From assembly GCA_934561555.1 (NCBI GenBank), contig CAKTGQ010000002.1, positions 124,001-188,000 of the forward strand: a DNA stretch of 64,000 nt, read 5' to 3'. Under the pieces are notes generated by a model. That model ran no database searches, was not told the origin of the DNA, and saw only the letters and a program-made list of their open reading frames with translations. Positions 1 through 64,000 of this stretch are shown one piece after another; positions within the stretch are counted from its first letter, which is position 1; the number at the start of each line of letters is the position of its first letter. Both the position numbers and the translations under genes were made by a program. The DNA comes from an uncultured Faecalibacterium sp. GTDB lineage: Bacteria > Bacillota > Clostridia > Oscillospirales > Ruminococcaceae.

Positions 1-13
1 ATCATTTCAATGC

Positions 14-196
14 TCAGTGACAGCCGCTGCAACCGCTGCAGCTGCCATTGCAGCCGCCTTCGCCACAGCCGCTGCACCCACTGCAGCCGCCGCCATGCTT
101 GTGGGAGTGCCATGTGATCCAGCCCACACCGCCAAACACGATGACTGCCACAATGATCGTGGGCAGATTAAAATTTGCAGCGAGGAATTCCATCAT
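14..196 (-). CDS. FeoB-associated Cys-rich membrane protein
   Basis: A 60-residue protein with one N-terminal membrane helix (about residues 10-30) followed by a short cytoplasmic-type tail made almost wholly of Gly, Ser and Cys, with repeated CSGC units and a final His. This is the pattern of the small FeoB-associated Cys-rich proteins found beside feoB in Firmicutes, which are thought to help ferrous iron uptake or hand-off; the exact role is not known. It lies 36 bp downstream of feoB on the same strand and is the last gene of the feo operon. I chose the ATG at 196 because an AAAGGG ribosome site sits about 10 bases before it; a GTG at 205 is possible but too close to that site. Confidence 0.85.
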   Translation of the reverse strand: MMEFLAANFNLPTIIVAVIVFGGVGWITWHSHKHGGGCSGCSGCGEGGCNGSCSGCSGCH

Positions 197-232
197 ACAA
201 AACACACCCTTTCACAATGTCATGCGGTTTGA

Positions 233-2419
233 TCAGATCTTGGTCACGTCGATCTTGACTTCGTTGTTGTTTGCGTACTTGTTGGGGCGCACCAGCAGGT
301 AGATGAACGCTGCCAGCACCACGAGCGCCACCACGCTGAACAGGCCGAAGTGCACCTCGCCGGTGATCAGGCCGCCGATCTGGTACACGACCAGAGCAGA
401 GCAGTAAGCCAGCAGGCACATATAACCGATGGCGATACCAGTCCACTTGCCGTTGTTCATCTCACGCTTGATGGCGCCCATGGCTGCGAAGCAGGGAGCG
501 CACAGCAGGTTGAAGATCATGAAGGCGTAAGCAGACAGTGCAGTGTAATCCTGTGCCACAGCGGCCCAGATCTCGTCGCCGTTCTCAGACAGCTCGCCGC
601 CGAAGTGATACAGGACGCCGAAGGTACCAACGACGTTCTCCTTGGCGATTAGGCCGGACACGGAAGCGACGGTTGCTTTCCAGTTGCCAAAGCCCAGAGG
701 TGCAAAGATCCATGCGATCTTGGTGGCGATGGCAGCCAGAACGGAGTTGTCCTGATCTTCGACCATGCCGAATGCACCGTTCTCGAAGCCAAAGCCCTGC
801 AGGAACCACAGCACGACGGTCGCAAGCAGAATGACGGAACCGGCACGCTTGATGAAGGACCAGCCGCGCTCCCAGGTTGCCCGCAGCACGTTGCCCCAGG
901 CAGGCACATGGTAAGCAGGCAGCTCCATAACGAAGGGAGCGGGGTCACCGGCAAAGATCTTGGTCTTTTTCAGGATGATGCCGGAGCAGATGATGGCAGC
1001 CATGCCGATGAAGTAAGCAGAAACAGCAACCAGCGGAGAGCCGCCGAACATGGCACCTGCGATCAGGCCGATAATAGGCATCTTAGCGCCGCAGGGGATG
1101 AAGCAGGTGGTCATGATGGTCATGCGGCGGTCACGCTCGTTCTCGATGGTACGGGAAGCCATGACGCCCGGCACGCCGCAGCCGGTGCCCACCAGCACCG
1201 GGATGAAGCTCTTGCCGGAAAGGCCGAACTTGCGGAAGATACGGTCCATGATAAAGGCAACGCGGGACATATAGCCCACGTCCTCGAGGATGGACAGCAG
1301 GAAGAACAGCACCAGCATCTGGGGCACAAAGCCCAGCACTGCGCCGACACCGGCGACGATGCCGTCCATGATCAGGCCGTACAGCCAGCCTGCCACGCCG
1401 ATGCTCTCCAAAAAGCCGCCCAGTGCATTGGGCACGAGCTCGCCGAACAGCACATCATTGGTCCAGTCAGTTGCAAAGGTGCCGATGGACCAGCCACCGT
1501 CTGCAATGGAGGTGCCCATGGACAACGAATACATCAGGATCATGACCAGTGCGAAGATGGGCAGTGCCAGCACACGGTTGGTGACAATCTGGTCGATCTT
1601 ATCGGAGATGGTCAGGTGCTCGGCGCGTGCCTTCTTCTTCACCGCCTTGTGCACCACGGTGTTGATGTAGGCGTAGCGCTGGTTGGTGATAATGCTCTCG
1701 GCATCGTCGTCCATCTCGGTTTCGCAGTCCCGGATGTGGGCGTCGATGTGGTCCACCAGTGCCTTGTCCAGCTTGAGCTCTGCCAGCACCTTCTCGTCCC
1801 GCTCGAACAGCTTGACGGCGTACCAGCGCAGAAAACGGTCATCCACCTTGCCCTGAATGCTCTCCTCAATGTGGGCAATGGCGTGCTCCACACTGCCGGT
1901 GAACACATGGGGCAGCTCGCCGGTCTTGCCGGCCTTGGCAGCTGCCACCGCAGCCTTTGCGGCGGCCTCGGTGCCCTCGCCCTTCAGTGCGCTGATCTCC
2001 ACAGCCTGACAGCCCAGCTCTGCGCTCAGCTTCTTCAGGTCGATCTTATCGCCGTTCTTGCGCACCAGATCGATCATGTTCACAGCCATGACCACCGGGA
2101 TGCCCAGCTCAATCAGCTGGGTGGTCAGGTAGAGGTTGCGCTCGATGTTGGTGCCATCAATGATGTTCAGGATGGCGTCGGGCTTTTCCTTTACAAGGTA
2201 AGTACGGGAGACCACCTCTTCCAGCGTGTAGGGGGACAGCGAGTAGATGCCGGGCAGATCCTGAATGATCACGTCCTTGTCGCCCTTGAGTTTGCCTTCC
2301 TTTTTTTCCACAGTCACGCCGGGCCAGTTGCCCACGTACTGGTTGGAGCCGGTCAGGTTGTTGAACAGGGTCGTTTTGCCGCAGTTCGGGTTGCCGGCCA
2401 GTGCAATTTTAATGCTCAT
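233..2419 (-). CDS. feoB: Ferrous iron transporter B
   Basis: FeoB is the inner-membrane Fe(II) transporter with a cytosolic G-protein domain. The 728-residue length is typical. The G domain is complete: G1 GNPNCGKT at residues 9-16, the G2 Thr in GVTVE near 36, DLPG at 54-57 and NMID at 114-117. A helical linker follows, then a polytopic membrane domain from about residue 285 to the end with the two Gate-type segments, including a CGVPG motif and a Cys-containing segment near residue 640. It follows the two feoA genes and precedes the Cys-rich partner, all leftward with short gaps. Expression is probably repressed by iron through the operator-like sites at 2982-3075. Confidence 0.97.
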   Translation of the reverse strand: MSIKIALAGNPNCGKTTLFNNLTGSNQYVGNWPGVTVEKKEGKLKGDKDVIIQDLPGIYSLSPYTLEEVVSRTYLVKEKPDAILNIIDGTNIERNLYLTTQLIELGIPVVMAVNMIDLVRKNGDKIDLKKLSAELGCQAVEISALKGEGTEAAAKAAVAAAKAGKTGELPHVFTGSVEHAIAHIEESIQGKVDDRFLRWYAVKLFERDEKVLAELKLDKALVDHIDAHIRDCETEMDDDAESIITNQRYAYINTVVHKAVKKKARAEHLTISDKIDQIVTNRVLALPIFALVMILMYSLSMGTSIADGGWSIGTFATDWTNDVLFGELVPNALGGFLESIGVAGWLYGLIMDGIVAGVGAVLGFVPQMLVLFFLLSILEDVGYMSRVAFIMDRIFRKFGLSGKSFIPVLVGTGCGVPGVMASRTIENERDRRMTIMTTCFIPCGAKMPIIGLIAGAMFGGSPLVAVSAYFIGMAAIICSGIILKKTKIFAGDPAPFVMELPAYHVPAWGNVLRATWERGWSFIKRAGSVILLATVVLWFLQGFGFENGAFGMVEDQDNSVLAAIATKIAWIFAPLGFGNWKATVASVSGLIAKENVVGTFGVLYHFGGELSENGDEIWAAVAQDYTALSAYAFMIFNLLCAPCFAAMGAIKREMNNGKWTGIAIGYMCLLAYCSALVVYQIGGLITGEVHFGLFSVVALVVLAAFIYLLVRPNKYANNNEVKIDVTKI

Positions 2420-2448
2420 TGCGGATACCTTTCCTCCCTTTGGTCTTA

Positions 2449-2670
2449 TCAGACCACTTCGATCATCTCAGCGTCGGCCTTGCGCACGCTCAGCTCGTAG
2501 TTGCGCACGGTCAGCTCCATGGGGTCGCCCAGGGGCGCCACCTTGCGCACATAGATCTGCACCCCCTTGGTGATGCCCATATCCATGATGCGGCGCTTCA
2601 CCGGGCCTTCGCCGTGCAGCCGTGCCACGGTGGCGGTCTCGCCCACCTTTACGTCTTTCAGTGTTTTCAT
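2449..2670 (-). CDS. feoA: FeoA family protein (second of the pair)
   Basis: A 73-residue SH3-like FeoA protein. FeoA proteins bind the FeoB G domain or otherwise support Fe(II) uptake. The sequence has the family pattern: a short polar start, a V-A-R-L-H-G-E-G strand with MDMGITKG in the middle and VAPLGDPMELTVRNYELSVRK near the end. A start codon 30 bases further upstream is in frame but has no ribosome site; the chosen ATG at 2670 follows GGGAGG at good distance. It ends 29 bp before feoB and follows another FeoA-like gene, so this locus keeps two stand-alone FeoA proteins. Confidence 0.93.
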   Translation of the reverse strand: MKTLKDVKVGETATVARLHGEGPVKRRIMDMGITKGVQIYVRKVAPLGDPMELTVRNYELSVRKADAEMIEVV

Positions 2671-2722
2671 CGTACTCGTTCCTCCCTTGCAGTATCTCAT
2701 GCAGCACCGGGAAGGCGCTGCC

Positions 2723-2938
2723 TCAGGCCACCATAATGCGGCTTGCCATGGTCTTATCCAGTGCCAGCCGGCTCTGCTTGACCTGCACGATCAGGTTGCC
2801 CGCGATCTCGTTGACCACGGTCACCTCGCTGCCCACCACGAACCCCAGCTCGGCCAGATGCAGCCGCACCTCGTCCTTGCCGCTGATCCTGCGGATGGTG
2901 ACGGTCTCGCCTGCTTTTGTCATCGTCAAAGGCATCAT
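2723..2938 (-). CDS. FeoA family protein (first of the pair)
   Basis: A 71-residue FeoA-type SH3-like protein and the first gene of the feo operon. It shows the expected order: a TVTIRRISG strand, HLAELGFVVGSEVTVVNEI in the centre, and LIVQVKQSRLALDKTMASRIMV at the C-terminus. It differs clearly from the second FeoA at 2449-2670, so the two are old paralogues and not a recent duplication. The start codon follows AAGGGGAG. The likely promoter (3011-3039) lies about 65 bp upstream and is overlapped by operator-like palindromes, which fits iron- or metal-dependent repression of the whole operon. Confidence 0.92.
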   Translation of the reverse strand: MMPLTMTKAGETVTIRRISGKDEVRLHLAELGFVVGSEVTVVNEIAGNLIVQVKQSRLALDKTMASRIMVA

Positions 2939-2981
2939 CGCTGTGCTCCCCTTCCATAGAAAAAAATGTGATGCTGCGGTG

Positions 2982-2997
2982 GTTAGTCAGCCGTAAC
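2982..2997. promoter_or_regulatory. Operator-like palindrome 1, feo leader
   Basis: GTTAGTCAGCCGTAAC fits GTTAG-N6-CTAAC with one mismatch and lies just downstream of the predicted feo transcription start. Its centre is exactly 30 bp from that of operator 2. A DtxR/IdeR-type or Fur-type regulator is the natural candidate because the IdeR core also contains GTTAG/CTAAC; this is inference. Confidence 0.5.
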
Positions 2998-3010
2998 TAT
3001 CAGCGTAGAC

Positions 3011-3039
3011 AGTTTACCTCTGCTAACCCAACTTGTCAA
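3011..3039 (-). promoter_or_regulatory. feo operon promoter with embedded operator 2
   Basis: Reading leftward: -35 TTGACA (3034-3039), a 17-bp spacer, then -10 TAAACT (3011-3016). A second 16-bp palindrome, GTTTACCTCTGCTAAC (3012-3027), covers the -10 box and most of the spacer, the place expected for a repressor site. Confidence 0.65.
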
Positions 3040-3059
3040 TAGTTTTTTCATATCTCATA

Positions 3060-3075
3060 GTTAGTTTATATGAAC
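3060..3075. promoter_or_regulatory. Operator-like palindrome 3 upstream of feo
   Basis: GTTAGTTTATATGAAC is a weaker match to the same GTTAG-N6-CTAAC pattern, 20 bp upstream of the feo -35 box. A related but not palindromic GTTAGCTAA lies at 3151-3159. The surrounding 3040-3180 stretch is AT-rich and holds no gene. Confidence 0.35.
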
Positions 3076-3194
3076 AAACAAATTTTATGCCGGTATCGCC
3101 CCGCATTTTTATCAAAATCATCAATGACTAACTCTATTTTTTGAAGTAAAGTTAGCTAATGTTTACATTTTTGGGAACTGTTTTGCGGTTTTAT

Positions 3195-3482
3195 AGGGCA
3201 GGGTGACTAGGGAAACTCCCCCAGTCGCCTACGGCGACAGCCCCCTCTAGGATGGGGCCCTTGGCATGGCGGGAAAGTTCCCCGCTAAAGTGCAAAGTGC
3301 CCGGACGCGCCAGTTTCGCCCTCTCAGGCGCTCCCGCGCCAGCTCTCCCAAAGGGAGAGCCAAGGTTTAAAGCCCGTTGCTGAAGTGTTAGGAGAAACGA
3401 GAAAGCTTCCGGCAGTGCTCTTGCCTCTCCCTTTGGGAGAGGTGGCATCGCCGCAGGCGATGACGGAGAGGGCGAGCTCGCT
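3195..3482. repeat. Dispersed repeat family 2, copy R1
   Basis: A GC-rich non-coding stretch built from short inverted repeats such as CTCTCCCAAAGGGAGAG and CTCTCCCTTTGGGAGAG. It shares long near-identical blocks with 37064-37262 (from GTTGCTGAAGT to GAGAGGGCGA) and 43048-43190 (CTAGGATGGGGCC through TTGGCATGGCGG). ORFs across it are not supported by ribosome sites. Repeats of this look are common between genes in gut Clostridia; function unknown. Confidence 0.7.
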
Positions 3483-3524
3483 CCCCCGTAGCGCCGCACT
3501 TTCGCAGAAAGCGGCGCTGCAAAT

Positions 3525-3692
3525 GCCGTTTCCCTCCACGACCCCTCCCGTGAAAATAGCGTTTGGAGCGGCCCGCAGGCCGCGACAAACGCGAAATAAA
3601 AATATTCTTTCCGCTGAACATGGCCAGAGCGCAAGCGGAGGCCATTCTAAATCGTCCCACCCCGCGCGGGAGCGCATTCAAAATCGTCCCCG
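3525..3692 (-). repeat. Structured repeat family 1, copy A plus truncated copy
   Basis: The full copy (3525-3658, read leftward) starts GGGACGATTTAGAATGG, has the crossing helices ATGGCC/GGCCAT and TCCGC/GCGGA, then AAAGAATATTTTTAT, a hairpin with GCCTGCGGGC at its tip, and ends TTTTCACGGGAGGGGTCGT. Directly beside it, 3660-3692 holds only the first part of another copy, with ATGCGC in place of ATGGCC. Other full copies are at 5330, 15075 and 36921. Confidence 0.75.
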
Positions 3693-3835
3693 CCCAAACG
3701 CACGACCGCCCGGCGCAGGGGCCAAAGCTGCACCGGGCGGTCATGTGTAAAAAGGAGGATCGCTCTCTCCTGTGTCGGAAGCATAGGAGAGTTGCCAGGA
3801 TAAAAGAGAGTATTTGAAAAGAGAATATCAATTTT

Positions 3836-4423
3836 TCAGGCGGCCACTGCCAGCTTTAAAATAGGCGTGCCGCTGTGGAACAGCCGCAGATACACCGCCG
3901 TGCACTTGGCAAGCTGGTCAAAGTGCTGCCGGGCGGCGGCGGGGTCGCCGTAGGACTTCCAGCACCCGCAGCAGGTAAAGCACTTGCCCCGGTAGCGGAT
4001 AAAGCCCACCACATCTTCCAGCGGATAGCCCAGAAATACCCCGATCTCGTGGGGGAAATCCGCCGCCTCCGCCGCGCAGCACAGACGCAGGCTGAGCTGG
4101 TCGATCAGCGCGTTGCAGTCCGCTGCATCTTCCGGCAGACGGTAGCCCTCCCGGGCCAAAAAGCCCCGCACAGCGGCATCTGCCAGCACGGTCTGCAGCT
4201 TGGCGGCGCGGTAGACGTACACCAGATACTGCCGGGTGGCAATGCACCCCCGCAGCACCCGCACCTGCAGGCCCTTGGGGTTCAGCTGGGCGTTCCAGCC
4301 CGCCACCCGCCGGGCAAGGTCGGCACGGTCGCGCGTTTCGTAGCGGAACAGCCCCGCAGGTTTCAGCCCCGCCAGTACCGGGGCACATTGTTCGATCATT
4401 ACGGTCTCAAAATCACGCTCCAT
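3836..4423 (-). CDS. DUF3793 family protein
   Basis: A 195-residue soluble protein of the DUF3793 family, recognised from the pattern near its end with FLGYPLEDVVGFIRYRGK, a Cys pair and a following CWKSYGD segment, and from an N-terminal CAPVLAGLKPAGLF. It is rich in Cys (CFTCCGCW near residues 150-157), which could bind a metal or cluster. Its biochemical function is unknown. In other Clostridia such genes are often near flavodoxin or iron genes (from general knowledge). Here it lies upstream of feo on the same strand and its promoter carries the same GTTAG-N6-CTAAC motif as feo, which argues for a role in iron limitation. The start follows AAAGGAG. Confidence 0.85.
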   Translation of the reverse strand: MERDFETVMIEQCAPVLAGLKPAGLFRYETRDRADLARRVAGWNAQLNPKGLQVRVLRGCIATRQYLVYVYRAAKLQTVLADAAVRGFLAREGYRLPEDAADCNALIDQLSLRLCCAAEAADFPHEIGVFLGYPLEDVVGFIRYRGKCFTCCGCWKSYGDPAAARQHFDQLAKCTAVYLRLFHSGTPILKLAVAA

Positions 4424-4484
4424 GGCGGTTCTCCTTTGGCGGCGGTGTCGGGGTCAGTGTGCCCCGGATGCCGGGCTGTTATAA

Positions 4485-4500
4485 GTAAGACGCAGCTAAC
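4485..4500. promoter_or_regulatory. Operator-like palindrome in DUF3793 leader
   Basis: GTAAGACGCAGCTAAC matches GTTAG-N6-CTAAC with one change and lies in the predicted 5' leader of the DUF3793 gene, 60-70 bases before the start codon. Confidence 0.4.
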
Positions 4501-4554
4501 CAGTACTCCAAAAAAGAAGCAGCACGCCCGGGCTGCGGGCGCTGCCGGTGGGGT

Positions 4555-4583
4555 CTTATGCGGTTAGTTATTTCTAACGTCAG
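4555..4583 (-). promoter_or_regulatory. DUF3793 promoter with perfect operator palindrome
   Basis: Leftward: -35 CTGACG (4578-4583), 17-bp spacer, -10 CATAAG (4555-4560). The spacer is filled by GTTAGTTATTTCTAAC (4563-4578), a perfect 5-bp inverted repeat with a 6-bp centre. This is the best copy of the motif that also covers the feo promoter. Confidence 0.6.
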
Positions 4584-4678
4584 TAGTGTACCACAGCACC
4601 GCCGGCTGTGTCAAGCCTTTCCGGCAAAAAAGTTATTTATGGCAAACCACGCTCGCGCTACCCTTCCGGCGGCGGCTG

Positions 4679-4687
4679 TGGTATAAT
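4679..4687 (+). promoter_or_regulatory. Extended -10 promoter of the kinase gene
   Basis: TGGTATAAT, an extended -10 box with consensus TATAAT, 55 bp before the start codon at 4742. No good -35 box is seen, as is usual for extended -10 promoters. Confidence 0.6.
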
Positions 4688-4741
4688 CGGGTATCATCGG
4701 GTCTGCCCCTTGGGGCGCACCCTGCCAAGGAGGCCAAACCC

Positions 4742-5341
4742 ATGCCCACACCCATCACCGCGTCCACCCTGTCTGCGCTGCTTGCCGCCGCGCTGGCGCA
4801 AAAGCCTACCCGCCCGCTGGTGCTGGCGCTGGACGGCCGCTGCGGCAGCGGCAAGACCACCCTTGCAAACGGGCTGGCAGCGCAGTTTCCCGGCTGCACC
4901 CTGCTGCGCACAGACGATTTTTATCTGCCGCCCGCCCAGCGCTGCCCGGACTGGGCACACACCCCCTGCGCCAACATGGACCTTACCCGCCTGCGGGACG
5001 AAGCCCTGCGCCCGGCCTACGGGGGGCAGGCGGTGGCCTACCGGGCGTACAGCTGCCGGCAGGGAGCTTATCTGCCCACGGTGCAGCTGCCCGCGCAGCC
5101 GCTGGTGATTTTAGAGGGCAGTTACAGCCACCACCCGCTGCTGCGCCCCTATGAGACGCTGCGGGTATTCGTGACCTGCACCAAGGCCGAGCAGACCCGG
5201 CGCTTACAGGCACGGGAGGGCTCACGCTACGCGGATTTTGCCGACCGGTGGGTGCCGCTGGAAGAGGGGTATTTTGCGCAGCACGGCATTGAGGAAGCAG
5301 CGGATTTTGTGGTAGATACCACCCAAGGCGGGACGATTTGA
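4742..5341 (+). CDS. Uridine kinase-like P-loop kinase
   Basis: A 199-residue P-loop kinase. The Walker A motif DGRCGSGKTT is near residues 28-37 and is followed by TDDFYLPPAQR, the DDFY signature of the uridine kinase/phosphoribulokinase group where Asp contacts the acceptor substrate. A lid-type segment with KAEQTRRLQAREG comes near residue 145. The substrate is probably a nucleoside or other small hydroxyl compound; the exact one cannot be told. ATG 4742 was chosen over an upstream in-frame start because AAGGAGG precedes it by 8 bases. The last codons and the TGA stop are supplied by the left end of repeat copy B (5330 onward), so the C-terminal GGTI was probably created or altered by that repeat. 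Confidence 0.8.
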   Translation: MPTPITASTLSALLAAALAQKPTRPLVLALDGRCGSGKTTLANGLAAQFPGCTLLRTDDFYLPPAQRCPDWAHTPCANMDLTRLRDEALRPAYGGQAVAYRAYSCRQGAYLPTVQLPAQPLVILEGSYSHHPLLRPYETLRVFVTCTKAEQTRRLQAREGSRYADFADRWVPLEEGYFAQHGIEEAADFVVDTTQGGTI

Positions 5342-5464
5342 AATGGCTTCCGCTACGCTCTAGCCATGTTCAGCGGAAAGAATATTTTTATTTGTAGTTC
5401 CGAAACGCCTGCGGGCGTTTCGGAACTACTTTTTCACAGGAGGGGTCGTAACGGGAATGGCAGC
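5330..5464 (+). repeat. Structured repeat family 1, copy B
   Basis: It starts GGGACGATTTGAAATGG and carries crossing helices ATGGCT/AGCCAT and TCCGC/GCGGA, AAAGAATATTTTTAT, then a long perfect hairpin (GTTCCGAAACGCC pairing with its complement across TGCG) and the tail TTTTTCACAGGAGGGGTCGTA. The first 12 bases overlap the end of the kinase gene. It sits between convergent genes. Confidence 0.8.
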
Positions 5465-5500
5465 AAAAAAACTCCCCCTGCACCGTGAGATGCAGGGGGG
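5465..5500 (-). terminator. Terminator of the rhamnose cluster
   Basis: Reading leftward: CCCCCTGCA, an 8-base loop, TGCAGGGGG, then AGTTTTTTT. It follows the rfbB stop by 17 bp. Confidence 0.85.
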
Positions 5501-5516
5501 GTAAATTTACAATCTG

Positions 5517-6581
5517 TTACTTATTCTTGTACATATCCTGATAGTAATTCTGGTAGTCGCCGCTGGTGACGTGGTTCATCCACTCCTCGTGGTTCAGGTA
5601 CCAGTCAATGGTCAGCACGATGCCCTTCTCGAAGGGAGTCTCGGGGTACCAGCCCAGATCGTTCTTGATCTTGGTGGGGTCGATGCCGTAGCGGCGGTCG
5701 TGACCCAGACGGTCGGCGACGTGCTTGATGAGCTCCTCGCTGATGCCCTCGTCCTGCAGACGGTCGTGGAGCTGGCTGATGATGGTCTTGACGATGAAGA
5801 TGTTGGGGCGCTCGTTGTGGCCGCCCACGTTGTACACCTCGCCGATCTTGCCGCCGTTGGCCACCATATCAATGGCCTTGCAGTGATCCTCCACATACAG
5901 CCAGTCGCGGATCTGCATACCGTCGCCGTAGACGGGCAGCTGCTTGTGGTGCTTGACGTTGTTGATCATCAGGGGGATCAGCTTCTCCGGGAACTGGTAG
6001 GGGCCGTAGTTGTTGGAGCAGCGGGTGATGTTCACCGGCATGCCGTAGGTGTCGTGGAAGGCCATGACGAACATATCGGCGCTGGCCTTGGAGGAAGAGT
6101 AGGGGCTGTGGGGGCACAGGGGCGTGGTCTCCATAAAGAAGCCGTCTGCGCCCAGAGCGCCGTACACCTCATCGGTGGACACCTGCAGGTACTTCTTGCC
6201 CTCTTTCCAGGTCTTGGCATCGGCGTCGTACCATGCCTCCTTGGCGCGCTGCAGCAGGTTGACGGTGCCCATCACGTTGCTCTGCACAAAGATCTCGGGG
6301 TTCTTGATGGAGCGGTCCACATGGCTCTCGGCGGCAAAGTTGATGACGTAGTCGAAATCGTACTTTGCAAACAGGCTCTCCACAAGCTCCTTGTCGCAGA
6401 TATCGCCCTGCACGAACACATGGCGGGGGTCGCCCTCCACGTCCTTCAGGTTTTCCAGATTGCCCGCGTAGGTCAGCTTATCCAAATTGACCAGCAGGAT
6501 CTCCGGGTATTTTTTGAGCATATAGTGCACAAAGTTGGAACCGATAAAACCGGCGCAGCCGGTGATCAGATAGGTTTTCAT
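5517..6581 (-). CDS. rfbB: dTDP-glucose 4,6-dehydratase
   Basis: Converts dTDP-glucose to dTDP-4-keto-6-deoxyglucose, step two of dTDP-L-rhamnose synthesis. The 354-residue short-chain dehydrogenase fold is complete: the NAD site TGCAGFIGSNF at residues 8-18, the catalytic STDEVYG segment with the Asp-Glu pair, YSSSKASAD with the Tyr-x-x-x-Lys pair, and the substrate-binding NNYGPYQFPEKLIPL. It is the last gene of the leftward cluster with rfbA and rfbD and is followed by a strong terminator. The start follows GAGGG about 10 bases upstream. Confidence 0.97.
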   Translation of the reverse strand: MKTYLITGCAGFIGSNFVHYMLKKYPEILLVNLDKLTYAGNLENLKDVEGDPRHVFVQGDICDKELVESLFAKYDFDYVINFAAESHVDRSIKNPEIFVQSNVMGTVNLLQRAKEAWYDADAKTWKEGKKYLQVSTDEVYGALGADGFFMETTPLCPHSPYSSSKASADMFVMAFHDTYGMPVNITRCSNNYGPYQFPEKLIPLMINNVKHHKQLPVYGDGMQIRDWLYVEDHCKAIDMVANGGKIGEVYNVGGHNERPNIFIVKTIISQLHDRLQDEGISEELIKHVADRLGHDRRYGIDPTKIKNDLGWYPETPFEKGIVLTIDWYLNHEEWMNHVTSGDYQNYYQDMYKNK

Positions 6582-6601
6582 AGGTCAGTATCCCTCTTTA
6601 T

Positions 6602-7072
6602 TTATTTGTTGTTGTCCCCGGACTGCGGGCGGGCTGCGGCGCGGGCGCGTTCCTCCTCGGCGCAGCAGTACTTTGCCACAAGGTAGAGGTTTTTGTTCAT
6701 GCTATTCATGGTCTTGCCCATCGCTTTGGTGTATGCTTCCAGCCCTTTGTTCATGCTGTGGATCTCCTCGTAGGTGGCTTGGGTGTACCGTGCCAGACCG
6801 GTGCTCATGTTGCTGAGCTCCTTGTGAGTGGCCTCGGTATGCTCCACCAGCTCCGCAAAGGCGTACAGCGCCCATGCAAGGAACATCTGCAATACCCACA
6901 GCACCACAGCGGCCGTCAGCCCCAGCACGATGGCTGAAAACCGGTTGAAGGGCTTCAGCGCTTGGTAGACCGAGCCGTACAGCATGGCTGCAAGCGCAAA
7001 CGACAGCACGCACTGCACCTTTGCAAAGATCTTTAATATCTTGACAGATCTGCTAAAAATCGCATCAAACAT
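6602..7072 (-). CDS. Small membrane protein in rhamnose cluster
   Basis: A 156-residue protein I do not recognise. It has two membrane helices (about residues 15-35 and 45-68), then a long amphipathic, mostly helical tail with regularly spaced Met, Ser and Asn (MSTGLARYTQ, EEIHSMNKGLEAYTKAMGK, MNSMNKNLY), and a charged, Pro-containing end. The tail repeats a roughly 20-residue pattern ending in MNKGL/MNKNL and probably forms a coiled coil. It lies between rfbD and rfbB on the same strand with short gaps, so it is co-transcribed with rhamnose synthesis and may belong to the cell-surface polysaccharide system. Function unknown. Confidence 0.75.
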   Translation of the reverse strand: MFDAIFSRSVKILKIFAKVQCVLSFALAAMLYGSVYQALKPFNRFSAIVLGLTAAVVLWVLQMFLAWALYAFAELVEHTEATHKELSNMSTGLARYTQATYEEIHSMNKGLEAYTKAMGKTMNSMNKNLYLVAKYCCAEEERARAAARPQSGDNNK

Positions 7073-7148
7073 GATACATCCTCAGTTCTTCCGCAGGGGG
7101 GTGTTTTAAAAGCTGTTCTCGTAAGTGGGGTGCTTATAAAACGGCTCT

Positions 7149-8063
7149 TTACTTCATGCCGTTTTCGCCGTCCCAGTGGGCGAAGAAGCAGGCCAGAGCG
7201 TCCTTCCAGTCGCGGACATCGTTGCCCACGGTGCAGCGCAGCATCCGGTTGTCCAGTGCGCTCCACTTGGGGCGGTCGGCGCTGTCCGGGTGCTTTGCCT
7301 TGTACTCCTCGCTGGTGCAGGGAGCCACAGTGGCGTCCACGCCGGAAAGGCGGATGATCTCGGCAGCAAAATCGTACCAGGAGCAGATGCCCTCGCCGGT
7401 GCAGTGGTACAGGCCGTACTCGTGGGTCACGCACAGCTGCAAGATCTCGTGGGCAAGGTCGGCTGCGTTGGTGGGGTTGCCGCACTGGTCGTTGACCACT
7501 TCCAGCTTGCCGAACTTTTTGCCCGCGTTCACGATGGTCTTGACAAAGTTTTTGCCGTAGTAGCTGTACAGCCACGCGGTGCGCACGATGAAGTGGCGGT
7601 GGCAGAACCGCTCCACATACTTTTCGCCCATGAGCTTGGTAGAGCCGTAGGCGCTGATGGGCCCGGGCAGGGTGGCTTCATCCTGCGGGATGCCGCCGTT
7701 CTCCCGGCCGGAGAACACATAGTCGGTGGAAACGTGCACCAGCCGTGCGCCGGTCTTTTCGGCAGCCTGCGCCAGATTGCGGGGGCCAAGGGCGTTTGCC
7801 TTAAAGGCATCGTCGTGGTGCACCTCGCACCCGTCCACGTTGGTGTAGGCGGCGCAGTTGATGATGATATCCGGGCGGTTGCGCCGCACGAACTCGTCCA
7901 CCATCTTGTAGTTGGAGATATCCAGCTCCGGCAGATCCACCGGGATCACCGTAGCGTTGAGCAGCTTTTCGGGGATGGGGCCCAGCTCGCTGCGGCCCTC
8001 CTGCAGCTGTTTGAGCAGCTCTGTGCCCAGCTGACCCTTGCAGCCTGTGACAATGATTTTCAT
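7149..8063 (-). CDS. rfbD: dTDP-4-dehydrorhamnose reductase
   Basis: Reduces dTDP-4-keto-L-rhamnose to dTDP-L-rhamnose, the last step of the pathway, with NAD(P)H. The 304-residue protein has the Rossmann motif TGCKGQLGTELL at the N-terminus, NCAAYTNVDGCE, VSTDYVFSG and the catalytic YGSTKLMGE with Tyr-x-x-x-Lys. The Gly-rich motif and VSTDYVF are hallmarks of RmlD. It is 22 bp downstream of rfbA. The reaction needs the product of RmlC (3,5-epimerase), which is not encoded in this cluster. Confidence 0.95.
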   Translation of the reverse strand: MKIIVTGCKGQLGTELLKQLQEGRSELGPIPEKLLNATVIPVDLPELDISNYKMVDEFVRRNRPDIIINCAAYTNVDGCEVHHDDAFKANALGPRNLAQAAEKTGARLVHVSTDYVFSGRENGGIPQDEATLPGPISAYGSTKLMGEKYVERFCHRHFIVRTAWLYSYYGKNFVKTIVNAGKKFGKLEVVNDQCGNPTNAADLAHEILQLCVTHEYGLYHCTGEGICSWYDFAAEIIRLSGVDATVAPCTSEEYKAKHPDSADRPKWSALDNRMLRCTVGNDVRDWKDALACFFAHWDGENGMK

Positions 8064-8085
8064 ACCAATGTGCCTTTCCTTATGC

Positions 8086-8973
8086 TTAGTAGCGCAGCTT
8101 GCCGTCGGCCACGTTCTTCAGATGCTGGCCGTAGGGGCTCTTGCCGTAGCGCTCGGCGCTTTCCAGCAGGGTGTCGCGGTCGATCCAGCCGTATTTGAAA
8201 GCGATCTCTTCCGGTGCGCTGATCTTGATGCCCTGACGCTTTTCGATCATGTGCACAAAGTCGGCAGCCTCCACAAGGCTTTCCATCGTGCCGGTGTCCA
8301 GCCATGCAAAGCCGCGGCCCAGCAGCTGCACATCCAGCTCGTCCTTCTTCAGGTACATATCGTTCAGGGTGGTGATCTCCAGCTCGCCGCGGGCAGAGGG
8401 CTTTACCTGCTTTGCCATCTGCACCACTTCCTTGTTGTAGAAGTACAGGCCGGTGATAGCGTAGTTGGACTTGGGATGCTGCGGCTTTTCCTCCACGCTG
8501 AGCACCTTGCCGTCCTTGTCGAACTCCACGATGCCAAAGCGCTCGGGGTCCTGCACATAGTAGCCGAACACGGTGCAGCGGCCCTTGTTCTCTGCGTTGG
8601 CCACGGCGCTTTTGAGCAGCTTGGAGAAGCCGTTGCCGTAGAAAATGTTATCGCCCAGGATCATGGCGCAACAGTCGTCGCCAATGAACTCTTCGCCCAG
8701 AATAAAGGCCTGTGCCAGACCGTCCGGGGAGGGCTGCACCTTATATTGCAAATGGATGCCGTACTGGCTGCCATCGCCCAGCAGCGCCTCAAAGCGGGGC
8801 GTATCGGTAGGGGTAGAGATGATCAGGATATCCTGAATGCCCGCCAGCATAAGGGTGGACAGCGGATAGTAGATCATCGGCTTGTCGTAGACCGGCAGCA
8901 GCTGTTTGCTGGTAACCATGGTCAAAGGATAGAGCCGTGTGCCGGCACCGCCGGCGAGAATAATGCCTTTCAT
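8086..8973 (-). CDS. rfbA: Glucose-1-phosphate thymidylyltransferase
   Basis: Makes dTDP-glucose from dTTP and glucose 1-phosphate, the entry step of dTDP-rhamnose synthesis. The 295-residue length is standard. Clear motifs are the nucleotide-binding [11 protein letters not shown] at residues 8-18, the [12 protein letters not shown] segment, and LGDNIFYG with the metal-binding Asp. The C-terminal [15 protein letters not shown] is also typical. It is the first of the dTDP-sugar genes in the transcript after the two glycosyltransferases. The start follows AAAGGAG. Confidence 0.97.
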
Positions 8974-9135
8974 ACTTGTGCACTCCTTTTTTCTTATAAA
9001 AAGATGTGCAGCTTAATTCAAAGCGGAGCTGCGTCCGCTGTAAACAATTTTGGGTCTGCCGCGTCCGCATTTTTGCAAAAGACGATAGCAGTACACTTTA
9101 TTTTACTATGAAAGCACGCAAAATGCAAGAGGTTG

Positions 9136-9178
9136 AAAAGGCAGAAAGCGGCGTGCCGTCGGCACACCGCTTTCTGCG
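9136..9178 (-). terminator. Terminator after GT2 gene
   Basis: Leftward: GCAGAAAGCGGTGTGCC, GAC loop, GGCACGCCGCTTTCTGC, then CTTTTC. It follows the stop of the gene at 9208 and suggests the glycosyltransferases and rfbA-D may be separate transcripts. The rest of 8974-9207 holds no gene. Confidence 0.75.
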
Positions 9179-9207
9179 AATCAAAAACAATCTTATTTCG
9201 TCCCCGC

Positions 9208-9999
9208 TCACCACGCAAAGCCCCACTTGGAAAAGTAGCGCATCAGGCTGCGCAGCTGCCACAAAAAGGGCTTCAGGCTGCGGTGCGCCGCGCGGTGCCA
9301 TGCGTGGATGGCGGTGTACTGGGGCACCAGATACGCCTTGCCCCGGGTGCGCATCTTCTGGGTAAGGTCGGCGTCCTCCACATACATGAAGTAGCCCTCG
9401 TCAAAGCCGCCCACCGCCTTGAAGGCGGCGGTGTCCACCGCCGAAAAGCTACCGGTGCAGAACTCGATCTCGGTGGGCTTTGTCAGGTCTTTGTCCGTCA
9501 TCAGGTAGCGGTCGTTGCACTTTGCCCAAAAGCGCAGACAGGGCAGCTGACGGTAGACCATGGCGCGCACATTGCACCGGCGCAGCGGCAGCTGCTGGGG
9601 TCTGCCGTCCGGGAAGGTCAGTCCCGGGCGGGTCATCACCACGCCGGGGTGCGCCGCCATCCAGTCCGCAAGGTCGCTCAGGGTGTCCGCGGTCAGCTGG
9701 ATATCCGGGTTCAGGATAAAATGCACCCGGCTGTGCAGCAGCGAGAGCACCGTGTTGTGCCCGGTGCCGAAGCCGCCGTTCTCCAACCGGCAGAGCACCT
9801 GCACGGTCTGCCCGGGGGCGGTGCGCAGGGTGCCGTCCTTTGCGGCGGCGGTCAGCTTTTGTCCGCTGCCGTCCGGACTGGCGTTATCCACCAGATATAA
9901 GGTGAGCGGGTAGCGGCGGGTGCAGTCCAGCACGGTCTGGGCGGCCTTGATGGCTTCCTCTGCGCCGTTATACACCACGATACAGGCCGAAAGCTCCAT
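9208..9999 (-). CDS. GT2 glycosyltransferase, rhamnosyltransferase-like
   Basis: A 263-residue GT-A fold glycosyltransferase. The N-terminal strand LSACIVVYNG and VDNASPDGS near residue 37 are the family-2 start; the metal-binding acidic motif is replaced by NPDI near residue 95, and the ED motif occurs as YVEDADLTQKMR. The end HAWHRAAHRSLKPF, then RYFSKWG, is typical of WbbL-like rhamnosyltransferases, so transfer of rhamnose from dTDP-rhamnose made by the neighbouring genes is likely. I start it at 9999, which follows AAGGGGG; a longer frame to 10059 would overlap the preceding gene and lacks a ribosome site. Confidence 0.85.
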   Translation of the reverse strand: MELSACIVVYNGAEEAIKAAQTVLDCTRRYPLTLYLVDNASPDGSGQKLTAAAKDGTLRTAPGQTVQVLCRLENGGFGTGHNTVLSLLHSRVHFILNPDIQLTADTLSDLADWMAAHPGVVMTRPGLTFPDGRPQQLPLRRCNVRAMVYRQLPCLRFWAKCNDRYLMTDKDLTKPTEIEFCTGSFSAVDTAAFKAVGGFDEGYFMYVEDADLTQKMRTRGKAYLVPQYTAIHAWHRAAHRSLKPFLWQLRSLMRYFSKWGFAW

Positions 10000-10036
10000 C
10001 TGCGTTCCCCCTTTCGTATCGGTTTGGGGTGAAGGC

Positions 10037-12451
10037 TCACTCCAGCGGCTTGATGTCAAAGCTGAAGTCCTCCTTCATCAGGTCAAAGTTGGGGTTCATG
10101 CAGGGGTCGCCCGCAGCCAGCTGCTTTGCCCACCGCTTCTGGAAGCGCTCCACCTCGGAGGCAAAGCGCTTGCGCTTGGCGGGGCTTTCGTCCAGCCCGC
10201 GACTCTTGCTCTCGTAGTGGTACAGCTGGGCAAAGGGGGTGAACACGTTGGTGTAGCCGGCCTCCCGCACGCGGACGCAGAAGTCCACGTCGTTGAAGGC
10301 CACGGCAAAGCTCTCGTCCAGCCCTTCCACCTGCTCGTACACGTCCTTGCGCACCATCAGGCAGGCGGCGGTCACGGCGTACACGTCCTGCGCATAGACC
10401 AGCCGTCCCATATAACCGGGGTGTCCCACGGGGAAGTTCTTGTGCATGTGGGCCGCCAGCGTCAGGAAGCCAAAGCCAATGCCCGCGTGCTGGATGGTGT
10501 TGTCCGGGTAGAGCAGCTTTGCGCCCACGCAGCCCACCCGGTCCTGCTGGGCGTACATGACCATCTCCTCCATCCAGCGGGGAGAGATGACCTCGGTATC
10601 GTTGTTGAGCAGCAGCAGATACTCGCCGGTAGCGGCCTTTGCGCCAAAGTTGTTCAGGGCGCTGTAATTGAAGCCGGTGCCCTGCCATGTGAGCACATGC
10701 AGGGTGTCCGGGTGCTCCTTTTGCAGCTGCTCGTAGCAGCGGAAGGTGGCAGGCTCCTTGCTGTTGTTCTCGATGATGATCACTTCAAAATCCGGGTAGG
10801 TGGTCTTGCGGTAGATGGACTCCACGCACACCCGCAGATCGCCCGAATGGTCGCAGCTGGGGATCAGCACGCTGACCCGCCCGGGCTTTGTGATGGTGTA
10901 ATCGGTCTTGTAGAAGCCCGGGGTGTTTGGCACCATGGTCACCGCGTCCACCGGCACGCCCATGCGGTCGTAATGGGCGCGCAGCGCCTTCATGGCTGCT
11001 TCCAGACAGTAGGTCTTGGCGGAGATGTTGCTGGCTACACTTGCCGGGCTGGAACGCCAGTAGTAGAGCAAGTGCGGGATGTGCACGATCTTTTCTGCCT
11101 GTTCGGTCAGGCGCAGATAGAGGTCGTAATCCTGACTGCCGTTGAACTCTGCCCGCTCGTCGCCGCCCACCTTTGCCAGCAGCGCCGCGCTGAACACGCT
11201 CAGGTGGCAGATATAGTTGTTGGAGCGCAGGTTATCCAGCATATAATCCGGCTTGAAGTGGTAGACCGTCAGGTGGTCGATGTCCCCCTCAAAGGTCACT
11301 TCGTCCGTATATACAAAGTCCGCACCCTGCTTGGCAATGGCCTCTGCCACATACCACAGTGCGCAGGGGTGCAGGATGTCGTCATGGTCCAGCAGGGCGA
11401 TATACTCGCCGGTGGCAAGGGCAAAGCCCTGATTGGTGTTGCCCGCAATGCCCTCGTTGCTGTCCAGTTTCCGGTAGCGGATGCGGCTGTCGGTGCGGGC
11501 GCGCTCCTGCACGAGGGCACCCACGTCCGCGTCCTGCCCGGCATCCACCATGCACAGCTCCCAGTTGCGGTAGGTCTGGTTCTGCACCGAGTCCAGCAGC
11601 TCCACCAGAAAATCGTGAGGGGTGTTGTACAGCGGCACCACGATGCTAATAAGGGGTGCAGCGGGCTGGTCGGCGGCCTGCCGCACCAGCAGCTCCACGT
11701 CCGCAAAGCGGTCGGCGGGCATCGCCTTGCCCGGGAACAGCTTTTTGTACTCCTTTTTGGCCTTAGCCTGTGCCTTTACGCCCGCAAAGCCCACCCGGCG
11801 CAGGGTGGCAAAAAAGACGAACAGCGGGAAGGTGCGCCACAGCTGGCGGCACTTGCTTACCAGATACCGCAGCGGCCAGCTGGCCTTCCAGAAGGTAGAG
11901 TTGACCACACTGTTCAGGGTCTTTTCCAGGTCCTGCTCGTGGCTGCGGCTCAGGGAAAGGTCGCTGCGCAGCCGTTCCAGCTGGGCAGCCTGCTCTGCGG
12001 CGGTGCGCTCGGCCTGCAGGGTGCGCTCCCGCAAAACGTCCAGCTGCTGCTCGTAGCCGTTTTCCAGTTCCGGCAGTTCCGGGGCGTCCATGCGGCAGAA
12101 CAGCGCCGTCAGCTGCTCCTTGCCGCTGTCCTTCCATGCAAGCTCCCGGCAGAAGCCCTGTGCAACAAGCTGCTTTGCGCAGTCTGCCATGCCGGCGTAC
12201 TCGCCGCACACCAGCACCACCTTTTCGGCCTGTACGGCGGGCAGATTGACCCACTGGGGGTCTGCCACCACCAGCAGCTCCGGGGCGCTTTGCACCACAG
12301 TGGTATTCATTTTACAAAAAGCTTTTTCCAGCAACCCGCTGTCCTCCAGCACCTGTACGCTGCGGGGAGCCAGCTCCCGCACGATGCGCTGTGCCAGTGC
12401 ACGGCAGCGCTCGGCGGCCTCCTGATTCTGCTTTTCCTGATCCAACTCCAT
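10037..12451 (-). CDS. Tandem-domain GT2 glycosyltransferase
   Basis: An 804-residue protein with two GT2 domains. An N-terminal part (to about residue 240) has a Rossmann-like segment and a coiled coil with many Glu and Gln. The first GT2 domain starts at ISIVVPLYNTP (about residue 265) with DHDDI as its acidic motif. The second starts at VSVLIPSCDHSGD (about residue 530) with NNDTEV as its acidic motif, and ends with FNDVDFCVRVREAGY. Such tandem GT2 proteins build O-antigen-like or rhamnose-rich surface polymers. The ATG at 12451 follows GGAG; a frame start at 12502 has no ribosome site. It is the first gene of the leftward cluster. Confidence 0.85.
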   Translation of the reverse strand: MELDQEKQNQEAAERCRALAQRIVRELAPRSVQVLEDSGLLEKAFCKMNTTVVQSAPELLVVADPQWVNLPAVQAEKVVLVCGEYAGMADCAKQLVAQGFCRELAWKDSGKEQLTALFCRMDAPELPELENGYEQQLDVLRERTLQAERTAAEQAAQLERLRSDLSLSRSHEQDLEKTLNSVVNSTFWKASWPLRYLVSKCRQLWRTFPLFVFFATLRRVGFAGVKAQAKAKKEYKKLFPGKAMPADRFADVELLVRQAADQPAAPLISIVVPLYNTPHDFLVELLDSVQNQTYRNWELCMVDAGQDADVGALVQERARTDSRIRYRKLDSNEGIAGNTNQGFALATGEYIALLDHDDILHPCALWYVAEAIAKQGADFVYTDEVTFEGDIDHLTVYHFKPDYMLDNLRSNNYICHLSVFSAALLAKVGGDERAEFNGSQDYDLYLRLTEQAEKIVHIPHLLYYWRSSPASVASNISAKTYCLEAAMKALRAHYDRMGVPVDAVTMVPNTPGFYKTDYTITKPGRVSVLIPSCDHSGDLRVCVESIYRKTTYPDFEVIIIENNSKEPATFRCYEQLQKEHPDTLHVLTWQGTGFNYSALNNFGAKAATGEYLLLLNNDTEVISPRWMEEMVMYAQQDRVGCVGAKLLYPDNTIQHAGIGFGFLTLAAHMHKNFPVGHPGYMGRLVYAQDVYAVTAACLMVRKDVYEQVEGLDESFAVAFNDVDFCVRVREAGYTNVFTPFAQLYHYESKSRGLDESPAKRKRFASEVERFQKRWAKQLAAGDPCMNPNFDLMKEDFSFDIKPLE

Positions 12452-12519
12452 GCTGATACTCCAATCCGTGCGTTTTTCCACGCAGTTATGTTTCCCGTTC
12501 ATTTTTCACAAACGGATAT

Positions 12520-12528
12520 AGTATACCA
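12520..12528 (-). promoter_or_regulatory. Extended -10 promoter of the GT cluster
   Basis: Leftward TGGTATACT, an extended -10 box about 70 bp before the chosen start at 12451. No clear -35 box. Confidence 0.45.
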
Positions 12529-12579
12529 AATCCTGCGGCGTTTGAGAAGGTATTTCCAAAATTTCAGTTAAATAGCCTC

Positions 12580-13626
12580 TCAGCGGAACAGCCCCGCCAG
12601 CCAGCCGAACAGTCCGCCGCTGCGGGTAGTGCTGGTACGGATCTTTGCACCGGTGTAGTAGTGCCGCAAAATTTGCTTGTAGTTCATGCCTTCCTCGGCG
12701 GCGTAGCCCACCGCGCCGCACTGGCTCATGCCCACGCCGTGACCAAAGCCGTAGTAGGTCATGCAGGGGGTGCCGCTGGCATCGGTGCCGAAATCGAAGC
12801 AGTAGCGGGAAGAAACGAACTGGTTGATGTACCGGTAACTGCGCCCGTTGGACACCAGCGTGTTGTACTGCACAAAGCCGCCCAGATCCTTGTGGGTGGT
12901 GTCGGCACTCTGGTAAGGCTCGCCGGTGCGGCTGTCGTTGTGTTCTATATAGGTGTAGTCCTTGCCGATCACCCGGCGCATCAGGTTGTGGTACTGCTCC
13001 TCGTAAGGGCTTTCCACGCTTTGCAGGTAAGGCACATCCGTGCCCCATGCGTCCAGACTGGCGCAGGTGCCGTACACGCCGGTCTGGGTGTTGTAGCCCG
13101 CACTGGCCGACCATACCGCGTCGCACACGCTGCCGTTGTACACCAACACCTCATCCTTGACCGCCTGCACTGCCTTGCGGATGGCGCTGCGGGCAGAGGA
13201 CGGGATCTGATCGACCGGGGTGTAGATCAGCGCATTGGCAGACGAGCCGTACTGCTTGTGATATTCCAGATAGGAGTGCACCGCCACCGCCTGCGCCTTC
13301 CACGCCTGCTGCGCGGCGCTGGCGCTGACATAGCTGCCAATGGAGCCAAGCTCGGTATAGGTGATGCCCACCAGACAGTCCTCAAGATCCAGCGTGACGT
13401 TGCGCTTGAGCCCCTGTCCCTTGATGTTCAGGTAGGGCATGGTGATCTTATCCTTGGAGCCAAACAGCCAGCTCAGACAGTTTTCGTCCTCTGCGGGGAT
13501 CAGGGTAGTATCGGCCCCGCCGATGGTGGTGGCAGCCGAAGCCGCTGCCGCCGGGATGCAGACGCACAGCACCGCCGCCAGCAGAAAAGCCGCCGCGCGG
13601 CGGGCAAAAGAATGCAAATGTTTCAA
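12580..13626 (-). CDS. SpoIID/LytB-domain protein
   Basis: A 348-residue exported protein of the SpoIID family (peptidoglycan lytic transglycosylase that removes stem-less glycan during engulfment in spore formers; LytB in other settings). It starts at a TTG (13626) after AAGGAGG; a signal peptide of about 30 residues rich in Ala and Leu follows. The SpoIID core runs from about residue 65: LEDCLVGITYTELGS, which keeps the catalytic-type Glu, then WKAQAVAVHSYLEYHKQYG, and the C-terminal GFGHGVGMSQCGAVGYAAEEG, then ILRHYYTGAKI. The Cys in place of Tyr in LEDYLxG is unusual. The gene stands alone, so it may act in vegetative wall turnover. Confidence 0.88.
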   Translation of the reverse strand: MKHLHSFARRAAAFLLAAVLCVCIPAAAASAATTIGGADTTLIPAEDENCLSWLFGSKDKITMPYLNIKGQGLKRNVTLDLEDCLVGITYTELGSIGSYVSASAAQQAWKAQAVAVHSYLEYHKQYGSSANALIYTPVDQIPSSARSAIRKAVQAVKDEVLVYNGSVCDAVWSASAGYNTQTGVYGTCASLDAWGTDVPYLQSVESPYEEQYHNLMRRVIGKDYTYIEHNDSRTGEPYQSADTTHKDLGGFVQYNTLVSNGRSYRYINQFVSSRYCFDFGTDASGTPCMTYYGFGHGVGMSQCGAVGYAAEEGMNYKQILRHYYTGAKIRTSTTRSGGLFGWLAGLFR

Positions 13627-13765
13627 AGTCCGGTTCCCTCCTTGTAGGCATATTTTACGTTTTGATATAACCTTAGTGTAGCACAGCCCGCGCCGCCGGG
13701 CAAGAACCGGAGTTATGTATTTTGCGCCGGGCGGGACGATTTGAGAAAAGCTGCAAAACTTCCTC

Positions 13766-13794
13766 TTGATTTTACCCATAGAATCCGGTATAAT
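13766..13794 (+). promoter_or_regulatory. tRNA-Leu promoter
   Basis: -35 TTGATT (13766-13771), 17-bp spacer, -10 TATAAT (13789-13794), 22 bp before the mature tRNA end. Confidence 0.75.
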
Positions 13795-13816
13795 AAAAGT
13801 CGTTCAAAAACGATGC

Positions 13817-13900
13817 GCCGGTGTGTCGGAATGGCAGACGAGGGGGACTCAAAATCCCTTGTGCTAATAACACGTGTGGGTTCGACCCCCACCACCGGCA
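13817..13900 (+). tRNA. tRNA-Leu(CAA)
   Basis: An 84-base class II tRNA. The acceptor arms GCCGGTG and CACCGGC pair fully. The anticodon loop CTCAAAA gives CAA, a long variable arm follows, and the T loop is GGTTCGACCCC-like. The discriminator base is A. CCA is not encoded. Confidence 0.95.
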
Positions 13901-14133
13901 TAAAAAAGAAGCTCCCCAGCTCGTCTGGGGAGTTTCTTTTTTATCTGCGGCGTGTGAGTGGGTCGAACAGCACGGCCCTGCTTTGCAGGGCGAGCGATCA
14001 GCCCTGCGGGCTGTCGCTCAGTGCGCGGGAGACCCCCACCACCGGCATAAAAAGGGAACTCCTCCAGCTTGTCTGGGGGAGTTTTCTTTTTATCTGCCTG
14101 CGGCGTGTGAGCGGGTCGAACAGCACGGCCCTG
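13884..14133 (+). repeat. Duplicated tRNA-Leu 3' end with terminator
   Basis: Two direct copies, 13884-13980 and 14031-14133. Each begins in or repeats the tRNA 3' end (GACCCCCACCACCGGCATAA), continues through a rho-independent hairpin, and ends with GGGTCGAACAGCACGGCCCTG. The second copy has no tRNA body. The 50 bp between them hold a TCAGCCCTGCGGGCTG-type palindrome. Confidence 0.8.
13912..13942 (+). terminator. tRNA-Leu terminator
   Basis: CTCCCCAG, loop, CTGGGGAG, then TTTCTTTTTT. A diverged second copy lies at 14056-14091. Confidence 0.9.
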
Positions 14134-14155
14134 ACAAAGAATGTTCCGGAAACGC

Positions 14156-14220
14156 GAACCGCCCCCATTTGCCAGACCGTATGGTATACCGCTCAGGAAA
14201 TGGGGCGGTTCATTTTTTGT
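14156..14220. other. Long inverted repeat in 14.1-14.5 kb gap
   Basis: GAACCGCCCCCATTT pairs with GAAATGGGGCGGTTC across about 30 bases that themselves contain the palindrome CCGTATGGTATACCG; CATTTTTTG follows. It may be a terminator or a structured RNA. The remaining 14134-14473 stretch holds no gene I can support. Confidence 0.5.
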
Positions 14221-14473
14221 GCGGCAGCTTCTGCTTTTTATCCGCTGCGTCCCTTGCGCGTGCCGACAGTTCCGTTCCGCCTTATTCTGCCCCCGCAAAA
14301 GGCCGTTTTTGCCCGCCGTATTTGTGGCCGCAGCGCCTCCCGGCTTTCCCGGGAATGGCCGCCCGTTTTGCCGAAAGGTCGTACTATACCCGAGAAAAAA
14401 ACATCGAAATACTGCTCCGGCCATTTATTCTACTATTTCTTACCGTTTTTACAATGTTTTTTGCAAAAAAGGC

Positions 14474-14502
14474 TTTACAAATGAATTTTAAAAACATATT
14501 AT
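14474..14502 (+). promoter_or_regulatory. DUF6465 gene promoter
   Basis: -35 TTTACA (14474-14479), 17-bp spacer, -10 TATTAT (14497-14502) in a strongly AT-rich segment. It implies a 5' leader of about 155 bases before the start codon, with a GGTGCAGC/GCTGCACC hairpin at 14617-14635. Confidence 0.65.
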
Positions 14503-14665
14503 ATAATCATAAGTTCAACTTCTTTACGCAAATAGTTTCGTTCCGGTTCGTATGGGGCAGCGAGGTCTGCGCTTTCCGCGCCGCTTCTGCCTTGCGATAG
14601 ATCATTGGAGCCCGCCGGTGCAGCCCCGCTGCACCAGATCAAATACAGAAGGAAGGTTATGCATC

Positions 14666-14956
14666 ATGCCTGAAAAGAAAGTTTCTGCTCCCGCAGCCGA
14701 AGCTCCGGCTGCCGAGGGCAAGACCCGCAAATCCACCAAGGCTCCCGCCCGCCGCGGCCGCCCGCCGCTGGCACCTGAGCTGTATGTAGAGATGGGCGGT
14801 GAGCAGTACAACATCACCGACATCATCGACCGCGCCAAGGCAGACTACCGCACCACCCACAAGGTCGGCGTGCAGTCCTGCAAGGTATACGTCAAGCCCG
14901 AGGAGGGCGCAGCTTACTACGTCATCAACAAGTTCTCCGGCAAGCTGGATCTGTAA
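14666..14956 (+). CDS. DUF6465 family protein
   Basis: A 96-residue basic protein. The N-terminal 35 residues are low in complexity and rich in Ala, Lys, Pro and Arg, including an AT-hook-like RRGRPPL; the C-terminal half is a compact domain with YVEMGGEQYNITDIIDRAK and the VYVKPEEGAAYYVINKFSG block that marks DUF6465. The function is unknown. The basic tail with RGRP suggests nucleic-acid binding, which is inference. The gene stands alone with a good promoter, a long leader and a strong terminator, so it is probably well expressed. The ATG at 14666 follows AAGGAAGG; a second ATG at 14659 is out of frame. Confidence 0.85.
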   Translation: MPEKKVSAPAAEAPAAEGKTRKSTKAPARRGRPPLAPELYVEMGGEQYNITDIIDRAKADYRTTHKVGVQSCKVYVKPEEGAAYYVINKFSGKLDL

Positions 14957-15034
14957 TTTTTTCACAGGGCTGCAAGCAGCACCGCACTGCTGCCGCGCCC
15001 GCCATTCCCACAATGAGGCTCCATAAACAAAGAG

Positions 15035-15070
15035 ACCGCTGCACAAGCACTGTGCAGCGGCTTCTTTTTA
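15035..15070 (+). terminator. DUF6465 gene terminator
   Basis: CCGCTGCAC, AAGCA loop, TGTGCAGCGG, then CTTCTTTTTA. Confidence 0.85.
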
Positions 15071-15074
15071 TGCC

Positions 15075-15210
15075 GGGACGATTGGGAATGGCCTCCGCTT
15101 GTGCTCTGGCCATATTCAACGGAAAATTATTTTAAATTTCGGGATATCGGAACGCCTGCAGGCGTTCCGATATCCCATTTTCACAAGTGAGGGTCGTAAA
15201 GGCGGAGGGC
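15075..15210 (+). repeat. Structured repeat family 1, copy C
   Basis: GGGACGATTGGGAATGG, crossing helices ATGGCC/GGCCAT and TCCG/CGGA, AAATTATTTTAAA, a perfect hairpin GGGATATCGGAACGCC with its complement around TGCA, and the tail TTTTCACAAGTGAGGGTCGTAAA. It lies between convergent genes, just after a terminator. Confidence 0.8.
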
Positions 15211-15244
15211 ATTTCAAATCATTTTTTCGAGCGCCGACAACCCG

Positions 15245-15934
15245 TCAGAACCCCAGCATCCGCCAAAGGGACTTACGCTCTTCGGCCGGATCCGGGTCCG
15301 GGATCTCGAACACATAGCGCTCGGTGGCATTGATGACGGTGGTGTTGCCGCGGGTGCACACCCGGGGCAGCTTTGCGTCGTAATTCAAATGTATGTGCCC
15401 GTGGATGAACCACTTCGGCTGGTACTCGTCCAAGATCTCGTTGAAGCACTCAAAGCCCCTGTGGGCACAGTCGTCCCCATCGTTCAGCCCCTTGGCCGGA
15501 GCGTGGGTCAGCAGCAGGTCGATGCCGCCCTTTTTGTGCGCCTGATGTTCCAGCTTGTGCGCACGGCGGCGCATGGCCTTCTCGGTGTACTGGTAGGTGT
15601 CCTCTTTGTTATAGCGCTGACAGCCCCCCAGCCCCATGATGCGCAGCCCCCTCCATGTGTACACCTGATCGTCCACGCAGATGCAGCCGCCGGGCTCGCC
15701 TTGAGTCTGGTAGCTGCCGTCGTGGTTGCCGTGCACATACAGGATAGGTGCAGCGGTAAAGTTTGTGAGATATTCCAGATACTTTTTGGGCAGATCCCCG
15801 CAGGAGAGGATCAGGTCGATGCCTTCCAGCCGGGCACGGGTGTCATAGTCCCACAGCGCCTTGGACGGGACATCTGAGATGGCAAGAATTTTCACGTTCG
15901 TATGCTCCATTCTTTTCCGGTCAGACCGGCTCAT
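15245..15934 (-). CDS. Metallophosphoesterase
   Basis: A 229-residue calcineurin-like phosphoesterase. Metal-ligand motifs are present: LSCGDLP, VHGNHDG, LLTHAPAKG and IHGHIHLNYD. The first motif reads ISDVPSKALWDY and so lacks the usual D-x-H His; a Clostridial subgroup shares this change. The substrate is unknown. The start overlaps the stop of the gene before it by 4 bases (ATGA), so the two are translationally coupled; an ATG at 15910 with GGAAAAG is a possible alternative. Coupling to a ParB-like/BMP protein suggests they work together. Confidence 0.85.
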   Translation of the reverse strand: MSRSDRKRMEHTNVKILAISDVPSKALWDYDTRARLEGIDLILSCGDLPKKYLEYLTNFTAAPILYVHGNHDGSYQTQGEPGGCICVDDQVYTWRGLRIMGLGGCQRYNKEDTYQYTEKAMRRRAHKLEHQAHKKGGIDLLLTHAPAKGLNDGDDCAHRGFECFNEILDEYQPKWFIHGHIHLNYDAKLPRVCTRGNTTVINATERYVFEIPDPDPAEERKSLWRMLGF

Positions 15935-17862
15935 TTCTCCAGACCCTTTACGTTGTCCAGTCCATTGATTGCCAGCACGGTACGGGTCTTGACGTCCAGC
16001 TCATCGTAATGTGGCAGCTTGCCGTGTACACAGGCATCCAGCCAATCCATCTCCATCAGCTCTTTGGGGCTGTAAACTTTATTCTCCGGGGAGTGCAGGT
16101 TGTCCTCGTTATCATACAGCTTTTCCGGGAAGATATGCACATTGTCCGACCCTTGCAGCGTTTCCATCAGATCCAGCAGCTGCCGCGTACCGCTGGGCAG
16201 TGCTTCCTGATATTCCAGATCCTCTGCGCCGCTGCGCAGTCCCCACCAGTAGTTCACCGCGCGGGTAGTAGCTGCATTGTCCCAGCTGCCGTCAAAAATG
16301 GAGCGCACGATCTGCACATAGAAGGTATCCCACCGCCAAATCGGCAGACCCAGCGGCTGTAAGCTGCCGTCCGGCAGCTTGCGGCACAGGCCGTAGTCCC
16401 GGTTGGTGTCGGCGGGCTCCCGACTGTCCCGAGCGTAGACCAGATCAATATCCGGGCAGTCGGCAAAATCCAGCGGGTGGGCTGCATCGGTCTGGCAGGC
16501 CCAGCGCAGCCAGATGCGGCCTGCCGGGCGCACGCTCTTCAGCCCCTGTGCAAAGGCGTTGATCGCAGCGGGCACGCCGTACACGGGGTTTGCCGCCACA
16601 TAGCCGATGTGCCCGGTCTTGGTCATGATACCTGCCAGCATCCCCAGCAGATAGGTCACCTCATAGGTACGGGGGTAGTAGGTGCGCACCAGCGGGTGCG
16701 GCGCGTTCAGCGAGCAGTTCAGGATGCGGGTCTTGGGGTGCTGCGCCGCCACCTTCAGGCAGGCGTTGTACATCCGCACGCTGGTGGCGAACACCACGTC
16801 CGCGTTGTTGTGGGCGACCTCCTCCAGCACCTGCTCCGCGTCCACCTCCGGGTTCACGTCCTCGTAGCAGCTGATATGCACCTTGTCCGGGAAAACCTTG
16901 GCCAGCGCCTCGCGTCCCTCGTCATGCGCGCGCACCCATGCACTGATCTTGGCGTTGTACTCGTGGATAAATGCCACCCGCAGCTCGCTGGGCTGCTTGC
17001 TGGGGCTGAAGATATTCAGCTTGGACAAAAGCGGCTCTGCGGGGCTCTTGGGCGGGTCCAGCGAAAGCTCCACACCATGGGGCTCGGTAAGCACCTTCAC
17101 CTCGTTCCACAGCTTTTCCAAGTTCTGTCGCACCTGTGCAGGGGTGGCGTCGTAGGTGTCGGAGTAGCGGTACACCGACAGGTACACCAGCAGCGCATCT
17201 CCGGTGGTCAGCCCCATGGACCCGCCGCCCAAGGCCTCAAATTGCTGGTGGAACATGGTGTAGAAGGCGGCAAAGTTCAGCCGGTCGTCCTCCGACCACG
17301 TCTCGCCGCTGGCCTTGCACACCAGCGTTTGCAATTTGTTATAGCCGCCCAGCTTGGAAAAATGCACATAGTTCACCTTGGACAGCTTATAGAAATCCAG
17401 AAACTCGTAGTAGATCTTATTTTCAAGGTCATCTGTGCGGGCAGGGATGAGCCGGGTGACCGTGCCCGGGATCTTGACGGCGCCGTAATACTTGAGCACC
17501 GAGACCCGCTTGTTGCCCTCCTGCACATAGAACCGGTTCATGTACTCGTAGGCAATAATAGGCGTCTGGATGCCCTCCTCCAAATGGGCGTCACACAGGA
17601 TCGACCACTTGGCGGCAAACTCGGTGTCCGGCTCCAGCAGGGGCATAAAATCATACGAAAAGGCGGTGTGCCGTCCGCTGGTCTTGGTGCCCACAAGACT
17701 GTCTGACGGGATTTCCACCAGACCCAGCGGCTCCTGCGCCACGATATCCACGCCCTTGAGCACATCGTCCAGCACGGCCAGATAGGGCGACTGACCGCGG
17801 GCTATGCGGGCACGATAGGCGCGCTGCCCTGCGCGCAGTGCACTTTTATAATCTTCCAGCAT
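15931..17862 (-). CDS. ParB-like plus BMP-domain cytosolic protein
   Basis: A 643-residue two-part protein. The N-terminal part (to about residue 260) contains MNRFYVQEGNKRVSVLKYYG, the core of ParB/sulfiredoxin-like domains. The C-terminal part, from about residue 295 (ELRVAFIHEYN) to 560, is a BMP/PnrA-type ligand-binding domain with VVFATSVRM, TYLLGMLAG, TGHIGYVAANPVYGVPAAINAFAQG and a final W-rich segment. BMP proteins are normally nucleoside-binding lipoproteins, but here there is no signal peptide or lipobox, so it should stay in the cytosol. It is the first gene of a two-gene operon with a phosphoesterase. A role in sensing a nucleoside or similar ligand is inference. Confidence 0.8.
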   Translation of the reverse strand: MLEDYKSALRAGQRAYRARIARGQSPYLAVLDDVLKGVDIVAQEPLGLVEIPSDSLVGTKTSGRHTAFSYDFMPLLEPDTEFAAKWSILCDAHLEEGIQTPIIAYEYMNRFYVQEGNKRVSVLKYYGAVKIPGTVTRLIPARTDDLENKIYYEFLDFYKLSKVNYVHFSKLGGYNKLQTLVCKASGETWSEDDRLNFAAFYTMFHQQFEALGGGSMGLTTGDALLVYLSVYRYSDTYDATPAQVRQNLEKLWNEVKVLTEPHGVELSLDPPKSPAEPLLSKLNIFSPSKQPSELRVAFIHEYNAKISAWVRAHDEGREALAKVFPDKVHISCYEDVNPEVDAEQVLEEVAHNNADVVFATSVRMYNACLKVAAQHPKTRILNCSLNAPHPLVRTYYPRTYEVTYLLGMLAGIMTKTGHIGYVAANPVYGVPAAINAFAQGLKSVRPAGRIWLRWACQTDAAHPLDFADCPDIDLVYARDSREPADTNRDYGLCRKLPDGSLQPLGLPIWRWDTFYVQIVRSIFDGSWDNAATTRAVNYWWGLRSGAEDLEYQEALPSGTRQLLDLMETLQGSDNVHIFPEKLYDNEDNLHSPENKVYSPKELMEMDWLDACVHGKLPHYDELDVKTRTVLAINGLDNVKGLEK

Positions 17863-18043
17863 AAGAACTCCTTTTTTCTATAAGCGAGAAGCGCGGTGCC
17901 GCAGTCCCCCTGCCGCACCGGAACATCCCCAGTATACCACAAAAACAGAAATAAGGCAGTATTTTGGGGCTAAAACTGTTGATTTTCCCGGAGGTTTCAG
18001 GTACGATAATAATGATATTCATAACCGACAGGAGTTTACTATC

Positions 18044-18607
18044 ATGCAGACCGTTTCTCTGCCCGTGCTTACGGCGGGTGAATACGCCGGCGGCGTCTGG
18101 TATTACGAGCCCCACACCTACCAAAACTACCGTTATGTTCTGGGGCGTGTGGGCAGGCACCCGCTGGTGTGCATCGGCATCAACCCCAGCACCGCCCAGC
18201 CCGGCGCGCTGGACCCCACCTTAAAAAGCGTGGAGCGTCTGGCTGCCGCCAACGGCTTTGACAGCTGGATCATGTTCAACGTCTATCCCCAGCGCGCCAC
18301 CGACCCCAACGATATGGACAAGACCCCCGACCGCGCCCTGTGCGATGAAAACCTGCGCTGGCTGCAGGCCGTGCTGGCGCAGACCGAGCCTACCATGTGG
18401 GCGGCATGGGGCACCCTGATCGAAAAGCGGGACTACCTGCCCGGCCTGATGCGGGAGATGGTGGCCCTGACGCGGGAGCGGGAGATCCCGTGGGTCACCT
18501 TTGGCAAGCGCAGCAAAAAGGGACACCCGCACCACCCGCTGTACCTGCGCAAGGATTCCACCCCGGAGCCCTTTGATGTGGAAAACTATCTGGATACCTG
18601 CTTCTGA
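18044..18607 (+). CDS. DUF1643 family protein
   Basis: A 187-residue protein with the DUF1643 pattern: YRYVLGR, then CIGINPSTAQPGALDPTLKS near residues 45-64, FNVYPQRATDPNDM near 85 and AAWGTLIEKR near 120. The fold resembles uracil-DNA glycosylases in shape but the family function is not established. It diverges from the BMP operon across 181 bp, which carries a possible promoter TTGATT (17979), 17 bp, TACGAT. The start follows AGGAG. It may be co-transcribed with the PAP2 gene 28 bp later. Confidence 0.88.
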   Translation: MQTVSLPVLTAGEYAGGVWYYEPHTYQNYRYVLGRVGRHPLVCIGINPSTAQPGALDPTLKSVERLAAANGFDSWIMFNVYPQRATDPNDMDKTPDRALCDENLRWLQAVLAQTEPTMWAAWGTLIEKRDYLPGLMREMVALTREREIPWVTFGKRSKKGHPHHPLYLRKDSTPEPFDVENYLDTCF

Positions 18608-18635
18608 TATTCGACCTGACAGGAGGTGACCTGCT

Positions 18636-19172
18636 TTGACCGCCGAACAGTATAAGCCCATCTATCACTGGTTCAATGCCCACCCGGCTGTAAAGCGTCT
18701 GGTCGTTTTTCTGGACCGGTGGCTGCCGCTGGTGCCCTTTGTGTGCTACCCGGTGCTGCTGTGCCTGCTGAACGTCCGGCTCTCGCGGCTGTTCCTCACC
18801 CAGAAGCAGGCCGCGCTGGATTTTATGGTGCTCATCGCCCGCTCCGTCTTTGTGCCGGGGCTGGTATTCTGGGGCGGCACGCTACTGCGCAGCCGACTGC
18901 ATTTCCCCCGCCCTTACGAGCAGCCCGGCTTCACCCCGCTGGTGGCAAAGGAGAGCCGTGGGCACTCCATGCCCTCCCGCCACGCGCTGAGCGCCGCTGT
19001 GCTGGCGGCGGTGTGGCTGTATTTCTACCCTGCTGCGGGCTGCGTGATGGTGGGCATTGCCCTGCTCATCTGCTGCCTGCGGGTGCTCACCGGGGTGCAT
19101 CATGTGCGGGACGTGGTGTGCGGCTTTGCACTGGGCTTTGCGCTGGGCGCCGCCGGGATGTGGCTGCTGTAA
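18636..19172 (+). CDS. PAP2 family phosphatase
   Basis: A 178-residue membrane phosphatase that probably dephosphorylates lipid phosphates such as undecaprenyl or phosphatidyl glycerol phosphates. It starts with TTG after AGGAGGTGA. Four or five membrane helices are seen. The PAP2 motifs are SRLHFPRPYEQP (K/R-x6-RP type), RGHSMPSRHALSA (PSGH, here PSRH, with the catalytic His) and CLRVLTGVHHVRDV (R-x5-H-x3-D). Arg in place of Gly in PSGH is seen in some Firmicute members. Confidence 0.88.
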   Translation: MTAEQYKPIYHWFNAHPAVKRLVVFLDRWLPLVPFVCYPVLLCLLNVRLSRLFLTQKQAALDFMVLIARSVFVPGLVFWGGTLLRSRLHFPRPYEQPGFTPLVAKESRGHSMPSRHALSAAVLAAVWLYFYPAAGCVMVGIALLICCLRVLTGVHHVRDVVCGFALGFALGAAGMWLL

Positions 19173-19246
19173 GGCCGTTTTGTGCACGCCGGAGCGTCCA
19201 TTTTTGCCCGCGGCGCAAAAAAGTTGAAAATTTTTTCAGATTTTCC

Positions 19247-19275
19247 TTGACAGAAAGCGATGGGTATGGTATTAT
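19247..19275 (+). promoter_or_regulatory. tRNA-Arg/tRNA-His promoter
   Basis: -35 TTGACA (19247-19252), 17-bp spacer, extended -10 TGGTATTAT ending at 19275. It drives both tRNA genes. Confidence 0.85.
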
Positions 19276-19339
19276 TTCACTCGCAGCCTGTGCCGACACA
19301 GCGCTGCCGCCATAAAGGAACCCATTGGGATAACAACGT

Positions 19340-19413
<74 letters not shown>

Positions 19414-19421
19414 TCCATGTG

Positions 19422-19495
19422 GTGCCCATAGCGTAGTCGGTTAACGCGCCAGATTGTGGATCTGGAGACCGTGGGTTCGAGTCCCACTGGGCACC
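19422..19495 (+). tRNA. tRNA-His(GTG)
   Basis: Acceptor GTGCCCA pairs with TGGGCAC; anticodon loop TTGTGGA gives GTG. The extra G-1 (19421) and C73 (19495) typical of tRNA-His are present, and CCA is encoded at 19496-19498. Confidence 0.95.
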
Positions 19496-19500
19496 CCACC

Positions 19501-19535
19501 AAAAAGTCCGCTGTTTAAAACAGCGGACTTTTTCT
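19501..19535 (+). terminator. tRNA operon terminator
   Basis: AAAAAGTCCGCTGTTT and its perfect complement, ending in a T run. Confidence 0.9.
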
Positions 19536-19559
19536 TTTGGCGGAATACTACAAAAGTAC

Positions 19560-19595
19560 GGCCCCCCGGCAAAGCAGCTGCTTTGCCGGGGGGCC
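19560..19595. terminator. Terminator at end of phage head module
   Basis: A perfect 18-bp inverted repeat, GGCCCCCCGGCAAAGCAG and complement. It lies 9 bp beyond the stop of the last leftward phage gene; T-rich sequence on both sides suggests it works both ways. Confidence 0.75.
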
Positions 19596-19603
19596 TTTTC
19601 TCT

Positions 19604-20932
19604 TTACTCGTTCATCTCCTGTAAAATCTTTGCGATCTGGGCGGGGGTGTAGCCCTCCTGCCGCAGGGCAGAGGTGATGGCTACCTCGTTCTTGCCCTGA
19701 CTGCGCAGCAGCGCCGCCGTGTAGGGCACCCCGGCGCTGATAGTGCTGCGGCTGCCGCCGGAAGCAGAACCGCTGCTGCCGGTGGTCTTTCCGCTGCCGG
19801 AGCTGCCGGCCTTTGTGCCCGCAGCCGCTGCTCTGCTGGCGGCCTGTGCGGCCTTCTGCTGAGCATTGGCCTGCTTCATTGCCCACTCACCCTTGGCGAT
19901 GTTCAGCTTCTGGGTAGTCACGTTATTGTTGAAGGCCTGCTGCTTCAGTGCGTCCTGATAGGCACGCTCGCTGGCGGTGTTGTCGTACTGCTGCTGGGTC
20001 AGTGCGTCCTGACGCTGCTTCTCCTGCATCTGCTGGTTCCACTGGGTGTCGGCACGCTCGGCCTCGTAGGCGCGGTCGCCGGCGTAGATGTTGTACCCGG
20101 CGTTCAACAGACTGCCCGCCAAGCTGCCCAGACCGGTGGTGCCGCTGATGGCCAGCTGCACCACATCCCCGATAACGCCCAGCACGGTCATAACGTTGTT
20201 GAACGCCTGCTGGCGCTGGCTGATCTGTGCCTGCTCCTGCGCGGTGTAGTAGCCATGCAGGGTGTCCAGCCGGTTCAGGTGCTCCTGATACAGGCCGTAG
20301 TCCTTGGCGTAGGCGTCGTTGTAGGCCTCGCCTTTCTGCTGCAGTTGGGTGTAGTAGTCCTGCAGCTGACGGTCATACAGGGTCTGGGCATTCTGCTCCT
20401 GTCCGTTCAGTTGGTCCAGCCGGTTCACCAGCTCCTCGCCGCCGCTCTGGTAGGTATCCAGCGCCAGACTGTACAGGGTGGGGATGGCGCTGGCCAGCCC
20501 GCCGATCTGCTGCTGATAGGCCTGCTGCGCCGCGCTGGTGGCATAGCTGGAGCCGTAGCCGCCGGTCAGGGCAGCCGCCTGCGCCGCCGCGTCCGCGCTG
20601 GCGTTGTGGGCGTTCTGGGTGTACAGCTGCTCATACTGGCGGTAGAGCGGGTCGCGGGTGTAGCTGTACTGAAAATTCTCCCGCTCCAGCAGTTGCCCCA
20701 GCAGCTCGTTGATCCTGTCCTGATAGCTGCTCTGGTAATCTGCGGGGCGGTTCTGCTGCCACTGCTTCAGGGCGTCGGCTGCATCAGTCACCTGCTGGCT
20801 GGGGCGGTAGCCGGCGTTTGCCATGGCCTTTTCCACATCGGCACGGCTGTTCAGCCCCTCGGTGCTGTAAGTGGGCTGCGCCTGCGTTTGCACATCCGGC
20901 TGCAGCAGCTCCTCCTTCTTTTTGGATGCCAT
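19604..20932 (-). CDS. Phage ejection/internal virion-like protein
   Basis: A 442-residue protein, last in the head module. It is very rich in Gln and Ala with long helical heptads (residues 60-240 and 285-360) and one hydrophobic Gly-rich stretch near 245-285 (VMTVLGVIGDVVQLAISG). A low-complexity Ser-Gly linker (about 365-395) separates a short C-terminal helical domain with ALRQEGYTPAQIAKILQEM. Position after the connector and hub genes, and composition, match the ejection proteins of short-tailed phages that enter the cell with the DNA. No sequence-specific family was recognised, so this is inference from context and composition. Confidence 0.55.
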   Translation of the reverse strand: MASKKKEELLQPDVQTQAQPTYSTEGLNSRADVEKAMANAGYRPSQQVTDAADALKQWQQNRPADYQSSYQDRINELLGQLLERENFQYSYTRDPLYRQYEQLYTQNAHNASADAAAQAAALTGGYGSSYATSAAQQAYQQQIGGLASAIPTLYSLALDTYQSGGEELVNRLDQLNGQEQNAQTLYDRQLQDYYTQLQQKGEAYNDAYAKDYGLYQEHLNRLDTLHGYYTAQEQAQISQRQQAFNNVMTVLGVIGDVVQLAISGTTGLGSLAGSLLNAGYNIYAGDRAYEAERADTQWNQQMQEKQRQDALTQQQYDNTASERAYQDALKQQAFNNNVTTQKLNIAKGEWAMKQANAQQKAAQAASRAAAAGTKAGSSGSGKTTGSSGSASGGSRSTISAGVPYTAALLRSQGKNEVAITSALRQEGYTPAQIAKILQEMNE

Positions 20933-20950
20933 AAAATTCTCCTTTCGTTC

Positions 20951-21136
20951 TTATAGCCCCTGCAGCTTGCTGCGCAGGGTGTCGGACATATTTTCCGTAT
21001 CCAGATTGGTCAGTACATACTGCAGCTGCTCCTGCATCTGGTACAGATAGCTGCGCAGCGCCCGGGCATCCTCCGGGTCCATGTGATCGCTGAGCTTGGG
21101 TACGCCCAGCTTGCTCAGGCCGTTCATGCTTGCCAT
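20951..21136 (-). CDS. Small phage protein
   Basis: A 61-residue protein of unknown function, starting MASMNGLSKLG and continuing with helix-forming DPEDARALRSYLYQMQEQLQYVL. Its start overlaps the end of the preceding gene by 13 bases, and GGAGGA precedes it, so it is probably translated by coupling. A longer frame upstream has no ribosome site. Similar 60-residue proteins with a Leu- and Gln-rich helix are often found between tail-hub and ejection genes. Confidence 0.6.
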   Translation of the reverse strand: MASMNGLSKLGVPKLSDHMDPEDARALRSYLYQMQEQLQYVLTNLDTENMSDTLRSKLQGL

Positions 21137-23004
21137 GAGGCATCCTCCTCCCATAATTTTCCCTTTGCCGGGGCGATGGTGCGCACAAGACCCCGCAGGG
21201 TGATTTGGCCCTTGCCGCGCAGCCGCAGCCGCAGCGACCCGCACCGCCGGGGCACAAAGGGCAAATCACAGCTGCGGCGGCTGCCTTGGGTGGCAAGAGA
21301 GGCTACCGTCTCCCACGCGCCGCCGTCATAGCTTACTGCCACCTCTACTGTGCTGGTGCGTTCGGCGTCCAGCCGCAAAGTCAGCCGGGAGAGATACCGC
21401 TGCTCGGTACCGTCCAGCCCCACATCGCCGGTGACCAGCTCAAAGGGGATGTCCGTTTCTACGCCGTCTGTGCTCTGCCAGTCCGGCTCGCGGGTGGGGT
21501 CTGCCGCCCACAGCGCCTGCCCGTCCCACAGATAAAGCTGGCCGCCGGTGCTGGTCATATCGCAGGAGCAGACGTCCTCCTCGCTCCACAACCCCTTCTC
21601 GGTATCGTAGACCAGCAGCCGGGCACTCTCCCGGGAGATGTGCAGGTAGTACCGGCCATCCAGCGCACCGCCCACGGCGCTTTGCACGTTGGAAAGCTTT
21701 GCAGCATCCAATGCGCCGGACACCTTGGTGGGCAGGCTGCCGTCCCACGCCATAACACCGTCCGGCGAGAGATAATACAGCGTCTCGTTCAGCACGCACA
21801 GGCTGCGGGCGGCGTTTTTGGCAACGCCACGGCAGCGCAGGCTGGAAAGCTGAAAATCCGAAGGCTTGGAGCCGTACAGCTTGTGCAGGGTGTTCTCCTT
21901 GAAGAACAGCGCATAGCCCATGCAGGAAGCCGCCCCAGTAAAAGCGCCATCGCTGCCCACGGTGACGGCGTAGCTGTCTGCGGCGATGCCCCGGTAACTG
22001 AACCAGTTGGTGGGGTCGCCCAGCTTGCAGCCGTAGATGACGTTCTCCTTGCTGTTGCAGCCCCACACCCGGTTGTCGCACTCGGTCACAAAATCCAGCT
22101 CCGGCACCCGGCGCTCCATGGATACCGTCTGGGCGGCGTCCACGCTGCGGTGCTGTTTGCCGTCCATGCTCTGCCACTGCGCAGCGGCGGCATTCTGCAC
22201 CAGTGTGCCGTAGAAATACTCGCCCTGCGGGGTGCAGCGCACCCGCAGCCAGTCCTCGCCCACGTCATACACGATCTGATCTCCGTTCAACTCCGGGCTC
22301 TGCCCTGCCGCTTCGGCGGCTGCGCCCTGCACGGTCACGGTGTCCCACTGCCGGAACAGCTCCCCCAGCCCTGCCGCCGTGATGCGGCAGTATTCCAGCG
22401 GGATGGCCGCCCAGCTGCCGGAGTTTTTGCTGTACATCTCCAGTGTGCTGTCGTACCGCCACGGGTGGTCGGCATCCTCTACCTTTAAAAACAGCTGTCC
22501 GTCTGCCGGTTCGGCGGGCTCGTCCCGGCCAAAAGCTTCCACCTGATAGGTCTTGCCTGCGGCATCGCAGGGGGCAAAGGTCACGCTTTTGCCCGCCGCT
22601 GTCCACAGCGCTCCCAGTGCGGTCACGCTGCCGTCTGCCGTATCGAAGGCCAGCTTGTCCGGGAAGATCAGGATTTTTGTGCCGATGCCCACCAGCGCCT
22701 TGCGGCCGTCGGTCACGGCGTCCGGTTTCGTCACCGCCGGGGCGGCGGCATCATCCGGGGTATAAACGATGTCCCGCCCGCAGACTGTCAGCAGACCGTT
22801 CAGGTGGTACATCCCGTTCAGCCCGGTCAGCGCCCGCAGTTTGCGGCGCGGGGTGCGGGTGCTCAGGGCAGGAAAATCCCGGGTGGAAAAGTTCACTCCG
22901 GCGCTGTACTCTGCTTCCGAGCAGCCGTAGGTCTCGTTCAGGCCGCCAAAGGCCCGCAGCAGCTGCCGGGTGTTGGCAAGCCGTATTCTGTCTGCCAGTA
23001 CCAT
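21124..23004 (-). CDS. Phage tail hub/nozzle-like beta protein
   Basis: A 626-residue, beta-rich protein without membrane segments. It has repeats that look like beta-propeller blades, for example CDNRVWGCNSKENVIYGC, LYYLSPDGVMAWDG and LYLWDGQALWAADP, and a C-terminal beta-sandwich-like part. In short-tailed phages the gene after the connector encodes the tail nozzle or DNA-stabilisation protein (P22 gp10 type), and this length and composition fit. The start follows AAGGAGGTGA. The assignment rests on gene order and predicted fold, not on a recognised signature. Confidence 0.55.
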   Translation of the reverse strand: MVLADRIRLANTRQLLRAFGGLNETYGCSEAEYSAGVNFSTRDFPALSTRTPRRKLRALTGLNGMYHLNGLLTVCGRDIVYTPDDAAAPAVTKPDAVTDGRKALVGIGTKILIFPDKLAFDTADGSVTALGALWTAAGKSVTFAPCDAAGKTYQVEAFGRDEPAEPADGQLFLKVEDADHPWRYDSTLEMYSKNSGSWAAIPLEYCRITAAGLGELFRQWDTVTVQGAAAEAAGQSPELNGDQIVYDVGEDWLRVRCTPQGEYFYGTLVQNAAAAQWQSMDGKQHRSVDAAQTVSMERRVPELDFVTECDNRVWGCNSKENVIYGCKLGDPTNWFSYRGIAADSYAVTVGSDGAFTGAASCMGYALFFKENTLHKLYGSKPSDFQLSSLRCRGVAKNAARSLCVLNETLYYLSPDGVMAWDGSLPTKVSGALDAAKLSNVQSAVGGALDGRYYLHISRESARLLVYDTEKGLWSEEDVCSCDMTSTGGQLYLWDGQALWAADPTREPDWQSTDGVETDIPFELVTGDVGLDGTEQRYLSRLTLRLDAERTSTVEVAVSYDGGAWETVASLATQGSRRSCDLPFVPRRCGSLRLRLRGKGQITLRGLVRTIAPAKGKLWEEDASWQA

Positions 23005-23016
23005 CGCCTCACCTCC

Positions 23017-23406
23017 TTACCAGCGCCACTGCGCCCGGCTGCGGGGCGGGTAGTTCTGCCGCAGCCAGACCGCCAGCTCTGCATACAGGGCGTTGTACTG
23101 TGCCTGTTCCCCGGCGTAGCGGTCGGTCTCGCCCAAGGCGGCATCCATCTGCGCACACAGCAGGTGCGGGTACAGGGCATCAAAGGGCGGCGGTGCCAGC
23201 AGCGTCTGGTCGTCCTGCACCGGCTGCTCCCATGGACGGTCTGCACCTACGGCGTCAAACACCCCGGCGGCGCTGCGGTCAAACAGCTTTGTGCGCAGCA
23301 GGGCGTCCGCCTCCCGCAGCCATTGCAGCCGGGTCTCGGTTTCAATGCGGCAGTTTGGGCGCAGCTGCTCGGCACGCTCCAAAGCCTCTCCTATGGTCAA
23401 TCTCAT
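23017..23406 (-). CDS. Phage head-tail connector (gp4-like)
   Basis: A 129-residue helical protein that resembles adaptor proteins of short-tailed Firmicute phages: an N-terminal ALERAEQLRPNCR, then RLQWLREADALL, a Pro-rich LLAPPPFDALYPHLLCAQMDAALGE and a C-terminal AVWLRQNYPP. Such proteins bind below the portal ring and close the DNA-filled head. It lies between the capsid block and the tail-hub gene, where P22 gp4 lies. The ATG at 23406 is used; a GTG directly before it is also possible. Confidence 0.65.
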   Translation of the reverse strand: MRLTIGEALERAEQLRPNCRIETETRLQWLREADALLRTKLFDRSAAGVFDAVGADRPWEQPVQDDQTLLAPPPFDALYPHLLCAQMDAALGETDRYAGEQAQYNALYAELAVWLRQNYPPRSRAQWRW

Positions 23407-23475
23407 CACATCCTTTTTATAAAAAGCCCGGCCGGGGGCATTTCTCCCAGCCGGGCAGCGTTGATTTTACAGATT

Positions 23476-23688
23476 TTACTGCGCCGCGTTCTCCGCAGCG
23501 GCAATGCGGGCAGCGGTCAGTTCGTCCTGACGCTGGCTGTGCTCCAGCACCTCGGCCACAGCGGGCGGCACCTCCACCTCCACGCCCCGGCGGATCTTAT
23601 AATTCACGCCGTTGACGCTGACGAACAGATCACCCTTGTAGCGGCTGTTGTCCTTGAACAGCCGGATGCGCACATTCTTTTCAGCCAT
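23476..23688 (-). CDS. Small phage protein next to capsid gene
   Basis: A 70-residue protein. It starts MAEKNVRIRLFKDNSRYKG, has a beta-rich middle with VSVNGVNYKIRRGVEVEVP and ends in an Ala- and Glu-rich helix. The R-G-V-x-V-E-V-P block is common in small proteins next to N4-gp56 capsid genes. It may be a head decoration or capsid-accessory protein; this is inference from position. The start follows GGAGG 10 bp after the capsid stop. Confidence 0.65.
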   Translation of the reverse strand: MAEKNVRIRLFKDNSRYKGDLFVSVNGVNYKIRRGVEVEVPPAVAEVLEHSQRQDELTAARIAAAENAAQ

Positions 23689-23698
23689 GGGCACCTCC

Positions 23699-24697
23699 TT
23701 AGTTGGCGGCAGCGGTGGCAGAGTAGCTGGACACGCTCTCAATGCGCACCATGTACTGCTCCACCAGACGCTCGGCGGCACGCATACCCTTCCAGCCCAC
23801 AGAGGCGCGCTGGTTCAGCGGGTCGTCGCCGTAGCCCAGCTGCTTGACGATATGCTCAAGGCCGCCGCCCTCCAGCTCGGTCACGCCGTAGGCGTGGGCA
23901 CCCAGCACCAGCGTGCCGAACACTGCCAGACCCGCCGGGCAGGTATCGTCCTTCCAGATCTTGGCCTCGCTGGTCTCGATAAAGCGGATGTTGCCCAGCT
24001 TGCCGATCTCGCCGCGGAACATGGTATCGGGGTCGGCGTACTTGTGCACCTCCATGAACTCCTTGCAGGTCTTGAGGTCGTAGGCTGCGTAGGGGTGGAT
24101 AATGGCAACGTAGCTGTCGCCGATGGGGTCAGCGTTCATCGCACCCAGCTGCGCCGCTGCCTGAAAGAACAGCTTGGGGGTCAGGGTGCAGCTCTTGTCC
24201 AGCGCCTTGCGGCTGGTAACGGCGGTCTCGGCACCGTCTGCGCCCAGCTTCGGGGCGTAGATGACATTGGTGCCGCCCGCCAGCACATCGCGGGTGATGC
24301 TGTCCATGGTGCGGCCGGCCTGACTTGCCAGCACGCGGGTGGCCTGCACCACGTTGTTGTCGATAGCGGTCATCTGCAGCACATCGGTCAGCGGGGTCCA
24401 GCCGCCGTACTGGTGCAGGTCGCTGGTGATGCTGGTCACGTTCAGTGCCTGACCGTTGGGGGTAACGCCCTCGGTCAGCGGGGTGCTGGCCTTGGGCAGG
24501 CTGTCGTACTTGCGGAACTCGATGGTCTTGCCGCCGTTCTGGGGCACAGGGTAGTAGTCCGCAAACTGGTCGTGCACAAGGCGCGGCTCTGCCTGATCGA
24601 TCAGGCGCTTCTCGTAAAAGGTCTTCATCTCCACCGACATGGTGCCGGTGGTGTTGGTCTGTGCGTCCGCAAACAGCTGGATATTAAAATTCATCAT
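23699..24697 (-). CDS. N4-gp56 family major capsid protein
   Basis: A 332-residue major capsid protein of the N4-gp56 type: TFYEKRLIDQAEPRLVHDQF near the start, KTIEFRKYDSLP, the LTEGVTPNG loop near residue 75, a helical spine around residues 115-135 (RVLASQAGRTMDSITRDVLA) and a C-terminal TLVLGAHAYGV. The N-terminus reads MMNFNIQLFADAQ. Residues 3-10 match the Prp protease site known from ribosomal protein L27 (LNLQFFA, cut after the Phe), so the mature coat probably begins at Ala10. The likely protease is the fusion protein encoded just upstream. Confidence 0.9.
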   Translation of the reverse strand: MMNFNIQLFADAQTNTTGTMSVEMKTFYEKRLIDQAEPRLVHDQFADYYPVPQNGGKTIEFRKYDSLPKASTPLTEGVTPNGQALNVTSITSDLHQYGGWTPLTDVLQMTAIDNNVVQATRVLASQAGRTMDSITRDVLAGGTNVIYAPKLGADGAETAVTSRKALDKSCTLTPKLFFQAAAQLGAMNADPIGDSYVAIIHPYAAYDLKTCKEFMEVHKYADPDTMFRGEIGKLGNIRFIETSEAKIWKDDTCPAGLAVFGTLVLGAHAYGVTELEGGGLEHIVKQLGYGDDPLNQRASVGWKGMRAAERLVEQYMVRIESVSSYSATAAAN

Positions 24698-24721
24698 GCT
24701 TTTTTCCTTTCTCCTGTCGGG

Positions 24722-25648
24722 TCAAAGTTCAATTTGTGCACCGTGCAGCACACGGCGCTCCAAGGCCTCCCGCTGGGCGCGGGTCATGGCGGCTACGTCC
24801 GGCCGTACCGAAGCGGCAGCGCCGGGGCGCAGGCCGTTTTCCAGCGGACGCGCGGCGCGCTGCTGCACCCGCTCCACAACCCCCTGTTCCACGGTCTGTG
24901 CCGTGGTGCGCAGGGCATCCTCGTAGTGAGCAAGGCGGTAGGCGTCCTGCACCCGCATGCCGGGCAGCTGCATCAGGCGGCGCATCTCCGGGTTCTTCAG
25001 CTCTGCTTTCAGGTCAAAACCCGGCTGGCTGCGGCGCATGGCCGCTTCCTCTGCCGCCCACCGGGCGTGCAGACCGCGTACCGTGTTTTCTACCGGCAGC
25101 GGCAGGGGCGGCAGCACCGGGCGCTCCGGCTGTGCAGGTGTTTCCGGTTGCTTCTCCGGCTCTGCCGGAGTCTGCCGGGGCGCTTCCGGCTGCGGGGCGG
25201 GGGCTTCCGGCTTCAGCGTGCCCGCAGCCACCGCCTGCCGGGTCTGCTCCGGGCTCAGTGCGGGGGCAGCTTCGCCTTCCGCAAACAGCTGCAGGTCCAT
25301 CATGCTCTGCTGCCCGCTGCGGCTCACATCCGCAAAGCGCAGGTTATCCGGGTAGCGCTCTGCCAGCAGGGTAAAGCCTGCCTTGGCCAGCTCAAATGCG
25401 CCCTGCACCCACGGCGCTACCGGTGCCTGTGCCGCCACCGCAAGGCGCGGGCCCTCTGGCTCGTCCCAAGCATCGCTGCGGGCGCTCTCCTCCCCTGCCA
25501 GCAGGTACACCAGCGCCTGCATCAGGGTGCTTGCACCGGCGCATACGATATCCTGCCCGGCGGGCGCGTAGCCCGCGTGACCGGCGGCTTCCAGCCGCAG
25601 GCTCAGCCCCTTGGGGCCGTCCAGCTCGCTGTAACATACCTTGATCAT
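24722..25648 (-). CDS. Prp-type protease fused to phage scaffold
   Basis: A 308-residue fusion. Residues 1-108 are a Prp domain (cysteine protease that trims ribosomal protein L27): GHAGYAPAGQDIVCAGAS holds the catalytic His24 and Cys36. Residues 116-126, MMDLQLFAEGE, carry a Prp cleavage site with the cut expected after Phe122. Residues 124-308 look like a scaffold: Pro/Glu-rich linker, a charged coiled coil (LHARWAAEEAAMRRSQPGF onward) and a C-terminal TRAQREALERRVLHGAQI typical of N4-gp56 phage scaffolds. The gene lies between portal and capsid, the usual scaffold/protease position. An internal start at Met116 has no good ribosome site. Self-release of the scaffold and coat trimming by one enzyme is the inferred role. 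Confidence 0.82.
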   Translation of the reverse strand: MIKVCYSELDGPKGLSLRLEAAGHAGYAPAGQDIVCAGASTLMQALVYLLAGEESARSDAWDEPEGPRLAVAAQAPVAPWVQGAFELAKAGFTLLAERYPDNLRFADVSRSGQQSMMDLQLFAEGEAAPALSPEQTRQAVAAGTLKPEAPAPQPEAPRQTPAEPEKQPETPAQPERPVLPPLPLPVENTVRGLHARWAAEEAAMRRSQPGFDLKAELKNPEMRRLMQLPGMRVQDAYRLAHYEDALRTTAQTVEQGVVERVQQRAARPLENGLRPGAAASVRPDVAAMTRAQREALERRVLHGAQIEL

Positions 25649-25649
25649 C

Positions 25650-27434
25650 TCACTTCACCTCCTTTCCGTTCCAGTTCATGGCGCGGGCAGCCGCCGCCAC
25701 CGGCAGCTGTGCCGTCAGACCGGCAGTGTCCTGCGCCGCTTGGGTGCCGCCGGGCTGCTGTGCAAGAGCGGCAGAAAGTCTTGCCATCTGCCCTTGCAGC
25801 TGCACCAGCTGCTGCGCCAGCGTGCCGTTCTGCCGCACCCGGGCGCGCACCTTTTCCACCCCTTCAAAGTCCATCATTTCCAGCGCCGCAAGAGCCGCGT
25901 CCGCGTTCGCCGGTGCAAAAAATCCCAGCTGGTAGCACTCCTTGGCGGTCTCGTTCTGGGACAGGCGGCTGAAGGTGCTCTTTTTGGCAGCGCTGACCAC
26001 GATGTCAAAGACAGGCTCCCGACTGCCCAGCTCCACCCCGCCCACGGCGGGCACGGGCTTTGCGCGCAGCCCCTGCGCCGAGAAGGGTACGAACTCGCTC
26101 TCGCCGCGCTGGCCGGTGATGCGGAACACCCGCTGCTCATCGTAGAACTGCCGCATCAGCTCAATAATGAGATAGCACTGCTTTGCAAAGGCGCGGTAGG
26201 CGCTCTTGAGCATATCGCGGCTCAGCTTGCTGCCCGCCTCCTGCAGGGCAGCGATGGCGCTGGCGGCGGTCACACCGCCGGTGGTGCCGCCCTGCGTCAG
26301 GTCGCGGTTTCCGCTGATCTCCTTCAGCTCCTCAATGCGGCTGTTGCGATAGCTCAGGCTGTTGCCCTGCAAGCCCGCCGTTTGCAGCGGACGGAAGCTG
26401 TCCTCGTTCAGGCGGCCCACAACGTGCACGATGTCCCGGCTCAGGTCGGCCAGCTCCTCCTCGTTCACCCCGGCGGTATCGCTGAGCACATACCGCTGGC
26501 GGGACGCCAGCAGCACGTTCTCGTCCATGGCGTGGTTCATCCGGTCAATGGCGTTCTGGCAGTCCTTCATCACATCGATGTAGCCGAACCCGGCAGGGGA
26601 ATCCTCCTCCACAAACAGCGGGTCGAACACAAAGGGGTACTTTCCGTGGTCGTACAGGCCGCGCGCCGCCAGCGCCGGGTCGTTCTGGCTGGCATACAGC
26701 ACCACGCCGTTGCACAGCTTGCAGTAATGCAGCCGCAATTTGCCGTTCTCGTCCGGGCGCTTATAGTACCAGTCCACCACCACGCTCTTGTTGGCGGTGG
26801 TCTGGCCGTCCTCGTGGATGTACCGGGGCACGTCCACCACACCGGCGGCGTGCCCTGCCAGCTGCGGATACTGCGCGGTCAGCCGGGCGGTGTCCTCAAG
26901 GCTGAGGTGGAACAGATCCGGCGAGTCCTGAATATCCTGCACGCCCGGCTCCCAGTAGAGCATGAGCAGGTTGACGCTGCGCACCGCAATGTCGCCCAGC
27001 CCGCCGCGCGCCGCCGGGTCCCAGAAGATGCCGGTAACGCCGGTGCCCTGCTTGAGCTTGCGCCACCAGACATCGCTGTACACCTGCTCGTAATCCGCCT
27101 GTTCCAGCACCACCGGCAGCACGCTGGAAAGCGCCTGCGCCGTGGCCTGATCGTCTGCCGCCCGGGGCAGCACCATGGGCTCGGGGTAGTTGTCCATGGC
27201 ATCGGCGTGCTTGTTGGCGATGCTGTTGAACAGCCACCCGCTGGAGGGCTGCGCCTTGCCGGGCATCAGCGGGTCGCGGTAGTTTTTCCAGTGTCCCATG
27301 CGGAACCACAGCTCGTTGTCGATCAGGCGCTTGTCCAGCGCCGCCTTGCCCGCCTTGTAGCGTTGCAGCGTCTGCAAGGCAGCCGCCGCCTCTGCCGCGC
27401 CGATGGGCAGGGCTTCTGCTCTTGTATCTTCCAT
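25650..27434 (-). CDS. Phage portal protein
   Basis: A 594-residue portal protein, the dodecameric ring through which DNA enters the head. It shows the pattern of P22-like portals from Firmicute phages: DNELWFRMGHWKNYRDPLMPG near the start, WLFNSIANKHADAMDN, WDPAARGGLGDIAVRSVN, a RMNHAMDENVLLASRQRYVL helix and the GGTTGGVTAASAIAALQEAGSK loop. The C-terminal 90 residues are an Ala- and Gln-rich crown. It follows the large terminase by 16 bp and ends one base before the start of the protease-scaffold gene, whose ribosome site lies inside the portal's last codons. Confidence 0.88.
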   Translation of the reverse strand: MEDTRAEALPIGAAEAAAALQTLQRYKAGKAALDKRLIDNELWFRMGHWKNYRDPLMPGKAQPSSGWLFNSIANKHADAMDNYPEPMVLPRAADDQATAQALSSVLPVVLEQADYEQVYSDVWWRKLKQGTGVTGIFWDPAARGGLGDIAVRSVNLLMLYWEPGVQDIQDSPDLFHLSLEDTARLTAQYPQLAGHAAGVVDVPRYIHEDGQTTANKSVVVDWYYKRPDENGKLRLHYCKLCNGVVLYASQNDPALAARGLYDHGKYPFVFDPLFVEEDSPAGFGYIDVMKDCQNAIDRMNHAMDENVLLASRQRYVLSDTAGVNEEELADLSRDIVHVVGRLNEDSFRPLQTAGLQGNSLSYRNSRIEELKEISGNRDLTQGGTTGGVTAASAIAALQEAGSKLSRDMLKSAYRAFAKQCYLIIELMRQFYDEQRVFRITGQRGESEFVPFSAQGLRAKPVPAVGGVELGSREPVFDIVVSAAKKSTFSRLSQNETAKECYQLGFFAPANADAALAALEMMDFEGVEKVRARVRQNGTLAQQLVQLQGQMARLSAALAQQPGGTQAAQDTAGLTAQLPVAAAARAMNWNGKEVK

Positions 27435-27450
27435 AATCTTTCCTTTCTTT

Positions 27451-28896
27451 TCAAATGCGGTAGAACCGCGCCTGCCGGTGCAGCTCCAGCGGGTCGTCCG
27501 GCCTTGGCGGCGCGGCAGAGGCCTCGGGCGGGCTGATGGGGTGCTCCATCAGCACATAGCGGCACTCGTCGTAGATGTGATCCTCCTGCCGGGTGTCGAT
27601 ATCCTCCACATTGCTCTCGTCGTACACAAGGTTCGGCAGGGTGCGGATGAAGTGCTTGCAGCTGCTGAACACCTGCAGCATTGGCCGCCCGTCCGGCGCG
27701 AACCGCAGCCGGTAGTGGAACTGCATCTTGCCTGCCAGCCGGGTGTGGTCCCCGGGCTGCCAGCGCAGAAAATGCGGGCTGCGCTCCATCATGGCCGCAA
27801 TACTCTCGCCCCGGCTCTCGTCAAAGATGGCGGGGTCTGCCACCCCATGGATCACCCTGCCCCGCAGCAGCGGATCGTTCTGCTCGGCCTCCCGGATGCG
27901 CTTGGCCTGCTCCACCGGGTCAATGCGCAGACCCTCGTTGGGGCGTCCGGTGCAGCCGTACAGCTCCTTAATGCGGTACAGCCGCCCCTCCTCGTCCACC
28001 GCATACCACCCCACCGAAAAAGGCTTGGAAAAGCCGAAGTCGTACCCGCGCCAGATGGGCCAGTGCTTGGGGATGGCAAAGGGCGCGATAACGTGGGTCC
28101 AGCGCTGATCCTGATAATGCGCCGGGTCGTTGCGCCATTCGGTAAACACCTGCCCGGAAAAGCTGTCCCAGCTGCCGTAGAGCAGCGCCTGCTTTTCCGC
28201 CTCCGGCAGGCTGGCAAGGCTTGCCAGATACCCGGGGTCGTTGGCCAGCAGGGCGGGGTTATCGAACACGCTGGACGGGATGAACACCCGCGCCCGCTCC
28301 ATCTGCTGGTCGGTGCCGTCCGGCAGGCGCACCGTGACGGTTTCCACAATGGGGGTGCCGGGCGGGGCGGGGGTGATGAACCGCGCCTTCACCCAGCCGT
28401 GGCCGATGCCGCCGGGGTTGGTGGTGGCACGCATATACACCCGGGTGCCCGGCCCGGTGGGGCGGTTGCGGCTCATCATGTAGCTGTACTCGTCCCACTC
28501 AAAGTGGGTCAGCTCGTCAAAGCCGATAAAATCGTAGGCTTTGCCCTGATAGTTGGTGCGGTCCTTGGTGTACTGCATGGAGCCGAACCAGATCTTTGCC
28601 CCGCTGGGAAACACCCATACATGGGAGGTGGCGTTGTACTGCGCCTCCGGGAACGCCCGGCGGTAGTACATCTGGCTCTTGTCCACAAGGTCGGAAAGCT
28701 GCGGGTAGGTCTTGCGCAGGATCAGCGCCCGGTAATGCGGGATGTGCACCTGCCGCAGTGCTTCGATCAGCAGTGCATCGCTCTTGCCGCCGCCCGCCGC
28801 GCCGCCGTACAGCGCCTCCGGCTCCGGTCTGCGCATAAATTCCAGCTGCCGGGGCTGCGGCTTCCACACGATGACTGCCCGCTCTGCTCTGTTCAT
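27451..28896 (-). CDS. Phage terminase large subunit
   Basis: A 481-residue DNA-packaging motor. The ATPase domain has Walker A GGAAGGGKSD at residues 31-40, LILRKTYPQL, and Walker B-like FIGFDELTHF near 135, followed by SRNRPTGP and TTNPGG coupling motifs. The nuclease domain has GYDFGFSKPF with a metal-binding Asp and HGVADPAIFD later. Terminase_6-type folds use this order. It starts at 28896 after AGGAGG, overlapping the stop of the preceding gene by 4 bases; longer frames have no ribosome site. Confidence 0.92.
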   Translation of the reverse strand: MNRAERAVIVWKPQPRQLEFMRRPEPEALYGGAAGGGKSDALLIEALRQVHIPHYRALILRKTYPQLSDLVDKSQMYYRRAFPEAQYNATSHVWVFPSGAKIWFGSMQYTKDRTNYQGKAYDFIGFDELTHFEWDEYSYMMSRNRPTGPGTRVYMRATTNPGGIGHGWVKARFITPAPPGTPIVETVTVRLPDGTDQQMERARVFIPSSVFDNPALLANDPGYLASLASLPEAEKQALLYGSWDSFSGQVFTEWRNDPAHYQDQRWTHVIAPFAIPKHWPIWRGYDFGFSKPFSVGWYAVDEEGRLYRIKELYGCTGRPNEGLRIDPVEQAKRIREAEQNDPLLRGRVIHGVADPAIFDESRGESIAAMMERSPHFLRWQPGDHTRLAGKMQFHYRLRFAPDGRPMLQVFSSCKHFIRTLPNLVYDESNVEDIDTRQEDHIYDECRYVLMEHPISPPEASAAPPRPDDPLELHRQARFYRI

Positions 28897-29180
28897 GCTT
28901 TTTCCTCCTGTTCCACCGGCGGCAGCAGCACCACGCCGCACTCTGTTCCTTCCAGCTCTGTGCCCTGATCATTCAGGGTCTTTACCACGCCCGCCAGATC
29001 CTTGAGCACGGCGGTGGCCTCCTTCAGCCCCTTCATCATCCCGGGGTCGGGGGTGTTCTCCCGCCGGGCGGCTTTCTGCCGCTCGTTCAGCTCCTTCACC
29101 TCCTGCGCCAGCAGGGTGCTCAGGGTGTCGGCGGCGCGGTTCAGGCTCTTCAGCCCGGCGGCGGGCTTTGTCTGCCCCAT
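28893..29180 (-). CDS. Putative phage terminase small subunit
   Basis: A 95-residue charged helical protein that begins MGQTKPAAGLKSLNRAADTL and continues with LLAQEVKELNERQKAARRE, GMMKGLKEATAVLKDLAGVVK and an acidic end. No helix-turn-helix is evident. It is the first gene of the module and directly precedes the large terminase with an ATGA overlap, the standard place for a small terminase. That position is the main reason for the call. The start follows AAGGAGG; a longer frame to 29246 is unsupported. Confidence 0.55.
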   Translation of the reverse strand: MGQTKPAAGLKSLNRAADTLSTLLAQEVKELNERQKAARRENTPDPGMMKGLKEATAVLKDLAGVVKTLNDQGTELEGTECGVVLLPPVEQEEKA

Positions 29181-29807
29181 GATGTTCTTCCTCCTTTCGT
29201 CCGGTGTCCCGGGCTCTGTACACAGGATATCACCCGCCCGCCGCATCCGACAGTGTGCACTTTCGCAGGGTCATTTGGTATTTTTATGAAAGCATTATCC
29301 AAACAGTATATTTTTTATTTTCAAGGCGCAACGCAGCTGCGTCAGTTTTATCTTTCCGGCTGGTGCGGCGCGCAGAAAACGTCCGCTCGTATTTCGGGCA
29401 CCTCCCACAAAAACGTTCGCTGCGCCCCGCCCGCCCTATCACTATAAAGGTACAGTGCTGCCGTGCCCCAAGGCCGCAGCACCGTCCCCGCCCGGGGAGC
29501 AGAACTTTTCTCGACCTGTGTTGTTTTTCCCGCCCAGCAAGAGTGTATAAAAGGCGTTTTCTTTCCGCTGCGTAGTATCCCTGAAAATATCTTTCAAGAA
29601 ATGTATCGCCCATTTTCGCGCTTTTTTAGCAGTCATGCAACATTCGGTCATGTTCAAGGGTGTTTTTTTACATACCTGCATCATATTTGTATGTTGGTTG
29701 CAACGGCATGAAAAATTGTGATAATTCGTGAAAAGATTTTGTAACCTTTGGTCCGCTTTTGTAGAAACGTAACAAAACATTTGCACCAATCTTGTGAACT
29801 TATTCTC
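29181..29807. other. Intergenic region between phage module and mgl
   Basis: No gene, RNA or repeat is supported in these 627 bases. The left part must hold the promoter of the phage module, but no convincing pair of boxes was seen. The part from 29630 to 29800 is AT-rich and may serve as an upstream element for mglB. Confidence 0.5.
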
Positions 29808-29837
29808 TTGCGGAACACCCCCATACAAGGGTATAAT
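29808..29837 (+). promoter_or_regulatory. mglB promoter
   Basis: -35 TTGCGG (29808-29813), 18-bp spacer, -10 TATAAT (29832-29837). Confidence 0.6.
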
Positions 29838-29850
29838 ACTGTCAGGGATT

Positions 29851-29877
29851 ACGGACGCATGCGACAAATGCGTCTGT
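29851..29877 (+). promoter_or_regulatory. Inverted repeat in mglB leader
   Basis: ACGGACGCAT pairs with ATGCGTCTGT (one G-T pair) across a 7-base loop, starting about 7 bases after the predicted transcription start. It could be a repressor operator or a 5' stabilising hairpin. Confidence 0.5.
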
Positions 29878-29915
29878 GAATATGCTGTGATACACAAATG
29901 AAGGAGATTACTGTT

Positions 29916-30959
29916 ATGAAAATGATTTCTCGTCGCGACTTCCTGAAGGCTTCTGCCGTTGTGGGCGCTACCGCTGCTATGACCGCTTGCGGCGGTTCTT
30001 CCTCCAGCACCGCTGCTTCCAGCGTTGCATCTTCCACCGCTGCTTCTGCCGCTGCTACCAACGGCTCCGCCAACATCGGCGTTTGCATCTATCAGTTTGC
30101 TGATAACTTCATGACCCTGTACCGCTCCGATCTGGAAGGCTACCTGAAGGACATGGGCTACTCCGTCACCATCATGGACGGCAAGAACGACCAGAACACC
30201 CAGACCGAGCAGATCAACACCTTCCTGCAGCAGGGCGTGGACGTGCTGGTCATCAACCCCGTCCAGACCACTTCCGCTCAGACCATCGTTGACACCGTTT
30301 CTCCCTCCGGCACTCCCATCGTGTTCATCAACCGTGAGCCCGAGGAGAGCGTTCTGGATTCCTACAAGGGCAAGTGCTGCTACGTTGGTGCTGACGCACG
30401 TCAGTCCGGTACTTATCAGGGCGAGCTGATCCTCGAGACCGAGACCCAGGGCGATATCAACGGCGACGGCAAGGTCACCTACATCATGTGCAAGGGCGAC
30501 CCCGAGAACATCGACGCTCAGTACCGCACCGAGTTCTCCATCAAGGCTCTGACCGATGCCGGCAAGGAAGTTGAGTGCCTGTACGAGTACCTGGACAACT
30601 GGGATCAGACCACCGCTCAGCAGGACGTTGCAAACGCTCTGTCTCAGTACGGCGACAAGATCGAAGTCGTCTTCTGCAACAACGACGCAATGGCACTGGG
30701 CGCTCTGCAGTCCATCCAGCAGGCTGGCCGCACCGTTGGCAAGGACGTCTACCTGGTCGGCGTCGATGCTCTGGTAGAGGCTGTGCAGAACGTTGTCGAT
30801 GGCAACATGACCGGTACCGTTCTGAACGACGACGTGGGTCAGGCTACCAAGGCTGCCGAGGCTACCAAGCTGTTCGTTGACGGCAAGGACGTGGAGAAGT
30901 ACTACTGGGTCGACTACGTCAAGGTCACCAAGGACAACGCTGCTCAGTACCTGAAGTAA
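29916..30959 (+). CDS. mglB: Galactose-type ABC substrate-binding lipoprotein
   Basis: A 347-residue periplasmic-binding protein type 1. The N-terminus has a twin-arginine-like SRRDFLKAS followed by the lipobox MTAC, so the mature protein is a lipid-anchored surface protein after Cys near residue 26; a Ser/Ala-rich linker follows. The ligand domain matches galactose/glucose-binding MglB, including a calcium-binding loop DINGDGKVTY near residue 190, a FCNNDAMALGA motif and VYLVGVDAL. It is the first gene of mglBAC, which imports galactose or methyl-galactosides. A hairpin between mglB and mglA probably keeps more mglB mRNA. ATG 29916 follows AAGGAG. Confidence 0.92.
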   Translation: MKMISRRDFLKASAVVGATAAMTACGGSSSSTAASSVASSTAASAAATNGSANIGVCIYQFADNFMTLYRSDLEGYLKDMGYSVTIMDGKNDQNTQTEQINTFLQQGVDVLVINPVQTTSAQTIVDTVSPSGTPIVFINREPEESVLDSYKGKCCYVGADARQSGTYQGELILETETQGDINGDGKVTYIMCKGDPENIDAQYRTEFSIKALTDAGKEVECLYEYLDNWDQTTAQQDVANALSQYGDKIEVVFCNNDAMALGALQSIQQAGRTVGKDVYLVGVDALVEAVQNVVDGNMTGTVLNDDVGQATKAAEATKLFVDGKDVEKYYWVDYVKVTKDNAAQYLK

Positions 30960-31028
30960 GACCAAAGTTTCCCTGAAAAGAATGCAAGGTGCGCAGCAGG
31001 CCTTAACGGCTTGAATGTAAGCTAAAAA

Positions 31029-31072
31029 GCGCGTGCGTGCGAGAAAACATCTCCACGCACGCGCCTTATTTT
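31029..31072 (+). terminator. mglB-mglA intergenic hairpin
   Basis: GCGCGTGCGTG, loop, CACGCACGCGC, then CTTATTTTA. A weak or partial terminator that could lower mglAC relative to mglB. Confidence 0.65.
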
Positions 31073-31121
31073 AGAAAAAAGCTGCCCGCCTGTAAACAAC
31101 CAAAAAGGAGGCTTTTGCGGA

Positions 31122-32663
31122 ATGTCAGAATACCGTCTGGTAATGAAAGGCGTGGTCAAGACCTTCCCCGGTGTCAAAGCCCTGGATCATGCACAGCTGG
31201 AGCTCCGTCCCGGCAAAGTCATGGCTCTGATGGGCGAAAACGGCGCCGGTAAGTCCACTCTGATGAAATGTATGTTCGGCATTTACAAGATGGACGAGGG
31301 CGAGATCGAATACGAGGGGCAGAAGGTAACCATCCCCACCCCGCTGGATGCACTGGACCGTGGCATCGCCATGGTGCATCAGGAATTGCAGCCCATTCCG
31401 GCCCGTACCGTGGCTGAGAATATCTGGCTGGGGCGCTACCCCACCAAGAAATACGGCGTTATCACCGTTGTGGACCACGCCAAAATGTATAAAGATACCG
31501 ATGAACTGCTGAAGAAACTGAAGCTGGACATCGACCCCCATGCAAAGCTGGGCTCTTTGAGCATCGCCCAGATGCAGATGGTGGAAATCGCCAAGGCCGT
31601 TTCCGCCAACTGTAAGGTGCTGATTTTGGACGAGCCCACCTCTTCTCTGACCGCGAACGAGGTCGAGAGCCTGTTCCGCATCATGCGGGATCTGAAGGAG
31701 CAGGGCGTTGCTCTGGTCTACATCAGCCACAAGATGGACGAGATCAAAGTCATCGCGGACGAAGTTACCATCATGCGCGATGGCCAGTACATCGGTAAGT
31801 GGGACGTTGCCAACATGACCAAGGAAGAGATCATTGCAAAGATGGTCGGCCGTGAGCTTTCCAACCTGTTCCCCCCGCTGGAGAACGTGCCCTCGGACGA
31901 GGTCATGATGAAGGTGGAGGACTTCACCTCCATCCATCCCCGCTCCTTCCGTCATTGCAGCTTTGAGCTGAAAAAGGGCGAAATTCTGGGCGTTGCCGGT
32001 CTGGTGGGCGCACAGCGTACCGAGCTGATGGAAGGCATCTTCGGCCTGCGTGCCCATACCTCTGGTAAGGTGTGGATCAAGGGCGAAGAGGTCAACATCA
32101 AGCAGCCCCGCGATGCCATCCAGAAGAGCGTTGCTCTGCTGACTGAGGACCGCCGTGCTACCGGCATTCTGGGCGTGCTGAGCGTTGCCGATAACATCTC
32201 CATCGCTTCTCTGGACGCCCTGCGCAAGGGTCCCATCATGCTGGACAACCAGAAAATCCTGGATCTGGTGGCTACCAACAAGGAAAAAATGGCCATCAAG
32301 GTGCCCAGCCCCAAGACCCAGATCAAGAGCCTTTCCGGCGGCAACCAGCAGAAGGTGCTGATCGCCCGCTGGCTCGCCAACAACCCCGATGTGCTCATTC
32401 TGGACGAGCCTACCCGCGGCATCGACGTTGGTGCAAAGTATGAAATTTACTGCATCATCGCCGATCTGGCCAAGCAGGGCAAGAGCATTATCATGATCTC
32501 CTCTGAAATGAGCGAGATCATCGGTATGTCCAACCGTGTCATGGTCATGTGCGATGGCCGTATCACCGGCTTTATCAACGGTAAGGATGCCACGCAGGAG
32601 AACATCATGGCGCTGGCCACCCAGTTCGAGACCGCACCTGACGCAGCTGCGGCAAATCAGTAA
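31122..32663 (+). CDS. mglA: Galactose ABC transporter, ATP-binding protein
   Basis: A 513-residue double ATPase of the sugar-importer class (MglA/RbsA). The first domain has Walker A GENGAGKST at residues 39-47, a Q-loop in VHQELQP and Walker B VLILDEPTSSL. The second domain has the usual degenerate Walker A (VAGLVGAQRTEL), then LSGGNQQKVLIARWL and LILDEPTRGIDVGAK. The C-terminal LATQFE region is typical. It lies between mglB and mglC on the same strand; the start follows AAGGAGG at a slightly long distance. Confidence 0.96.
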   Translation: MSEYRLVMKGVVKTFPGVKALDHAQLELRPGKVMALMGENGAGKSTLMKCMFGIYKMDEGEIEYEGQKVTIPTPLDALDRGIAMVHQELQPIPARTVAENIWLGRYPTKKYGVITVVDHAKMYKDTDELLKKLKLDIDPHAKLGSLSIAQMQMVEIAKAVSANCKVLILDEPTSSLTANEVESLFRIMRDLKEQGVALVYISHKMDEIKVIADEVTIMRDGQYIGKWDVANMTKEEIIAKMVGRELSNLFPPLENVPSDEVMMKVEDFTSIHPRSFRHCSFELKKGEILGVAGLVGAQRTELMEGIFGLRAHTSGKVWIKGEEVNIKQPRDAIQKSVALLTEDRRATGILGVLSVADNISIASLDALRKGPIMLDNQKILDLVATNKEKMAIKVPSPKTQIKSLSGGNQQKVLIARWLANNPDVLILDEPTRGIDVGAKYEIYCIIADLAKQGKSIIMISSEMSEIIGMSNRVMVMCDGRITGFINGKDATQENIMALATQFETAPDAAAANQ

Positions 32664-32681
32664 TTAAGGAGGCTGTCTATC

Positions 32682-33680
32682 GTGGAAGCTACCAAAAAAT
32701 TGAATGGCAAGGCTGTGGGCAAGTGGCTCAGCAACAACGCCATTATCATGATGATGCTGGCCGTCACTCTGGTCGTTGGCATCATGCACCCCAACTTCTT
32801 CTCCGGCACCAACATGATCAACCTGTTCAAGAACGTGTCCATCCGCTACATCATCGCGCTGGGCATTTCCGGCTGCCTGATCACCACCGGTAACGACCTG
32901 TCCGCTGGCCGTCTGGCTGGTTTTGCCGCCTGCCTTGCCTGCATTTTTGCGCAGACCGAAGGCGCTTCCGGCAAGTTCTACCCCAATATGCCCACCCTGT
33001 CCACCCCCGTGGTGTTCATTCTGGTCATTGCCATCTGCGCCATCGTGGGTCTGTGCAACGGTCTGGTGGTCAGCTACCTGAAGGTGCAGCCCTTCATTGC
33101 TACCTTGGGTATGCAGCAGGTGGTCTACGGTATCTGCCTTGTGTACACCGGCGGTACCCCCATCGGCTCTTTGAACAAAAACTTCACCTCTCTGGCCTCC
33201 AACACCATCCTTGCCGTTCCCGTACTGATCTGGATCGCCCTGATCGTGGCTGTCTGCTTCTGGTTCCTGTACAACAAGACCCGCCACGGTAAGTATATGT
33301 ACGCCATCGGCGGCAACGAAGCTGCTGCTGAGGTGGCCGGTGTCAACGTTTACGCCACCAAGATCCGCATCTACATTCTGGCCTCCTGCATGTTCGGTCT
33401 GGCAGGCTGCCTGCTGGCTGCAAAGTCCGGCGGCGCATCCGTCAACACTGCAATGGGCTATGAGCTGGACGCCATCGCAGCCTGCACCATCGGCGGTGTT
33501 TCCACCACCGGCGGCGTCGGCACCGTTCCCGGCGTTCTGGTCGGCGTTCTGGTCTTTGAGCTGATGAAGGTCGCTCTGCAGTTCATGAACGTCAACTCCT
33601 CCTACACCTACATCGTTCAGGGTCTTGTCATTATCGTGGCTGTCGCCATTGATATCCGCAAGTATCTGGCTAAGAAGTAA
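32682..33680 (+). CDS. mglC: Galactose ABC transporter, permease
   Basis: A 332-residue permease with about ten membrane helices, of the RbsC/MglC class. Family marks are the GxxDLSAG motif seen as TTGNDLSAGRLAG near residue 67, QQVVYGICLVYTGGTPIG, and the coupling segment YAIGGNEAAAEVAGVN near residue 208. The last third has CTIGGVSTTGGVGTVPG. It starts at a GTG after AAGGAGG, 18 bp from mglA, and is followed by a strong terminator, so the operon is mglBAC only. No regulator gene is adjacent. Confidence 0.95.
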   Translation: MEATKKLNGKAVGKWLSNNAIIMMMLAVTLVVGIMHPNFFSGTNMINLFKNVSIRYIIALGISGCLITTGNDLSAGRLAGFAACLACIFAQTEGASGKFYPNMPTLSTPVVFILVIAICAIVGLCNGLVVSYLKVQPFIATLGMQQVVYGICLVYTGGTPIGSLNKNFTSLASNTILAVPVLIWIALIVAVCFWFLYNKTRHGKYMYAIGGNEAAAEVAGVNVYATKIRIYILASCMFGLAGCLLAAKSGGASVNTAMGYELDAIAACTIGGVSTTGGVGTVPGVLVGVLVFELMKVALQFMNVNSSYTYIVQGLVIIVAVAIDIRKYLAKK

Positions 33681-33700
33681 TCTCCTCACCATCCCCCTTT

Positions 33701-33736
33701 GCACCCGCAGTCTTTGCACTGCGGGTGCTTTTTTTG
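33701..33736 (+). terminator. mglBAC terminator
   Basis: GCACCCGCAG, loop, CTGCGGGTGC, then TTTTTTTG. Confidence 0.92.
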
Positions 33737-33793
33737 TCCACATTTTTGTGGTATCATAAGGAAAATATCTTATGCTTACAGGAGGGACTTTTC

Positions 33794-34105
33794 ATGGCAC
33801 AGCCCACCCCGGACACCCAGACCGAGCTTGAACGCCGCGAGGCCGCACTGGCCGCCCGCGAGGCAGAACTTGCCCGCCAGCAGGCAGAATTGCAGGCGCA
33901 GAAGGCCGATTTTGAGCAGGGCAAAAAGCGCCTGCTGGACAACGGCAGCAAGGACTTTGTAAACCCCAAGGAAAAGCTTTACGATAAATTCCCGCTCACG
34001 GTGCACCAGATGGATATCATCATCGGCGTGCTGTTTGCCCTGATTGCTCTTTTCCTTGTGCTGGGCGTGACCCACACCAGCTTTTTCGGCCTGTTTGGCG
34101 GCTGA
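33794..34105 (+). CDS. Small coiled-coil membrane protein
   Basis: A 103-residue protein I do not recognise. Residues 8-45 form a strong coiled coil rich in Glu, Ala and Gln (RREAALAAREAELARQ, then QAELQAQKADFEQGKK). A Lys-rich patch (NPKEKLYDKF) precedes a single membrane helix at about residues 73-95 (IIIGVLFALIALFLVLGV), and the end is Phe/Gly-rich. It was likely placed with its N-terminus in the cytosol. It sits after a terminator and 48 bp before the M16C peptidase gene, so the two may share the promoter with extended -10 TGGTATCAT at 33749-33757. Confidence 0.75.
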   Translation: MAQPTPDTQTELERREAALAAREAELARQQAELQAQKADFEQGKKRLLDNGSKDFVNPKEKLYDKFPLTVHQMDIIIGVLFALIALFLVLGVTHTSFFGLFGG

Positions 34106-34153
34106 GCCGCAGGCGCATCCTCTGTGAAAAACATCCCGTAAAGGAGAATAAAA

Positions 34154-36907
34154 ATGGCACACTATCCCGGTTATACCGTTCTGCGCACCGAGGACTGCCC
34201 CGAGCAGCACGGTACTTTGACCCTGCTCACCCATGACGTCAGCGGCGCAGCCGTGCTGCTGGTGGAAAACGAGGACGTCAACAAGGCCTTCGGCATCGGC
34301 TTCGGCACCTTCCCCTCCGATGACACCGGCGTGTTCCACATTCTGGAGCATTCCGTGCTGGCGGGCAGCGAAAAATACCCGGTCAGTTCTCCCTTCGTGC
34401 AGCTGCTCAAAAGCAGCATGGCTTCCTTCCTCAATGCAATGACCTTCCCGGACAAGACGGTCTATCCCTTTGCCACCCCCAACGAGACCGATTTCTGCAA
34501 CCTGATGGATGTCTACCTGAACGCGGTGTTCTGCCCGCTTGCCATGGTGGACTCTGCCGTGTTCGAGCAGGAGGGCTGGCACCGGGATGCAGACGGCACG
34601 GTCAGCGGTGTGGTCTACAACGAGATGCAGGGTGCGCTGGCTTCCCCGGATGCCCAGCTGCAAAACGCCCTGCAAAGAGCCATGTTCCCGGATACTGCCT
34701 ACGGCTTTGTGTCCGGCGGCGACCCGGCGTCCATCCCCGCCCTGACCTATGAGAAATACCAGCGAGTGTACCGCCGCCATTACAGCGCCGACAACTGCTG
34801 CATCACCCTGTACGGCAAGATGGACATGGTCGATAAGCTGGCGCGGCTGGACAGGGACTATCTGTCCAAGATGCCCAAGGCCGCTGCCCGACCCCGCCTG
34901 ACCATGCAGGACGAGCAGCCCGGCGCGTTCGTGGAGCTGCCCTACTACACCGACCAGCCCAAGCCGGATGAGGTGCAGTGCGCACTGGCATGGTACACCG
35001 GCGCCTTTGCCGACCGGGAGCGGCAGCTGGGCGTGGAGATCCTGCTGGGTGCGCTGCTGAGCACCAACAGCTCCCCCCTCAAGGCCGCGCTGCTGGCCGA
35101 GCAGCTGGGCGCAGATATCGACATCGGCTTTGACGACAGCACCCTGCAGCCCACCTTGGAGCTGCTGCTGCGCGGTGCTACGGTAGATTCTGCCCGCAAA
35201 TTTGCCCCCGCTGTGCGCAAGGCAGTGGACGAGATGCTAAAGACCGGCATCCCCCACGACCTACTGCTGGCCGCTTTGAACGAGGCCGAGTTTGCCTCGC
35301 TGGAGCGTCCGGGCAGTCTGCCGGACGGCGTGCTGGACGCCATCAACGCCGCCACCGGCTGGCTGCATACCGGCGACGCCGCCCTGCTGTTGCACACAGA
35401 CAAACTTTTCGCCGCCCTGCGCAGCAAGCTGGAGGAGGGCTGGTTCGACACCCTGCTGCGGGAGCTGTTTTCCCCCGCCCCGGTGCAGGTGCTGCAGATT
35501 CCCACCGCACCCAAAACCGAGGACACCGCCGCCCCGGTGCGCACCGATGGCAAGCTGGTGCTGGAGCACCCCCTCACCGCCGCCGACCTTGGCGCGGGCG
35601 ATGCCACCCCGCAGGGCAGCGCCGAGCAGCTGGCCGGTGCCACCCTGCTGCGCCACCCCTCTGCCGGGAGCCTGTACCTGAATTTCTACTATGATCTGGG
35701 CAGCATCACCCCGGAGGAGCTGCAATACCTGAACCTGCTCACCGATGTGCTGGACGAGCTGGACACCCCCACCAATACCGCCCAGCAGCTGAACACCCTG
35801 CGCAGCACATGGCTGGGCGACAGCCGCGCCCAGCTGGACCTCTGGACCGGGCGGCAGGAGGGTGCCCCCTGCCACGCGAAACTTTCCCTCTGCCTGAGCC
35901 TGCTGGAGCGCAGCCTGGAAAAGGCGGTGGAGATCGGCGGCGAGTGGCTGTACGATACCATCCTTACCGGCACTGCCGCCGAAGCAGCCTATGCCCGGGT
36001 GGTCAGCCAGCTGAAATTGCGCATGGAGCAGCTGTTTATCCAGCAGGGCAACGAGTTTGCCTCCACCCGCGCCCGCGCTCATTATTATGTAGAGGGCGCT
36101 GCGGACGAAGCCTGCACCGGCGTGAGTTATTACCACTTCCTGTGCGGTCTGCTGGAAGAGGCCGACTGGGCAGCACTGGGCGCAAAGCTGGATACCCTGC
36201 GCAGCCGGGTGCTGCAAAACGCCGCCTTGACCGTCAGCCTGCACGGCACCGAGGACGCACTGGAAAAGCTGCGCGCCCTGCTGCCGGAAAGCCGCTTTGC
36301 CGCCGCCCGGCGCACCCCGGCGCAGCCCTACACCCAGCCTCTGACGCCCCCGGTGAACGAAGCCTTTATCATTGACGGCGGCGTGAACTACGATGTGCTG
36401 GCATGGCCCATGCCCCGGGACAGCCGCCGCCGGGTGCTGGCGCGGGTGATGAGCTACGAATACCTGTGGCACACCATCCGGGAGGTGGGCGGTGCCTACG
36501 GCACCGGCATGCTCTGTGCCGACGGCATCGAGTTTTTGTACACCTACCGGGACCCCCACCTGCGGGAAAGCTACGATACCTTTGCCGCCGCCCCTGCCGC
36601 CCTTGCCGCCCGGGACTACACCGCCCGGGATCTGGATGAGTTCATCGTGGGCACCGCCGCCAAGCTGGACACGCCCCGCAAGGCGCGTGCCGCTGCCCGG
36701 GAGCTGGATCACCGGTACTTCTGCGGCATCACGGACGAGATGCGCGCCGCCGACCGCAAGGCGCTGTGCAGCGTGGACGCCGCCCTGCTCAAAGCACAGG
36801 CCGCCGCCCTGTCTGATGTGTTGTCCGGCGGCGTGCGGGTGGCCTTTGGTAGCAAGGACGCCGTGGAAGCCGCGAAGGACCTGTTCGACCGGGTAGAGAC
36901 GCTGTAA
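34154..36907 (+). CDS. M16C zinc peptidase (PreP-like)
   Basis: A 917-residue clam-shaped metallopeptidase of family M16C. The inverted zinc motif HILEH is at residues 62-66 (His62, Glu65, His66), and the second Glu site lies in the YNEMQGALASPD region near residue 160. The four M16 half-domains are present, with the M16C-associated hinge from about residue 465. It has no signal peptide, so it should work in the cytosol on peptides, as PreP-type enzymes do. The C-terminal part contains EVGGAYGTG, typical of the family. The start follows AAGGAG. It probably follows the small membrane protein in one transcript. Confidence 0.93.
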   Translation: MAHYPGYTVLRTEDCPEQHGTLTLLTHDVSGAAVLLVENEDVNKAFGIGFGTFPSDDTGVFHILEHSVLAGSEKYPVSSPFVQLLKSSMASFLNAMTFPDKTVYPFATPNETDFCNLMDVYLNAVFCPLAMVDSAVFEQEGWHRDADGTVSGVVYNEMQGALASPDAQLQNALQRAMFPDTAYGFVSGGDPASIPALTYEKYQRVYRRHYSADNCCITLYGKMDMVDKLARLDRDYLSKMPKAAARPRLTMQDEQPGAFVELPYYTDQPKPDEVQCALAWYTGAFADRERQLGVEILLGALLSTNSSPLKAALLAEQLGADIDIGFDDSTLQPTLELLLRGATVDSARKFAPAVRKAVDEMLKTGIPHDLLLAALNEAEFASLERPGSLPDGVLDAINAATGWLHTGDAALLLHTDKLFAALRSKLEEGWFDTLLRELFSPAPVQVLQIPTAPKTEDTAAPVRTDGKLVLEHPLTAADLGAGDATPQGSAEQLAGATLLRHPSAGSLYLNFYYDLGSITPEELQYLNLLTDVLDELDTPTNTAQQLNTLRSTWLGDSRAQLDLWTGRQEGAPCHAKLSLCLSLLERSLEKAVEIGGEWLYDTILTGTAAEAAYARVVSQLKLRMEQLFIQQGNEFASTRARAHYYVEGAADEACTGVSYYHFLCGLLEEADWAALGAKLDTLRSRVLQNAALTVSLHGTEDALEKLRALLPESRFAAARRTPAQPYTQPLTPPVNEAFIIDGGVNYDVLAWPMPRDSRRRVLARVMSYEYLWHTIREVGGAYGTGMLCADGIEFLYTYRDPHLRESYDTFAAAPAALAARDYTARDLDEFIVGTAAKLDTPRKARAAARELDHRYFCGITDEMRAADRKALCSVDAALLKAQAAALSDVLSGGVRVAFGSKDAVEAAKDLFDRVETL

Positions 36908-36920
36908 GCGTTTGCGCTGC

Positions 36921-37063
36921 GGGCGGAACGCTTTTGAATGCGCTCCGCGTTTGCTTTGCGCATATTCAGCGGAAATATTATTTTAAATTTTGGGTTTCTG
37001 AAAAGTCTGCGGACTTTTCAGAAACCCTTTTTTCACGGGAGGGGTCGTAAAGGCAAACGGCAG
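36921..37063 (+). repeat. Structured repeat family 1, copy D
   Basis: Diverged left end GGCGGAACGCTTTTGAATGC, crossing helices ATGCGC/GCGCAT and TCCGC/GCGGA, AAATATTATTTTAAA, a perfect hairpin GGGTTTCTGAAAAGTC with its complement around TGCG, and the tail TTTTTTCACGGGAGGGGTCGTAAA. It lies 13 bp after the M16C stop. Confidence 0.8.
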
Positions 37064-37262
37064 CTCCCGCGCCAGATTCCCCCTTTTGTCGCTACGCGAC
37101 ATCTTCCCCCGGAGCGGGGAAAGTCTTTCCTCAAAGGGAGAACCAAGCCGTCAGGCTCATTGCTGAAGTATTAGGCTTAATGAGAAAGCTTTCGGGCGTG
37201 CTCTCGGCTCTCCCCTTGGGAGAGCTGTCACCGCAGGTGACTGAGAGGGCGAACGCCGCCCT
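37064..37262. repeat. Dispersed repeat family 2, copy R2
   Basis: Shares with R1 the blocks ATTGCTGAAGTATTAGG, GAGAAAGCTTTCGGGC, CTCTCCCCTTGGGAGAGC and CTGAGAGGGCGAA. It has several small inverted repeats (GTCGCTACGCGAC, TCACCGCAGGTGA). No coding potential. Confidence 0.7.
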
Positions 37263-37316
37263 TTTTGCGTTTTTAGGCGTTGTCTGTTAAGTTTTTGAAA
37301 ATTCGTGCCGGGGGCT

Positions 37317-37346
37317 TTGCAAAACCCGGTGGGTTTATGCTATATT
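37317..37346 (+). promoter_or_regulatory. Promoter of the ABC/FtsX operon
   Basis: -35 TTGCAA (37317-37322), 18-bp spacer, -10 TATATT (37341-37346), 43 bp before the start at 37389. Confidence 0.5.
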
Positions 37347-37388
37347 TAAGTTGAAATATTTTGCATTCTGACAGAAAGGAAAAACGCC

Positions 37389-38093
37389 ATGGAGCATTTT
37401 GTGGAGTTTGAAGATGTCTGTAAATATTACCAGACCGGCAGTGTGAAGATCGCTGCCGCCGACCACCTGAATTTCTATGTGGACAAGGGCGAGTTTTGCA
37501 TCATCGTGGGGCCCTCCGGCGCGGGCAAGACCACCCTGCTGAACATTCTGGGCGGTATGGACAACTGCGACGAGGGCAACGTCTGGCTGGATGGCCGCAA
37601 CGTGAGCCGCTTTTCGGCCCGGGAGCTGACCACCTACCGCCGGTATGATGTGGGCTTTGTGTTCCAGTTCTACAACTTGGTGCAGAACCTGACCGCGCTG
37701 GAAAACGTGGAGCTTGCCAGCGAGATCTGCCGCGACCCGCTGGACCCCGCCGAGACCTTGCGCAGCGTGGGGCTGGGCGAGCGGCTGAACAACTTCCCGG
37801 CGCAGCTTTCCGGCGGCGAGCAGCAGCGGGTGTCCATTGCCCGCGCACTGGCTAAAAACCCCAAGCTGCTGCTCTGTGACGAGCCCACCGGTGCGCTGGA
37901 CTACCGCACCGGCAAGCAGGTGCTGGGTCTTTTGCAGGATACCTGCCGCAAGACCGGACGCACCGTCATTGTTATTACCCACAACACGGCACTGACCGGT
38001 ATGGCTGACCGCATCATTCAGGTGCGCAGCGGCCGCATCGTGTCCAATCAGGTCAACGAGCATCCGGTGCCGGTGGAACAGATCGAGTGGTGA
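37389..38093 (+). CDS. ABC transporter ATP-binding protein (MacB/LolD type)
   Basis: A 234-residue ATPase of the MacB/LolD group that pairs with FtsX-type permeases. Walker [10 protein letters not shown] is at residues 41-49, the Q-loop in [18 protein letters not shown] near 95, the signature [15 protein letters not shown] near 138 and Walker [13 protein letters not shown] near 160. This group drives mechanical work on outer-face substrates, for example peptide export or cell-wall hydrolase control, and does not import small solutes. The stop overlaps the start of the permease gene by 7 bases, so the two are coupled. The start follows GAAAGGA. Confidence 0.94.
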
Positions 38094-41000
38094 GTACTGT
38101 GCAGAAAAGTTACCGCAAAAATATCCTGCGCGAGATGAAAAGCAGCATCAGCCGGGTGGTGTCCCTGTTTGGCATCGTGGCGCTGGGGGTGATGATGCTC
38201 ACCGGCCTGATGTGCATTGCCCCCGATATGCGCTCCGCTGGCCAGAAGTACTATGTGCAGCAGAATGTGTTCGACCTGCGGGTGCTGTCCACCCTTGGTC
38301 TCAGTCAGAGCGATATCGACGCCATTGCCGCTGTGGACGGCGTGGACGCCGTGCAGGCGGTGAAGTATCAGGACGTGGAGGGCCACTGGACAGGGGACGA
38401 GCAGACCACGGTGGCGCGGCTGTACCAGCTGCCTGACGACCCGCAGGCCGATACGCTGGAAAACATGAACCGCCCGGTGCTGCTGTCCGGCCGGATGCCG
38501 GAAGCTGCCGGGGAGTGCGTGGTGCACGTTATGGGCCACGGCAGCCCGGTGGAACTGGGCACCCAGCTGACCCTGCCGGAAGAGACCGAGGGGGTCAGCG
38601 GGCAGGTGTTCACGGTGGTGGGCACGGTGCAGGACCCGCTGCATTTTTCTACCGATTCCGAGAGCAGCACCGTGGGTGATGGCCAGCTGGACTATATCCT
38701 GTTTGTGCCGGAGGGCACTTTGACCGCTGACTATTATACGGTGTGCTATATCAAAGCGGAAAACGCCGGATTGTATGATAATTATTCCGATGAATATCAG
38801 GCCGCAGTGGATGCCGTAGCCGAAAACCTCAAGGCCATCCAGAGCGTGCAGTGCACCGCCCGGCGGGAAGAGCTGATGGACACCGCCAACGACAAGCTGA
38901 CCGAAGCGCGCGCAGAGTACGACAGCCAGAAGGCCGAAGCCGAGCGCCAGTTCGCCGAGGCCGAGGCGAAGCTGGCAGACGCGCAGCAGCAGCTGGACGC
39001 CGCCAAGGCGCAGCTGGAAGCCGGCGAAAAGGAGCTTGCCGCCCAGAAAGCCGCCCTGCCGGACACCATGCAGAGCGGTGCCGACAAGCTGGTGAGCAGC
39101 GAGGAGCAGGTGCTGGAGTTTGAGGAGCAGCTGCAGCAGATCGAACTGCTGGTCAACCTGAAAAAGGTGGCAGACCCCCTGCTGACCTACGCGGAAGCCG
39201 CCCTGCGCAACGCCGAAAAGGCGCTGGACGAAGCCGAGCCGGAGGACGAGGATTACATTGAACTGCGGGATGCGCTGGCAAAGGCGCAGGCCGCTTACGA
39301 CAACATCTATAACCAGCTGCAAGGCTATCAGCAGCAGCTGGACGCGGGCAAGCGGCAGATGTACCAGCAGGGGCTCATCTCCTCGCCGAACCTCTCCAAC
39401 GACCAGCTGGTGACCGAAGCCAAGGCCGCCCTGCGCAAGATGAAATTGCAGCTTTTGCAGGGACAATTGCAGCTGACCACCGGCACTGCCAGTGCCTACA
39501 CCCAGTTTGATGCCGCACAAAAGCAGCTGGAAGAAGGCTGGGCAGAGTATAACGCCGGGCAGACCCAGCTGGAAGAATCCCGCACCGAGTACGAGAGCCA
39601 GAAAGCCGAGGCAGAGCAGAAGCTGGCGGAGGGTCTTGCCCAGCTGAACGACGCCGAGGAGCAGGTGAGCCAGATCAAAAAGGGCGAGTGGTATGTGCTG
39701 GACCGCACCTCCACCATGAGCTGCGTCACCTTTGCCCAGTACGCCGACCGCATGGACGCCATTGCCCGGGTGTTCCCGGTGTTCTTCTTCCTTGTGGCGG
39801 CGCTGGTGGCTACCACCACCATGACCCGCATGGTGGACGAGAACCGCCTGCAAATGGGCACCTTAAAGGCACTGGGATACTCCAACTTCAGCATTGCGGG
39901 CAAGTATTTGTTCTACGCCCTGCTGGCTACCATACTGGGCAGCATCGTCGGCATGGTGGTGGGCTTTGTGGTGTTCCCCATCATTATCTGGAACGCCTAT
40001 CAGATGGTGTTCACCCTGCCCACCTTCACCCTGCATTTCTACCCGGGCATGGCAGCTGCCAGCGTGGGCATCAGCGCCGCCGTCATCGGCTTTGCCACAT
40101 GGTACGCCTGCCGTTCCAGTCTGGCCGAAAAGACCGCAGCTTTGCTGCTACCCCGGGCCCCGGTGGCGGGCAAGCGCATCCTGATGGAGCGCATCACCCC
40201 ACTGTGGTCCCGGATGTCCTTCTCCCAAAAGACTACCGCCCGCAACCTGTTCCGGTATAAAAAGCGGTTCTTCATGACCGTGCTGGGCGTGGCGGGCTGC
40301 ACCGCGCTGCTGCTCATCGGCTTCGGCATTCAGGATTCCCTGCTGCCCATCGTCACAAAGCAGTCTACTGAGTTGACCCACAACGATATGTCCGTCACCC
40401 TCAGCGACCCCAAAGCCCTGACCATGGAGCAGGGGCTGGCGGAGGAGCTGAACAGCAACAGCGCCGTGCAGAACTGGAGCGCGGTGTATACCAAATCCAC
40501 TACCATCTACAATGCCGCAGGCGAGAGCGCAAGCGTGAGCATCGTGGCTGCCGCCAAGGACAGCGACCTGACCCGGTACATCACCTTCCGCACCCGCAAG
40601 GGGCACAAGACCATCAGCTTTGACAGCGGCAGCGCCATCCTGACCGAAAAGACCGCCGAGAATCTGGGCCTGCACACCGGCGATACCTTCTGGGTGGAGA
40701 ACACCAAGGGCACCCGGGTGGAACTGACCCTGACCGGCATTACCGAGAACTATATGTTCACCCGGCTGTACCTCCCCCGCGCACAGCTGGAAAGCCTGCT
40801 GGGCACGGAGGATATCCCGTGGAACACGGTCTACGGCCAGACTAATTGCACCGATGCTGCCGGGTACAACGCCCTGCGCACCGACCTGCTGGACTGCAAC
40901 TACGTCAGCAGCATCAGCTTTACCGAGGAGACCACCGAGCTGTTCGATAACCTCATCGTCAGTCTGAGCTATGTGGTGGTGCTGATCATCATCTGCGCGG

Positions 41001-41365
41001 CGGCGCTGGCGGCTGTGGTGCTGTATAACCTCATCAGCGTCAACCTTGGGGAGCGCAAAAAGGAGCTGGCGACCATCAAGGTGCTGGGCTTCTACGATCA
41101 GGAAGTGTACCGCTACATCTTCCGCGAGATCGAGCTGTTGGCGCTCATCGGCTCCGGCGTGGGTCTGGCGCTGGGTGTGCCGCTGCACAAGTTCATCATC
41201 CTGACCGTGGAGATGGATCAGCTGATGTTCATCCGCACCATCGCCCCCCGCAGCTATCTGCTGGCGGTGGCGCTGACCATGGTGTTTACCGTGGTGGTCT
41301 GCTTTGTCATGCGGCGGCACGTCCGGCGCATCAGCATGGTGGAAAGCATGAAGGCCCCGGAGTAA
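38087..41365 (+). CDS. FtsX-like ABC permease with long coiled coil
   Basis: A 1092-residue permease. One membrane helix near residues 25-45 is followed by a first exported domain, then a very long exported coiled coil (about residues 265-545) rich in Ala, Glu, Gln and Lys with repeats such as EYDSQKAEAERQFAEAEAKL and EYESQKAEAEQKLAEGLAQL. FtsX core one has three helices at about 560-690; a second exported domain (about 750-950) and FtsX core two (about 960-1085) follow. This is the two-FtsX-domain layout of Firmicute MacB-like transporters. The GTG start overlaps the ATPase gene. The substrate is unknown; the coiled coil suggests a long extracellular arm. Confidence 0.9.
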   Translation: MVSTVQKSYRKNILREMKSSISRVVSLFGIVALGVMMLTGLMCIAPDMRSAGQKYYVQQNVFDLRVLSTLGLSQSDIDAIAAVDGVDAVQAVKYQDVEGHWTGDEQTTVARLYQLPDDPQADTLENMNRPVLLSGRMPEAAGECVVHVMGHGSPVELGTQLTLPEETEGVSGQVFTVVGTVQDPLHFSTDSESSTVGDGQLDYILFVPEGTLTADYYTVCYIKAENAGLYDNYSDEYQAAVDAVAENLKAIQSVQCTARREELMDTANDKLTEARAEYDSQKAEAERQFAEAEAKLADAQQQLDAAKAQLEAGEKELAAQKAALPDTMQSGADKLVSSEEQVLEFEEQLQQIELLVNLKKVADPLLTYAEAALRNAEKALDEAEPEDEDYIELRDALAKAQAAYDNIYNQLQGYQQQLDAGKRQMYQQGLISSPNLSNDQLVTEAKAALRKMKLQLLQGQLQLTTGTASAYTQFDAAQKQLEEGWAEYNAGQTQLEESRTEYESQKAEAEQKLAEGLAQLNDAEEQVSQIKKGEWYVLDRTSTMSCVTFAQYADRMDAIARVFPVFFFLVAALVATTTMTRMVDENRLQMGTLKALGYSNFSIAGKYLFYALLATILGSIVGMVVGFVVFPIIIWNAYQMVFTLPTFTLHFYPGMAAASVGISAAVIGFATWYACRSSLAEKTAALLLPRAPVAGKRILMERITPLWSRMSFSQKTTARNLFRYKKRFFMTVLGVAGCTALLLIGFGIQDSLLPIVTKQSTELTHNDMSVTLSDPKALTMEQGLAEELNSNSAVQNWSAVYTKSTTIYNAAGESASVSIVAAAKDSDLTRYITFRTRKGHKTISFDSGSAILTEKTAENLGLHTGDTFWVENTKGTRVELTLTGITENYMFTRLYLPRAQLESLLGTEDIPWNTVYGQTNCTDAAGYNALRTDLLDCNYVSSISFTEETTELFDNLIVSLSYVVVLIIICAAALAAVVLYNLISVNLGERKKELATIKVLGFYDQEVYRYIFREIELLALIGSGVGLALGVPLHKFIILTVEMDQLMFIRTIAPRSYLLAVALTMVFTVVVCFVMRRHVRRISMVESMKAPE

Positions 41366-41383
41366 TTACAAAAGCAAAACCAT

Positions 41384-41437
41384 AAAAAGCACCCCCTGCG
41401 GCCTGTACGGGCAGACCGCAGGGGGTGCTTGACTTTT
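41384..41437. terminator. Bidirectional terminator
   Basis: AGCACCCCCTGCGG and its complement flank a 16-base loop, with T runs on both strands. It serves the permease gene (+) and the purine permease gene (-). Confidence 0.85.
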
Positions 41438-41451
41438 AGATGCTCAAAGAA

Positions 41452-42822
41452 TTAGAGGAACACATACTTGAGGATGAACAGCACGGTGAGCACATACATC
41501 AGCGGGCTGATCTTCTTCTCCTTGGCCTTGCCGGTGATCACATTGATGATGGTCCAGGAGATAATGCCGATGGCGATACCCTCGGAGATGCTGTATGCGG
41601 TGGGCATAGCCAGAATGGTCAGGAAGGCGGGGATGCCCTCGCTGGGATCATTGAAGTCGATCTTGACGGCAGAGCCCATCATGTAGAAGCCTACGATGAT
41701 CAGAGCCGGAGCGGTAGCAAAGCTGGGGATGGTGAGGAACAGCGGGCTGAAGATGGTAGCCAGCAGGAACAGCACACCGGTGGTCATAGCGGTCAGACCG
41801 GTGCGGCCGCCCTCGGTAACGCCGGAGGCGCTCTCCACGAAGGTGGTGGTGGTGGAAGTGCCCAGCACAGCGCCCACGCAGGTGCCGATGGAGTCTGCCA
41901 TCAGTGCGCCCTTAATGTTGGGCAGGCGGCCATCCTCGTCCAGCATATCAGCCTTGGAGGCCACGCCGATCAGGGTGCCCAGCGTGTCGAACAGGTCCAC
42001 GAACAGGAAGGAGAACATCACGGCGAAGAAGTTCAGCAGGCCGACACCGGAGAAGTCGGTCTTGAACACCTGACCAAAGGTCTCGCCCAGTGCGGAGAAG
42101 TCGAAGCTGACAAAGGCGGTGGGGATCACGGAGTACATGCCGGCTTCCACATCGGGGACGTAGATGCCGGTCAGCTCGCACACGATGCCCAGCAGCCAGG
42201 TGATCAGGATGCCGTACAAGATGCCGCCCTTGACCTTTTTGACCAGCAGAATGGCGGTGATGACCACCCCCAGCAGAGCCAGAATGGCGCCCACGCCCAC
42301 GCTGTGGAAGGTTGCGCCCTTGAAGTGCTGGTAGGTGACCAGCGTGGAATCGCTGTTGACGATCAGCTTGGCGTTCTGCAGGCCGACAAAGGCCACGAAC
42401 AGGCCGATGCCCACGCTGACGGCGCTCTTCAGGGTCATGGGAATGGCGTTGAAGATGCCCTCGCGCACATTGGTCAGGGACAGTGCAATGAAGATGATGC
42501 CCTCAACAAAGACGGCCATCAGAGCCAGCTGCCAGCTGTAGCCCATGGTCAGCACGACCGTGTAGGCAAAGTAGGCGTTCAGGCCCATGCCGGGAGCCAG
42601 TGCAAAGGGGTAGTTGGCCAGCACAGCCATCAGTGCGGTGGCAATAAAGGATGCCAGCGCGGTGGCGATCAGCACAGCCTTGGAATCCATGCCCGCTGCG
42701 GACAGGATGTTGGGGTTGACGGCAAGGATGTAAGCCATGGTCATGAAGGTGGTGATACCGGCCATGATCTCGGTCTTTACATCGGTGTGGTTTTCTTTCA
42801 GGTGAAAGAACTTTTCTAACAT
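41452..42822 (-). CDS. NCS2/AzgA purine permease
   Basis: A 456-residue proton-coupled purine permease of the AzgA-like branch of NCS2 (adenine, guanine, hypoxanthine). It has 12-14 membrane helices. Marks of the branch are KTEIMAGITTFMTMAYILAVNP near the N-terminus, PFALAPGMGLNAYFAYTV near residue 85, and GTSTTTTFVESASGVTEGGRTGLT near residue 330 with the substrate-binding Glu. I start it at 42822 after AGGAGG; the longer frame has no ribosome site. Its neighbour is the PRPP synthetase gene, which fits purine salvage. No purine riboswitch was seen upstream. Confidence 0.93.
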   Translation of the reverse strand: MLEKFFHLKENHTDVKTEIMAGITTFMTMAYILAVNPNILSAAGMDSKAVLIATALASFIATALMAVLANYPFALAPGMGLNAYFAYTVVLTMGYSWQLALMAVFVEGIIFIALSLTNVREGIFNAIPMTLKSAVSVGIGLFVAFVGLQNAKLIVNSDSTLVTYQHFKGATFHSVGVGAILALLGVVITAILLVKKVKGGILYGILITWLLGIVCELTGIYVPDVEAGMYSVIPTAFVSFDFSALGETFGQVFKTDFSGVGLLNFFAVMFSFLFVDLFDTLGTLIGVASKADMLDEDGRLPNIKGALMADSIGTCVGAVLGTSTTTTFVESASGVTEGGRTGLTAMTTGVLFLLATIFSPLFLTIPSFATAPALIIVGFYMMGSAVKIDFNDPSEGIPAFLTILAMPTAYSISEGIAIGIISWTIINVITGKAKEKKISPLMYVLTVLFILKYVFL

Positions 42823-42849
42823 GAGAAACCTCCTGCTTCCAATAAAACA

Positions 42850-42873
42850 CTCCGCCGGTTGCGGACGGCGGAG
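42850..42873 (-). promoter_or_regulatory. Leader hairpin before purine permease
   Basis: Leftward CTCCGCCG, 8-base loop, CGGCGGAG, then TGTTTTATT. A possible attenuator; no ligand domain is evident. Confidence 0.35.
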
Positions 42874-43047
42874 AAAGAACAGCTTCCATTCTATCAGCTG
42901 AAAACGTTTTTGTCCACATCGGAAACACACAAATTTCGCAATTCGTTCAAGTTTTCTTAAATAAGTATGACTTATCTCACAAAAAATCTGGCATATTTTA
43001 GTAATTTGGACGAAATGCAGGCAATTTGTTCAGAAAAAGTGTTTGCG

Positions 43048-43190
43048 AAAAAACTCCCCCAATCTAGGATGGGGCCTTTGGCATGGCGGTACAGTTTTCA
43101 GCTCAAGTGCAAAGTTTGCGGGCGCGCCAGAGGCGCCCTCTCCGAGGGAGCTGGCAAAGCCGTCAGGCTTTGCCTGAGGGAGTTAAATCG
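43048..43190. repeat. Dispersed repeat family 2, copy R3
   Basis: ACTCCCCCAATCTAGGATGG then GGCCTTTGGCATGGCGG match R1, followed by GGGCGCGCCAGAGGCGCCC and AAAGCCGTCAGGCTTTGCC inverted repeats. It fills most of the gap between the purine permease promoter and the PRPP synthetase terminator; the rest of that gap (42874-43047) holds no gene. Confidence 0.65.
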
Positions 43191-43200
43191 TTCCACGCAA

Positions 43201-43236
43201 AAAAGCCCCCGCACGCAGGGTGCAGGGGCTTTGGAA
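43201..43236 (-). terminator. PRPP synthetase terminator
   Basis: Leftward AGCCCCTGCACCC, TGCGTGCGGGGGCT, then TTTTTTG. Confidence 0.85.
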
Positions 43237-43243
43237 CAGCTTT

Positions 43244-44386
43244 TTACTTGCGGTTTGCCAGCAGGTTCTCGATCTTCTTCAGGGGGTCGATGATGCTGGA
43301 AACGGACATATCGTGGTTCAGTGCCACCACAAAGTAGGCAGCGTACTTGGAAACGTCCACGTCCACATACCAGTCACGGGTCAGCAGCTCGGGCATACGG
43401 TAGGTCAGGTTGGTGCCCACAACGTAGGTCAGGGTGCCGTCTGCCACAGCCTTGTCGAACTTCTCCAGACCGCTGGTGAACAGGGGGAAGGTGGCGTTGG
43501 CGATGATGTTGGCAGCGCCGCGCTCCTTCAGGTTGCTGGCGACCTCCAGCATGCTCTCGCCGGAAGCAATGATATCGTCCGCGATAAAGACGGTCTTGCC
43601 CTCTACGCTCTCGCCCAGATACTCATGGGCAACGATGGGGTTGCGGCCGTTCACCACGCGGGTGTAGTCGCGGCGCTTGTAGAACATACCCAGGTTGCAG
43701 CCCAGCACGCTGGAGAAGTACATGTTGCGGTTCATAGCGCCCTCGTCCGGGCTGACCACGGTGAACTTCTCCTTATCGAAGGACAGGCTGGGGTCCTTCT
43801 TCAGCAGGCTCTTGAGCACCTGATAGGTGGGCATGGCGTTATCAAAGCTCATCAGGGGCACTGCGTTCTGCACGCGGGGGTCGTGTGCATCAAAGGTGAT
43901 GATGTTGCGCACGCCCATGGTCTGCAGCTCCTGCAGGGCCACAGCGCAGTCCAGGCTCTCGCGCACCACGCGGCGGTGCTGGCGGCCGCCGTACAGGCTG
44001 GGCATGATGACGGACACGCGGTGTGCCTTACCGGCCACAGCCTGGATCAGACGCTTCAGATTTGCAAAGTGGTCGTCCGGGGACATGTGGTTCTCGTAGT
44101 TGAACAGCTTGTAGGTGACGCTGTAATTGCCCGGGTCCACCACGATAAAGATATCGTCGCCGCGGACAGACTCCTTGACCAGACCCTTGGCATCGCCGCT
44201 CTGGAAGCGGGGGCAGTCGCAGGAAATAATGAAGGTGTCTTTTTCAATTCCGGCAGCCTTTGCCCAACGGACAAGGTGCTTGTCGATCAGGCCGGTCAGC
44301 TCCTCGGCACCGGGGCAGGCGATCAGCCGCATATCCGCCACACTGGGCTGCTCAAAGAAGGACTTAGGGGAAATTTCAATAGACAT
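43244..44386 (-). CDS. prs: Ribose-phosphate pyrophosphokinase
   Basis: Makes PRPP from ribose 5-phosphate and ATP, for purine, pyrimidine, His and NAD synthesis. At 380 residues it is about 60 longer than the classic bacterial enzyme; the extra length is spread over the N-terminal half and the end. Key motifs are FDAHDPRVQN (metal-binding), VVSPDEGAMNRNMYF, KRRDYTRVVNGRNPIV and the PRPP loop VFIADDIIASGESM. The changed loops suggest the long PRPP synthetase type found in some Clostridia. ATG 44386 is used; a GTG at 44392 lies very close to the AAGGAG site. Confidence 0.92.
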   Translation of the reverse strand: MSIEISPKSFFEQPSVADMRLIACPGAEELTGLIDKHLVRWAKAAGIEKDTFIISCDCPRFQSGDAKGLVKESVRGDDIFIVVDPGNYSVTYKLFNYENHMSPDDHFANLKRLIQAVAGKAHRVSVIMPSLYGGRQHRRVVRESLDCAVALQELQTMGVRNIITFDAHDPRVQNAVPLMSFDNAMPTYQVLKSLLKKDPSLSFDKEKFTVVSPDEGAMNRNMYFSSVLGCNLGMFYKRRDYTRVVNGRNPIVAHEYLGESVEGKTVFIADDIIASGESMLEVASNLKERGAANIIANATFPLFTSGLEKFDKAVADGTLTYVVGTNLTYRMPELLTRDWYVDVDVSKYAAYFVVALNHDMSVSSIIDPLKKIENLLANRK

Positions 44387-44659
44387 AGTCACATAACTCC
44401 TTATTGCTGTTTACCATCCGTACCATGCACACAAGTGCGCATATCTAGTTTTATTTTATCACATTTTGTCGATTGTTCCATATCAATTTGTTTCATGTGT
44501 AGATTTTCTGCGCCTTGCACAGCTGTTTTTCTTTTTCCTTCAAGAGAATGTGAGTTTCTTACAAAAACGCGACCAAATCTTTACCGTTTCGCAACGTTCC
44601 TCTGATTTTCGAGGAAAAGTAGGACTTTTTTACCATTTCCTTTTCTTTCCCCGTGACGC
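44387..44659. other. Gap upstream of PRPP synthetase
   Basis: No gene is supported. The left part is AT-rich and should hold the leftward prs promoter, but no clear pair of boxes was found. The right end is the metK terminator. Confidence 0.45.
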
Positions 44660-44696
44660 AAAAAGACCGCTGCACGGTCGGGTGCAGCGATCTTTC
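44660..44696 (-). terminator. metK terminator
   Basis: Leftward AAGATCGCTGCAC, 6-base loop, GTGCAGCGGTCTT, then TTTGCG. Confidence 0.85.
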
Positions 44697-44729
44697 TTCA
44701 CTTACCTTCTATCAGGCAGAGCTTCTTTT

Positions 44730-45884
44730 TTACAGGGCAGCTACGGCAACCTTCAGGGCATCCACGCGGTCGGTGTTCTCCCACTTCACGCCCAGATCCT
44801 CGCGGCCCATGTGGCCGTAGGCAGCCAGCTGGCGGTAGATGGGCTTGCGCAGGTCCAGCTCGCGGATGATGGCGGCGGGGGTCAGGTCAAACACCTTCTC
44901 CACTGCCTGCTCGATCTTCTCGTCTGCCACCGTGCCGGTGCCGAAGGTATCCACCATGATGGACACAGGCTTTGCCACGCCGATGGCGTAGGCTACCTGC
45001 ACCTCGCACTGCTTTGCCAGACCCGCAGCCACGATGTTCTTGGCCACCCAGCGGGTAGCGTAGGCTGCGCTGCGGTCCACCTTGCTGGGGTCCTTGCCGG
45101 AGAAAGCACCGCCGCCGTGGCGTGCATAGCCGCCGTAGGTGTCCACAATGATCTTACGGCCGGTCAGACCGGTATCGCCCTGCGGGCCGCCCACAACAAA
45201 GCGGCCGGTGGGGTTGATGTAGTACTTGGTGTTCTCGTCCAGCAGCTCGGCGGGGATGGTGGCCTTGATGACCTTTTCCATCACGTCTGCCCGCAGCTGC
45301 TCCATGCTCACGCTCTCGCTGTGCTGGCTGGAGATGACCACAGCGTCCACGCGCACGGGCTTGTTGTTCTCGTCGTACTCCACAGTCACCTGACTTTTGC
45401 CGTCCGGGCGCAGGTAGTCCATCTCGCCGCTCTTGCGCACTTCGGTCAGGCGCTTTGCCAGCTTGTGGGCAAGGCTGATGGGCATGGGCATCAATTCGGG
45501 GGTCTCGTCGCAGGCATAACCAAACATCATGCCCTGATCGCCTGCACCGCCCACCTGATCGTTGGTGCCCAGTGCAATGTCGGGGCTCTGGCCATCAATG
45601 TTGGAGATGACGGCGCAGGTGTCGGCGTCAAAGCCGTACTTTGCGCGGGTGTAGCCGATATCGGCCACCACCTCGCGGACGACCTTCTGGAAGTCCACAT
45701 AGCAGCTGGTGGTGATCTCGCCCATGATATGCACAAGGCCGGTGGATGCGCAGGTCTCGCAGGCCACGCGGGCGTCGGGGTCGTGGGTCAGGATCTCGTC
45801 CAGGATCGCATCAGAGATCTGGTCGCAGATCTTGTCAGGATGTCCCTCGGTGACGGACTCCGAAGTAAACAGGTGTCTAGCCAT
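44730..45884 (-). CDS. metK: S-adenosylmethionine synthetase
   Basis: Makes S-adenosylmethionine from ATP and methionine. The 384-residue length and motifs are standard: [20 protein letters not shown] at residues 9-28, [12 protein letters not shown] near residue 117, the P-loop-like [19 protein letters not shown] near residue 255 and a C-terminal [20 protein letters not shown]. It is controlled by a SAM-I riboswitch in its leader (45986-46080), so it is shut off when SAM is plentiful. The start follows AGGAGG. Confidence 0.98.
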
Positions 45885-45942
45885 TTTTTGCCTCCTAAAT
45901 GTTGCAGTTACGTGTATTTACCATTCCATCAAGTTTGTTCTG

Positions 45943-45980
45943 AAAAATAAAAGCGCCCAGAGCCGAAAGCTCTGAGCGTT
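45943..45980 (-). terminator. Riboswitch-controlled terminator of metK
   Basis: Leftward CGCTCAGAGC, TTTC loop, GGCTCTGGGCG, then CTTTTATTTT. It is 6 bp after the riboswitch aptamer and 58 bp before the metK start. Confidence 0.88.
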
Positions 45981-45985
45981 GCACT

Positions 45986-46080
45986 CTTATCTTCCGGTTT
46001 CCCGCAGGATTTGGCACCTTACGCTCTCGCGCAGGTTGTCGGGCTTCACAGGGCCTGTCCCCTCAGCCGCTCTTGATAAG
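45986..46080 (-). promoter_or_regulatory. SAM-I (S-box) riboswitch
   Basis: Leftward the aptamer begins CTTATCAAGAGCGGCTGAGG and contains GGCCCTGTGAAGCCC, GACAACC, GGTGCCAAATCCTGC and a closing GATAAG. These are the conserved parts of the SAM-I class. High SAM should favour the downstream terminator. Confidence 0.96.
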
Positions 46081-46105
46081 TCGGTATTCAATTGGTACGC
46101 TCCAT

Positions 46106-46134
46106 ATTCTATCATTGCAGCGTCAGATTGTCAA
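46106..46134 (-). promoter_or_regulatory. metK promoter
   Basis: Leftward: -35 TTGACA (46129-46134), 17-bp spacer, -10 TAGAAT (46106-46111) with an upstream TG. Confidence 0.85.
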
Positions 46135-46164
46135 GATAAGTCGCACTTATTTTAGACATTCCTT

Positions 46165-47334
46165 TTAAATTGATGGAGCACTTCCCTGCTCCGGTGCGGC
46201 ATGACCGTCCCGGGCGGCGTGGAAGGCGCGCTTTTCCGCGTACATCCGCTGATCCAGCTCCACCAGAAACTTCTCCACGCTGCCGCCTTCGTACTTTGCC
46301 ACACCGGTGGAGAAGGACAGCTGAAAGCTGCCCGCCGGGGCGGTGGCGTTATAGTGCTGCACCCGCTGCTCGATGGCGGTGCAGGTCTTATCCAGTATCT
46401 CCTCCGAGCCGTGACGGATCAGCACCATGAACTCATCGCCGCTCATGCGGATGGCTACCGAGTTTGCCGCCAGCGCCCCGGACAGGATGTGACCGATCTC
46501 CTGAATGGCCCGGTCGCCCTCGGCGTGACCGTAGGTGTCGTTGATCTCCTTGAAGCAGTTCACGTCCATCATGATGCCGTAAACGTCCTTCTCCTGCATG
46601 GCGTGGATGCGGTCCAGACAGTAGTTCATGTACTTGCGCCCAAACAGACCGGACAGCTCGTCGGTATAGCCCCGCAGGCTGCGGGTCTGGCTGTCTATAA
46701 ACACAAAGGCGATGGCCACCGACAGCCAGCCGAAAGCCATGCCGTAGAACACGCCCTGTAACACCGTGCCCACCGCACAGGTGACCGCGAAGTAGTACAC
46801 CGGGAAAAACTCCACCGTAACGCCATCGCGCCTTGCCTTATGCACCTGCCACACGCTCTCGGCATAATAGCCGAACAGCAGCAGATAGAGCAAAATATTC
46901 AGCGGACCACGATGGTAAACGTTGTCTGCGGAGATGTTAAAGATCCATCCCATACCGAAAAGGTTTGCCAGCAGCAATAGCAGAACAGCCAGCAGCGGCA
47001 CACCCAGCATCAGGTGCTTTTTGCGCAGGCGTCCGGTGCTGCGGTAGACCCGGAAGTCCACATACAAACACCACGCATAGCCCACGCTCACGGTAGCGCC
47101 GGTGCAGACGGTGTTGGTGAGGTACAGCCAGAACCGGCTTGCCGCGCCGGGCACGCCGTCCAGCAGAAAGCTGATCGTCTCTGTTACCTGTGCCAGCAGC
47201 GTCACCACCAGTATCCGGCAAAACAGCGCTGTTCCAACGCTGTTTTTGCTCTCGCCGCGCACCCGCAGCAAAAGCAGAAAGCTTACCAGCACCGCCCCTG
47301 TGCCATTGGCCACAAGGATCTCGGGTATATTCAT
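46165..47334 (-). CDS. Membrane diguanylate cyclase (GGDEF)
   Basis: A 389-residue membrane protein. Seven or so helices occupy residues 5-215 and a GGDEF domain fills 225-375: FGRKYMNYCLDRI, MMDVNCFKEINDTYGHAEGD, the active-site loop as RMSGDEFMVLI, and FSTGVAKY near the end. Ser replaces the first Gly of GGDEF, a change found in some active enzymes but not assured here. No inhibitory R-x-x-D site is obvious. It would make cyclic di-GMP in response to a membrane or outside signal; the helical part resembles sensor regions with no known ligand. The start follows GGAGG. It stands alone. Confidence 0.85.
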   Translation of the reverse strand: MNIPEILVANGTGAVLVSFLLLLRVRGESKNSVGTALFCRILVVTLLAQVTETISFLLDGVPGAASRFWLYLTNTVCTGATVSVGYAWCLYVDFRVYRSTGRLRKKHLMLGVPLLAVLLLLLANLFGMGWIFNISADNVYHRGPLNILLYLLLFGYYAESVWQVHKARRDGVTVEFFPVYYFAVTCAVGTVLQGVFYGMAFGWLSVAIAFVFIDSQTRSLRGYTDELSGLFGRKYMNYCLDRIHAMQEKDVYGIMMDVNCFKEINDTYGHAEGDRAIQEIGHILSGALAANSVAIRMSGDEFMVLIRHGSEEILDKTCTAIEQRVQHYNATAPAGSFQLSFSTGVAKYEGGSVEKFLVELDQRMYAEKRAFHAARDGHAAPEQGSAPSI

Positions 47335-47444
47335 TGCATTTCCTCCTCTGCCCGCCTTACCCCATAAAGCGGGCAGTCCCCAATTTTATACAGTGTCTAT
47401 CTGTATTATACACCCTGCCGCGCCCTGCTTGCAAGGCTTAGGCG

Positions 47445-47485
47445 CAAAAAAGGCCGCTGCACAGCAATTTGTGCAGCAGCCTTTG
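47445..47485 (-). terminator. deoC terminator
   Basis: Leftward GGCTGCTGCACA, loop, TGTGCAGCGGCC, then TTTTTTG. Confidence 0.85.
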
Positions 47486-47550
47486 AGGAAATCATCCTTT
47501 GCAGTTCAGCCAAGCCCAGAGCTTCGCCGAAATACTTTTTTGCAGAAAGC

Positions 47551-48216
47551 TTAGTAGCCCTTTGCCTGCTCGCCGTTCAAAATCTTGACAGCGCGGGAGG
47601 TGCCCAGACGGTCAGCGCCCAGTGCAAGGAAGGTCTCCATATCCTCCACGGTGGAAATGCCGCCGGCAGCCTTGACCTTGCAGCGGCCATGCACGCCCTT
47701 GACCATCAGCTCCACATCGTGGAAGTTGGCACCGGCGGTGGAAAAGCCAGTGCTGGTCTTGATGTAGTCGGCACCAGCCTCGCAGACGATGTCGCACATC
47801 TTTTCCTTCTCTTCCTCGGTCAGCAGGCAGGTCTCGATGATGACCTTCAGGATCTTATCGCCCACAGCCTGCTTCACGGCACGGATATCCTCGCGGACAG
47901 CATCGTACTCCTTGTTCTTCAGGCGGCCGATGTTGATGACCATATCCACCTCGGCTGCGCCGTTCTCGATGGCAGTCTTGGCTTCAAAGGCCTTGCTGGC
48001 GGTATCCATGGCACCCAGAGGGAAGCCCACCACGCAGCACACGGGGATGCGGCCCGCCATATACTCCACAGCCTGCTTGACGTAGCAGGTGTTGATGCAG
48101 ACGGATGCGGTGTGGTTTGCAATGGCTTCGTCACACAGCTGCTGGATCTGGGGCCAGGTAGCCTCCGGCTTCAGCAGGGTATGATCGACATGGGACAGGA
48201 TCTCTTCGCGGTTCAT
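47551..48216 (-). CDS. deoC: Deoxyribose-phosphate aldolase
   Basis: Splits 2-deoxyribose 5-phosphate into acetaldehyde and glyceraldehyde 3-phosphate in deoxynucleoside breakdown. The 221-residue class I aldolase has all catalytic residues: Asp91 in DMVINIG, the Schiff-base Lys153 in YIKTSTGF, and Lys182 in KVKAAGGI. The N-terminal DHTLLKPEAT is the family signature. It follows the 44-residue ORF by 18 bp with the start after GGAGG, so they share a transcript, and it is followed by a terminator. Confidence 0.96.
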   Translation of the reverse strand: MNREEILSHVDHTLLKPEATWPQIQQLCDEAIANHTASVCINTCYVKQAVEYMAGRIPVCCVVGFPLGAMDTASKAFEAKTAIENGAAEVDMVINIGRLKNKEYDAVREDIRAVKQAVGDKILKVIIETCLLTEEEKEKMCDIVCEAGADYIKTSTGFSTAGANFHDVELMVKGVHGRCKVKAAGGISTVEDMETFLALGADRLGTSRAVKILNGEQAKGY

Positions 48217-48234
48217 GCTCGTTCCTCCGTTGTT

Positions 48235-48369
48235 TTACTTGCTGGCACGGCGCACCTTTGCCATGCCCACAGCGCTGAGTGCGATCGCAGTCACCGATGC
48301 CGTTGCACCAATGATGCCCAGCACCAGACCAGAGACCAAGAATGCGAACCCTTTCAGACCACGTTTCAT
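48235..48369 (-). CDS. Small membrane ORF upstream of deoC
   Basis: A 44-residue ORF that begins MKRGLKGFAFLVSGLVLG and has one long Gly/Ala-rich membrane helix, ending in basic residues (KVRRASK). A strong AGGAGG site lies before the ATG, and the stop is 18 bp from the deoC start. Positive residues flank both ends of the helix. No family was recognised. The ribosome site, the clean membrane profile and the operon position make it a likely real gene, perhaps a small membrane modulator; function unknown. Confidence 0.65.
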   Translation of the reverse strand: MKRGLKGFAFLVSGLVLGIIGATASVTAIALSAVGMAKVRRASK

Positions 48370-48395
48370 AATACCGTACCTCCTAAATTATATTG

Positions 48396-48428
48396 GATAT
48401 TTTCTCCGCCTGCGGCGGAGAAAATATC
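48396..48428. terminator. Perfect 15-bp hairpin after GtrA gene
   Basis: GATATTTTCTCCGCC, 3-base loop, and its exact complement, beginning directly after the GtrA stop codon. It has no T run on the leftward strand; TATAAT just beyond it could be the -10 box for the small ORF and deoC. Confidence 0.5.
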
Positions 48429-49004
48429 TCACTTGCGATTTTTAAAGATGATCAGCTTGCTGAACACATAGTTCAGCACCACGACCACCACGTTGGAGAA
48501 CACCTTGACGCACAGACCCCACAGCTCCTGCGCGTTATAGCTGACAAAAATCGCCGTAGGGCCGTCTGCGCCGCCAATGATGGCAACGCCCGCTGCCGAT
48601 GCTGCTGCCGAAGCCGCCGCGCCGGTGTAGCTTACCCCGGACGGGATAAAATGTCCGATCAGACCATCTATCAGCGCTGCGCCCTGCGCCGCCAGCAGAT
48701 TGCCGCCCACGATCATGATCACAGCGTCCAGCACCATGGTGCCCAGACGGCAGGTGACAAAGGTGCCGAACTCCTTGGCCATGGCTTTGCCGGTGGTCCT
48801 GCTGCGGAACACGAACGCCCGGTTAGTGCAGTAGGCAAACAGGATGCACAAGGCGTTATCCAGCACATTGCCCCAGCTGTTGGCGGCGGTGTAGCCGAAC
48901 AGCTGGCTGAACAGCGCGTACAGCACAATATTCAGCAGGGTAGTCAGCACGCCGAAGATCAGGTAACTGAGCACTTCCCAGTGCTTTTTGACGAATTTTA
49001 TCAT
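48429..49004 (-). CDS. GtrA-like membrane protein with OadB-like insert
   Basis: A 191-residue GtrA-family protein, a group of four-helix membrane proteins linked to lipid-linked sugar transfer. The start FVKKHWEVLSYLIFGVLTTLLN, the NRAFVFRSRTTGK loop near residue 61 and the end NYVFSKLIIFKNRK are typical. Between the third and fourth helices it carries an insert (about residues 118-160) with an Ala-rich helix and GGADGPTAIF at 144-153, the ion-binding signature of the beta subunit of sodium-pumping decarboxylases. This insert is not part of the usual GtrA fold. There is no clear ribosome site. Context gives no firm partner. Confidence 0.75.
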   Translation of the reverse strand: MIKFVKKHWEVLSYLIFGVLTTLLNIVLYALFSQLFGYTAANSWGNVLDNALCILFAYCTNRAFVFRSRTTGKAMAKEFGTFVTCRLGTMVLDAVIMIVGGNLLAAQGAALIDGLIGHFIPSGVSYTGAAASAAASAAGVAIIGGADGPTAIFVSYNAQELWGLCVKVFSNVVVVVLNYVFSKLIIFKNRK

Positions 49005-49013
49005 GGTTTTATT

Positions 49014-49055
49014 AACAAAAACAGCCCCGCCGCCGTTTTCCCGGCAACGGGGCTG
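49014..49055 (-). terminator. ispH-S1 operon terminator
   Basis: Leftward AGCCCCG, loop with TTGCCGGGAAAACGG, CGGGGCT, then GTTTTTGTT. Confidence 0.75.
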
Positions 49056-49100
49056 CAGATCGCATTGTGTCAGAAGCTATGCTTTTGCACGAAGGGCTGA

Positions 49101-51011
49101 TTACTCAGCGTCGTCGTTCAGCAGAGCCTTCATGGACAGGCTGATGCGCTTCTTGTCGAAGTCAACATCCAGCAGCTTCACATCGACCATATCGCCGACC
49201 TTCAGTGCGTCAGAGACCTTCTCAACGCGGTCATTGCTGATCTCGCTGATGTGGACCAGACCGTCAACACCCGGCAGGATGCGGACGAATGCACCAAACT
49301 TGGTCAGAGAAACGACCGGAGCGTGGAAGGTGCTGCCGATGGGGTAGTTGTTCTTCAGCTGCTCCCAGGGGTTGTCCTCGGACTTCTTGTAGCCCAGAGA
49401 GACCTTGTGGTTCTCGGTGTCGATGTCCTTGACATACACTTCGATGGTGTCACCAACGGAGACGACCTCGGAGGGGTGCTTGATGCGGTTCCAGCTCAGC
49501 TCGCTGATGTGGCACAGGCCGTCAACACCACCGATGTCAACGAATGCACCATAAGAGGTCAGGCTCTTGACAACGCCGGTGTAGCTCTTGCCCACCTCAA
49601 CGTTTGCCCAGAACTCCTCGCGCTTTGCCTTGTTCTGCTCAGCGGTCACCTTGTTGATGCTGCCCACGATCTTGCGGCCGGAGCACTCGGTGACGACCAG
49701 CTGAACGTGCTGGCCGACCAGAGCAGTGTAGTCCTCGTCGCGGCGCATAGTGGCCTGAGAACGGGGAACGAACACCTTGACGCCCTTGACGTTGACGACA
49801 ACGCCGCCCTTATTGAACTCGGTAACATCGCCCTCGACGACTTCACCGGATTCTGCTGCCTTGGCGATCTCTTCCATGCCCTTGCGAGATGCGAGCTTCT
49901 TGCGGGAGAGCTGGATGACGCCATCCTGATCCATAACCTTCTCGACGATGAGGTCCAGCTCATCGCCAACCTTCACCAGGTCTTCGACCTTGGCGGAGGA
50001 ATCATCGGTCAGCTCGCTCAGCTTGACAAAGCCGGTCTGCTTCGCACCGATATCCACCTGGATCTCGTTGGCAGAGATGCTGGTCACGATTCCTTTCACA
50101 ATACTGCCTGCATGAACACGCTTTTCCTCGGATGCGTTCAGCATCTCCTCAAAGCTCATGCTGTCATTGATTTCTGCGCTCATACTGTTAAGTACCTCCT
50201 CAATAATAGACGATGGCGTTGAAGCCCCGGCTGTGACGCCCGCCGTCTTTACATCTGCAAACCATTCCGGCCGAAGTTCGCTCGCTGTCTCGACCGTTAC
50301 GGCTCGCGTGTGCTTTGCGGCGACCTGTACCAGCTTTTGGGTATTGGAAGAATGATGACCGCCAATGACAACAATGATGTCGCATTGTTGGCTGAGGTCT
50401 TCCGCTTCCTGTTGCCTCGCCCACGTCGCATTACATATTGTATCAAAAATTCGGGCGTTTGTATAGGCTTTTTTGAGAAACTCCGAACTTTCTTTCCATT
50501 TTGTTACCTGAAATGTGGTCTGTGCAACTGCAAAAAGGGGTTTTTGGGGGTCAGAAGGGCCTTTCCACGCCTCTAACTCGGCTAAATCGGCAAAAACGAA
50601 CACCTCACCCCGGGTGTGTCCCACGATGCCCTGCACCTCCGGGTGGGTCTTATCCCCCGCCACCAGCAGCACCGCACCCTCTTTTTCAGCCTGCGCGGCA
50701 ATGCGCTGGATCTTCTGCACAAAGGGGCAGGTAGCGTCATGGTACGGGATGCCGTTTGCCTCCAGCTCGTCGTAAACGCTACGGGGCACCCCGTGGCTGC
50801 GGATGACCACCTCGCACCCGGCAGGCACATCCTGCACGGTGTTTACCACCTGTGCCCCCTTGCGCCGCATATCCTCCACCGCCTGCGGGTTGTGGATCAG
50901 CGGGCCCAGTGTCGCTACTTTATGTCCCTCGGCCAGCAGGCCGTAGGTCAGTTCCACGGCACGGTTCACGCCAAAGCAAAACCCCGCCGTTTTCGCCAAA
51001 TGGATCTCCAT
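49101..51011 (-). CDS. ispH: IspH-ribosomal protein S1 fusion
   Basis: A 636-residue bifunctional protein. Residues 1-275 are IspH (LytB), the 4Fe-4S enzyme that makes IPP and DMAPP in the last MEP-pathway step, with cluster Cys12, Cys95 and Cys193 and the GGHHSSNT and GASTPSSII motifs. From residue 302 come four S1 RNA-binding domains (about 302-372, 388-460, 472-545, 558-630), as in ribosomal protein S1. This fusion is known in several Clostridia. The gene follows plsC by 3 bp and cmk further up. The start follows GGAG. Confidence 0.96.
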
Positions 51012-51014
51012 CTC

Positions 51015-51626
51015 TTACGCTCCCATCTTTTCCCATGCTTCCAGCAGTGCCTGTTTGTTGGCCCGGAGTTTTTTGGTATCCCGGCGGCCCTCCATGGCAA
51101 ACTGTTCTGCGGGCATCGGCTCACCGTAGATCACCCGCACCTTGCAGAACAGGTGCATTCTTCCGTCCGGAGTGTCGTACAGGATGCGGCAGGGCACAAC
51201 GTCCACCCCCGCCTCGGCGGCAATGACAAAAAGGCCGCTCTTGGGGGGCAAGAGCTTGCCCTCCTTTTCGCGGGTGCCCTCCGGGAAGATGAGCAGGGTC
51301 TCGCCCTGCTTGCAGGCCTCCACCGTCTGGGAGATGACCGCCATCTCGTCCTTGGTGCCGCGTACGCACACGCCGCCGCAGCAGCGGAAGAACCAGGTCA
51401 AGAAGGCGTTGATCTCGAACAGCTCCTTTTTGGCGAACACCACCATCCGCCTGCCCCACCGGGTGACAACGATGAACACCGGGTCGATGGCAGACACATG
51501 GGTGGGCGCAAGGATGCAGCCCTTCGTCTGCACCTTTTTCAGGTTTTCGCGTCCCTCCACCCGGATGCGGAAGCCGATGTGCCACACAAGCCACGCAAGG
51601 GGCACCAGAATATAATATAGTACCAT
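51015..51626 (-). CDS. plsC: 1-acyl-glycerol-3-phosphate acyltransferase
   Basis: A 203-residue membrane acyltransferase that makes phosphatidic acid. The catalytic H-x4-D motif is His43-Asp48 (PTHVSAIDPV) and the substrate motif FPEGTR is at residues 114-119. One membrane helix at residues 1-18 and a hydrophobic segment near 70-85 fit the family. It lies between cmk (27 bp away) and ispH-S1 (3 bp), an order conserved in many Clostridia; the link is co-transcription and not a shared pathway. Confidence 0.93.
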   Translation of the reverse strand: MVLYYILVPLAWLVWHIGFRIRVEGRENLKKVQTKGCILAPTHVSAIDPVFIVVTRWGRRMVVFAKKELFEINAFLTWFFRCCGGVCVRGTKDEMAVISQTVEACKQGETLLIFPEGTREKEGKLLPPKSGLFVIAAEAGVDVVPCRILYDTPDGRMHLFCKVRVIYGEPMPAEQFAMEGRRDTKKLRANKQALLEAWEKMGA

Positions 51627-51653
51627 TTTTCTATTCCTGTCCTGTTTGTTGTA

Positions 51654-52319
51654 TCAGCCGATCTTTTTGGCAATAATCTGCTTCATGGCGTCAAGGCTCT
51701 GCTCAAAATCCAGTTCCGAGGTATCCAGCAGCACGGCGTCCTCTGCCTGCTTCAGCGGAGCGGCGGCGCGGTGGGTGTCCTGATAGTCCCGCTGCTTCAC
51801 GTCTGCCAGCACTTCCTCGTAGGGGGTGTCGATGCCCTTGGCCTGATACTCCTTCCAGCGGCGGGTAGCGCGTGCCTCCGGGCTGGCAGTCAGGAAAATT
51901 TTCACCGTAGCGTCCGGCAGCACCACCGTGCCGATATCCCGGCCGTCCATCAGCACATCCTGTTTTTTGGCCATGCTGCGCTGCAAGTCCAGCAGAAATG
52001 CCCGCACGGCAGGGTTTGCACCCACGGCAGAGGCTGCCATGCCCGCCTGCTCAGTGCGGATGGCGGTGCTCACGTCCTCGTCCTTCAAGTAGATGTGCTG
52101 CTCGCCCGCAATGGACGCCAGCCGCAACTCAATTTCCGGCAGCAGAGCATCCACCGCCGCGTTGTCCTTGGGGTCCTTGCCCGCGCGCAGGGCGTACAGG
52201 CCGATGGCGCGGTACATTGCACCGGTGTCCACATAGATATAGCCCAGCTCTGCCGCCAGACGGCGTGCCAGAGTGGATTTGCCTGCGCCCGCAGGCCCAT
52301 CGATCGCAACAGATACCAT
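51654..52319 (-). CDS. cmk: Cytidylate kinase
   Basis: Phosphorylates CMP and dCMP to the diphosphates. The 221-residue enzyme has the P-loop GPAGAGKST at residues 8-16, YVDTGAMYRAIGLYA near residue 30, the CMP-binding DGRDIGTVVLPDA near residue 123 and the lid RATRRWKEYQ. It is the first gene of a leftward operon with plsC and ispH-S1. The start follows AAGGAG. Confidence 0.97.
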   Translation of the reverse strand: MVSVAIDGPAGAGKSTLARRLAAELGYIYVDTGAMYRAIGLYALRAGKDPKDNAAVDALLPEIELRLASIAGEQHIYLKDEDVSTAIRTEQAGMAASAVGANPAVRAFLLDLQRSMAKKQDVLMDGRDIGTVVLPDATVKIFLTASPEARATRRWKEYQAKGIDTPYEEVLADVKQRDYQDTHRAAAPLKQAEDAVLLDTSELDFEQSLDAMKQIIAKKIG

Positions 52320-52384
52320 GATATGTTCTCCTTATTTATATATAGTACACAGGAAAAGCCGTTTCACTGCGTTTGACGTGCTCC

Positions 52385-52470
52385 CGTCAGCCGCCCGCAA
52401 TAGCCTTCCCCCGGTCGGGGGAAGGTGGCTGCGAACACAGTGAGCAGACGGATGAGGGCGCGGACAAACA
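52385..52470. repeat. Dispersed repeat family 2, copy R4 (short)
   Basis: CCTTCCCCCGGTCGGGGGAAGG forms a perfect hairpin, followed by CACAGTGAGCAGACGGATGA and GGGCGCGGAC. It resembles only the core hairpin and right end of the R1 and R2 repeats. The remaining bases to 52494 hold no gene. Confidence 0.5.
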
Positions 52471-52494
52471 GCAGCTGTCCACATTTTTTCTTTT

Positions 52495-53787
52495 TTACAG
52501 ATTATTCGCAAAGCTCTGCGCGGTGCAGAAAGCGATCTGCAGATTGTAGCCGCCGGTGTAGGCGTCCACGTCCAGCACCTCGCCCGCAAAATACAGTCCC
52601 AGCGCCTTTTTGCTCTGCATGGTCTTGGGGTCTACCTCCCGCACCGATACGCCGCCGCTGGTGATGACTGCGTGGGCAAGGTCGCCCCGGGCGTCAATGG
52701 ACACCTGCCAGTGCTTGACCAGCTGCACCAGCTCCCGCTTTTGCTCCCGGGTGATCTGGTTTGCCTTGGTGGCGGGGTCGATGCCCCAGCGCGCCACCAT
52801 CACCGGCTGCATACTGGAGGGCAGCAGCTTGACCAGCGCACCCTGCGCCGCGTGGTTTGCCAGCAGGGCAAAGTCCCGGGTGATGCGGTCGTACAGCTGC
52901 TCCTCGCTCAGGGCGGGCTTTAGGTCGATCTCCGCGATGTACCTGTGTTTTTTCATATCCCCCAGATGGCTGGACGCGCTCAAAGTCAGCGGCCCGCTGA
53001 TGCCAAAGTGGGTAAACAGCATCTCGCCCTGCTCGTCAAAGATGGCCTTGCCGTCCTCCAGCAGGGTCAGGGTGACGTTTTTCAGCGCCAGACCCATCAT
53101 CTTTTTGCAGTCCGGGTCCCGGCTGACAAGGCTGACCAGACTGGGCACCGGCTCCACAAGGGTGTGCCCTGCCTGCTGCGCCAACTTGTAGCCATCGCCG
53201 GTAGAGCCGGTGGTGGGGTAGCTCACGCCGCCGGTAGCCACCAGCACCGCGTCCGCCCGGTACTCCCTGCCGGAAGTGCCCCGCACGCCCACGCAGCGCA
53301 GCGCCGGGCCTGCTTTTTTCTTTTTGGGGTGGCGCGGGTTTTCCGGTGCCGCCGGGGCGGGCTCTGCCTCGGGCACGACCTCTTCCAGCAGCAGCTTTTT
53401 TGCGCCGTCATAGACGATGTCGGCGTCCTGCGCATAGCGCAGCAGCGCCTGCCGGATTTCCTCAGCCTTATCCGATACCGGGAACACCCGGCGTCCGCGC
53501 TCCACCTTCAGCTCCACGCCCAAGGCTTCGAACAGCTCCATGGTCTTTGCCGGAGGGAACGCTCCCAGCGAGGAGTACAGAAAGCGCGGGTTCGTGCGCA
53601 CATGGCGCAAAAACTCCTCTGCCGGGCAGTCGTTGGTCACATTGCAGCGCCCCTTGCCGGTGACAAGGATCTTCTGCCCGGGCTTGTCGGTATGCTCCAG
53701 CACTGTTACCTGATGTCCCTGCCGCACGGCGGCACCCGCCGCCATCAGTCCGGCTGCCCCGGCTCCCACGATCAAAACCCTTGCCAT
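52495..53787 (-). CDS. BaiN/HI0933-type flavoprotein
   Basis: A 430-residue FAD-binding protein of the HI0933/BaiN family. It has the N-terminal dinucleotide motif VLIVGAGAAGLMAA, GKGRCNVTNDC near residue 47, ATGGVSYPTTGSTGDGYKLA near residue 185 and a C-terminal GGVSVREVDPKTMQSK, then GEVLDVDAYTGGYNLQIAF. BaiN of bile-acid-converting Clostridia belongs here, but most members have unknown substrates and are found in many bacteria, so bile-acid work is not implied. A Lys-rich loop (RHPKKKKAGP) near residue 153 is an insert. It precedes the cmk operon on the same strand. The start follows GGGAGG. Confidence 0.88.
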   Translation of the reverse strand: MARVLIVGAGAAGLMAAGAAVRQGHQVTVLEHTDKPGQKILVTGKGRCNVTNDCPAEEFLRHVRTNPRFLYSSLGAFPPAKTMELFEALGVELKVERGRRVFPVSDKAEEIRQALLRYAQDADIVYDGAKKLLLEEVVPEAEPAPAAPENPRHPKKKKAGPALRCVGVRGTSGREYRADAVLVATGGVSYPTTGSTGDGYKLAQQAGHTLVEPVPSLVSLVSRDPDCKKMMGLALKNVTLTLLEDGKAIFDEQGEMLFTHFGISGPLTLSASSHLGDMKKHRYIAEIDLKPALSEEQLYDRITRDFALLANHAAQGALVKLLPSSMQPVMVARWGIDPATKANQITREQKRELVQLVKHWQVSIDARGDLAHAVITSGGVSVREVDPKTMQSKKALGLYFAGEVLDVDAYTGGYNLQIAFCTAQSFANNL

Positions 53788-53897
53788 CTGTCATCCTCCC
53801 AAAATCGCCTTTTAACTCTATTGTATCATACCAGAAACCCCACACAAAAGCAATGCAGTGCCGCAGGAAATGAATGGATTTTCGGTTCTTTGCCCTC

Positions 53898-53926
53898 TTG
53901 ACAAAGCCGCCGGGCTGCTGTATTCT
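53898..53926 (+). promoter_or_regulatory. tetR promoter
   Basis: -35 TTGACA (53898-53903), 17-bp spacer, -10 TATTCT (53921-53926). Confidence 0.8.
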
Positions 53927-53928
53927 TT

Positions 53929-53949
53929 TTACAGACCGTTAGTTTGTAA
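53929..53949. promoter_or_regulatory. TetR-type operator before tetR
   Basis: TTACAGACCGTTAGTTTGTAA, an inverted repeat that begins 3 bp after the -10 box. It shares TTACAGAC / TACAGACC with the operator before the MFS gene. Confidence 0.75.
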
Positions 53950-53964
53950 AAAGGAGCATCTGCC

Positions 53965-54609
53965 ATGCCGCGCAACAAATACCCGGAACAGACCGTGGAA
54001 AAGATTTTAGACGCCGCCGCCCTGCTCTTCATTCAGAAGGGCTACCAGAATACCACCCTGCAGGACATCATCGATGCCACAAAGCTTTCCAAAGGGGCGG
54101 TGTACCATCACTTTCGCTCCAAGGAGGAGATTGCGCAGCGCGTCGGTGACCGTTTGGGCGACCAGATGTGGGAGCCGCTGCGCCATATCCGGGACGACCC
54201 GGCTCTGACCGGGCTGCAAAAGCTGCAGGCGGTGTTTGCAGCATCCTTTGCCGGGCAGCGGCAGCAGCAGATCGCGCAGACTTTGCCGCACCTGTGCAGC
54301 AACCCGCAGTTCCTTGCCATGGAACTGACCAACATTGAAGCGCATCTGGCCCCGGAATGTATTGCACCCATGATCCGGCAGGGCATGGCGGACGGCTCCA
54401 TCCACACTGCTGATGCCAATGCGCTGGCCGAAGCGCTGTTCGTGCTGGCAGACATCTGGCTTTCTCCCCAGACGCGCCCCACCACGCCAGCCCAGCAGCG
54501 GGCACGGAACGTCGTGTTTCAGCAGATGACCCATGCGCTTGGGCTGGACCTTTTGACGGATGCACAGGCCGAACAGCTGGTGCAGCTGTGCACACCGGTC
54601 AAAGACTGA
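53965..54609 (+). CDS. TetR/AcrR family regulator
   Basis: A 214-residue repressor. The N-terminal helix-turn-helix covers about residues 8-58: TVEKILDAAALLFIQKGYQNTTL, then DIIDATKLSKGAVYHHFRSKEEI, which is the TetR signature. The C-terminal helical ligand domain is rich in Leu and Gln. It is followed by an MFS exporter, and matching palindromes precede both genes, so it very likely represses itself and the exporter until an exported compound binds. The inducer is unknown. The start follows AAGGAG. Confidence 0.92.
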   Translation: MPRNKYPEQTVEKILDAAALLFIQKGYQNTTLQDIIDATKLSKGAVYHHFRSKEEIAQRVGDRLGDQMWEPLRHIRDDPALTGLQKLQAVFAASFAGQRQQQIAQTLPHLCSNPQFLAMELTNIEAHLAPECIAPMIRQGMADGSIHTADANALAEALFVLADIWLSPQTRPTTPAQQRARNVVFQQMTHALGLDLLTDAQAEQLVQLCTPVKD

Positions 54610-54616
54610 ATTTTCC

Positions 54617-54641
54617 GGGCGGAACGCTCCGCCCTTTTTTG
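54617..54641 (+). terminator. tetR terminator
   Basis: GGGCGGA, ACGC loop, TCCGCCC, then TTTTTTG. It separates tetR from the MFS gene. Confidence 0.75.
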
Positions 54642-54649
54642 TACGCAGA

Positions 54650-54668
54650 TACAGACCAACGGTCTGTA
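54650..54668. promoter_or_regulatory. TetR-type operator before MFS gene
   Basis: TACAGACCAACGGTCTGTA, a perfect 8-bp inverted repeat with a 3-bp centre, 21 bp before the MFS start. Confidence 0.8.
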
Positions 54669-54689
54669 AGTAAAAAATAGGAGGTTCTC

Positions 54690-55883
54690 ATGAACACTTT
54701 TTTCCTCATCGTCCTCGGGCAGATCATCTCCCTGTTCGGCAATGCCGCCCTGCGGTTTGCGCTGCCGCTGTATCTGCTGCGGCAGACTGGTTCTGCTGCG
54801 CTGTACGGCGGCATCACCGCGCTGGCCATGCTGCCTGCTCTGGCCGGAATGCTGACCGGCGGCGCGCTGGCAGACCGCTGCCGTAAAGCCCGCCTGATGG
54901 CGCTGCTGGATCTGGTGACCGCCGGTATTTCGGCGGCAGCCGCTGCCGGACTGCCGCATCTGCCGCTGCTTCCGCTGATCCTGACCGTGCTGGGCAGTCT
55001 GTACGCCATCCAGGGGCTTTACCAGCCCGTGGTACGCGCCTGTCTGCCCCTGCTGCTGAACGGCACCCAGCTGCTGCGCGGCAACGCGGTCATCCAGCTG
55101 GTGGATACCGTGGACGAGCTTCTCGGTCCCCTGCTGGGTGCTGTTCTGTTGGAGCACCTCGGCATCCGGGGTCTGCTGGCGCTCTGCGGCGGCTGCTTTG
55201 CACTTTCCGCCGGGATGGAGTTCTGCCTGCGCATTCCACAGGATGTCCTCCGGGGCACAAAGCTCTCGCTCCGTTCTCTGTGGGCTGACCTGCGGGAAAG
55301 TGCGCAGTTTCTCACCGGGCAGGCTGCGGTGCTGCGGCTAGCTGCCGCCATGGCGGCTGTAAACCTGCTGGAAGTCCCCGCCCTCACTGTGGGCATTCCG
55401 GTGCTGGTGGTGCAGACCCTGCAAAAAAGTGATGCCTCCCTTGGCCTTGTGCAGGCAGTGCTGAGCGCGGGCGGCATTTTAGGCGGCGTGCTGGCCGGAA
55501 CCGTCTTTGTCCGGCATCCCATCCGCAGCGGCACTCGTCTTTTGTTGGCGCTCAGCGGCGTGTGCGCCGCGCTGGGTCTTGCCCTCCGGGTGCCCACACT
55601 TCAATTCGGCAGCATTCTGGTGCTGGGGGCCATGTTTATGGCCGTGGCGGCGCTGTTCAATGTGTGGTTTTTTGCGCAGCTGCAAGTGTTAGTGCCGCAG
55701 GCACAGCTGGGCAAGACGACCGCCTGTCTCTCCGTGCTGGCCTGCCTGACTCAGCCCATTGGGCAGGCAGCCTATGGCAGCGCCTTCCAGCACTGGGCTG
55801 CGCACCCGGCAGATGTCCTGCTGGCATCCGGGGTGCTTTCGGCACTGGTCCTCTGGCTGCTGCAAACGCGCCGTACCGCCTGA
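54690..55883 (+). CDS. MFS transporter
   Basis: A 397-residue major facilitator with 12 membrane helices. The first helix FFLIVLGQIISLFGNAALRFA and the loop GALADRCRKARLM after helix two (motif A, G-x3-D-R-x-R/K) are clear. The general pattern matches EntS-like and macrolide/quinolone-type exporters of Firmicutes. It is controlled by the upstream TetR gene through the palindrome at 54650. The exported compound is unknown; a drug-, bile- or siderophore-like molecule is possible. The start follows AGGAGG. Confidence 0.9.
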   Translation: MNTFFLIVLGQIISLFGNAALRFALPLYLLRQTGSAALYGGITALAMLPALAGMLTGGALADRCRKARLMALLDLVTAGISAAAAAGLPHLPLLPLILTVLGSLYAIQGLYQPVVRACLPLLLNGTQLLRGNAVIQLVDTVDELLGPLLGAVLLEHLGIRGLLALCGGCFALSAGMEFCLRIPQDVLRGTKLSLRSLWADLRESAQFLTGQAAVLRLAAAMAAVNLLEVPALTVGIPVLVVQTLQKSDASLGLVQAVLSAGGILGGVLAGTVFVRHPIRSGTRLLLALSGVCAALGLALRVPTLQFGSILVLGAMFMAVAALFNVWFFAQLQVLVPQAQLGKTTACLSVLACLTQPIGQAAYGSAFQHWAAHPADVLLASGVLSALVLWLLQTRRTA

Positions 55884-55888
55884 CGCAG

Positions 55889-55921
55889 CAAAAAAGGAGC
55901 CGCTATTGCAGCCCCTTTTAT
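55889..55921. terminator. Bidirectional terminator, MFS/M23
   Basis: AAAAGGAGCCGC, TATT loop, GCAGCCCCTTTT, with T-rich sequence on both strands between convergent genes. Confidence 0.7.
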
Positions 55922-55928
55922 AGTTTGC

Positions 55929-56693
55929 TTACTCCGGCAGCTTTGCCGGGTCGAGATAGCTTTCGCCCTGCTTTACCTCTACATGGATGTGGCTCTCCTC
56001 GGCGCACTCGCAGCCGACAGTGCCCACCGCGCCCAGCTTCTGCCCGGCGGTCACGGTATCCCCCGCCTTTACGGCAGGGTCGGCCACGCCGCACAGCCGC
56101 CAACTGCGGCCAGCGGCATCCTCCAGCACCACCACGGTGCCCCAGTTGCCCTCTGCCCCGGCAGACACCACCTTGCCCGCCACGGGTGCCGCTACCGCTG
56201 CGCCCTGCGTGCAGGCGTAGTCCACGCCGTTGTGGGTGCGCCAGTCGCCAAGGGTCTTGTTGTAGACCAGCTCATCGCCGCTGAAGGCGTTGAGCACGCG
56301 CCCCGGCATAGAGGGCGCGGCGGCAGGCTGTGCCGAACTGCTGGCAGGCGAGGATGCGCCTTGCAGTGCCGAGGGTTCGCGCAGCGAACCAGAGCCAGAC
56401 TGCGCACCAGAGGACGCCCCAGAGGGCGTCTGCTGCGGCACATCTGCCTTGCTGTTTGCAACGTCGGTCGCGGGCTGCTGCCATGTGGTATCCTCCTGTG
56501 CGTCCCAGTCTGGTTCTTCTTCCGGGGTGGTCTGTTGGGTGGTGCCGGGGGCGTTTAGCCCATCCAGACTTTTTTGCAGTTCTGCCCGCAGGGCGCGCAC
56601 CGCCCACACCCCCGCCGCAGCCGCAGCCAGCAGGCTTGCGGTCAGCAGCAGGGCAAAGCCCTTGCCGTGCAGAAATTTTTTGATCTGCTCCAT
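55929..56693 (-). CDS. M23 (LytM) peptidase, SpoIIQ-like layout
   Basis: A 254-residue membrane-anchored protein. One helix (residues 12-33) is followed by a long Ser-, Gln- and Pro-rich linker (about 45-130) and a C-terminal LytM domain. The metal motif appears as RTHNGVDYAC (H-x3-D) and the second His pair as HIHVEV, so the zinc site is kept apart from small changes. SpoIIQ of spore formers has the same layout and lost its metal site; here the site looks intact, so it may cut wall peptides. Start at 56693 follows GGGAG; a longer frame is unsupported. Monocistronic. Confidence 0.85.
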   Translation of the reverse strand: MEQIKKFLHGKGFALLLTASLLAAAAAGVWAVRALRAELQKSLDGLNAPGTTQQTTPEEEPDWDAQEDTTWQQPATDVANSKADVPQQTPSGASSGAQSGSGSLREPSALQGASSPASSSAQPAAAPSMPGRVLNAFSGDELVYNKTLGDWRTHNGVDYACTQGAAVAAPVAGKVVSAGAEGNWGTVVVLEDAAGRSWRLCGVADPAVKAGDTVTAGQKLGAVGTVGCECAEESHIHVEVKQGESYLDPAKLPE

Positions 56694-56793
56694 GCTTGTT
56701 ACTCCCATCTGTCCGTTTTGTGTACGGGGTCTTTTTCTGGGTTTAGTGTGGGACAGCGGCGGGCGGTTTATGCAAGGGGCCAAAAAAGACACG

Positions 56794-56834
56794 CAAAAAG
56801 GCTGAGCAGCCGCTTTTTTTGCAGCTGCTCAGCC
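56794..56834 (-). terminator. GH105/GH28 operon terminator
   Basis: Leftward GGCTGAGCAGC, loop, GCTGCTCAGCC, then TTTTTG. Confidence 0.85.
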
Positions 56835-56854
56835 CTGCTATACCCTGTTTTTGG

Positions 56855-58000
56855 TTACTTGCGTGCGATCATTTCGGTATAAGCCAGCACCAGCGGGCCT
56901 ACGCCCTTGGCGTCGTTGCAGACCACCGGCTCGCTGAAGTAGTAGGCCAGAGAACCATCACGGTGATCCTTGCCGCCCAGACCTGCCACAAGGCAGATGC
57001 CGTCCAGCTGCAAGCTGCCATCCGGGTTCTTGGACAGATACCGGTCGCAGGTGCCGTAGAAGGCCTTCTCTGCCCATGCAGCCATGCGTTTGGGCAGGTA
57101 GCCCAGACGCACGCCCTTGAGTACCGCGTAGGTGAACAGGGCGGTGCCGCTGGTCTCCAGATAGTTGCCCTCGGCCTCCGGGTGGTCGATGACCTGCCAG
57201 AACATCCCGCTCTGCTCGTCCTGGAACTTGTGCATATCCTCCACGGTCTGCTTGAGCATGGCCATGATGCCGCGGTACTCGTTGTACAGCTGCTCGTCCA
57301 TGCGCTCCAGCACATCCACCATCGCCACAAGGAACCAGCCCATGGCGCGCAGCCAGAAGTTGGGGCTGCAGCCGGTCTCGGGGTCTGCCCAGTACATCTG
57401 GCGGCTCTCATCGTAGCCGTGGTAGTACAGGCCGGTCTTTTCGTCCCGCATATGCTTTTTGATGTTCATGAACTGCTTGTAGCTGTCGATGCAGCCCTGC
57501 ATCTTGTTAAAGCGGGTCTCGTACTCCATGTAGAAGGGCTGCGCCATATAAGTGCCGTCCAGCCACACCTGCCACGGATAGATATCCTTGTGCCAGAAGT
57601 TGCCCTCCTTGGTGCGGGGCTGGGTGAGCAGCTGGCTGCGGATGGTGTCGATGGCCTTGCGGTACTTCTCGTCCCCGTAGATGTCGTACAGGATGAACAG
57701 GTTCTTGCCCTGATTCACGTTGTCCAGATTGTACTCCTTGGGGTCGTAGGTCTTGATGGAGCCGTCCGGCTGCACAAAGTAGTCGATGAACTCCTTGGAA
57801 AACTCCAGATACTTCTCGTCGCCGGTGGTCTTGTACAGGCTCAGGCAGGCGGTGATCATGCAGCCGTCGATGTAGTTCCACTTGTTGGGCTTGCCGCTGC
57901 GCACCTTCTCGATGTTCCACATCGGTGCCTCGGCGCTGGAATTGGCGATCAGGTAGTCCACATAGTCGCCCAGCATGGACAGGATCTCTTCATGGGTCAT
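56855..58000 (-). CDS. Unsaturated rhamnogalacturonyl hydrolase (GH105)
   Basis: A 381-residue cytosolic alpha/alpha-barrel enzyme of GH105 (YteR/RhiN type) that removes the unsaturated galacturonyl residue left by pectin lyases. The catalytic Asp is Asp148 in YPWQVWLDGTYMAQPF, as in YteR. WNIEKVRSGKPNKWNYIDG near residue 28 and WADPETGCSPNFWLRAMGW near residue 218 are also family-like. There is no signal peptide. It starts 3 bp after the GH28 stop, so the two are co-transcribed. Together they would break imported pectin fragments. Confidence 0.9.
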   Translation of the reverse strand: MTHEEILSMLGDYVDYLIANSSAEAPMWNIEKVRSGKPNKWNYIDGCMITACLSLYKTTGDEKYLEFSKEFIDYFVQPDGSIKTYDPKEYNLDNVNQGKNLFILYDIYGDEKYRKAIDTIRSQLLTQPRTKEGNFWHKDIYPWQVWLDGTYMAQPFYMEYETRFNKMQGCIDSYKQFMNIKKHMRDEKTGLYYHGYDESRQMYWADPETGCSPNFWLRAMGWFLVAMVDVLERMDEQLYNEYRGIMAMLKQTVEDMHKFQDEQSGMFWQVIDHPEAEGNYLETSGTALFTYAVLKGVRLGYLPKRMAAWAEKAFYGTCDRYLSKNPDGSLQLDGICLVAGLGGKDHRDGSLAYYFSEPVVCNDAKGVGPLVLAYTEMIARK

Positions 58001-58003
58001 GGG

Positions 58004-59560
58004 TCAGTCCTCCTCAAAATGTCCTACGTTGGCAAAGTGCAGCCGCTCGCCCTCGTAGCCCTCGATCTTCACGTTGTGCAGCTCGATCTCCTTGACGTTC
58101 TCGGCATAGATGGCCAGCTTTTTCACCAGCGGACGGTTGTCGGCCATGGCAGCCTGTCCCTCCTTGGCGTTGGGGTCGAAGGTGATGCTCACATCCCGCA
58201 TGGTCACCCGCTCGATGGGCTGCTCCGGCAGGCCGTCGAAGTAGCAGCCCGCGAACTGGGCATCGGTAGCCACGATGTTCTCCATGGTCAGGCTGCCCAG
58301 CTTGGGGGTGTACTCGTCCACCGGCATCGGCTCGCGGCACTGCACATAGGGGCCGTGGCCGTCCGGGTCGCAGAAGTAGAACATATTGATGACAAAGGGT
58401 GCTTTGACGCCCCGCATCTCCACGTTGCGGAACACCAGCCCGTCGATGACGGCGGTGTTGCCGCGGCCGCGGCGGGTCTTGACCCGCAGACCGCGGTCGG
58501 TGTGGTCCATCAGGCACTGGGTCACCACCATGTCCTTGACGCCGCCGCTCATCTCGCTGCCGATGACGATGCCGCCGTGGCCCTTGTCCAGCAGGCAGTT
58601 GCGGATAACGGTGTGCTCGCAGCTGCGCTTCAGCTTCATGCCCAGAAAGACCTTGCTGGCCTTCATGGCGATGCAGTCGTCGCCCACATGGATGTTCATG
58701 CCGATGATGCGGATATACTCGCAGCTCTCGGGGTCGATGCCGTCCGTGTTGGGGGCATTGTAGGGGTTGTTGATGTTGAAGTTGAGCAGGTCGAGATGCT
58801 TGACAAAGATGGGGTGGATGGTCCACGAATAGCTATTCTGCACCGTGATGCCGTGCAGGCAGACGTTCTCGCTGTCCACCGCAGCCACGGCGCGGGGACG
58901 CCATGCGATGCGCTTGACCTTGGGGTTCACCCACCAGTCGCCGTTTTCGGCGTCACAGTCCAGCGTACCCTCACCGGTCACCACCACGTCATGCACCTGC
59001 GTGATGTTCAACAGGCCTGCAAAGCTGTCCAGCGGGTTGCCCTCCCAGCCGGTCAGGTAGTACTCGTCCACCTCGTTCTCGCTGGGCAGCACACCGGGCA
59101 GGATGGGGTAATGGGTGCGGTCGTTGTCGCCCAGCAGCACAGCGCCCTTTTCCAGATACAGGGTGGTGTTGCTCTTCATGAACAGACTGGCGGTGCGGTA
59201 ACGGCCGGCGGGCACATACACCGTGCCGCCCTTGGGGCAGGTGGACAGCGCCGCCTGCAGCCGCACGGTGTTGTCGGTCTCGCCGTCAGCCACCAGACCG
59301 TAGCGGGAAGCATCCACGAAGAAGGTCTCGGCCTCGGTGGTGAAATCCAGCTTCAGGGTCTCGCCCTCTGCCTGCACCTCCACCGTATAGGTGGTGCCGG
59401 GCAGCAGGGAGAACAGGGAGAACACGTTGGTGTTGCAGGCTTCGTATACCGTTTTGCCGTTCAGGGCAACGGTAAAGGGGTGTGCCGGACGGTAGCACAG
59501 CTCGTTTTCCAGCTCGAAAACGGCGCTGCGGGTCATGGAACGGATCAGGGTCAGATTCAT
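58004..59560 (-). CDS. Polygalacturonase family GH28
   Basis: A 518-residue GH28 enzyme. An N-terminal fibronectin-like domain (residues 1-80) precedes the beta-helix. Catalytic motifs are complete: NTDG at 271-274, GDD at 293-295, GHGG at 327-330 and RVK at 359-361. No signal peptide is present, so it acts in the cytosol on imported galacturonan or rhamnogalacturonan oligomers; exo-type cleavage is likely. The start at 59560 follows AGGAGG. It diverges from the AraC regulator gene and precedes GH105. Confidence 0.92.
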   Translation of the reverse strand: MNLTLIRSMTRSAVFELENELCYRPAHPFTVALNGKTVYEACNTNVFSLFSLLPGTTYTVEVQAEGETLKLDFTTEAETFFVDASRYGLVADGETDNTVRLQAALSTCPKGGTVYVPAGRYRTASLFMKSNTTLYLEKGAVLLGDNDRTHYPILPGVLPSENEVDEYYLTGWEGNPLDSFAGLLNITQVHDVVVTGEGTLDCDAENGDWWVNPKVKRIAWRPRAVAAVDSENVCLHGITVQNSYSWTIHPIFVKHLDLLNFNINNPYNAPNTDGIDPESCEYIRIIGMNIHVGDDCIAMKASKVFLGMKLKRSCEHTVIRNCLLDKGHGGIVIGSEMSGGVKDMVVTQCLMDHTDRGLRVKTRRGRGNTAVIDGLVFRNVEMRGVKAPFVINMFYFCDPDGHGPYVQCREPMPVDEYTPKLGSLTMENIVATDAQFAGCYFDGLPEQPIERVTMRDVSITFDPNAKEGQAAMADNRPLVKKLAIYAENVKEIELHNVKIEGYEGERLHFANVGHFEED

Positions 59561-59586
59561 GCGAAATAACCTCCTGTGAGTTTGTC

Positions 59587-59615
59587 TTGCCCCCACGGGG
59601 CAGACGTGGTATCAT
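59587..59615 (+). promoter_or_regulatory. AraC gene promoter
   Basis: -35 TTGCCC (59587-59592), 17-bp spacer, extended -10 TGGTATCAT ending at 59615. It lies in the 111-bp divergent region shared with the GH28 gene. Confidence 0.65.
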
Positions 59616-59671
59616 GAGGAAAAGCGCTCTCCCGGCTACCGGGAGGGCTGTTTCCGGAAAGGATGCGCAAA

Positions 59672-60490
59672 ATGAAAGCGGAACGGGAAAAGATCAACGC
59701 GAAGGTAAAGGCAGACACCGTGCGGCTGACCGGCAGCAGGCTGGAGCTGACGGCAGACGAGGAGATGTGCACCTTTCTGCTGGTAAGTGAGGGCAGCTGC
59801 ACCCTGCAAATGGGGGAAAACAGTCTGTTGCTGAACCCCGGCAGCGCATTGCTGCTGGGTGCGGGGGATGCGCAGCTCACCGCCGCCGGTGCAGCCGTAC
59901 CGGAGCTGGTGGGCTGCCGGTTCCCGCTCAGCGCCCTGCACGAGCTGCGCAGCGCCACCCAGCAGGATTTTGCCCGGCTGTTCGTGCCCGGGGAGGCCAC
60001 GGTGCTGTACGGCCCGGTGCTGTGGACCCGCCGCCTGCGCACCCTGCTGGAGATGATGCGCTCTGCCATGCCGGAGCAGGACTACCCCGGCGGGCTGTAC
60101 CTGCTGCTGATCCTGCACTATGTCGAGCAGGAGTGCCTTGCCGAGAGCAGCGCCGCAGCGCGCCCCCGCAACGAGACCATTGAGCAGGTGTGCGGCTACC
60201 TTGCCGCCAACTACCGGCAAAAGTTTTCTCTTACCGAGGTGGCGGCGCGGTTCTACCTTTCCCCCTACTATCTCAGCCGCCTGTTCCGGCGGGTGACCGG
60301 GCAGTCCATCGTGGACTACTTGAACAACCGCCGCATCGAGGCTGCGCAGAAGCTGCTGGAGACCACCGAGCTTTCCATCAGCGCGATTGCCGAGCAGACC
60401 GGCTTTGCCAGCGCCGCCCACTTCCGCCGCGTGTTCCGCGAGGTAATGGATATCAGTCCTTTGCAGTACCGCAAAAAGCAGACGAAATGA
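59672..60490 (+). CDS. AraC family regulator of pectin locus
   Basis: A 272-residue activator. The N-terminal 150 residues form a cupin-like sugar-sensing domain (CTLQMGENSLLLNPGSALLL). The C-terminal two helix-turn-helix units span about 165-265: YRQKFSLTEVAARFYLSPYYLSRLFRR and LSISAIAEQTGFASAAHFRRVFRE, ending with the usual SPLQYR. Surrounding genes are pectin enzymes and a sugar ABC importer, so it probably turns them on when a galacturonate-containing oligomer binds. Start at 59672 has GGAAAGG 9 bases before it; an earlier ATG at 59663 lies too close. Confidence 0.9.
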   Translation: MKAEREKINAKVKADTVRLTGSRLELTADEEMCTFLLVSEGSCTLQMGENSLLLNPGSALLLGAGDAQLTAAGAAVPELVGCRFPLSALHELRSATQQDFARLFVPGEATVLYGPVLWTRRLRTLLEMMRSAMPEQDYPGGLYLLLILHYVEQECLAESSAAARPRNETIEQVCGYLAANYRQKFSLTEVAARFYLSPYYLSRLFRRVTGQSIVDYLNNRRIEAAQKLLETTELSISAIAEQTGFASAAHFRRVFREVMDISPLQYRKKQTK

Positions 60491-60500
60491 TGTATCAACC

Positions 60501-60550
60501 AAAACACCCCCTGTGCCATCCGTTGGGAGCAGCACAGGGGGTGTTGGTCT
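60501..60550. terminator. Bidirectional terminator, AraC/ABC
   Basis: AACACCCCCTGTGC and its complement around a 15-base loop, between convergent genes. Confidence 0.8.
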
Positions 60551-60573
60551 TGGTCAGATGTTCTTATGGCGCA

Positions 60574-61431
60574 TTAGCCCTTGACGGCACCTGCGGAGAT
60601 ACCTTCAACGAACTGATCCTGTGCACAGAAGAATACGATCAGCTGCGGCAGGATGGAGATGAGGGACAGCGCAAGGATCTTGTTCCATGCAAAGCCGGTA
60701 TCACCGTCCATGGACAGCTTGACGAACAGGGACATGGGGTACTTGCCGGGGGTGCTGACGTAAAGCAGCGGGCCCATAAAGTCGTTGCAGCTCCACATGA
60801 ACTGGAACAGTGCGCAGGACACCAGAGCGGGTCCCAGCATGGGCACGATGACCTTGTACAGGGTCTGGAAAGAAGAGCAGCCGTCAATGGCGGCAGCCTC
60901 GTCCAGGTCACGCGGGACATTGCGCATGAACTGCACCAGCTGATACACGAAGTAGGTCTCGGTAGCAAATGCACAGTGCACCCAGATAGCCAGATAGAAG
61001 GGGCTGTCCACCCAGCCGAACTTGTTGTACAGCAGGTACTGCGGCACGTTCAGCACGACCTGCGGCAGGAACAGAGTAGCCAGCATGATGTTGAACAGCA
61101 GCTTGCGGCCGGGGAAGTCGAAACGGCCAAAGCCGTAAGCGGCAACACAGGCAGACACCACAGTGCAGATCACCTTGGGGAGAACATAGCTGTAAGTGTT
61201 GAGCATGGCCTGCAGGATGTTGATGGAGCCGCCGAAGTTGTTCAGGGCGTTGCGGTAGCCATCCAGCGTAGGCTTTTTGATCCACAGGCTGATGCCTGCA
61301 AAGATCTCGCTGTTGTCCTTGAAGGTAGCGCTGATCATCCACAGCAGAGGATAGATCATGATGACACCAACCAGGATCAGCACGAAGTACTTAAAGAAGG
61401 TTGCGATCTTATTCGTTGCTTTCATTCCCAT
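60574..61431 (-). CDS. Carbohydrate ABC permease (MalG type)
   Basis: A 285-residue permease with six membrane helices. The coupling motif reads NVPRDLDEAAAIDGCSSFQTLYKVIVPM (EAA-x3-G) near residue 188. The N-terminus with ILVGVIMIYPLLWMISATFKDN is typical of CUT1 second permeases. It is the last gene of a leftward operon with the solute-binding protein and the MalF-type permease. I start it at 61431 after AAGGTGA, 10 bp from the preceding stop. No ATPase gene is present, so a shared MsmX-type ATPase is assumed. Confidence 0.92.
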   Translation of the reverse strand: MGMKATNKIATFFKYFVLILVGVIMIYPLLWMISATFKDNSEIFAGISLWIKKPTLDGYRNALNNFGGSINILQAMLNTYSYVLPKVICTVVSACVAAYGFGRFDFPGRKLLFNIMLATLFLPQVVLNVPQYLLYNKFGWVDSPFYLAIWVHCAFATETYFVYQLVQFMRNVPRDLDEAAAIDGCSSFQTLYKVIVPMLGPALVSCALFQFMWSCNDFMGPLLYVSTPGKYPMSLFVKLSMDGDTGFAWNKILALSLISILPQLIVFFCAQDQFVEGISAGAVKG

Positions 61432-61441
61432 ATTGGTCACC

Positions 61442-62371
61442 TTACCTTTCATCCGAGTAGTAGACCCACTTCTTCTGGCTGGTGAACGCAATGATCGTCA
61501 GGACACAGACGATGATGAACATGATCCATGCCAGAGCAGAAGCCATGCCCATGTCGTAGGACTTGAATGCGTAGTTGTAAACCAGCAGGGAGATCAGGGT
61601 AGTGGAACCACGGGGACCACCGTTGGTGATGATGTAGGGGCCGTTGAACTCCTGGAAAGCCTGGCAGATCTGAGTGACCAGGTTGTAGAAGATGATGGGG
61701 GTGATCATCGGAACGGTGATGGAGAAGAACTGACGCCACTTGCCGGCGCCGTCGATGGTAGCAGCCTCGTACAGGTCTGCGGGCACGCCCTTCAGTGCAG
61801 CAAGGAACAGCACCATGGCGGAACCGAACTGCCATATACGCAGGAAGCAGATGATCCACAGCGCGTAGTTGGGGTCAGACAGCCACTCGGGACCCTGCAC
61901 CGCACCAAAGGTAATAGCGCGGAGCACGGTGTTCAGCAGACCGTCCACGCTGAACACAGCCTTCCACAGCACAGCGATAGCCACAGAGCCGCCCAGAATG
62001 GAGGGGATGTAGTACACGGTGCGGAACAGGTTGACGCAGGCGATCTTGAAGTTCAGGATGTAGGCGATGAACAGTGCGAAGATCAGCTTCAGGGGCACGG
62101 TGATAAAGGCGTACTTGAAGGTGATGATCAGCGCCTTGGTGATCTTTTTGGTGTGGAATGCGGTAATGTAGTTGGCCAGACCAACAAAGCTGGTGCCGTC
62201 CTTGAAGAAGTTCATATCGGTAAAGCTGTAATACAGCGACTGACCGAAGGGGAACGCCTTAAAGACGAGAAAGCCGATGATCCAGGGGATCAGGTAAAAC
62301 AGACCCTGATACTTATCGACCCATTTCTGGAACGGAGTTCGTGCGCCTGCGGGCGCATTACTTTTTTTCAT
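61442..62371 (-). CDS. Carbohydrate ABC permease (MalF type)
   Basis: A 309-residue permease with six helices of the CUT1 first-permease type (LplB/YtcP or MalF group). The coupling motif is GVPADLYEAATIDGAGKWRQFFSITVPMI near residue 205. The N-terminal GLFYLIPWIIGFLVFKAFPF is typical. It lies between the solute-binding protein gene and the MalG-type permease. A partial terminator upstream (62465-62504) likely lowers its level relative to the binding protein. The start follows AGGAGG. Confidence 0.92.
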   Translation of the reverse strand: MKKSNAPAGARTPFQKWVDKYQGLFYLIPWIIGFLVFKAFPFGQSLYYSFTDMNFFKDGTSFVGLANYITAFHTKKITKALIITFKYAFITVPLKLIFALFIAYILNFKIACVNLFRTVYYIPSILGGSVAIAVLWKAVFSVDGLLNTVLRAITFGAVQGPEWLSDPNYALWIICFLRIWQFGSAMVLFLAALKGVPADLYEAATIDGAGKWRQFFSITVPMITPIIFYNLVTQICQAFQEFNGPYIITNGGPRGSTTLISLLVYNYAFKSYDMGMASALAWIMFIIVCVLTIIAFTSQKKWVYYSDER

Positions 62372-62464
62372 CCGAAGTCCTCCTTTTACAGGATTTTGAA
62401 GCGAACAGTGCAGCAGGTCACAGACCGGTAACAATTCCTTCAAGGTTTGATAACCATTCTCCGA

Positions 62465-62504
62465 TAAAACAAGGGCATCTGTCGTACGGGCGGCAGATGC
62501 CCCT
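62465..62504 (-). terminator. Partial terminator between SBP and permeases
   Basis: Leftward GGGGCATCTGCC, loop, GACAGATGCCC, then TTGTTTTATC. Likely a read-through terminator. Confidence 0.7.
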
Positions 62505-62556
62505 ATTCAGTTCAGAGAACAGCTGCCCGGTTCAGGCTGCTGTCAGTGTGATAAGC

Positions 62557-63948
62557 TTAGCCGACGGTGTAACCAACAGACTCCATGCCGTCCAGCAGGG
62601 TCTCAACAGCCTCTTCAGGAGTCTGATCGCCGTAGTCGATGTTATCGAACACTTCCTGATAGATGCCGGTGCCGGAAGCCTTCAGGTCGTTGTTCTCGAA
62701 CAGGGGATCCAGCTTGTTGGTGGTGAAGGCCATGACCTTGGCGTTAGCCTCAGCGATCAGGGCCTTGACAGCGCCTGCGTCCTGCGCGAACTTCAAGCCA
62801 GCCTTGGAAGCGGGGATGCCGCACTCAGAGCCCATGATGGAAGCGCCCTTCTCCTCGTTCAGCAGGAAGTTGATCAGGGTAGCAGCCTCGGCAACGTTCT
62901 TGCAGGTCTTGGTGATAGCCAGACCCATGGACACCTTGGAGAAGCCGCCGTTGTTGTCGCCGAACTTGATCTCCTCACCGACGGTGAAGCCGTCCTTGTT
63001 GCTGTCGTCCAGAGCGGAAGAGTACTTGCTTGCAGCGGAATCCCACTCGAAGATGCCTGCGATCTTACCGGTGATCCACTCGTTGGACTGGTGGGTAGCG
63101 GTATCGGAGTTTGCAGAGTAGTAGGTCTTCAGGTTCATCATGACGTGGTTGTCCACCAGGCTCTTGATGAAGGCCAGACCCTCAGCGATCTCCTCCTCGG
63201 TGTAGTTCAGGGTGGAGGTGGTGGGATCTGCCCAGTCCTTGCCGTACTTGGACTCGAGGTAGAACACCATCAGGATCATACGGTCGTATGCGCCCAGGTG
63301 CATGGGGTAGTAATCGTTGCCCAGCTTCTCCTGGAAAGCCTTACCGGCAGCCATCAGATCGTCCAGAGACTTGGGGACCTCGGTGATGCCAGCCTTATTA
63401 AAGGTGGTCATGTTCCAGTAGAAGATACGGCCGGTCATGGAGACGGGCACGCACTGCTGGCTGTTGGCCACATAGCAGGCGTCCATAGCAGCGGCATCCC
63501 ACTGGGTCAGGTCGATGAACTTGGAAGCAGTGTTCAGGTCCACGAACTTGCTGCCGTCAGCAGAGTAGTTGTACAGCCAGTTCCAGTTCACCTGGCAGAC
63601 ATCCTGAGCGTTGCCTGCGATGAAGGCAGCAGCCATCTTCTCTTCCCAGCCGGACCATGCGGCGAAGGTGGGCTCCACGGTGATGTTGGAGTGCTCAGCC
63701 TGGAAAGCCTCCAGAGCGCTCTGGTAAGCAGCGTGACGGCTGTCGCCGCCCCACCAGCTGATGCTCAGGTTGACGGGGCCGTCAGACAGTGCCAGGCTCT
63801 CGTCTGCGGAAGCAGCGGGAGCCTGAGAAGCAGCGGAAGAAGCGGTGGAAGAAGCAGCGGGCTTGCTGCCGCAGGCAGCCAGCAGACCTGCAGCACCGAC
63901 AGCGCCGGTAGCCATCAGGAAGTTACGACGAGAAATTGCCTTGCTCAT
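62557..63948 (-). CDS. Sugar ABC transporter substrate-binding lipoprotein
   Basis: A 463-residue extracellular solute-binding protein (family 1). The N-terminus has SRRNFLMATGAVGAAG (twin-arginine-like) and the lipobox LAAC, so it is lipid-anchored after Cys near residue 26; a Ser/Ala/Pro-rich linker follows. The rest is the two-lobe fold with MTGRIFYWNMTTFNKAGI and EGLAFIKSLVD blocks common to oligosaccharide-binding proteins. It is the first gene of the pectin ABC operon and likely binds uronate-rich oligomers. Start at 63948 follows AGGAGG; the promoter is at or beyond the window end. Confidence 0.92.
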   Translation of the reverse strand: MSKAISRRNFLMATGAVGAAGLLAACGSKPAASSTASSAASQAPAASADESLALSDGPVNLSISWWGGDSRHAAYQSALEAFQAEHSNITVEPTFAAWSGWEEKMAAAFIAGNAQDVCQVNWNWLYNYSADGSKFVDLNTASKFIDLTQWDAAAMDACYVANSQQCVPVSMTGRIFYWNMTTFNKAGITEVPKSLDDLMAAGKAFQEKLGNDYYPMHLGAYDRMILMVFYLESKYGKDWADPTTSTLNYTEEEIAEGLAFIKSLVDNHVMMNLKTYYSANSDTATHQSNEWITGKIAGIFEWDSAASKYSSALDDSNKDGFTVGEEIKFGDNNGGFSKVSMGLAITKTCKNVAEAATLINFLLNEEKGASIMGSECGIPASKAGLKFAQDAGAVKALIAEANAKVMAFTTNKLDPLFENNDLKASGTGIYQEVFDNIDYGDQTPEEAVETLLDGMESVGYTVG

Positions 63949-64000
63949 TTTTGTTCTCCTCCTAAAAGAAAACATCTTCATGTAGGGGGTCTGCACATGC

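Follow-up and report, generated by a model that had tools for sequence, protein, structure and literature searches.

The window analyzed here, a 64,000-nucleotide stretch of Faecalibacterium DNA, carries a gene in which the cysteine protease Prp and a putative capsid scaffold are encoded as a single chain. Judging from its sequence, the product is likely a self-carrying, self-cleaving maturation protease-scaffold that works much as its herpesvirus counterparts do, but with a different enzyme; we infer the cutting, its order, and whether it proceeds in cis or in trans. In the mechanism we propose, this one chain would double as scaffold and maturation protease for FpGTA I, a gene transfer agent. 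The scaffold part would bring Prp into the procapsid at a fixed ratio, and Prp would then cut the chain at DLQLF122/A123, either in cis or from a neighboring chain, as well as the capsid leader at NIQLF9/A10. These cuts would part the protease from the scaffold and trim the coat ahead of or during the packaging of ~8.5 kb of host DNA, with scaffold and protease leaving or being lost as the DNA enters. The fusion itself is real and conserved, and it is probably functional.

The fusion gene and its cluster

The fusion gene (24722..25648, minus strand) is a single, unbroken ATG frame encoding a protein of 308 aa, estimated at ~33 kDa, and the Shine-Dalgarno-like sequence AAGGAGGTGA 5' of its start ATG provides a strong ribosome-binding site. 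By profile, catalytic dyad, and predicted fold, the N-terminal domain (residues 1-105; 25334..25648, minus strand) is Prp. The first-pass annotation had placed a Prp domain with His24 and Cys36 within the first 110 residues and a scaffold at residues 124-308, and the profile searches run as a check agree with both assignments. PF04327 (Peptidase_Prp) covers residues 13-103 with E 1.4e-11 and 44.9 bits, above its curated cut-off of 27, and residues 194-308 match phrog_13908 (E 1.4e-18). A profile of 17 fused relatives, compared with PDB sequences, matched the solved Prp structures 2g0i, 2idl, 4peo/7kld, and 7jvs. In this comparison H24 (codon 25577-25579) and C36 (codon 25541-25543, both minus strand), whose numbering was right, align with H22 and C34, the catalytic dyad reported for S. 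aureus Prp (SaPrp; PMC9405229). The active-site residues H24, D33, C36, and S40 are invariant in 17/17 fused relatives. The same is true of the full set G23, A25, G31, D33, and S40, which corresponds to the supporting residues G21, A23, G29, D31, and S38 of SaPrp (PMC9405229).

The AlphaFold2 model of the fusion (mean pLDDT 74, pTM 0.39) is consistent with this division. Block pLDDT values in the Prp domain range from 84 to 95 apart from the block that holds the active loop (70, residues 21-30), the joint region at 115-129 falls below 50, and the C-terminal part is predicted to be helical, with its helices lying within residues 184-301. The best 14 PDB rows that Foldseek returned for the model comprise 7kld, 7jvs, 4peo, 1s12, 2g0i/2g0j, and 2idl (TMt 0.72-0.82). 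The first four are S. aureus or T. maritima Prp, by title or according to PMC9405229, while 2g0i/2g0j and 2idl are streptococcal proteins titled uncharacterized that are Prp homologues by sequence. The remainder of the chain, the putative scaffold part (residues 124-308; 24725..25279, minus strand), consists of a Pro-rich linker and then the helical part. phrog_13908 is likewise found in the split relatives L112, L111, and L120 (E 5e-49 to 2e-38); this family is without function in PHROGs, and the scaffold label derives from position and from the naming used in the FpGTA I paper.

The gene lies within a ten-gene, 9.6 kb cluster (19604-29246, minus strand throughout) composed of a small gene, TerL, portal, Prp-scaffold, capsid, and five more. 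The first gene (28893..29246) has no convincing family match among Pfam/PHROG-type profiles and is a probable small terminase by its position and the FpGTA I gene list. It is followed by the terminase large subunit (27451..28941; PF03237, phrog_979), a P22-like portal protein (25650..27434; PF16510, E 3.1e-31), the fusion, and the 332-aa major capsid protein (23699..24697; phrog_1357, E 2.9e-84; PF25209, E 4.6e-11). Beyond the capsid lie a small conserved head gene of uncertain start (23476..23781; phrog_15239, E 1.3e-22), a conserved gene that by position is a possible head-tail adaptor (23017..23409; phrog_12105, E 1.5e-22, with no function assigned there), an internal virion/short-tail protein (21124..23004; phrog_511, E 5e-48), a small conserved gene of uncertain start that accompanies the cluster in relatives (20951..21244), and a last gene of no assigned function that occupies the same place in relatives (19604..20932).

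By comparison with its published description, this cluster is the gene transfer agent FpGTA I, fixed in Faecalibacterium. FpGTA I was described in January 2026 as a 10.5 kb ten-ORF operon in 12/12 Faecalibacterium genomes examined by its authors and is, in their words, the first gene transfer agent from the human gut microbiome; particles of ~40 nm from ATCC 27766 contained 8.4-8.9 kb of packaged DNA, with packaging of host DNA reported, and mass spectrometry was reported as well (Borodovich et al. 2026; PMC12946183). It shares with the cluster in the window the genus, the ten genes, and the listed products TerS, TerL, portal, scaffold, and capsid, and the coordinates given for APC918/95b (PMC12946183) yield a span of 9.6 kb, similar to that found here. 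Strains ATCC 27768 and APC923/51-1, both named in that paper, carry this module. Unlike our reading, the paper labels the gene head scaffolding, and its main text contains none of the terms protease, Prp, cysteine, and cleav (PMC12946183).

The same genes occur in the same order throughout the genus, as far as the stretches examined reach. Among 32 genus stretches, 16 have the window's m16 or ABC-transporter neighbors, and in 13 of these PAP2/DUF1643/Bmp flank the opposite side as well. The remaining 16 comprise two prophages along with stretches that are short or diverged. In the window, a sugar-type ABC transporter (Peripla_BP_4, ABC_tran, BPD_transp_2) and an M16 peptidase adjoin the cluster (29898-33680 and 34154-36907, plus strand), and members of the genus differ as to which of the two is the immediate neighbor. 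No integrase or replication gene was found among the 9 cluster and 9 flanking proteins scanned, and the nearest integrase match lies ~7 to 35 kb from the cluster in four complete genomes. The phage setting initially assigned to this DNA needs correction: the element is the fixed FpGTA I cluster and not an ordinary phage, even though a related fusion occurs in two Faecalibacterium prophages. An ordinary prophage was rejected as an identity for the cluster on the basis of its chromosomal place, gene content, and selection.

The FpGTA I cluster is under purifying selection. Pooled over nine or ten moderately diverged pairs for 7 of the ten genes, omega is 0.08 for the capsid, 0.09 for TerL, 0.11 for the portal, 0.15-0.16 for two tail-side genes, and 0.21 for the last gene. 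The whole fusion yields 0.16, with 0.12 for Prp, 0.25 for the linker stretch, and 0.11 for the scaffold. The highest single-pair values, 0.43 for Prp and 0.38 for the capsid, both come from L116/L117. One could imagine the cluster to be a decaying prophage remnant and the fusion a chance read-through, given that it is only ~10 kb and that the joint is disrupted in one genome (L094). We regard this as exceedingly improbable, since pooled omega is 0.08-0.21 over seven genes, the cluster is conserved across the genus, and particles with mass spectrometry are reported for FpGTA I (PMC12946183).

The joint site and the capsid leader

The joint reads MMDLQLF/A (residues 116-123; 25280..25303, minus strand), with a predicted cut between F122 and A123, and the capsid opens with the leader MMNFNIQLF/A (24668..24697, minus strand), a predicted Prp site cut after Phe9. 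Both motifs had been noticed at the outset, as MMDLQLFA at the joint and as one of the same type at the capsid start, and they are indeed present as M116-M-D-L-Q-L-F122-A123 and MMNFNIQLF9-A10. The joint looks like the enzyme's own cutting site. Host Prp is reported to cut after Phe in the scaffold (FNLQFF'A) and capsid (LNLQHF'A) of phage 80alpha and in S. aureus L27 (LNLQFF'A) (PMC9405229, PMC5744158).

Across 23 non-redundant fused proteins (the set that remains after removing 4 near-identical rows), M116, L119, Q120, and F122 are invariant in 23/23, with the codons of the motif varying synonymously (the Met of M116 has no alternative codon). The mean modal fraction is 0.97 in motif columns 118-123, compared to 0.64 for residues 124-134 and 0.45 for the Pro-rich residues 140-185. 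All 29 non-redundant capsid leaders contain [LI]Q.FA, with the P1 Phe located at residue 7 to 18. When residues 104-190 of the close relative L089 were shuffled, [LI]Q.F[AG] arose in 334 of 100,000 shuffles, and there were 0 matches to it in five other module genes (151 proteins, 67,311 aa). The sites in the two proteins also tend to agree with one another. In 39/58 thinned loci the P2 residue is the same in the scaffold or joint as in the capsid, compared to a shuffled mean of 28.4 and 0/5000 shuffles as high, a statistic that ignores kinship; it differs in the other 19/58, which weighs against the proposed cutting. In some genomes, scaffold and capsid have an odd site in common, such as QHFA (L298), QRFA (L273), QWF (L257), NIQLLA (L274), PQLFA (L312), and KLHT.MFD (L122).

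The same motif could conceivably serve as an assembly or chaperone tag tying together scaffold, capsid, and Prp, in which case Prp would bind the leaders and cutting would be dispensable. There is precedent for this in 80alpha, for which the N-terminal sequence of the scaffold is reported to be needed for assembly while its cleavage is not, and an uncleavable capsid is viable (PMC5744158). By analogy, the joint motif may be kept for binding, which weighs against the proposed cutting. M116 is also among the invariant residues, and protease recognition alone gives no obvious need for that. Despite this, a tag that is only bound seems a poor prospect to us, as none of H24, C36, D33, S40, and the P1 Phe varies, whereas the nucleophile would be expendable if the domain did no more than bind.

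M116 could also have a different role. Free scaffold might come mainly from internal translation at its ATG, leaving the fused form as a minor protease carrier in the manner of herpesvirus UL26.5 and UL80.5. M116 is ATG in 23/23 fused proteins, GAGGAG lies just 5' of it in some species, and the mean anti-Shine-Dalgarno energy before it (-7.1) is closer to that of true module starts (-8.5) than to that of other internal Met codons (-3.8). However, synonymous shuffles of the same residues reach -6.9, p is <0.1 in only 2/23 loci, and the close relative L089 reaches only -3.2. As the sequence upstream of M116 is no better than its synonymous shuffles, the amino acids alone explain it and there is no sign of selection. 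Hence, we consider an internal start unlikely.

Host Prp and ribosomal protein L27

If Prp does act at these sites, the question is which Prp. In 80alpha, scaffold and capsid are reported to be cut by the Prp of the host (PMC5744158), and the same could apply here with the fused Prp as a mere passenger. This is very improbable, because 32/32 Prp matches in the 31 genus genomes fall within head-gene clusters and L27 is short in 24/24 genomes read. PF04327 is present in 30/31 genomes at these 32 places, and the profile identified no Prp outside of a head-gene cluster. L27 was found in 27/31 genomes, and all 24 that were read have the short MAHKKG form without a Prp leader. In G001, the gene before L27 is by eye L21, and its L27 is likewise short. 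The host form of Prp is recognized by a place beside rpmA and a long L27 as substrate, and the fusion instead sits in a head-gene cluster. With no other Prp and a short L27, a host Prp seems unavailable. Faecalibacterium thus seems to have dropped the host Prp along with its ribosomal substrate, while keeping the Prp of the gene transfer agent. Among 30 hand-picked other genera of the family, of which 29 were read, short L27 occurs in 15/15 without Prp and the long leader in 14/14 with Prp. The parallel to 80alpha is therefore partial. Both systems feature Prp together with LQ.F/A sites on scaffold and capsid (PMC5744158, PMC9405229), but the 80alpha enzyme is the essential L27 protease of its host, whereas here it is cluster-encoded and scaffold-fused, with no host Prp found.

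The notion that phages bring Prp because their host lacks one was unsupported, as two Prp matches were found in each of G075, G113, G133, G191, and G304, genomes that come from other genera and contain a separate match to the scaffold. In the family survey, alignments of host prp to the fused model often run through the prp stop codon and reach model position 131. Because an rpmA with the leader M..QFFA follows prp there, the host prp-rpmA border resembles a fusion joint interrupted by a stop.

Fused and separate arrangements and their parallels

By profiles alone, 26/32 Prp places in the genus are fused, and 26/26 of these have LQ[LM]F[AG] at the joint. This count was made with profiles only because a motif-aided count over 33 loci (the 32 genus places plus the viral contig L001, which is otherwise counted only among viral contigs and not among the 26) had used the motif itself; it gave 27 fused with M[MVI][DE]LQ[LM]F[AG], 5 separate (L111, L112, L118, L119, and L120), and 1 disrupted. 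In the last, L094 (genome G175, minus strand), the first DLQLFA is followed by another LQLFA-like stretch and a shift of frame, which place Prp and scaffold in different frames. In a scan of species genomes, 21/40 loci were fused, 21/21 of them in Faecalibacterium, and the profiles placed none of the 19 weaker loci among the fusions, 16 having Prp alone and 3 separate genes. Similarly, when 297 genomes of the family were searched with the fused profile, every full-length hit among the matches listed came from Faecalibacterium. A protein search with the fusion returned 4543 matches, and each of the 120 listed has PF04327 and spans 87-100% of the query. A sequencing or assembly artefact was rejected on the basis of the 26 fused places in the genus and this coverage.

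Viruses encode both arrangements. In the phage collection, 7 unannotated records match the fusion and 73 records match the capsid (40 listed). The single fusion protein recovered one locus from viral contigs, and a profile scan of IMG/VR recovered 141. Of the best 80 of these, classed by home-made profiles and with near-copies included in the counts, 23 are fused, 31 have separate Prp and scaffold, and 26 are other. LQ[LM]F[AG] is present at the joint in all 23 fused contigs, and the capsids of all 23 have the site. Separate genes, which the first-pass annotation had named as the expected arrangement, are therefore real, occurring in these 31/80 viral contigs and in 5 genus loci. The separate-gene viral contigs and faecal phage records have homologous genes in the order prp, scaffold, capsid, and many have LQ.FA-type sites, the difference being two genes instead of one. 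Among the 31 separate viral scaffolds, 19 have [LI][QH].F[AG] near the N-terminus; of the 12 without this strict motif, which count against the proposed cutting, six have variants and six have none within the 70 residues inspected. For Bacillus phage Pascal and Paenibacillus phage API480, whose capsids are related, neither a Prp signature nor a site was found in the ORFs read near the capsid.

The prp and scaffold frames overlap by 4 to 11 bases in L111, L112, and L120, and a small change could thus fuse or split the genes. To account for the fused label, a capsid tree built from 62 rows requires at least 4 changes of state on well-supported branches. Its root is unsure, these changes may be gains or losses, and the histories of capsid and scaffold genes may differ. 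The fused pair L260/L265 is placed apart from the Faecalibacterium group on this tree, and its joint likewise has LQLF[GA]. The split L120 stood beside the prophages on a cruder earlier tree, but does not on the capsid tree. These prophages occur in two genus genomes and contain a second, diverged fused copy, with integrase and M15 endolysin present in both and holin and repressor checked in one. Their loci (L230-L097-L231 and L232-L100-L233) are ~38 kb long, encode a protein of 3,400-3,600 aa in addition to the fused Prp-scaffold, integrase, and endolysin, and by eye adjoin lon-like genes. The separate-gene clusters L111 and L118 (genomes G167 and G173) continue into lysis genes within ~13 kb, L111 having a tail-protein match, a GH25 lysozyme, and a holin, and L118 similar genes by eye. 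It is possible that the ~38 kb prophages are living relatives of the FpGTA ancestor, and a single unit may once have comprised both FpGTA I and the lysis operon FpGTA II.

The joining of a protease to a scaffold has parallels elsewhere. In lambda C/Nu3 and P2 gpO, protease and scaffold share a reading frame, with protease families that differ from Prp. The assemblin fold of herpesviruses is also unrelated to Prp, and the herpesvirus cleavage-site sequence is different. No assemblin occurs among the Foldseek rows listed for the fusion model. According to PMC7920273, herpesvirus UL80a/UL26 is similar to the fusion in having an N-terminal protease, a C-terminal scaffold, and proteolytic separation of the two, and it carries the protease into the procapsid; unlike here, the protease is of the Ser-His type and a separate scaffold-only product is made. 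Since its domain is Prp, the fusion is not a member of the assemblin family, even if the two may work alike. Protease-scaffold fusions and the cutting of phage heads by Prp are thus known separately, whereas we have not met their union in a gene transfer agent, within a genus in which no host Prp was found, in the open-licence literature, where no title on a Prp-scaffold fusion was found among the matches listed.

We lean, by a little, toward a broader reading as well. Prp would serve as head-maturation protease in a wide range of phages with prp-scaffold-capsid cassettes, and it would have been fused to its own substrate more than once with the site kept at the joint, in convergence with the herpesviruses. 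The Faecalibacterium gene transfer agent would have inherited such a fusion, and the cell would meanwhile have shed its own Prp together with the L27 leader, such that the sole Prp now serves the particles.

The fusion suggests how the particles of a gene transfer agent could mature without an enzyme of the host cell. It proposes a maturation protease for a gene transfer agent of the human gut, which is testable with particles already made, and it provides a bacterial case of a protease-scaffold fusion built on an enzyme other than that of the herpesviruses. Prp biology would here be freed from the ribosome, as the L27 genes read in this genus have no leader for Prp.
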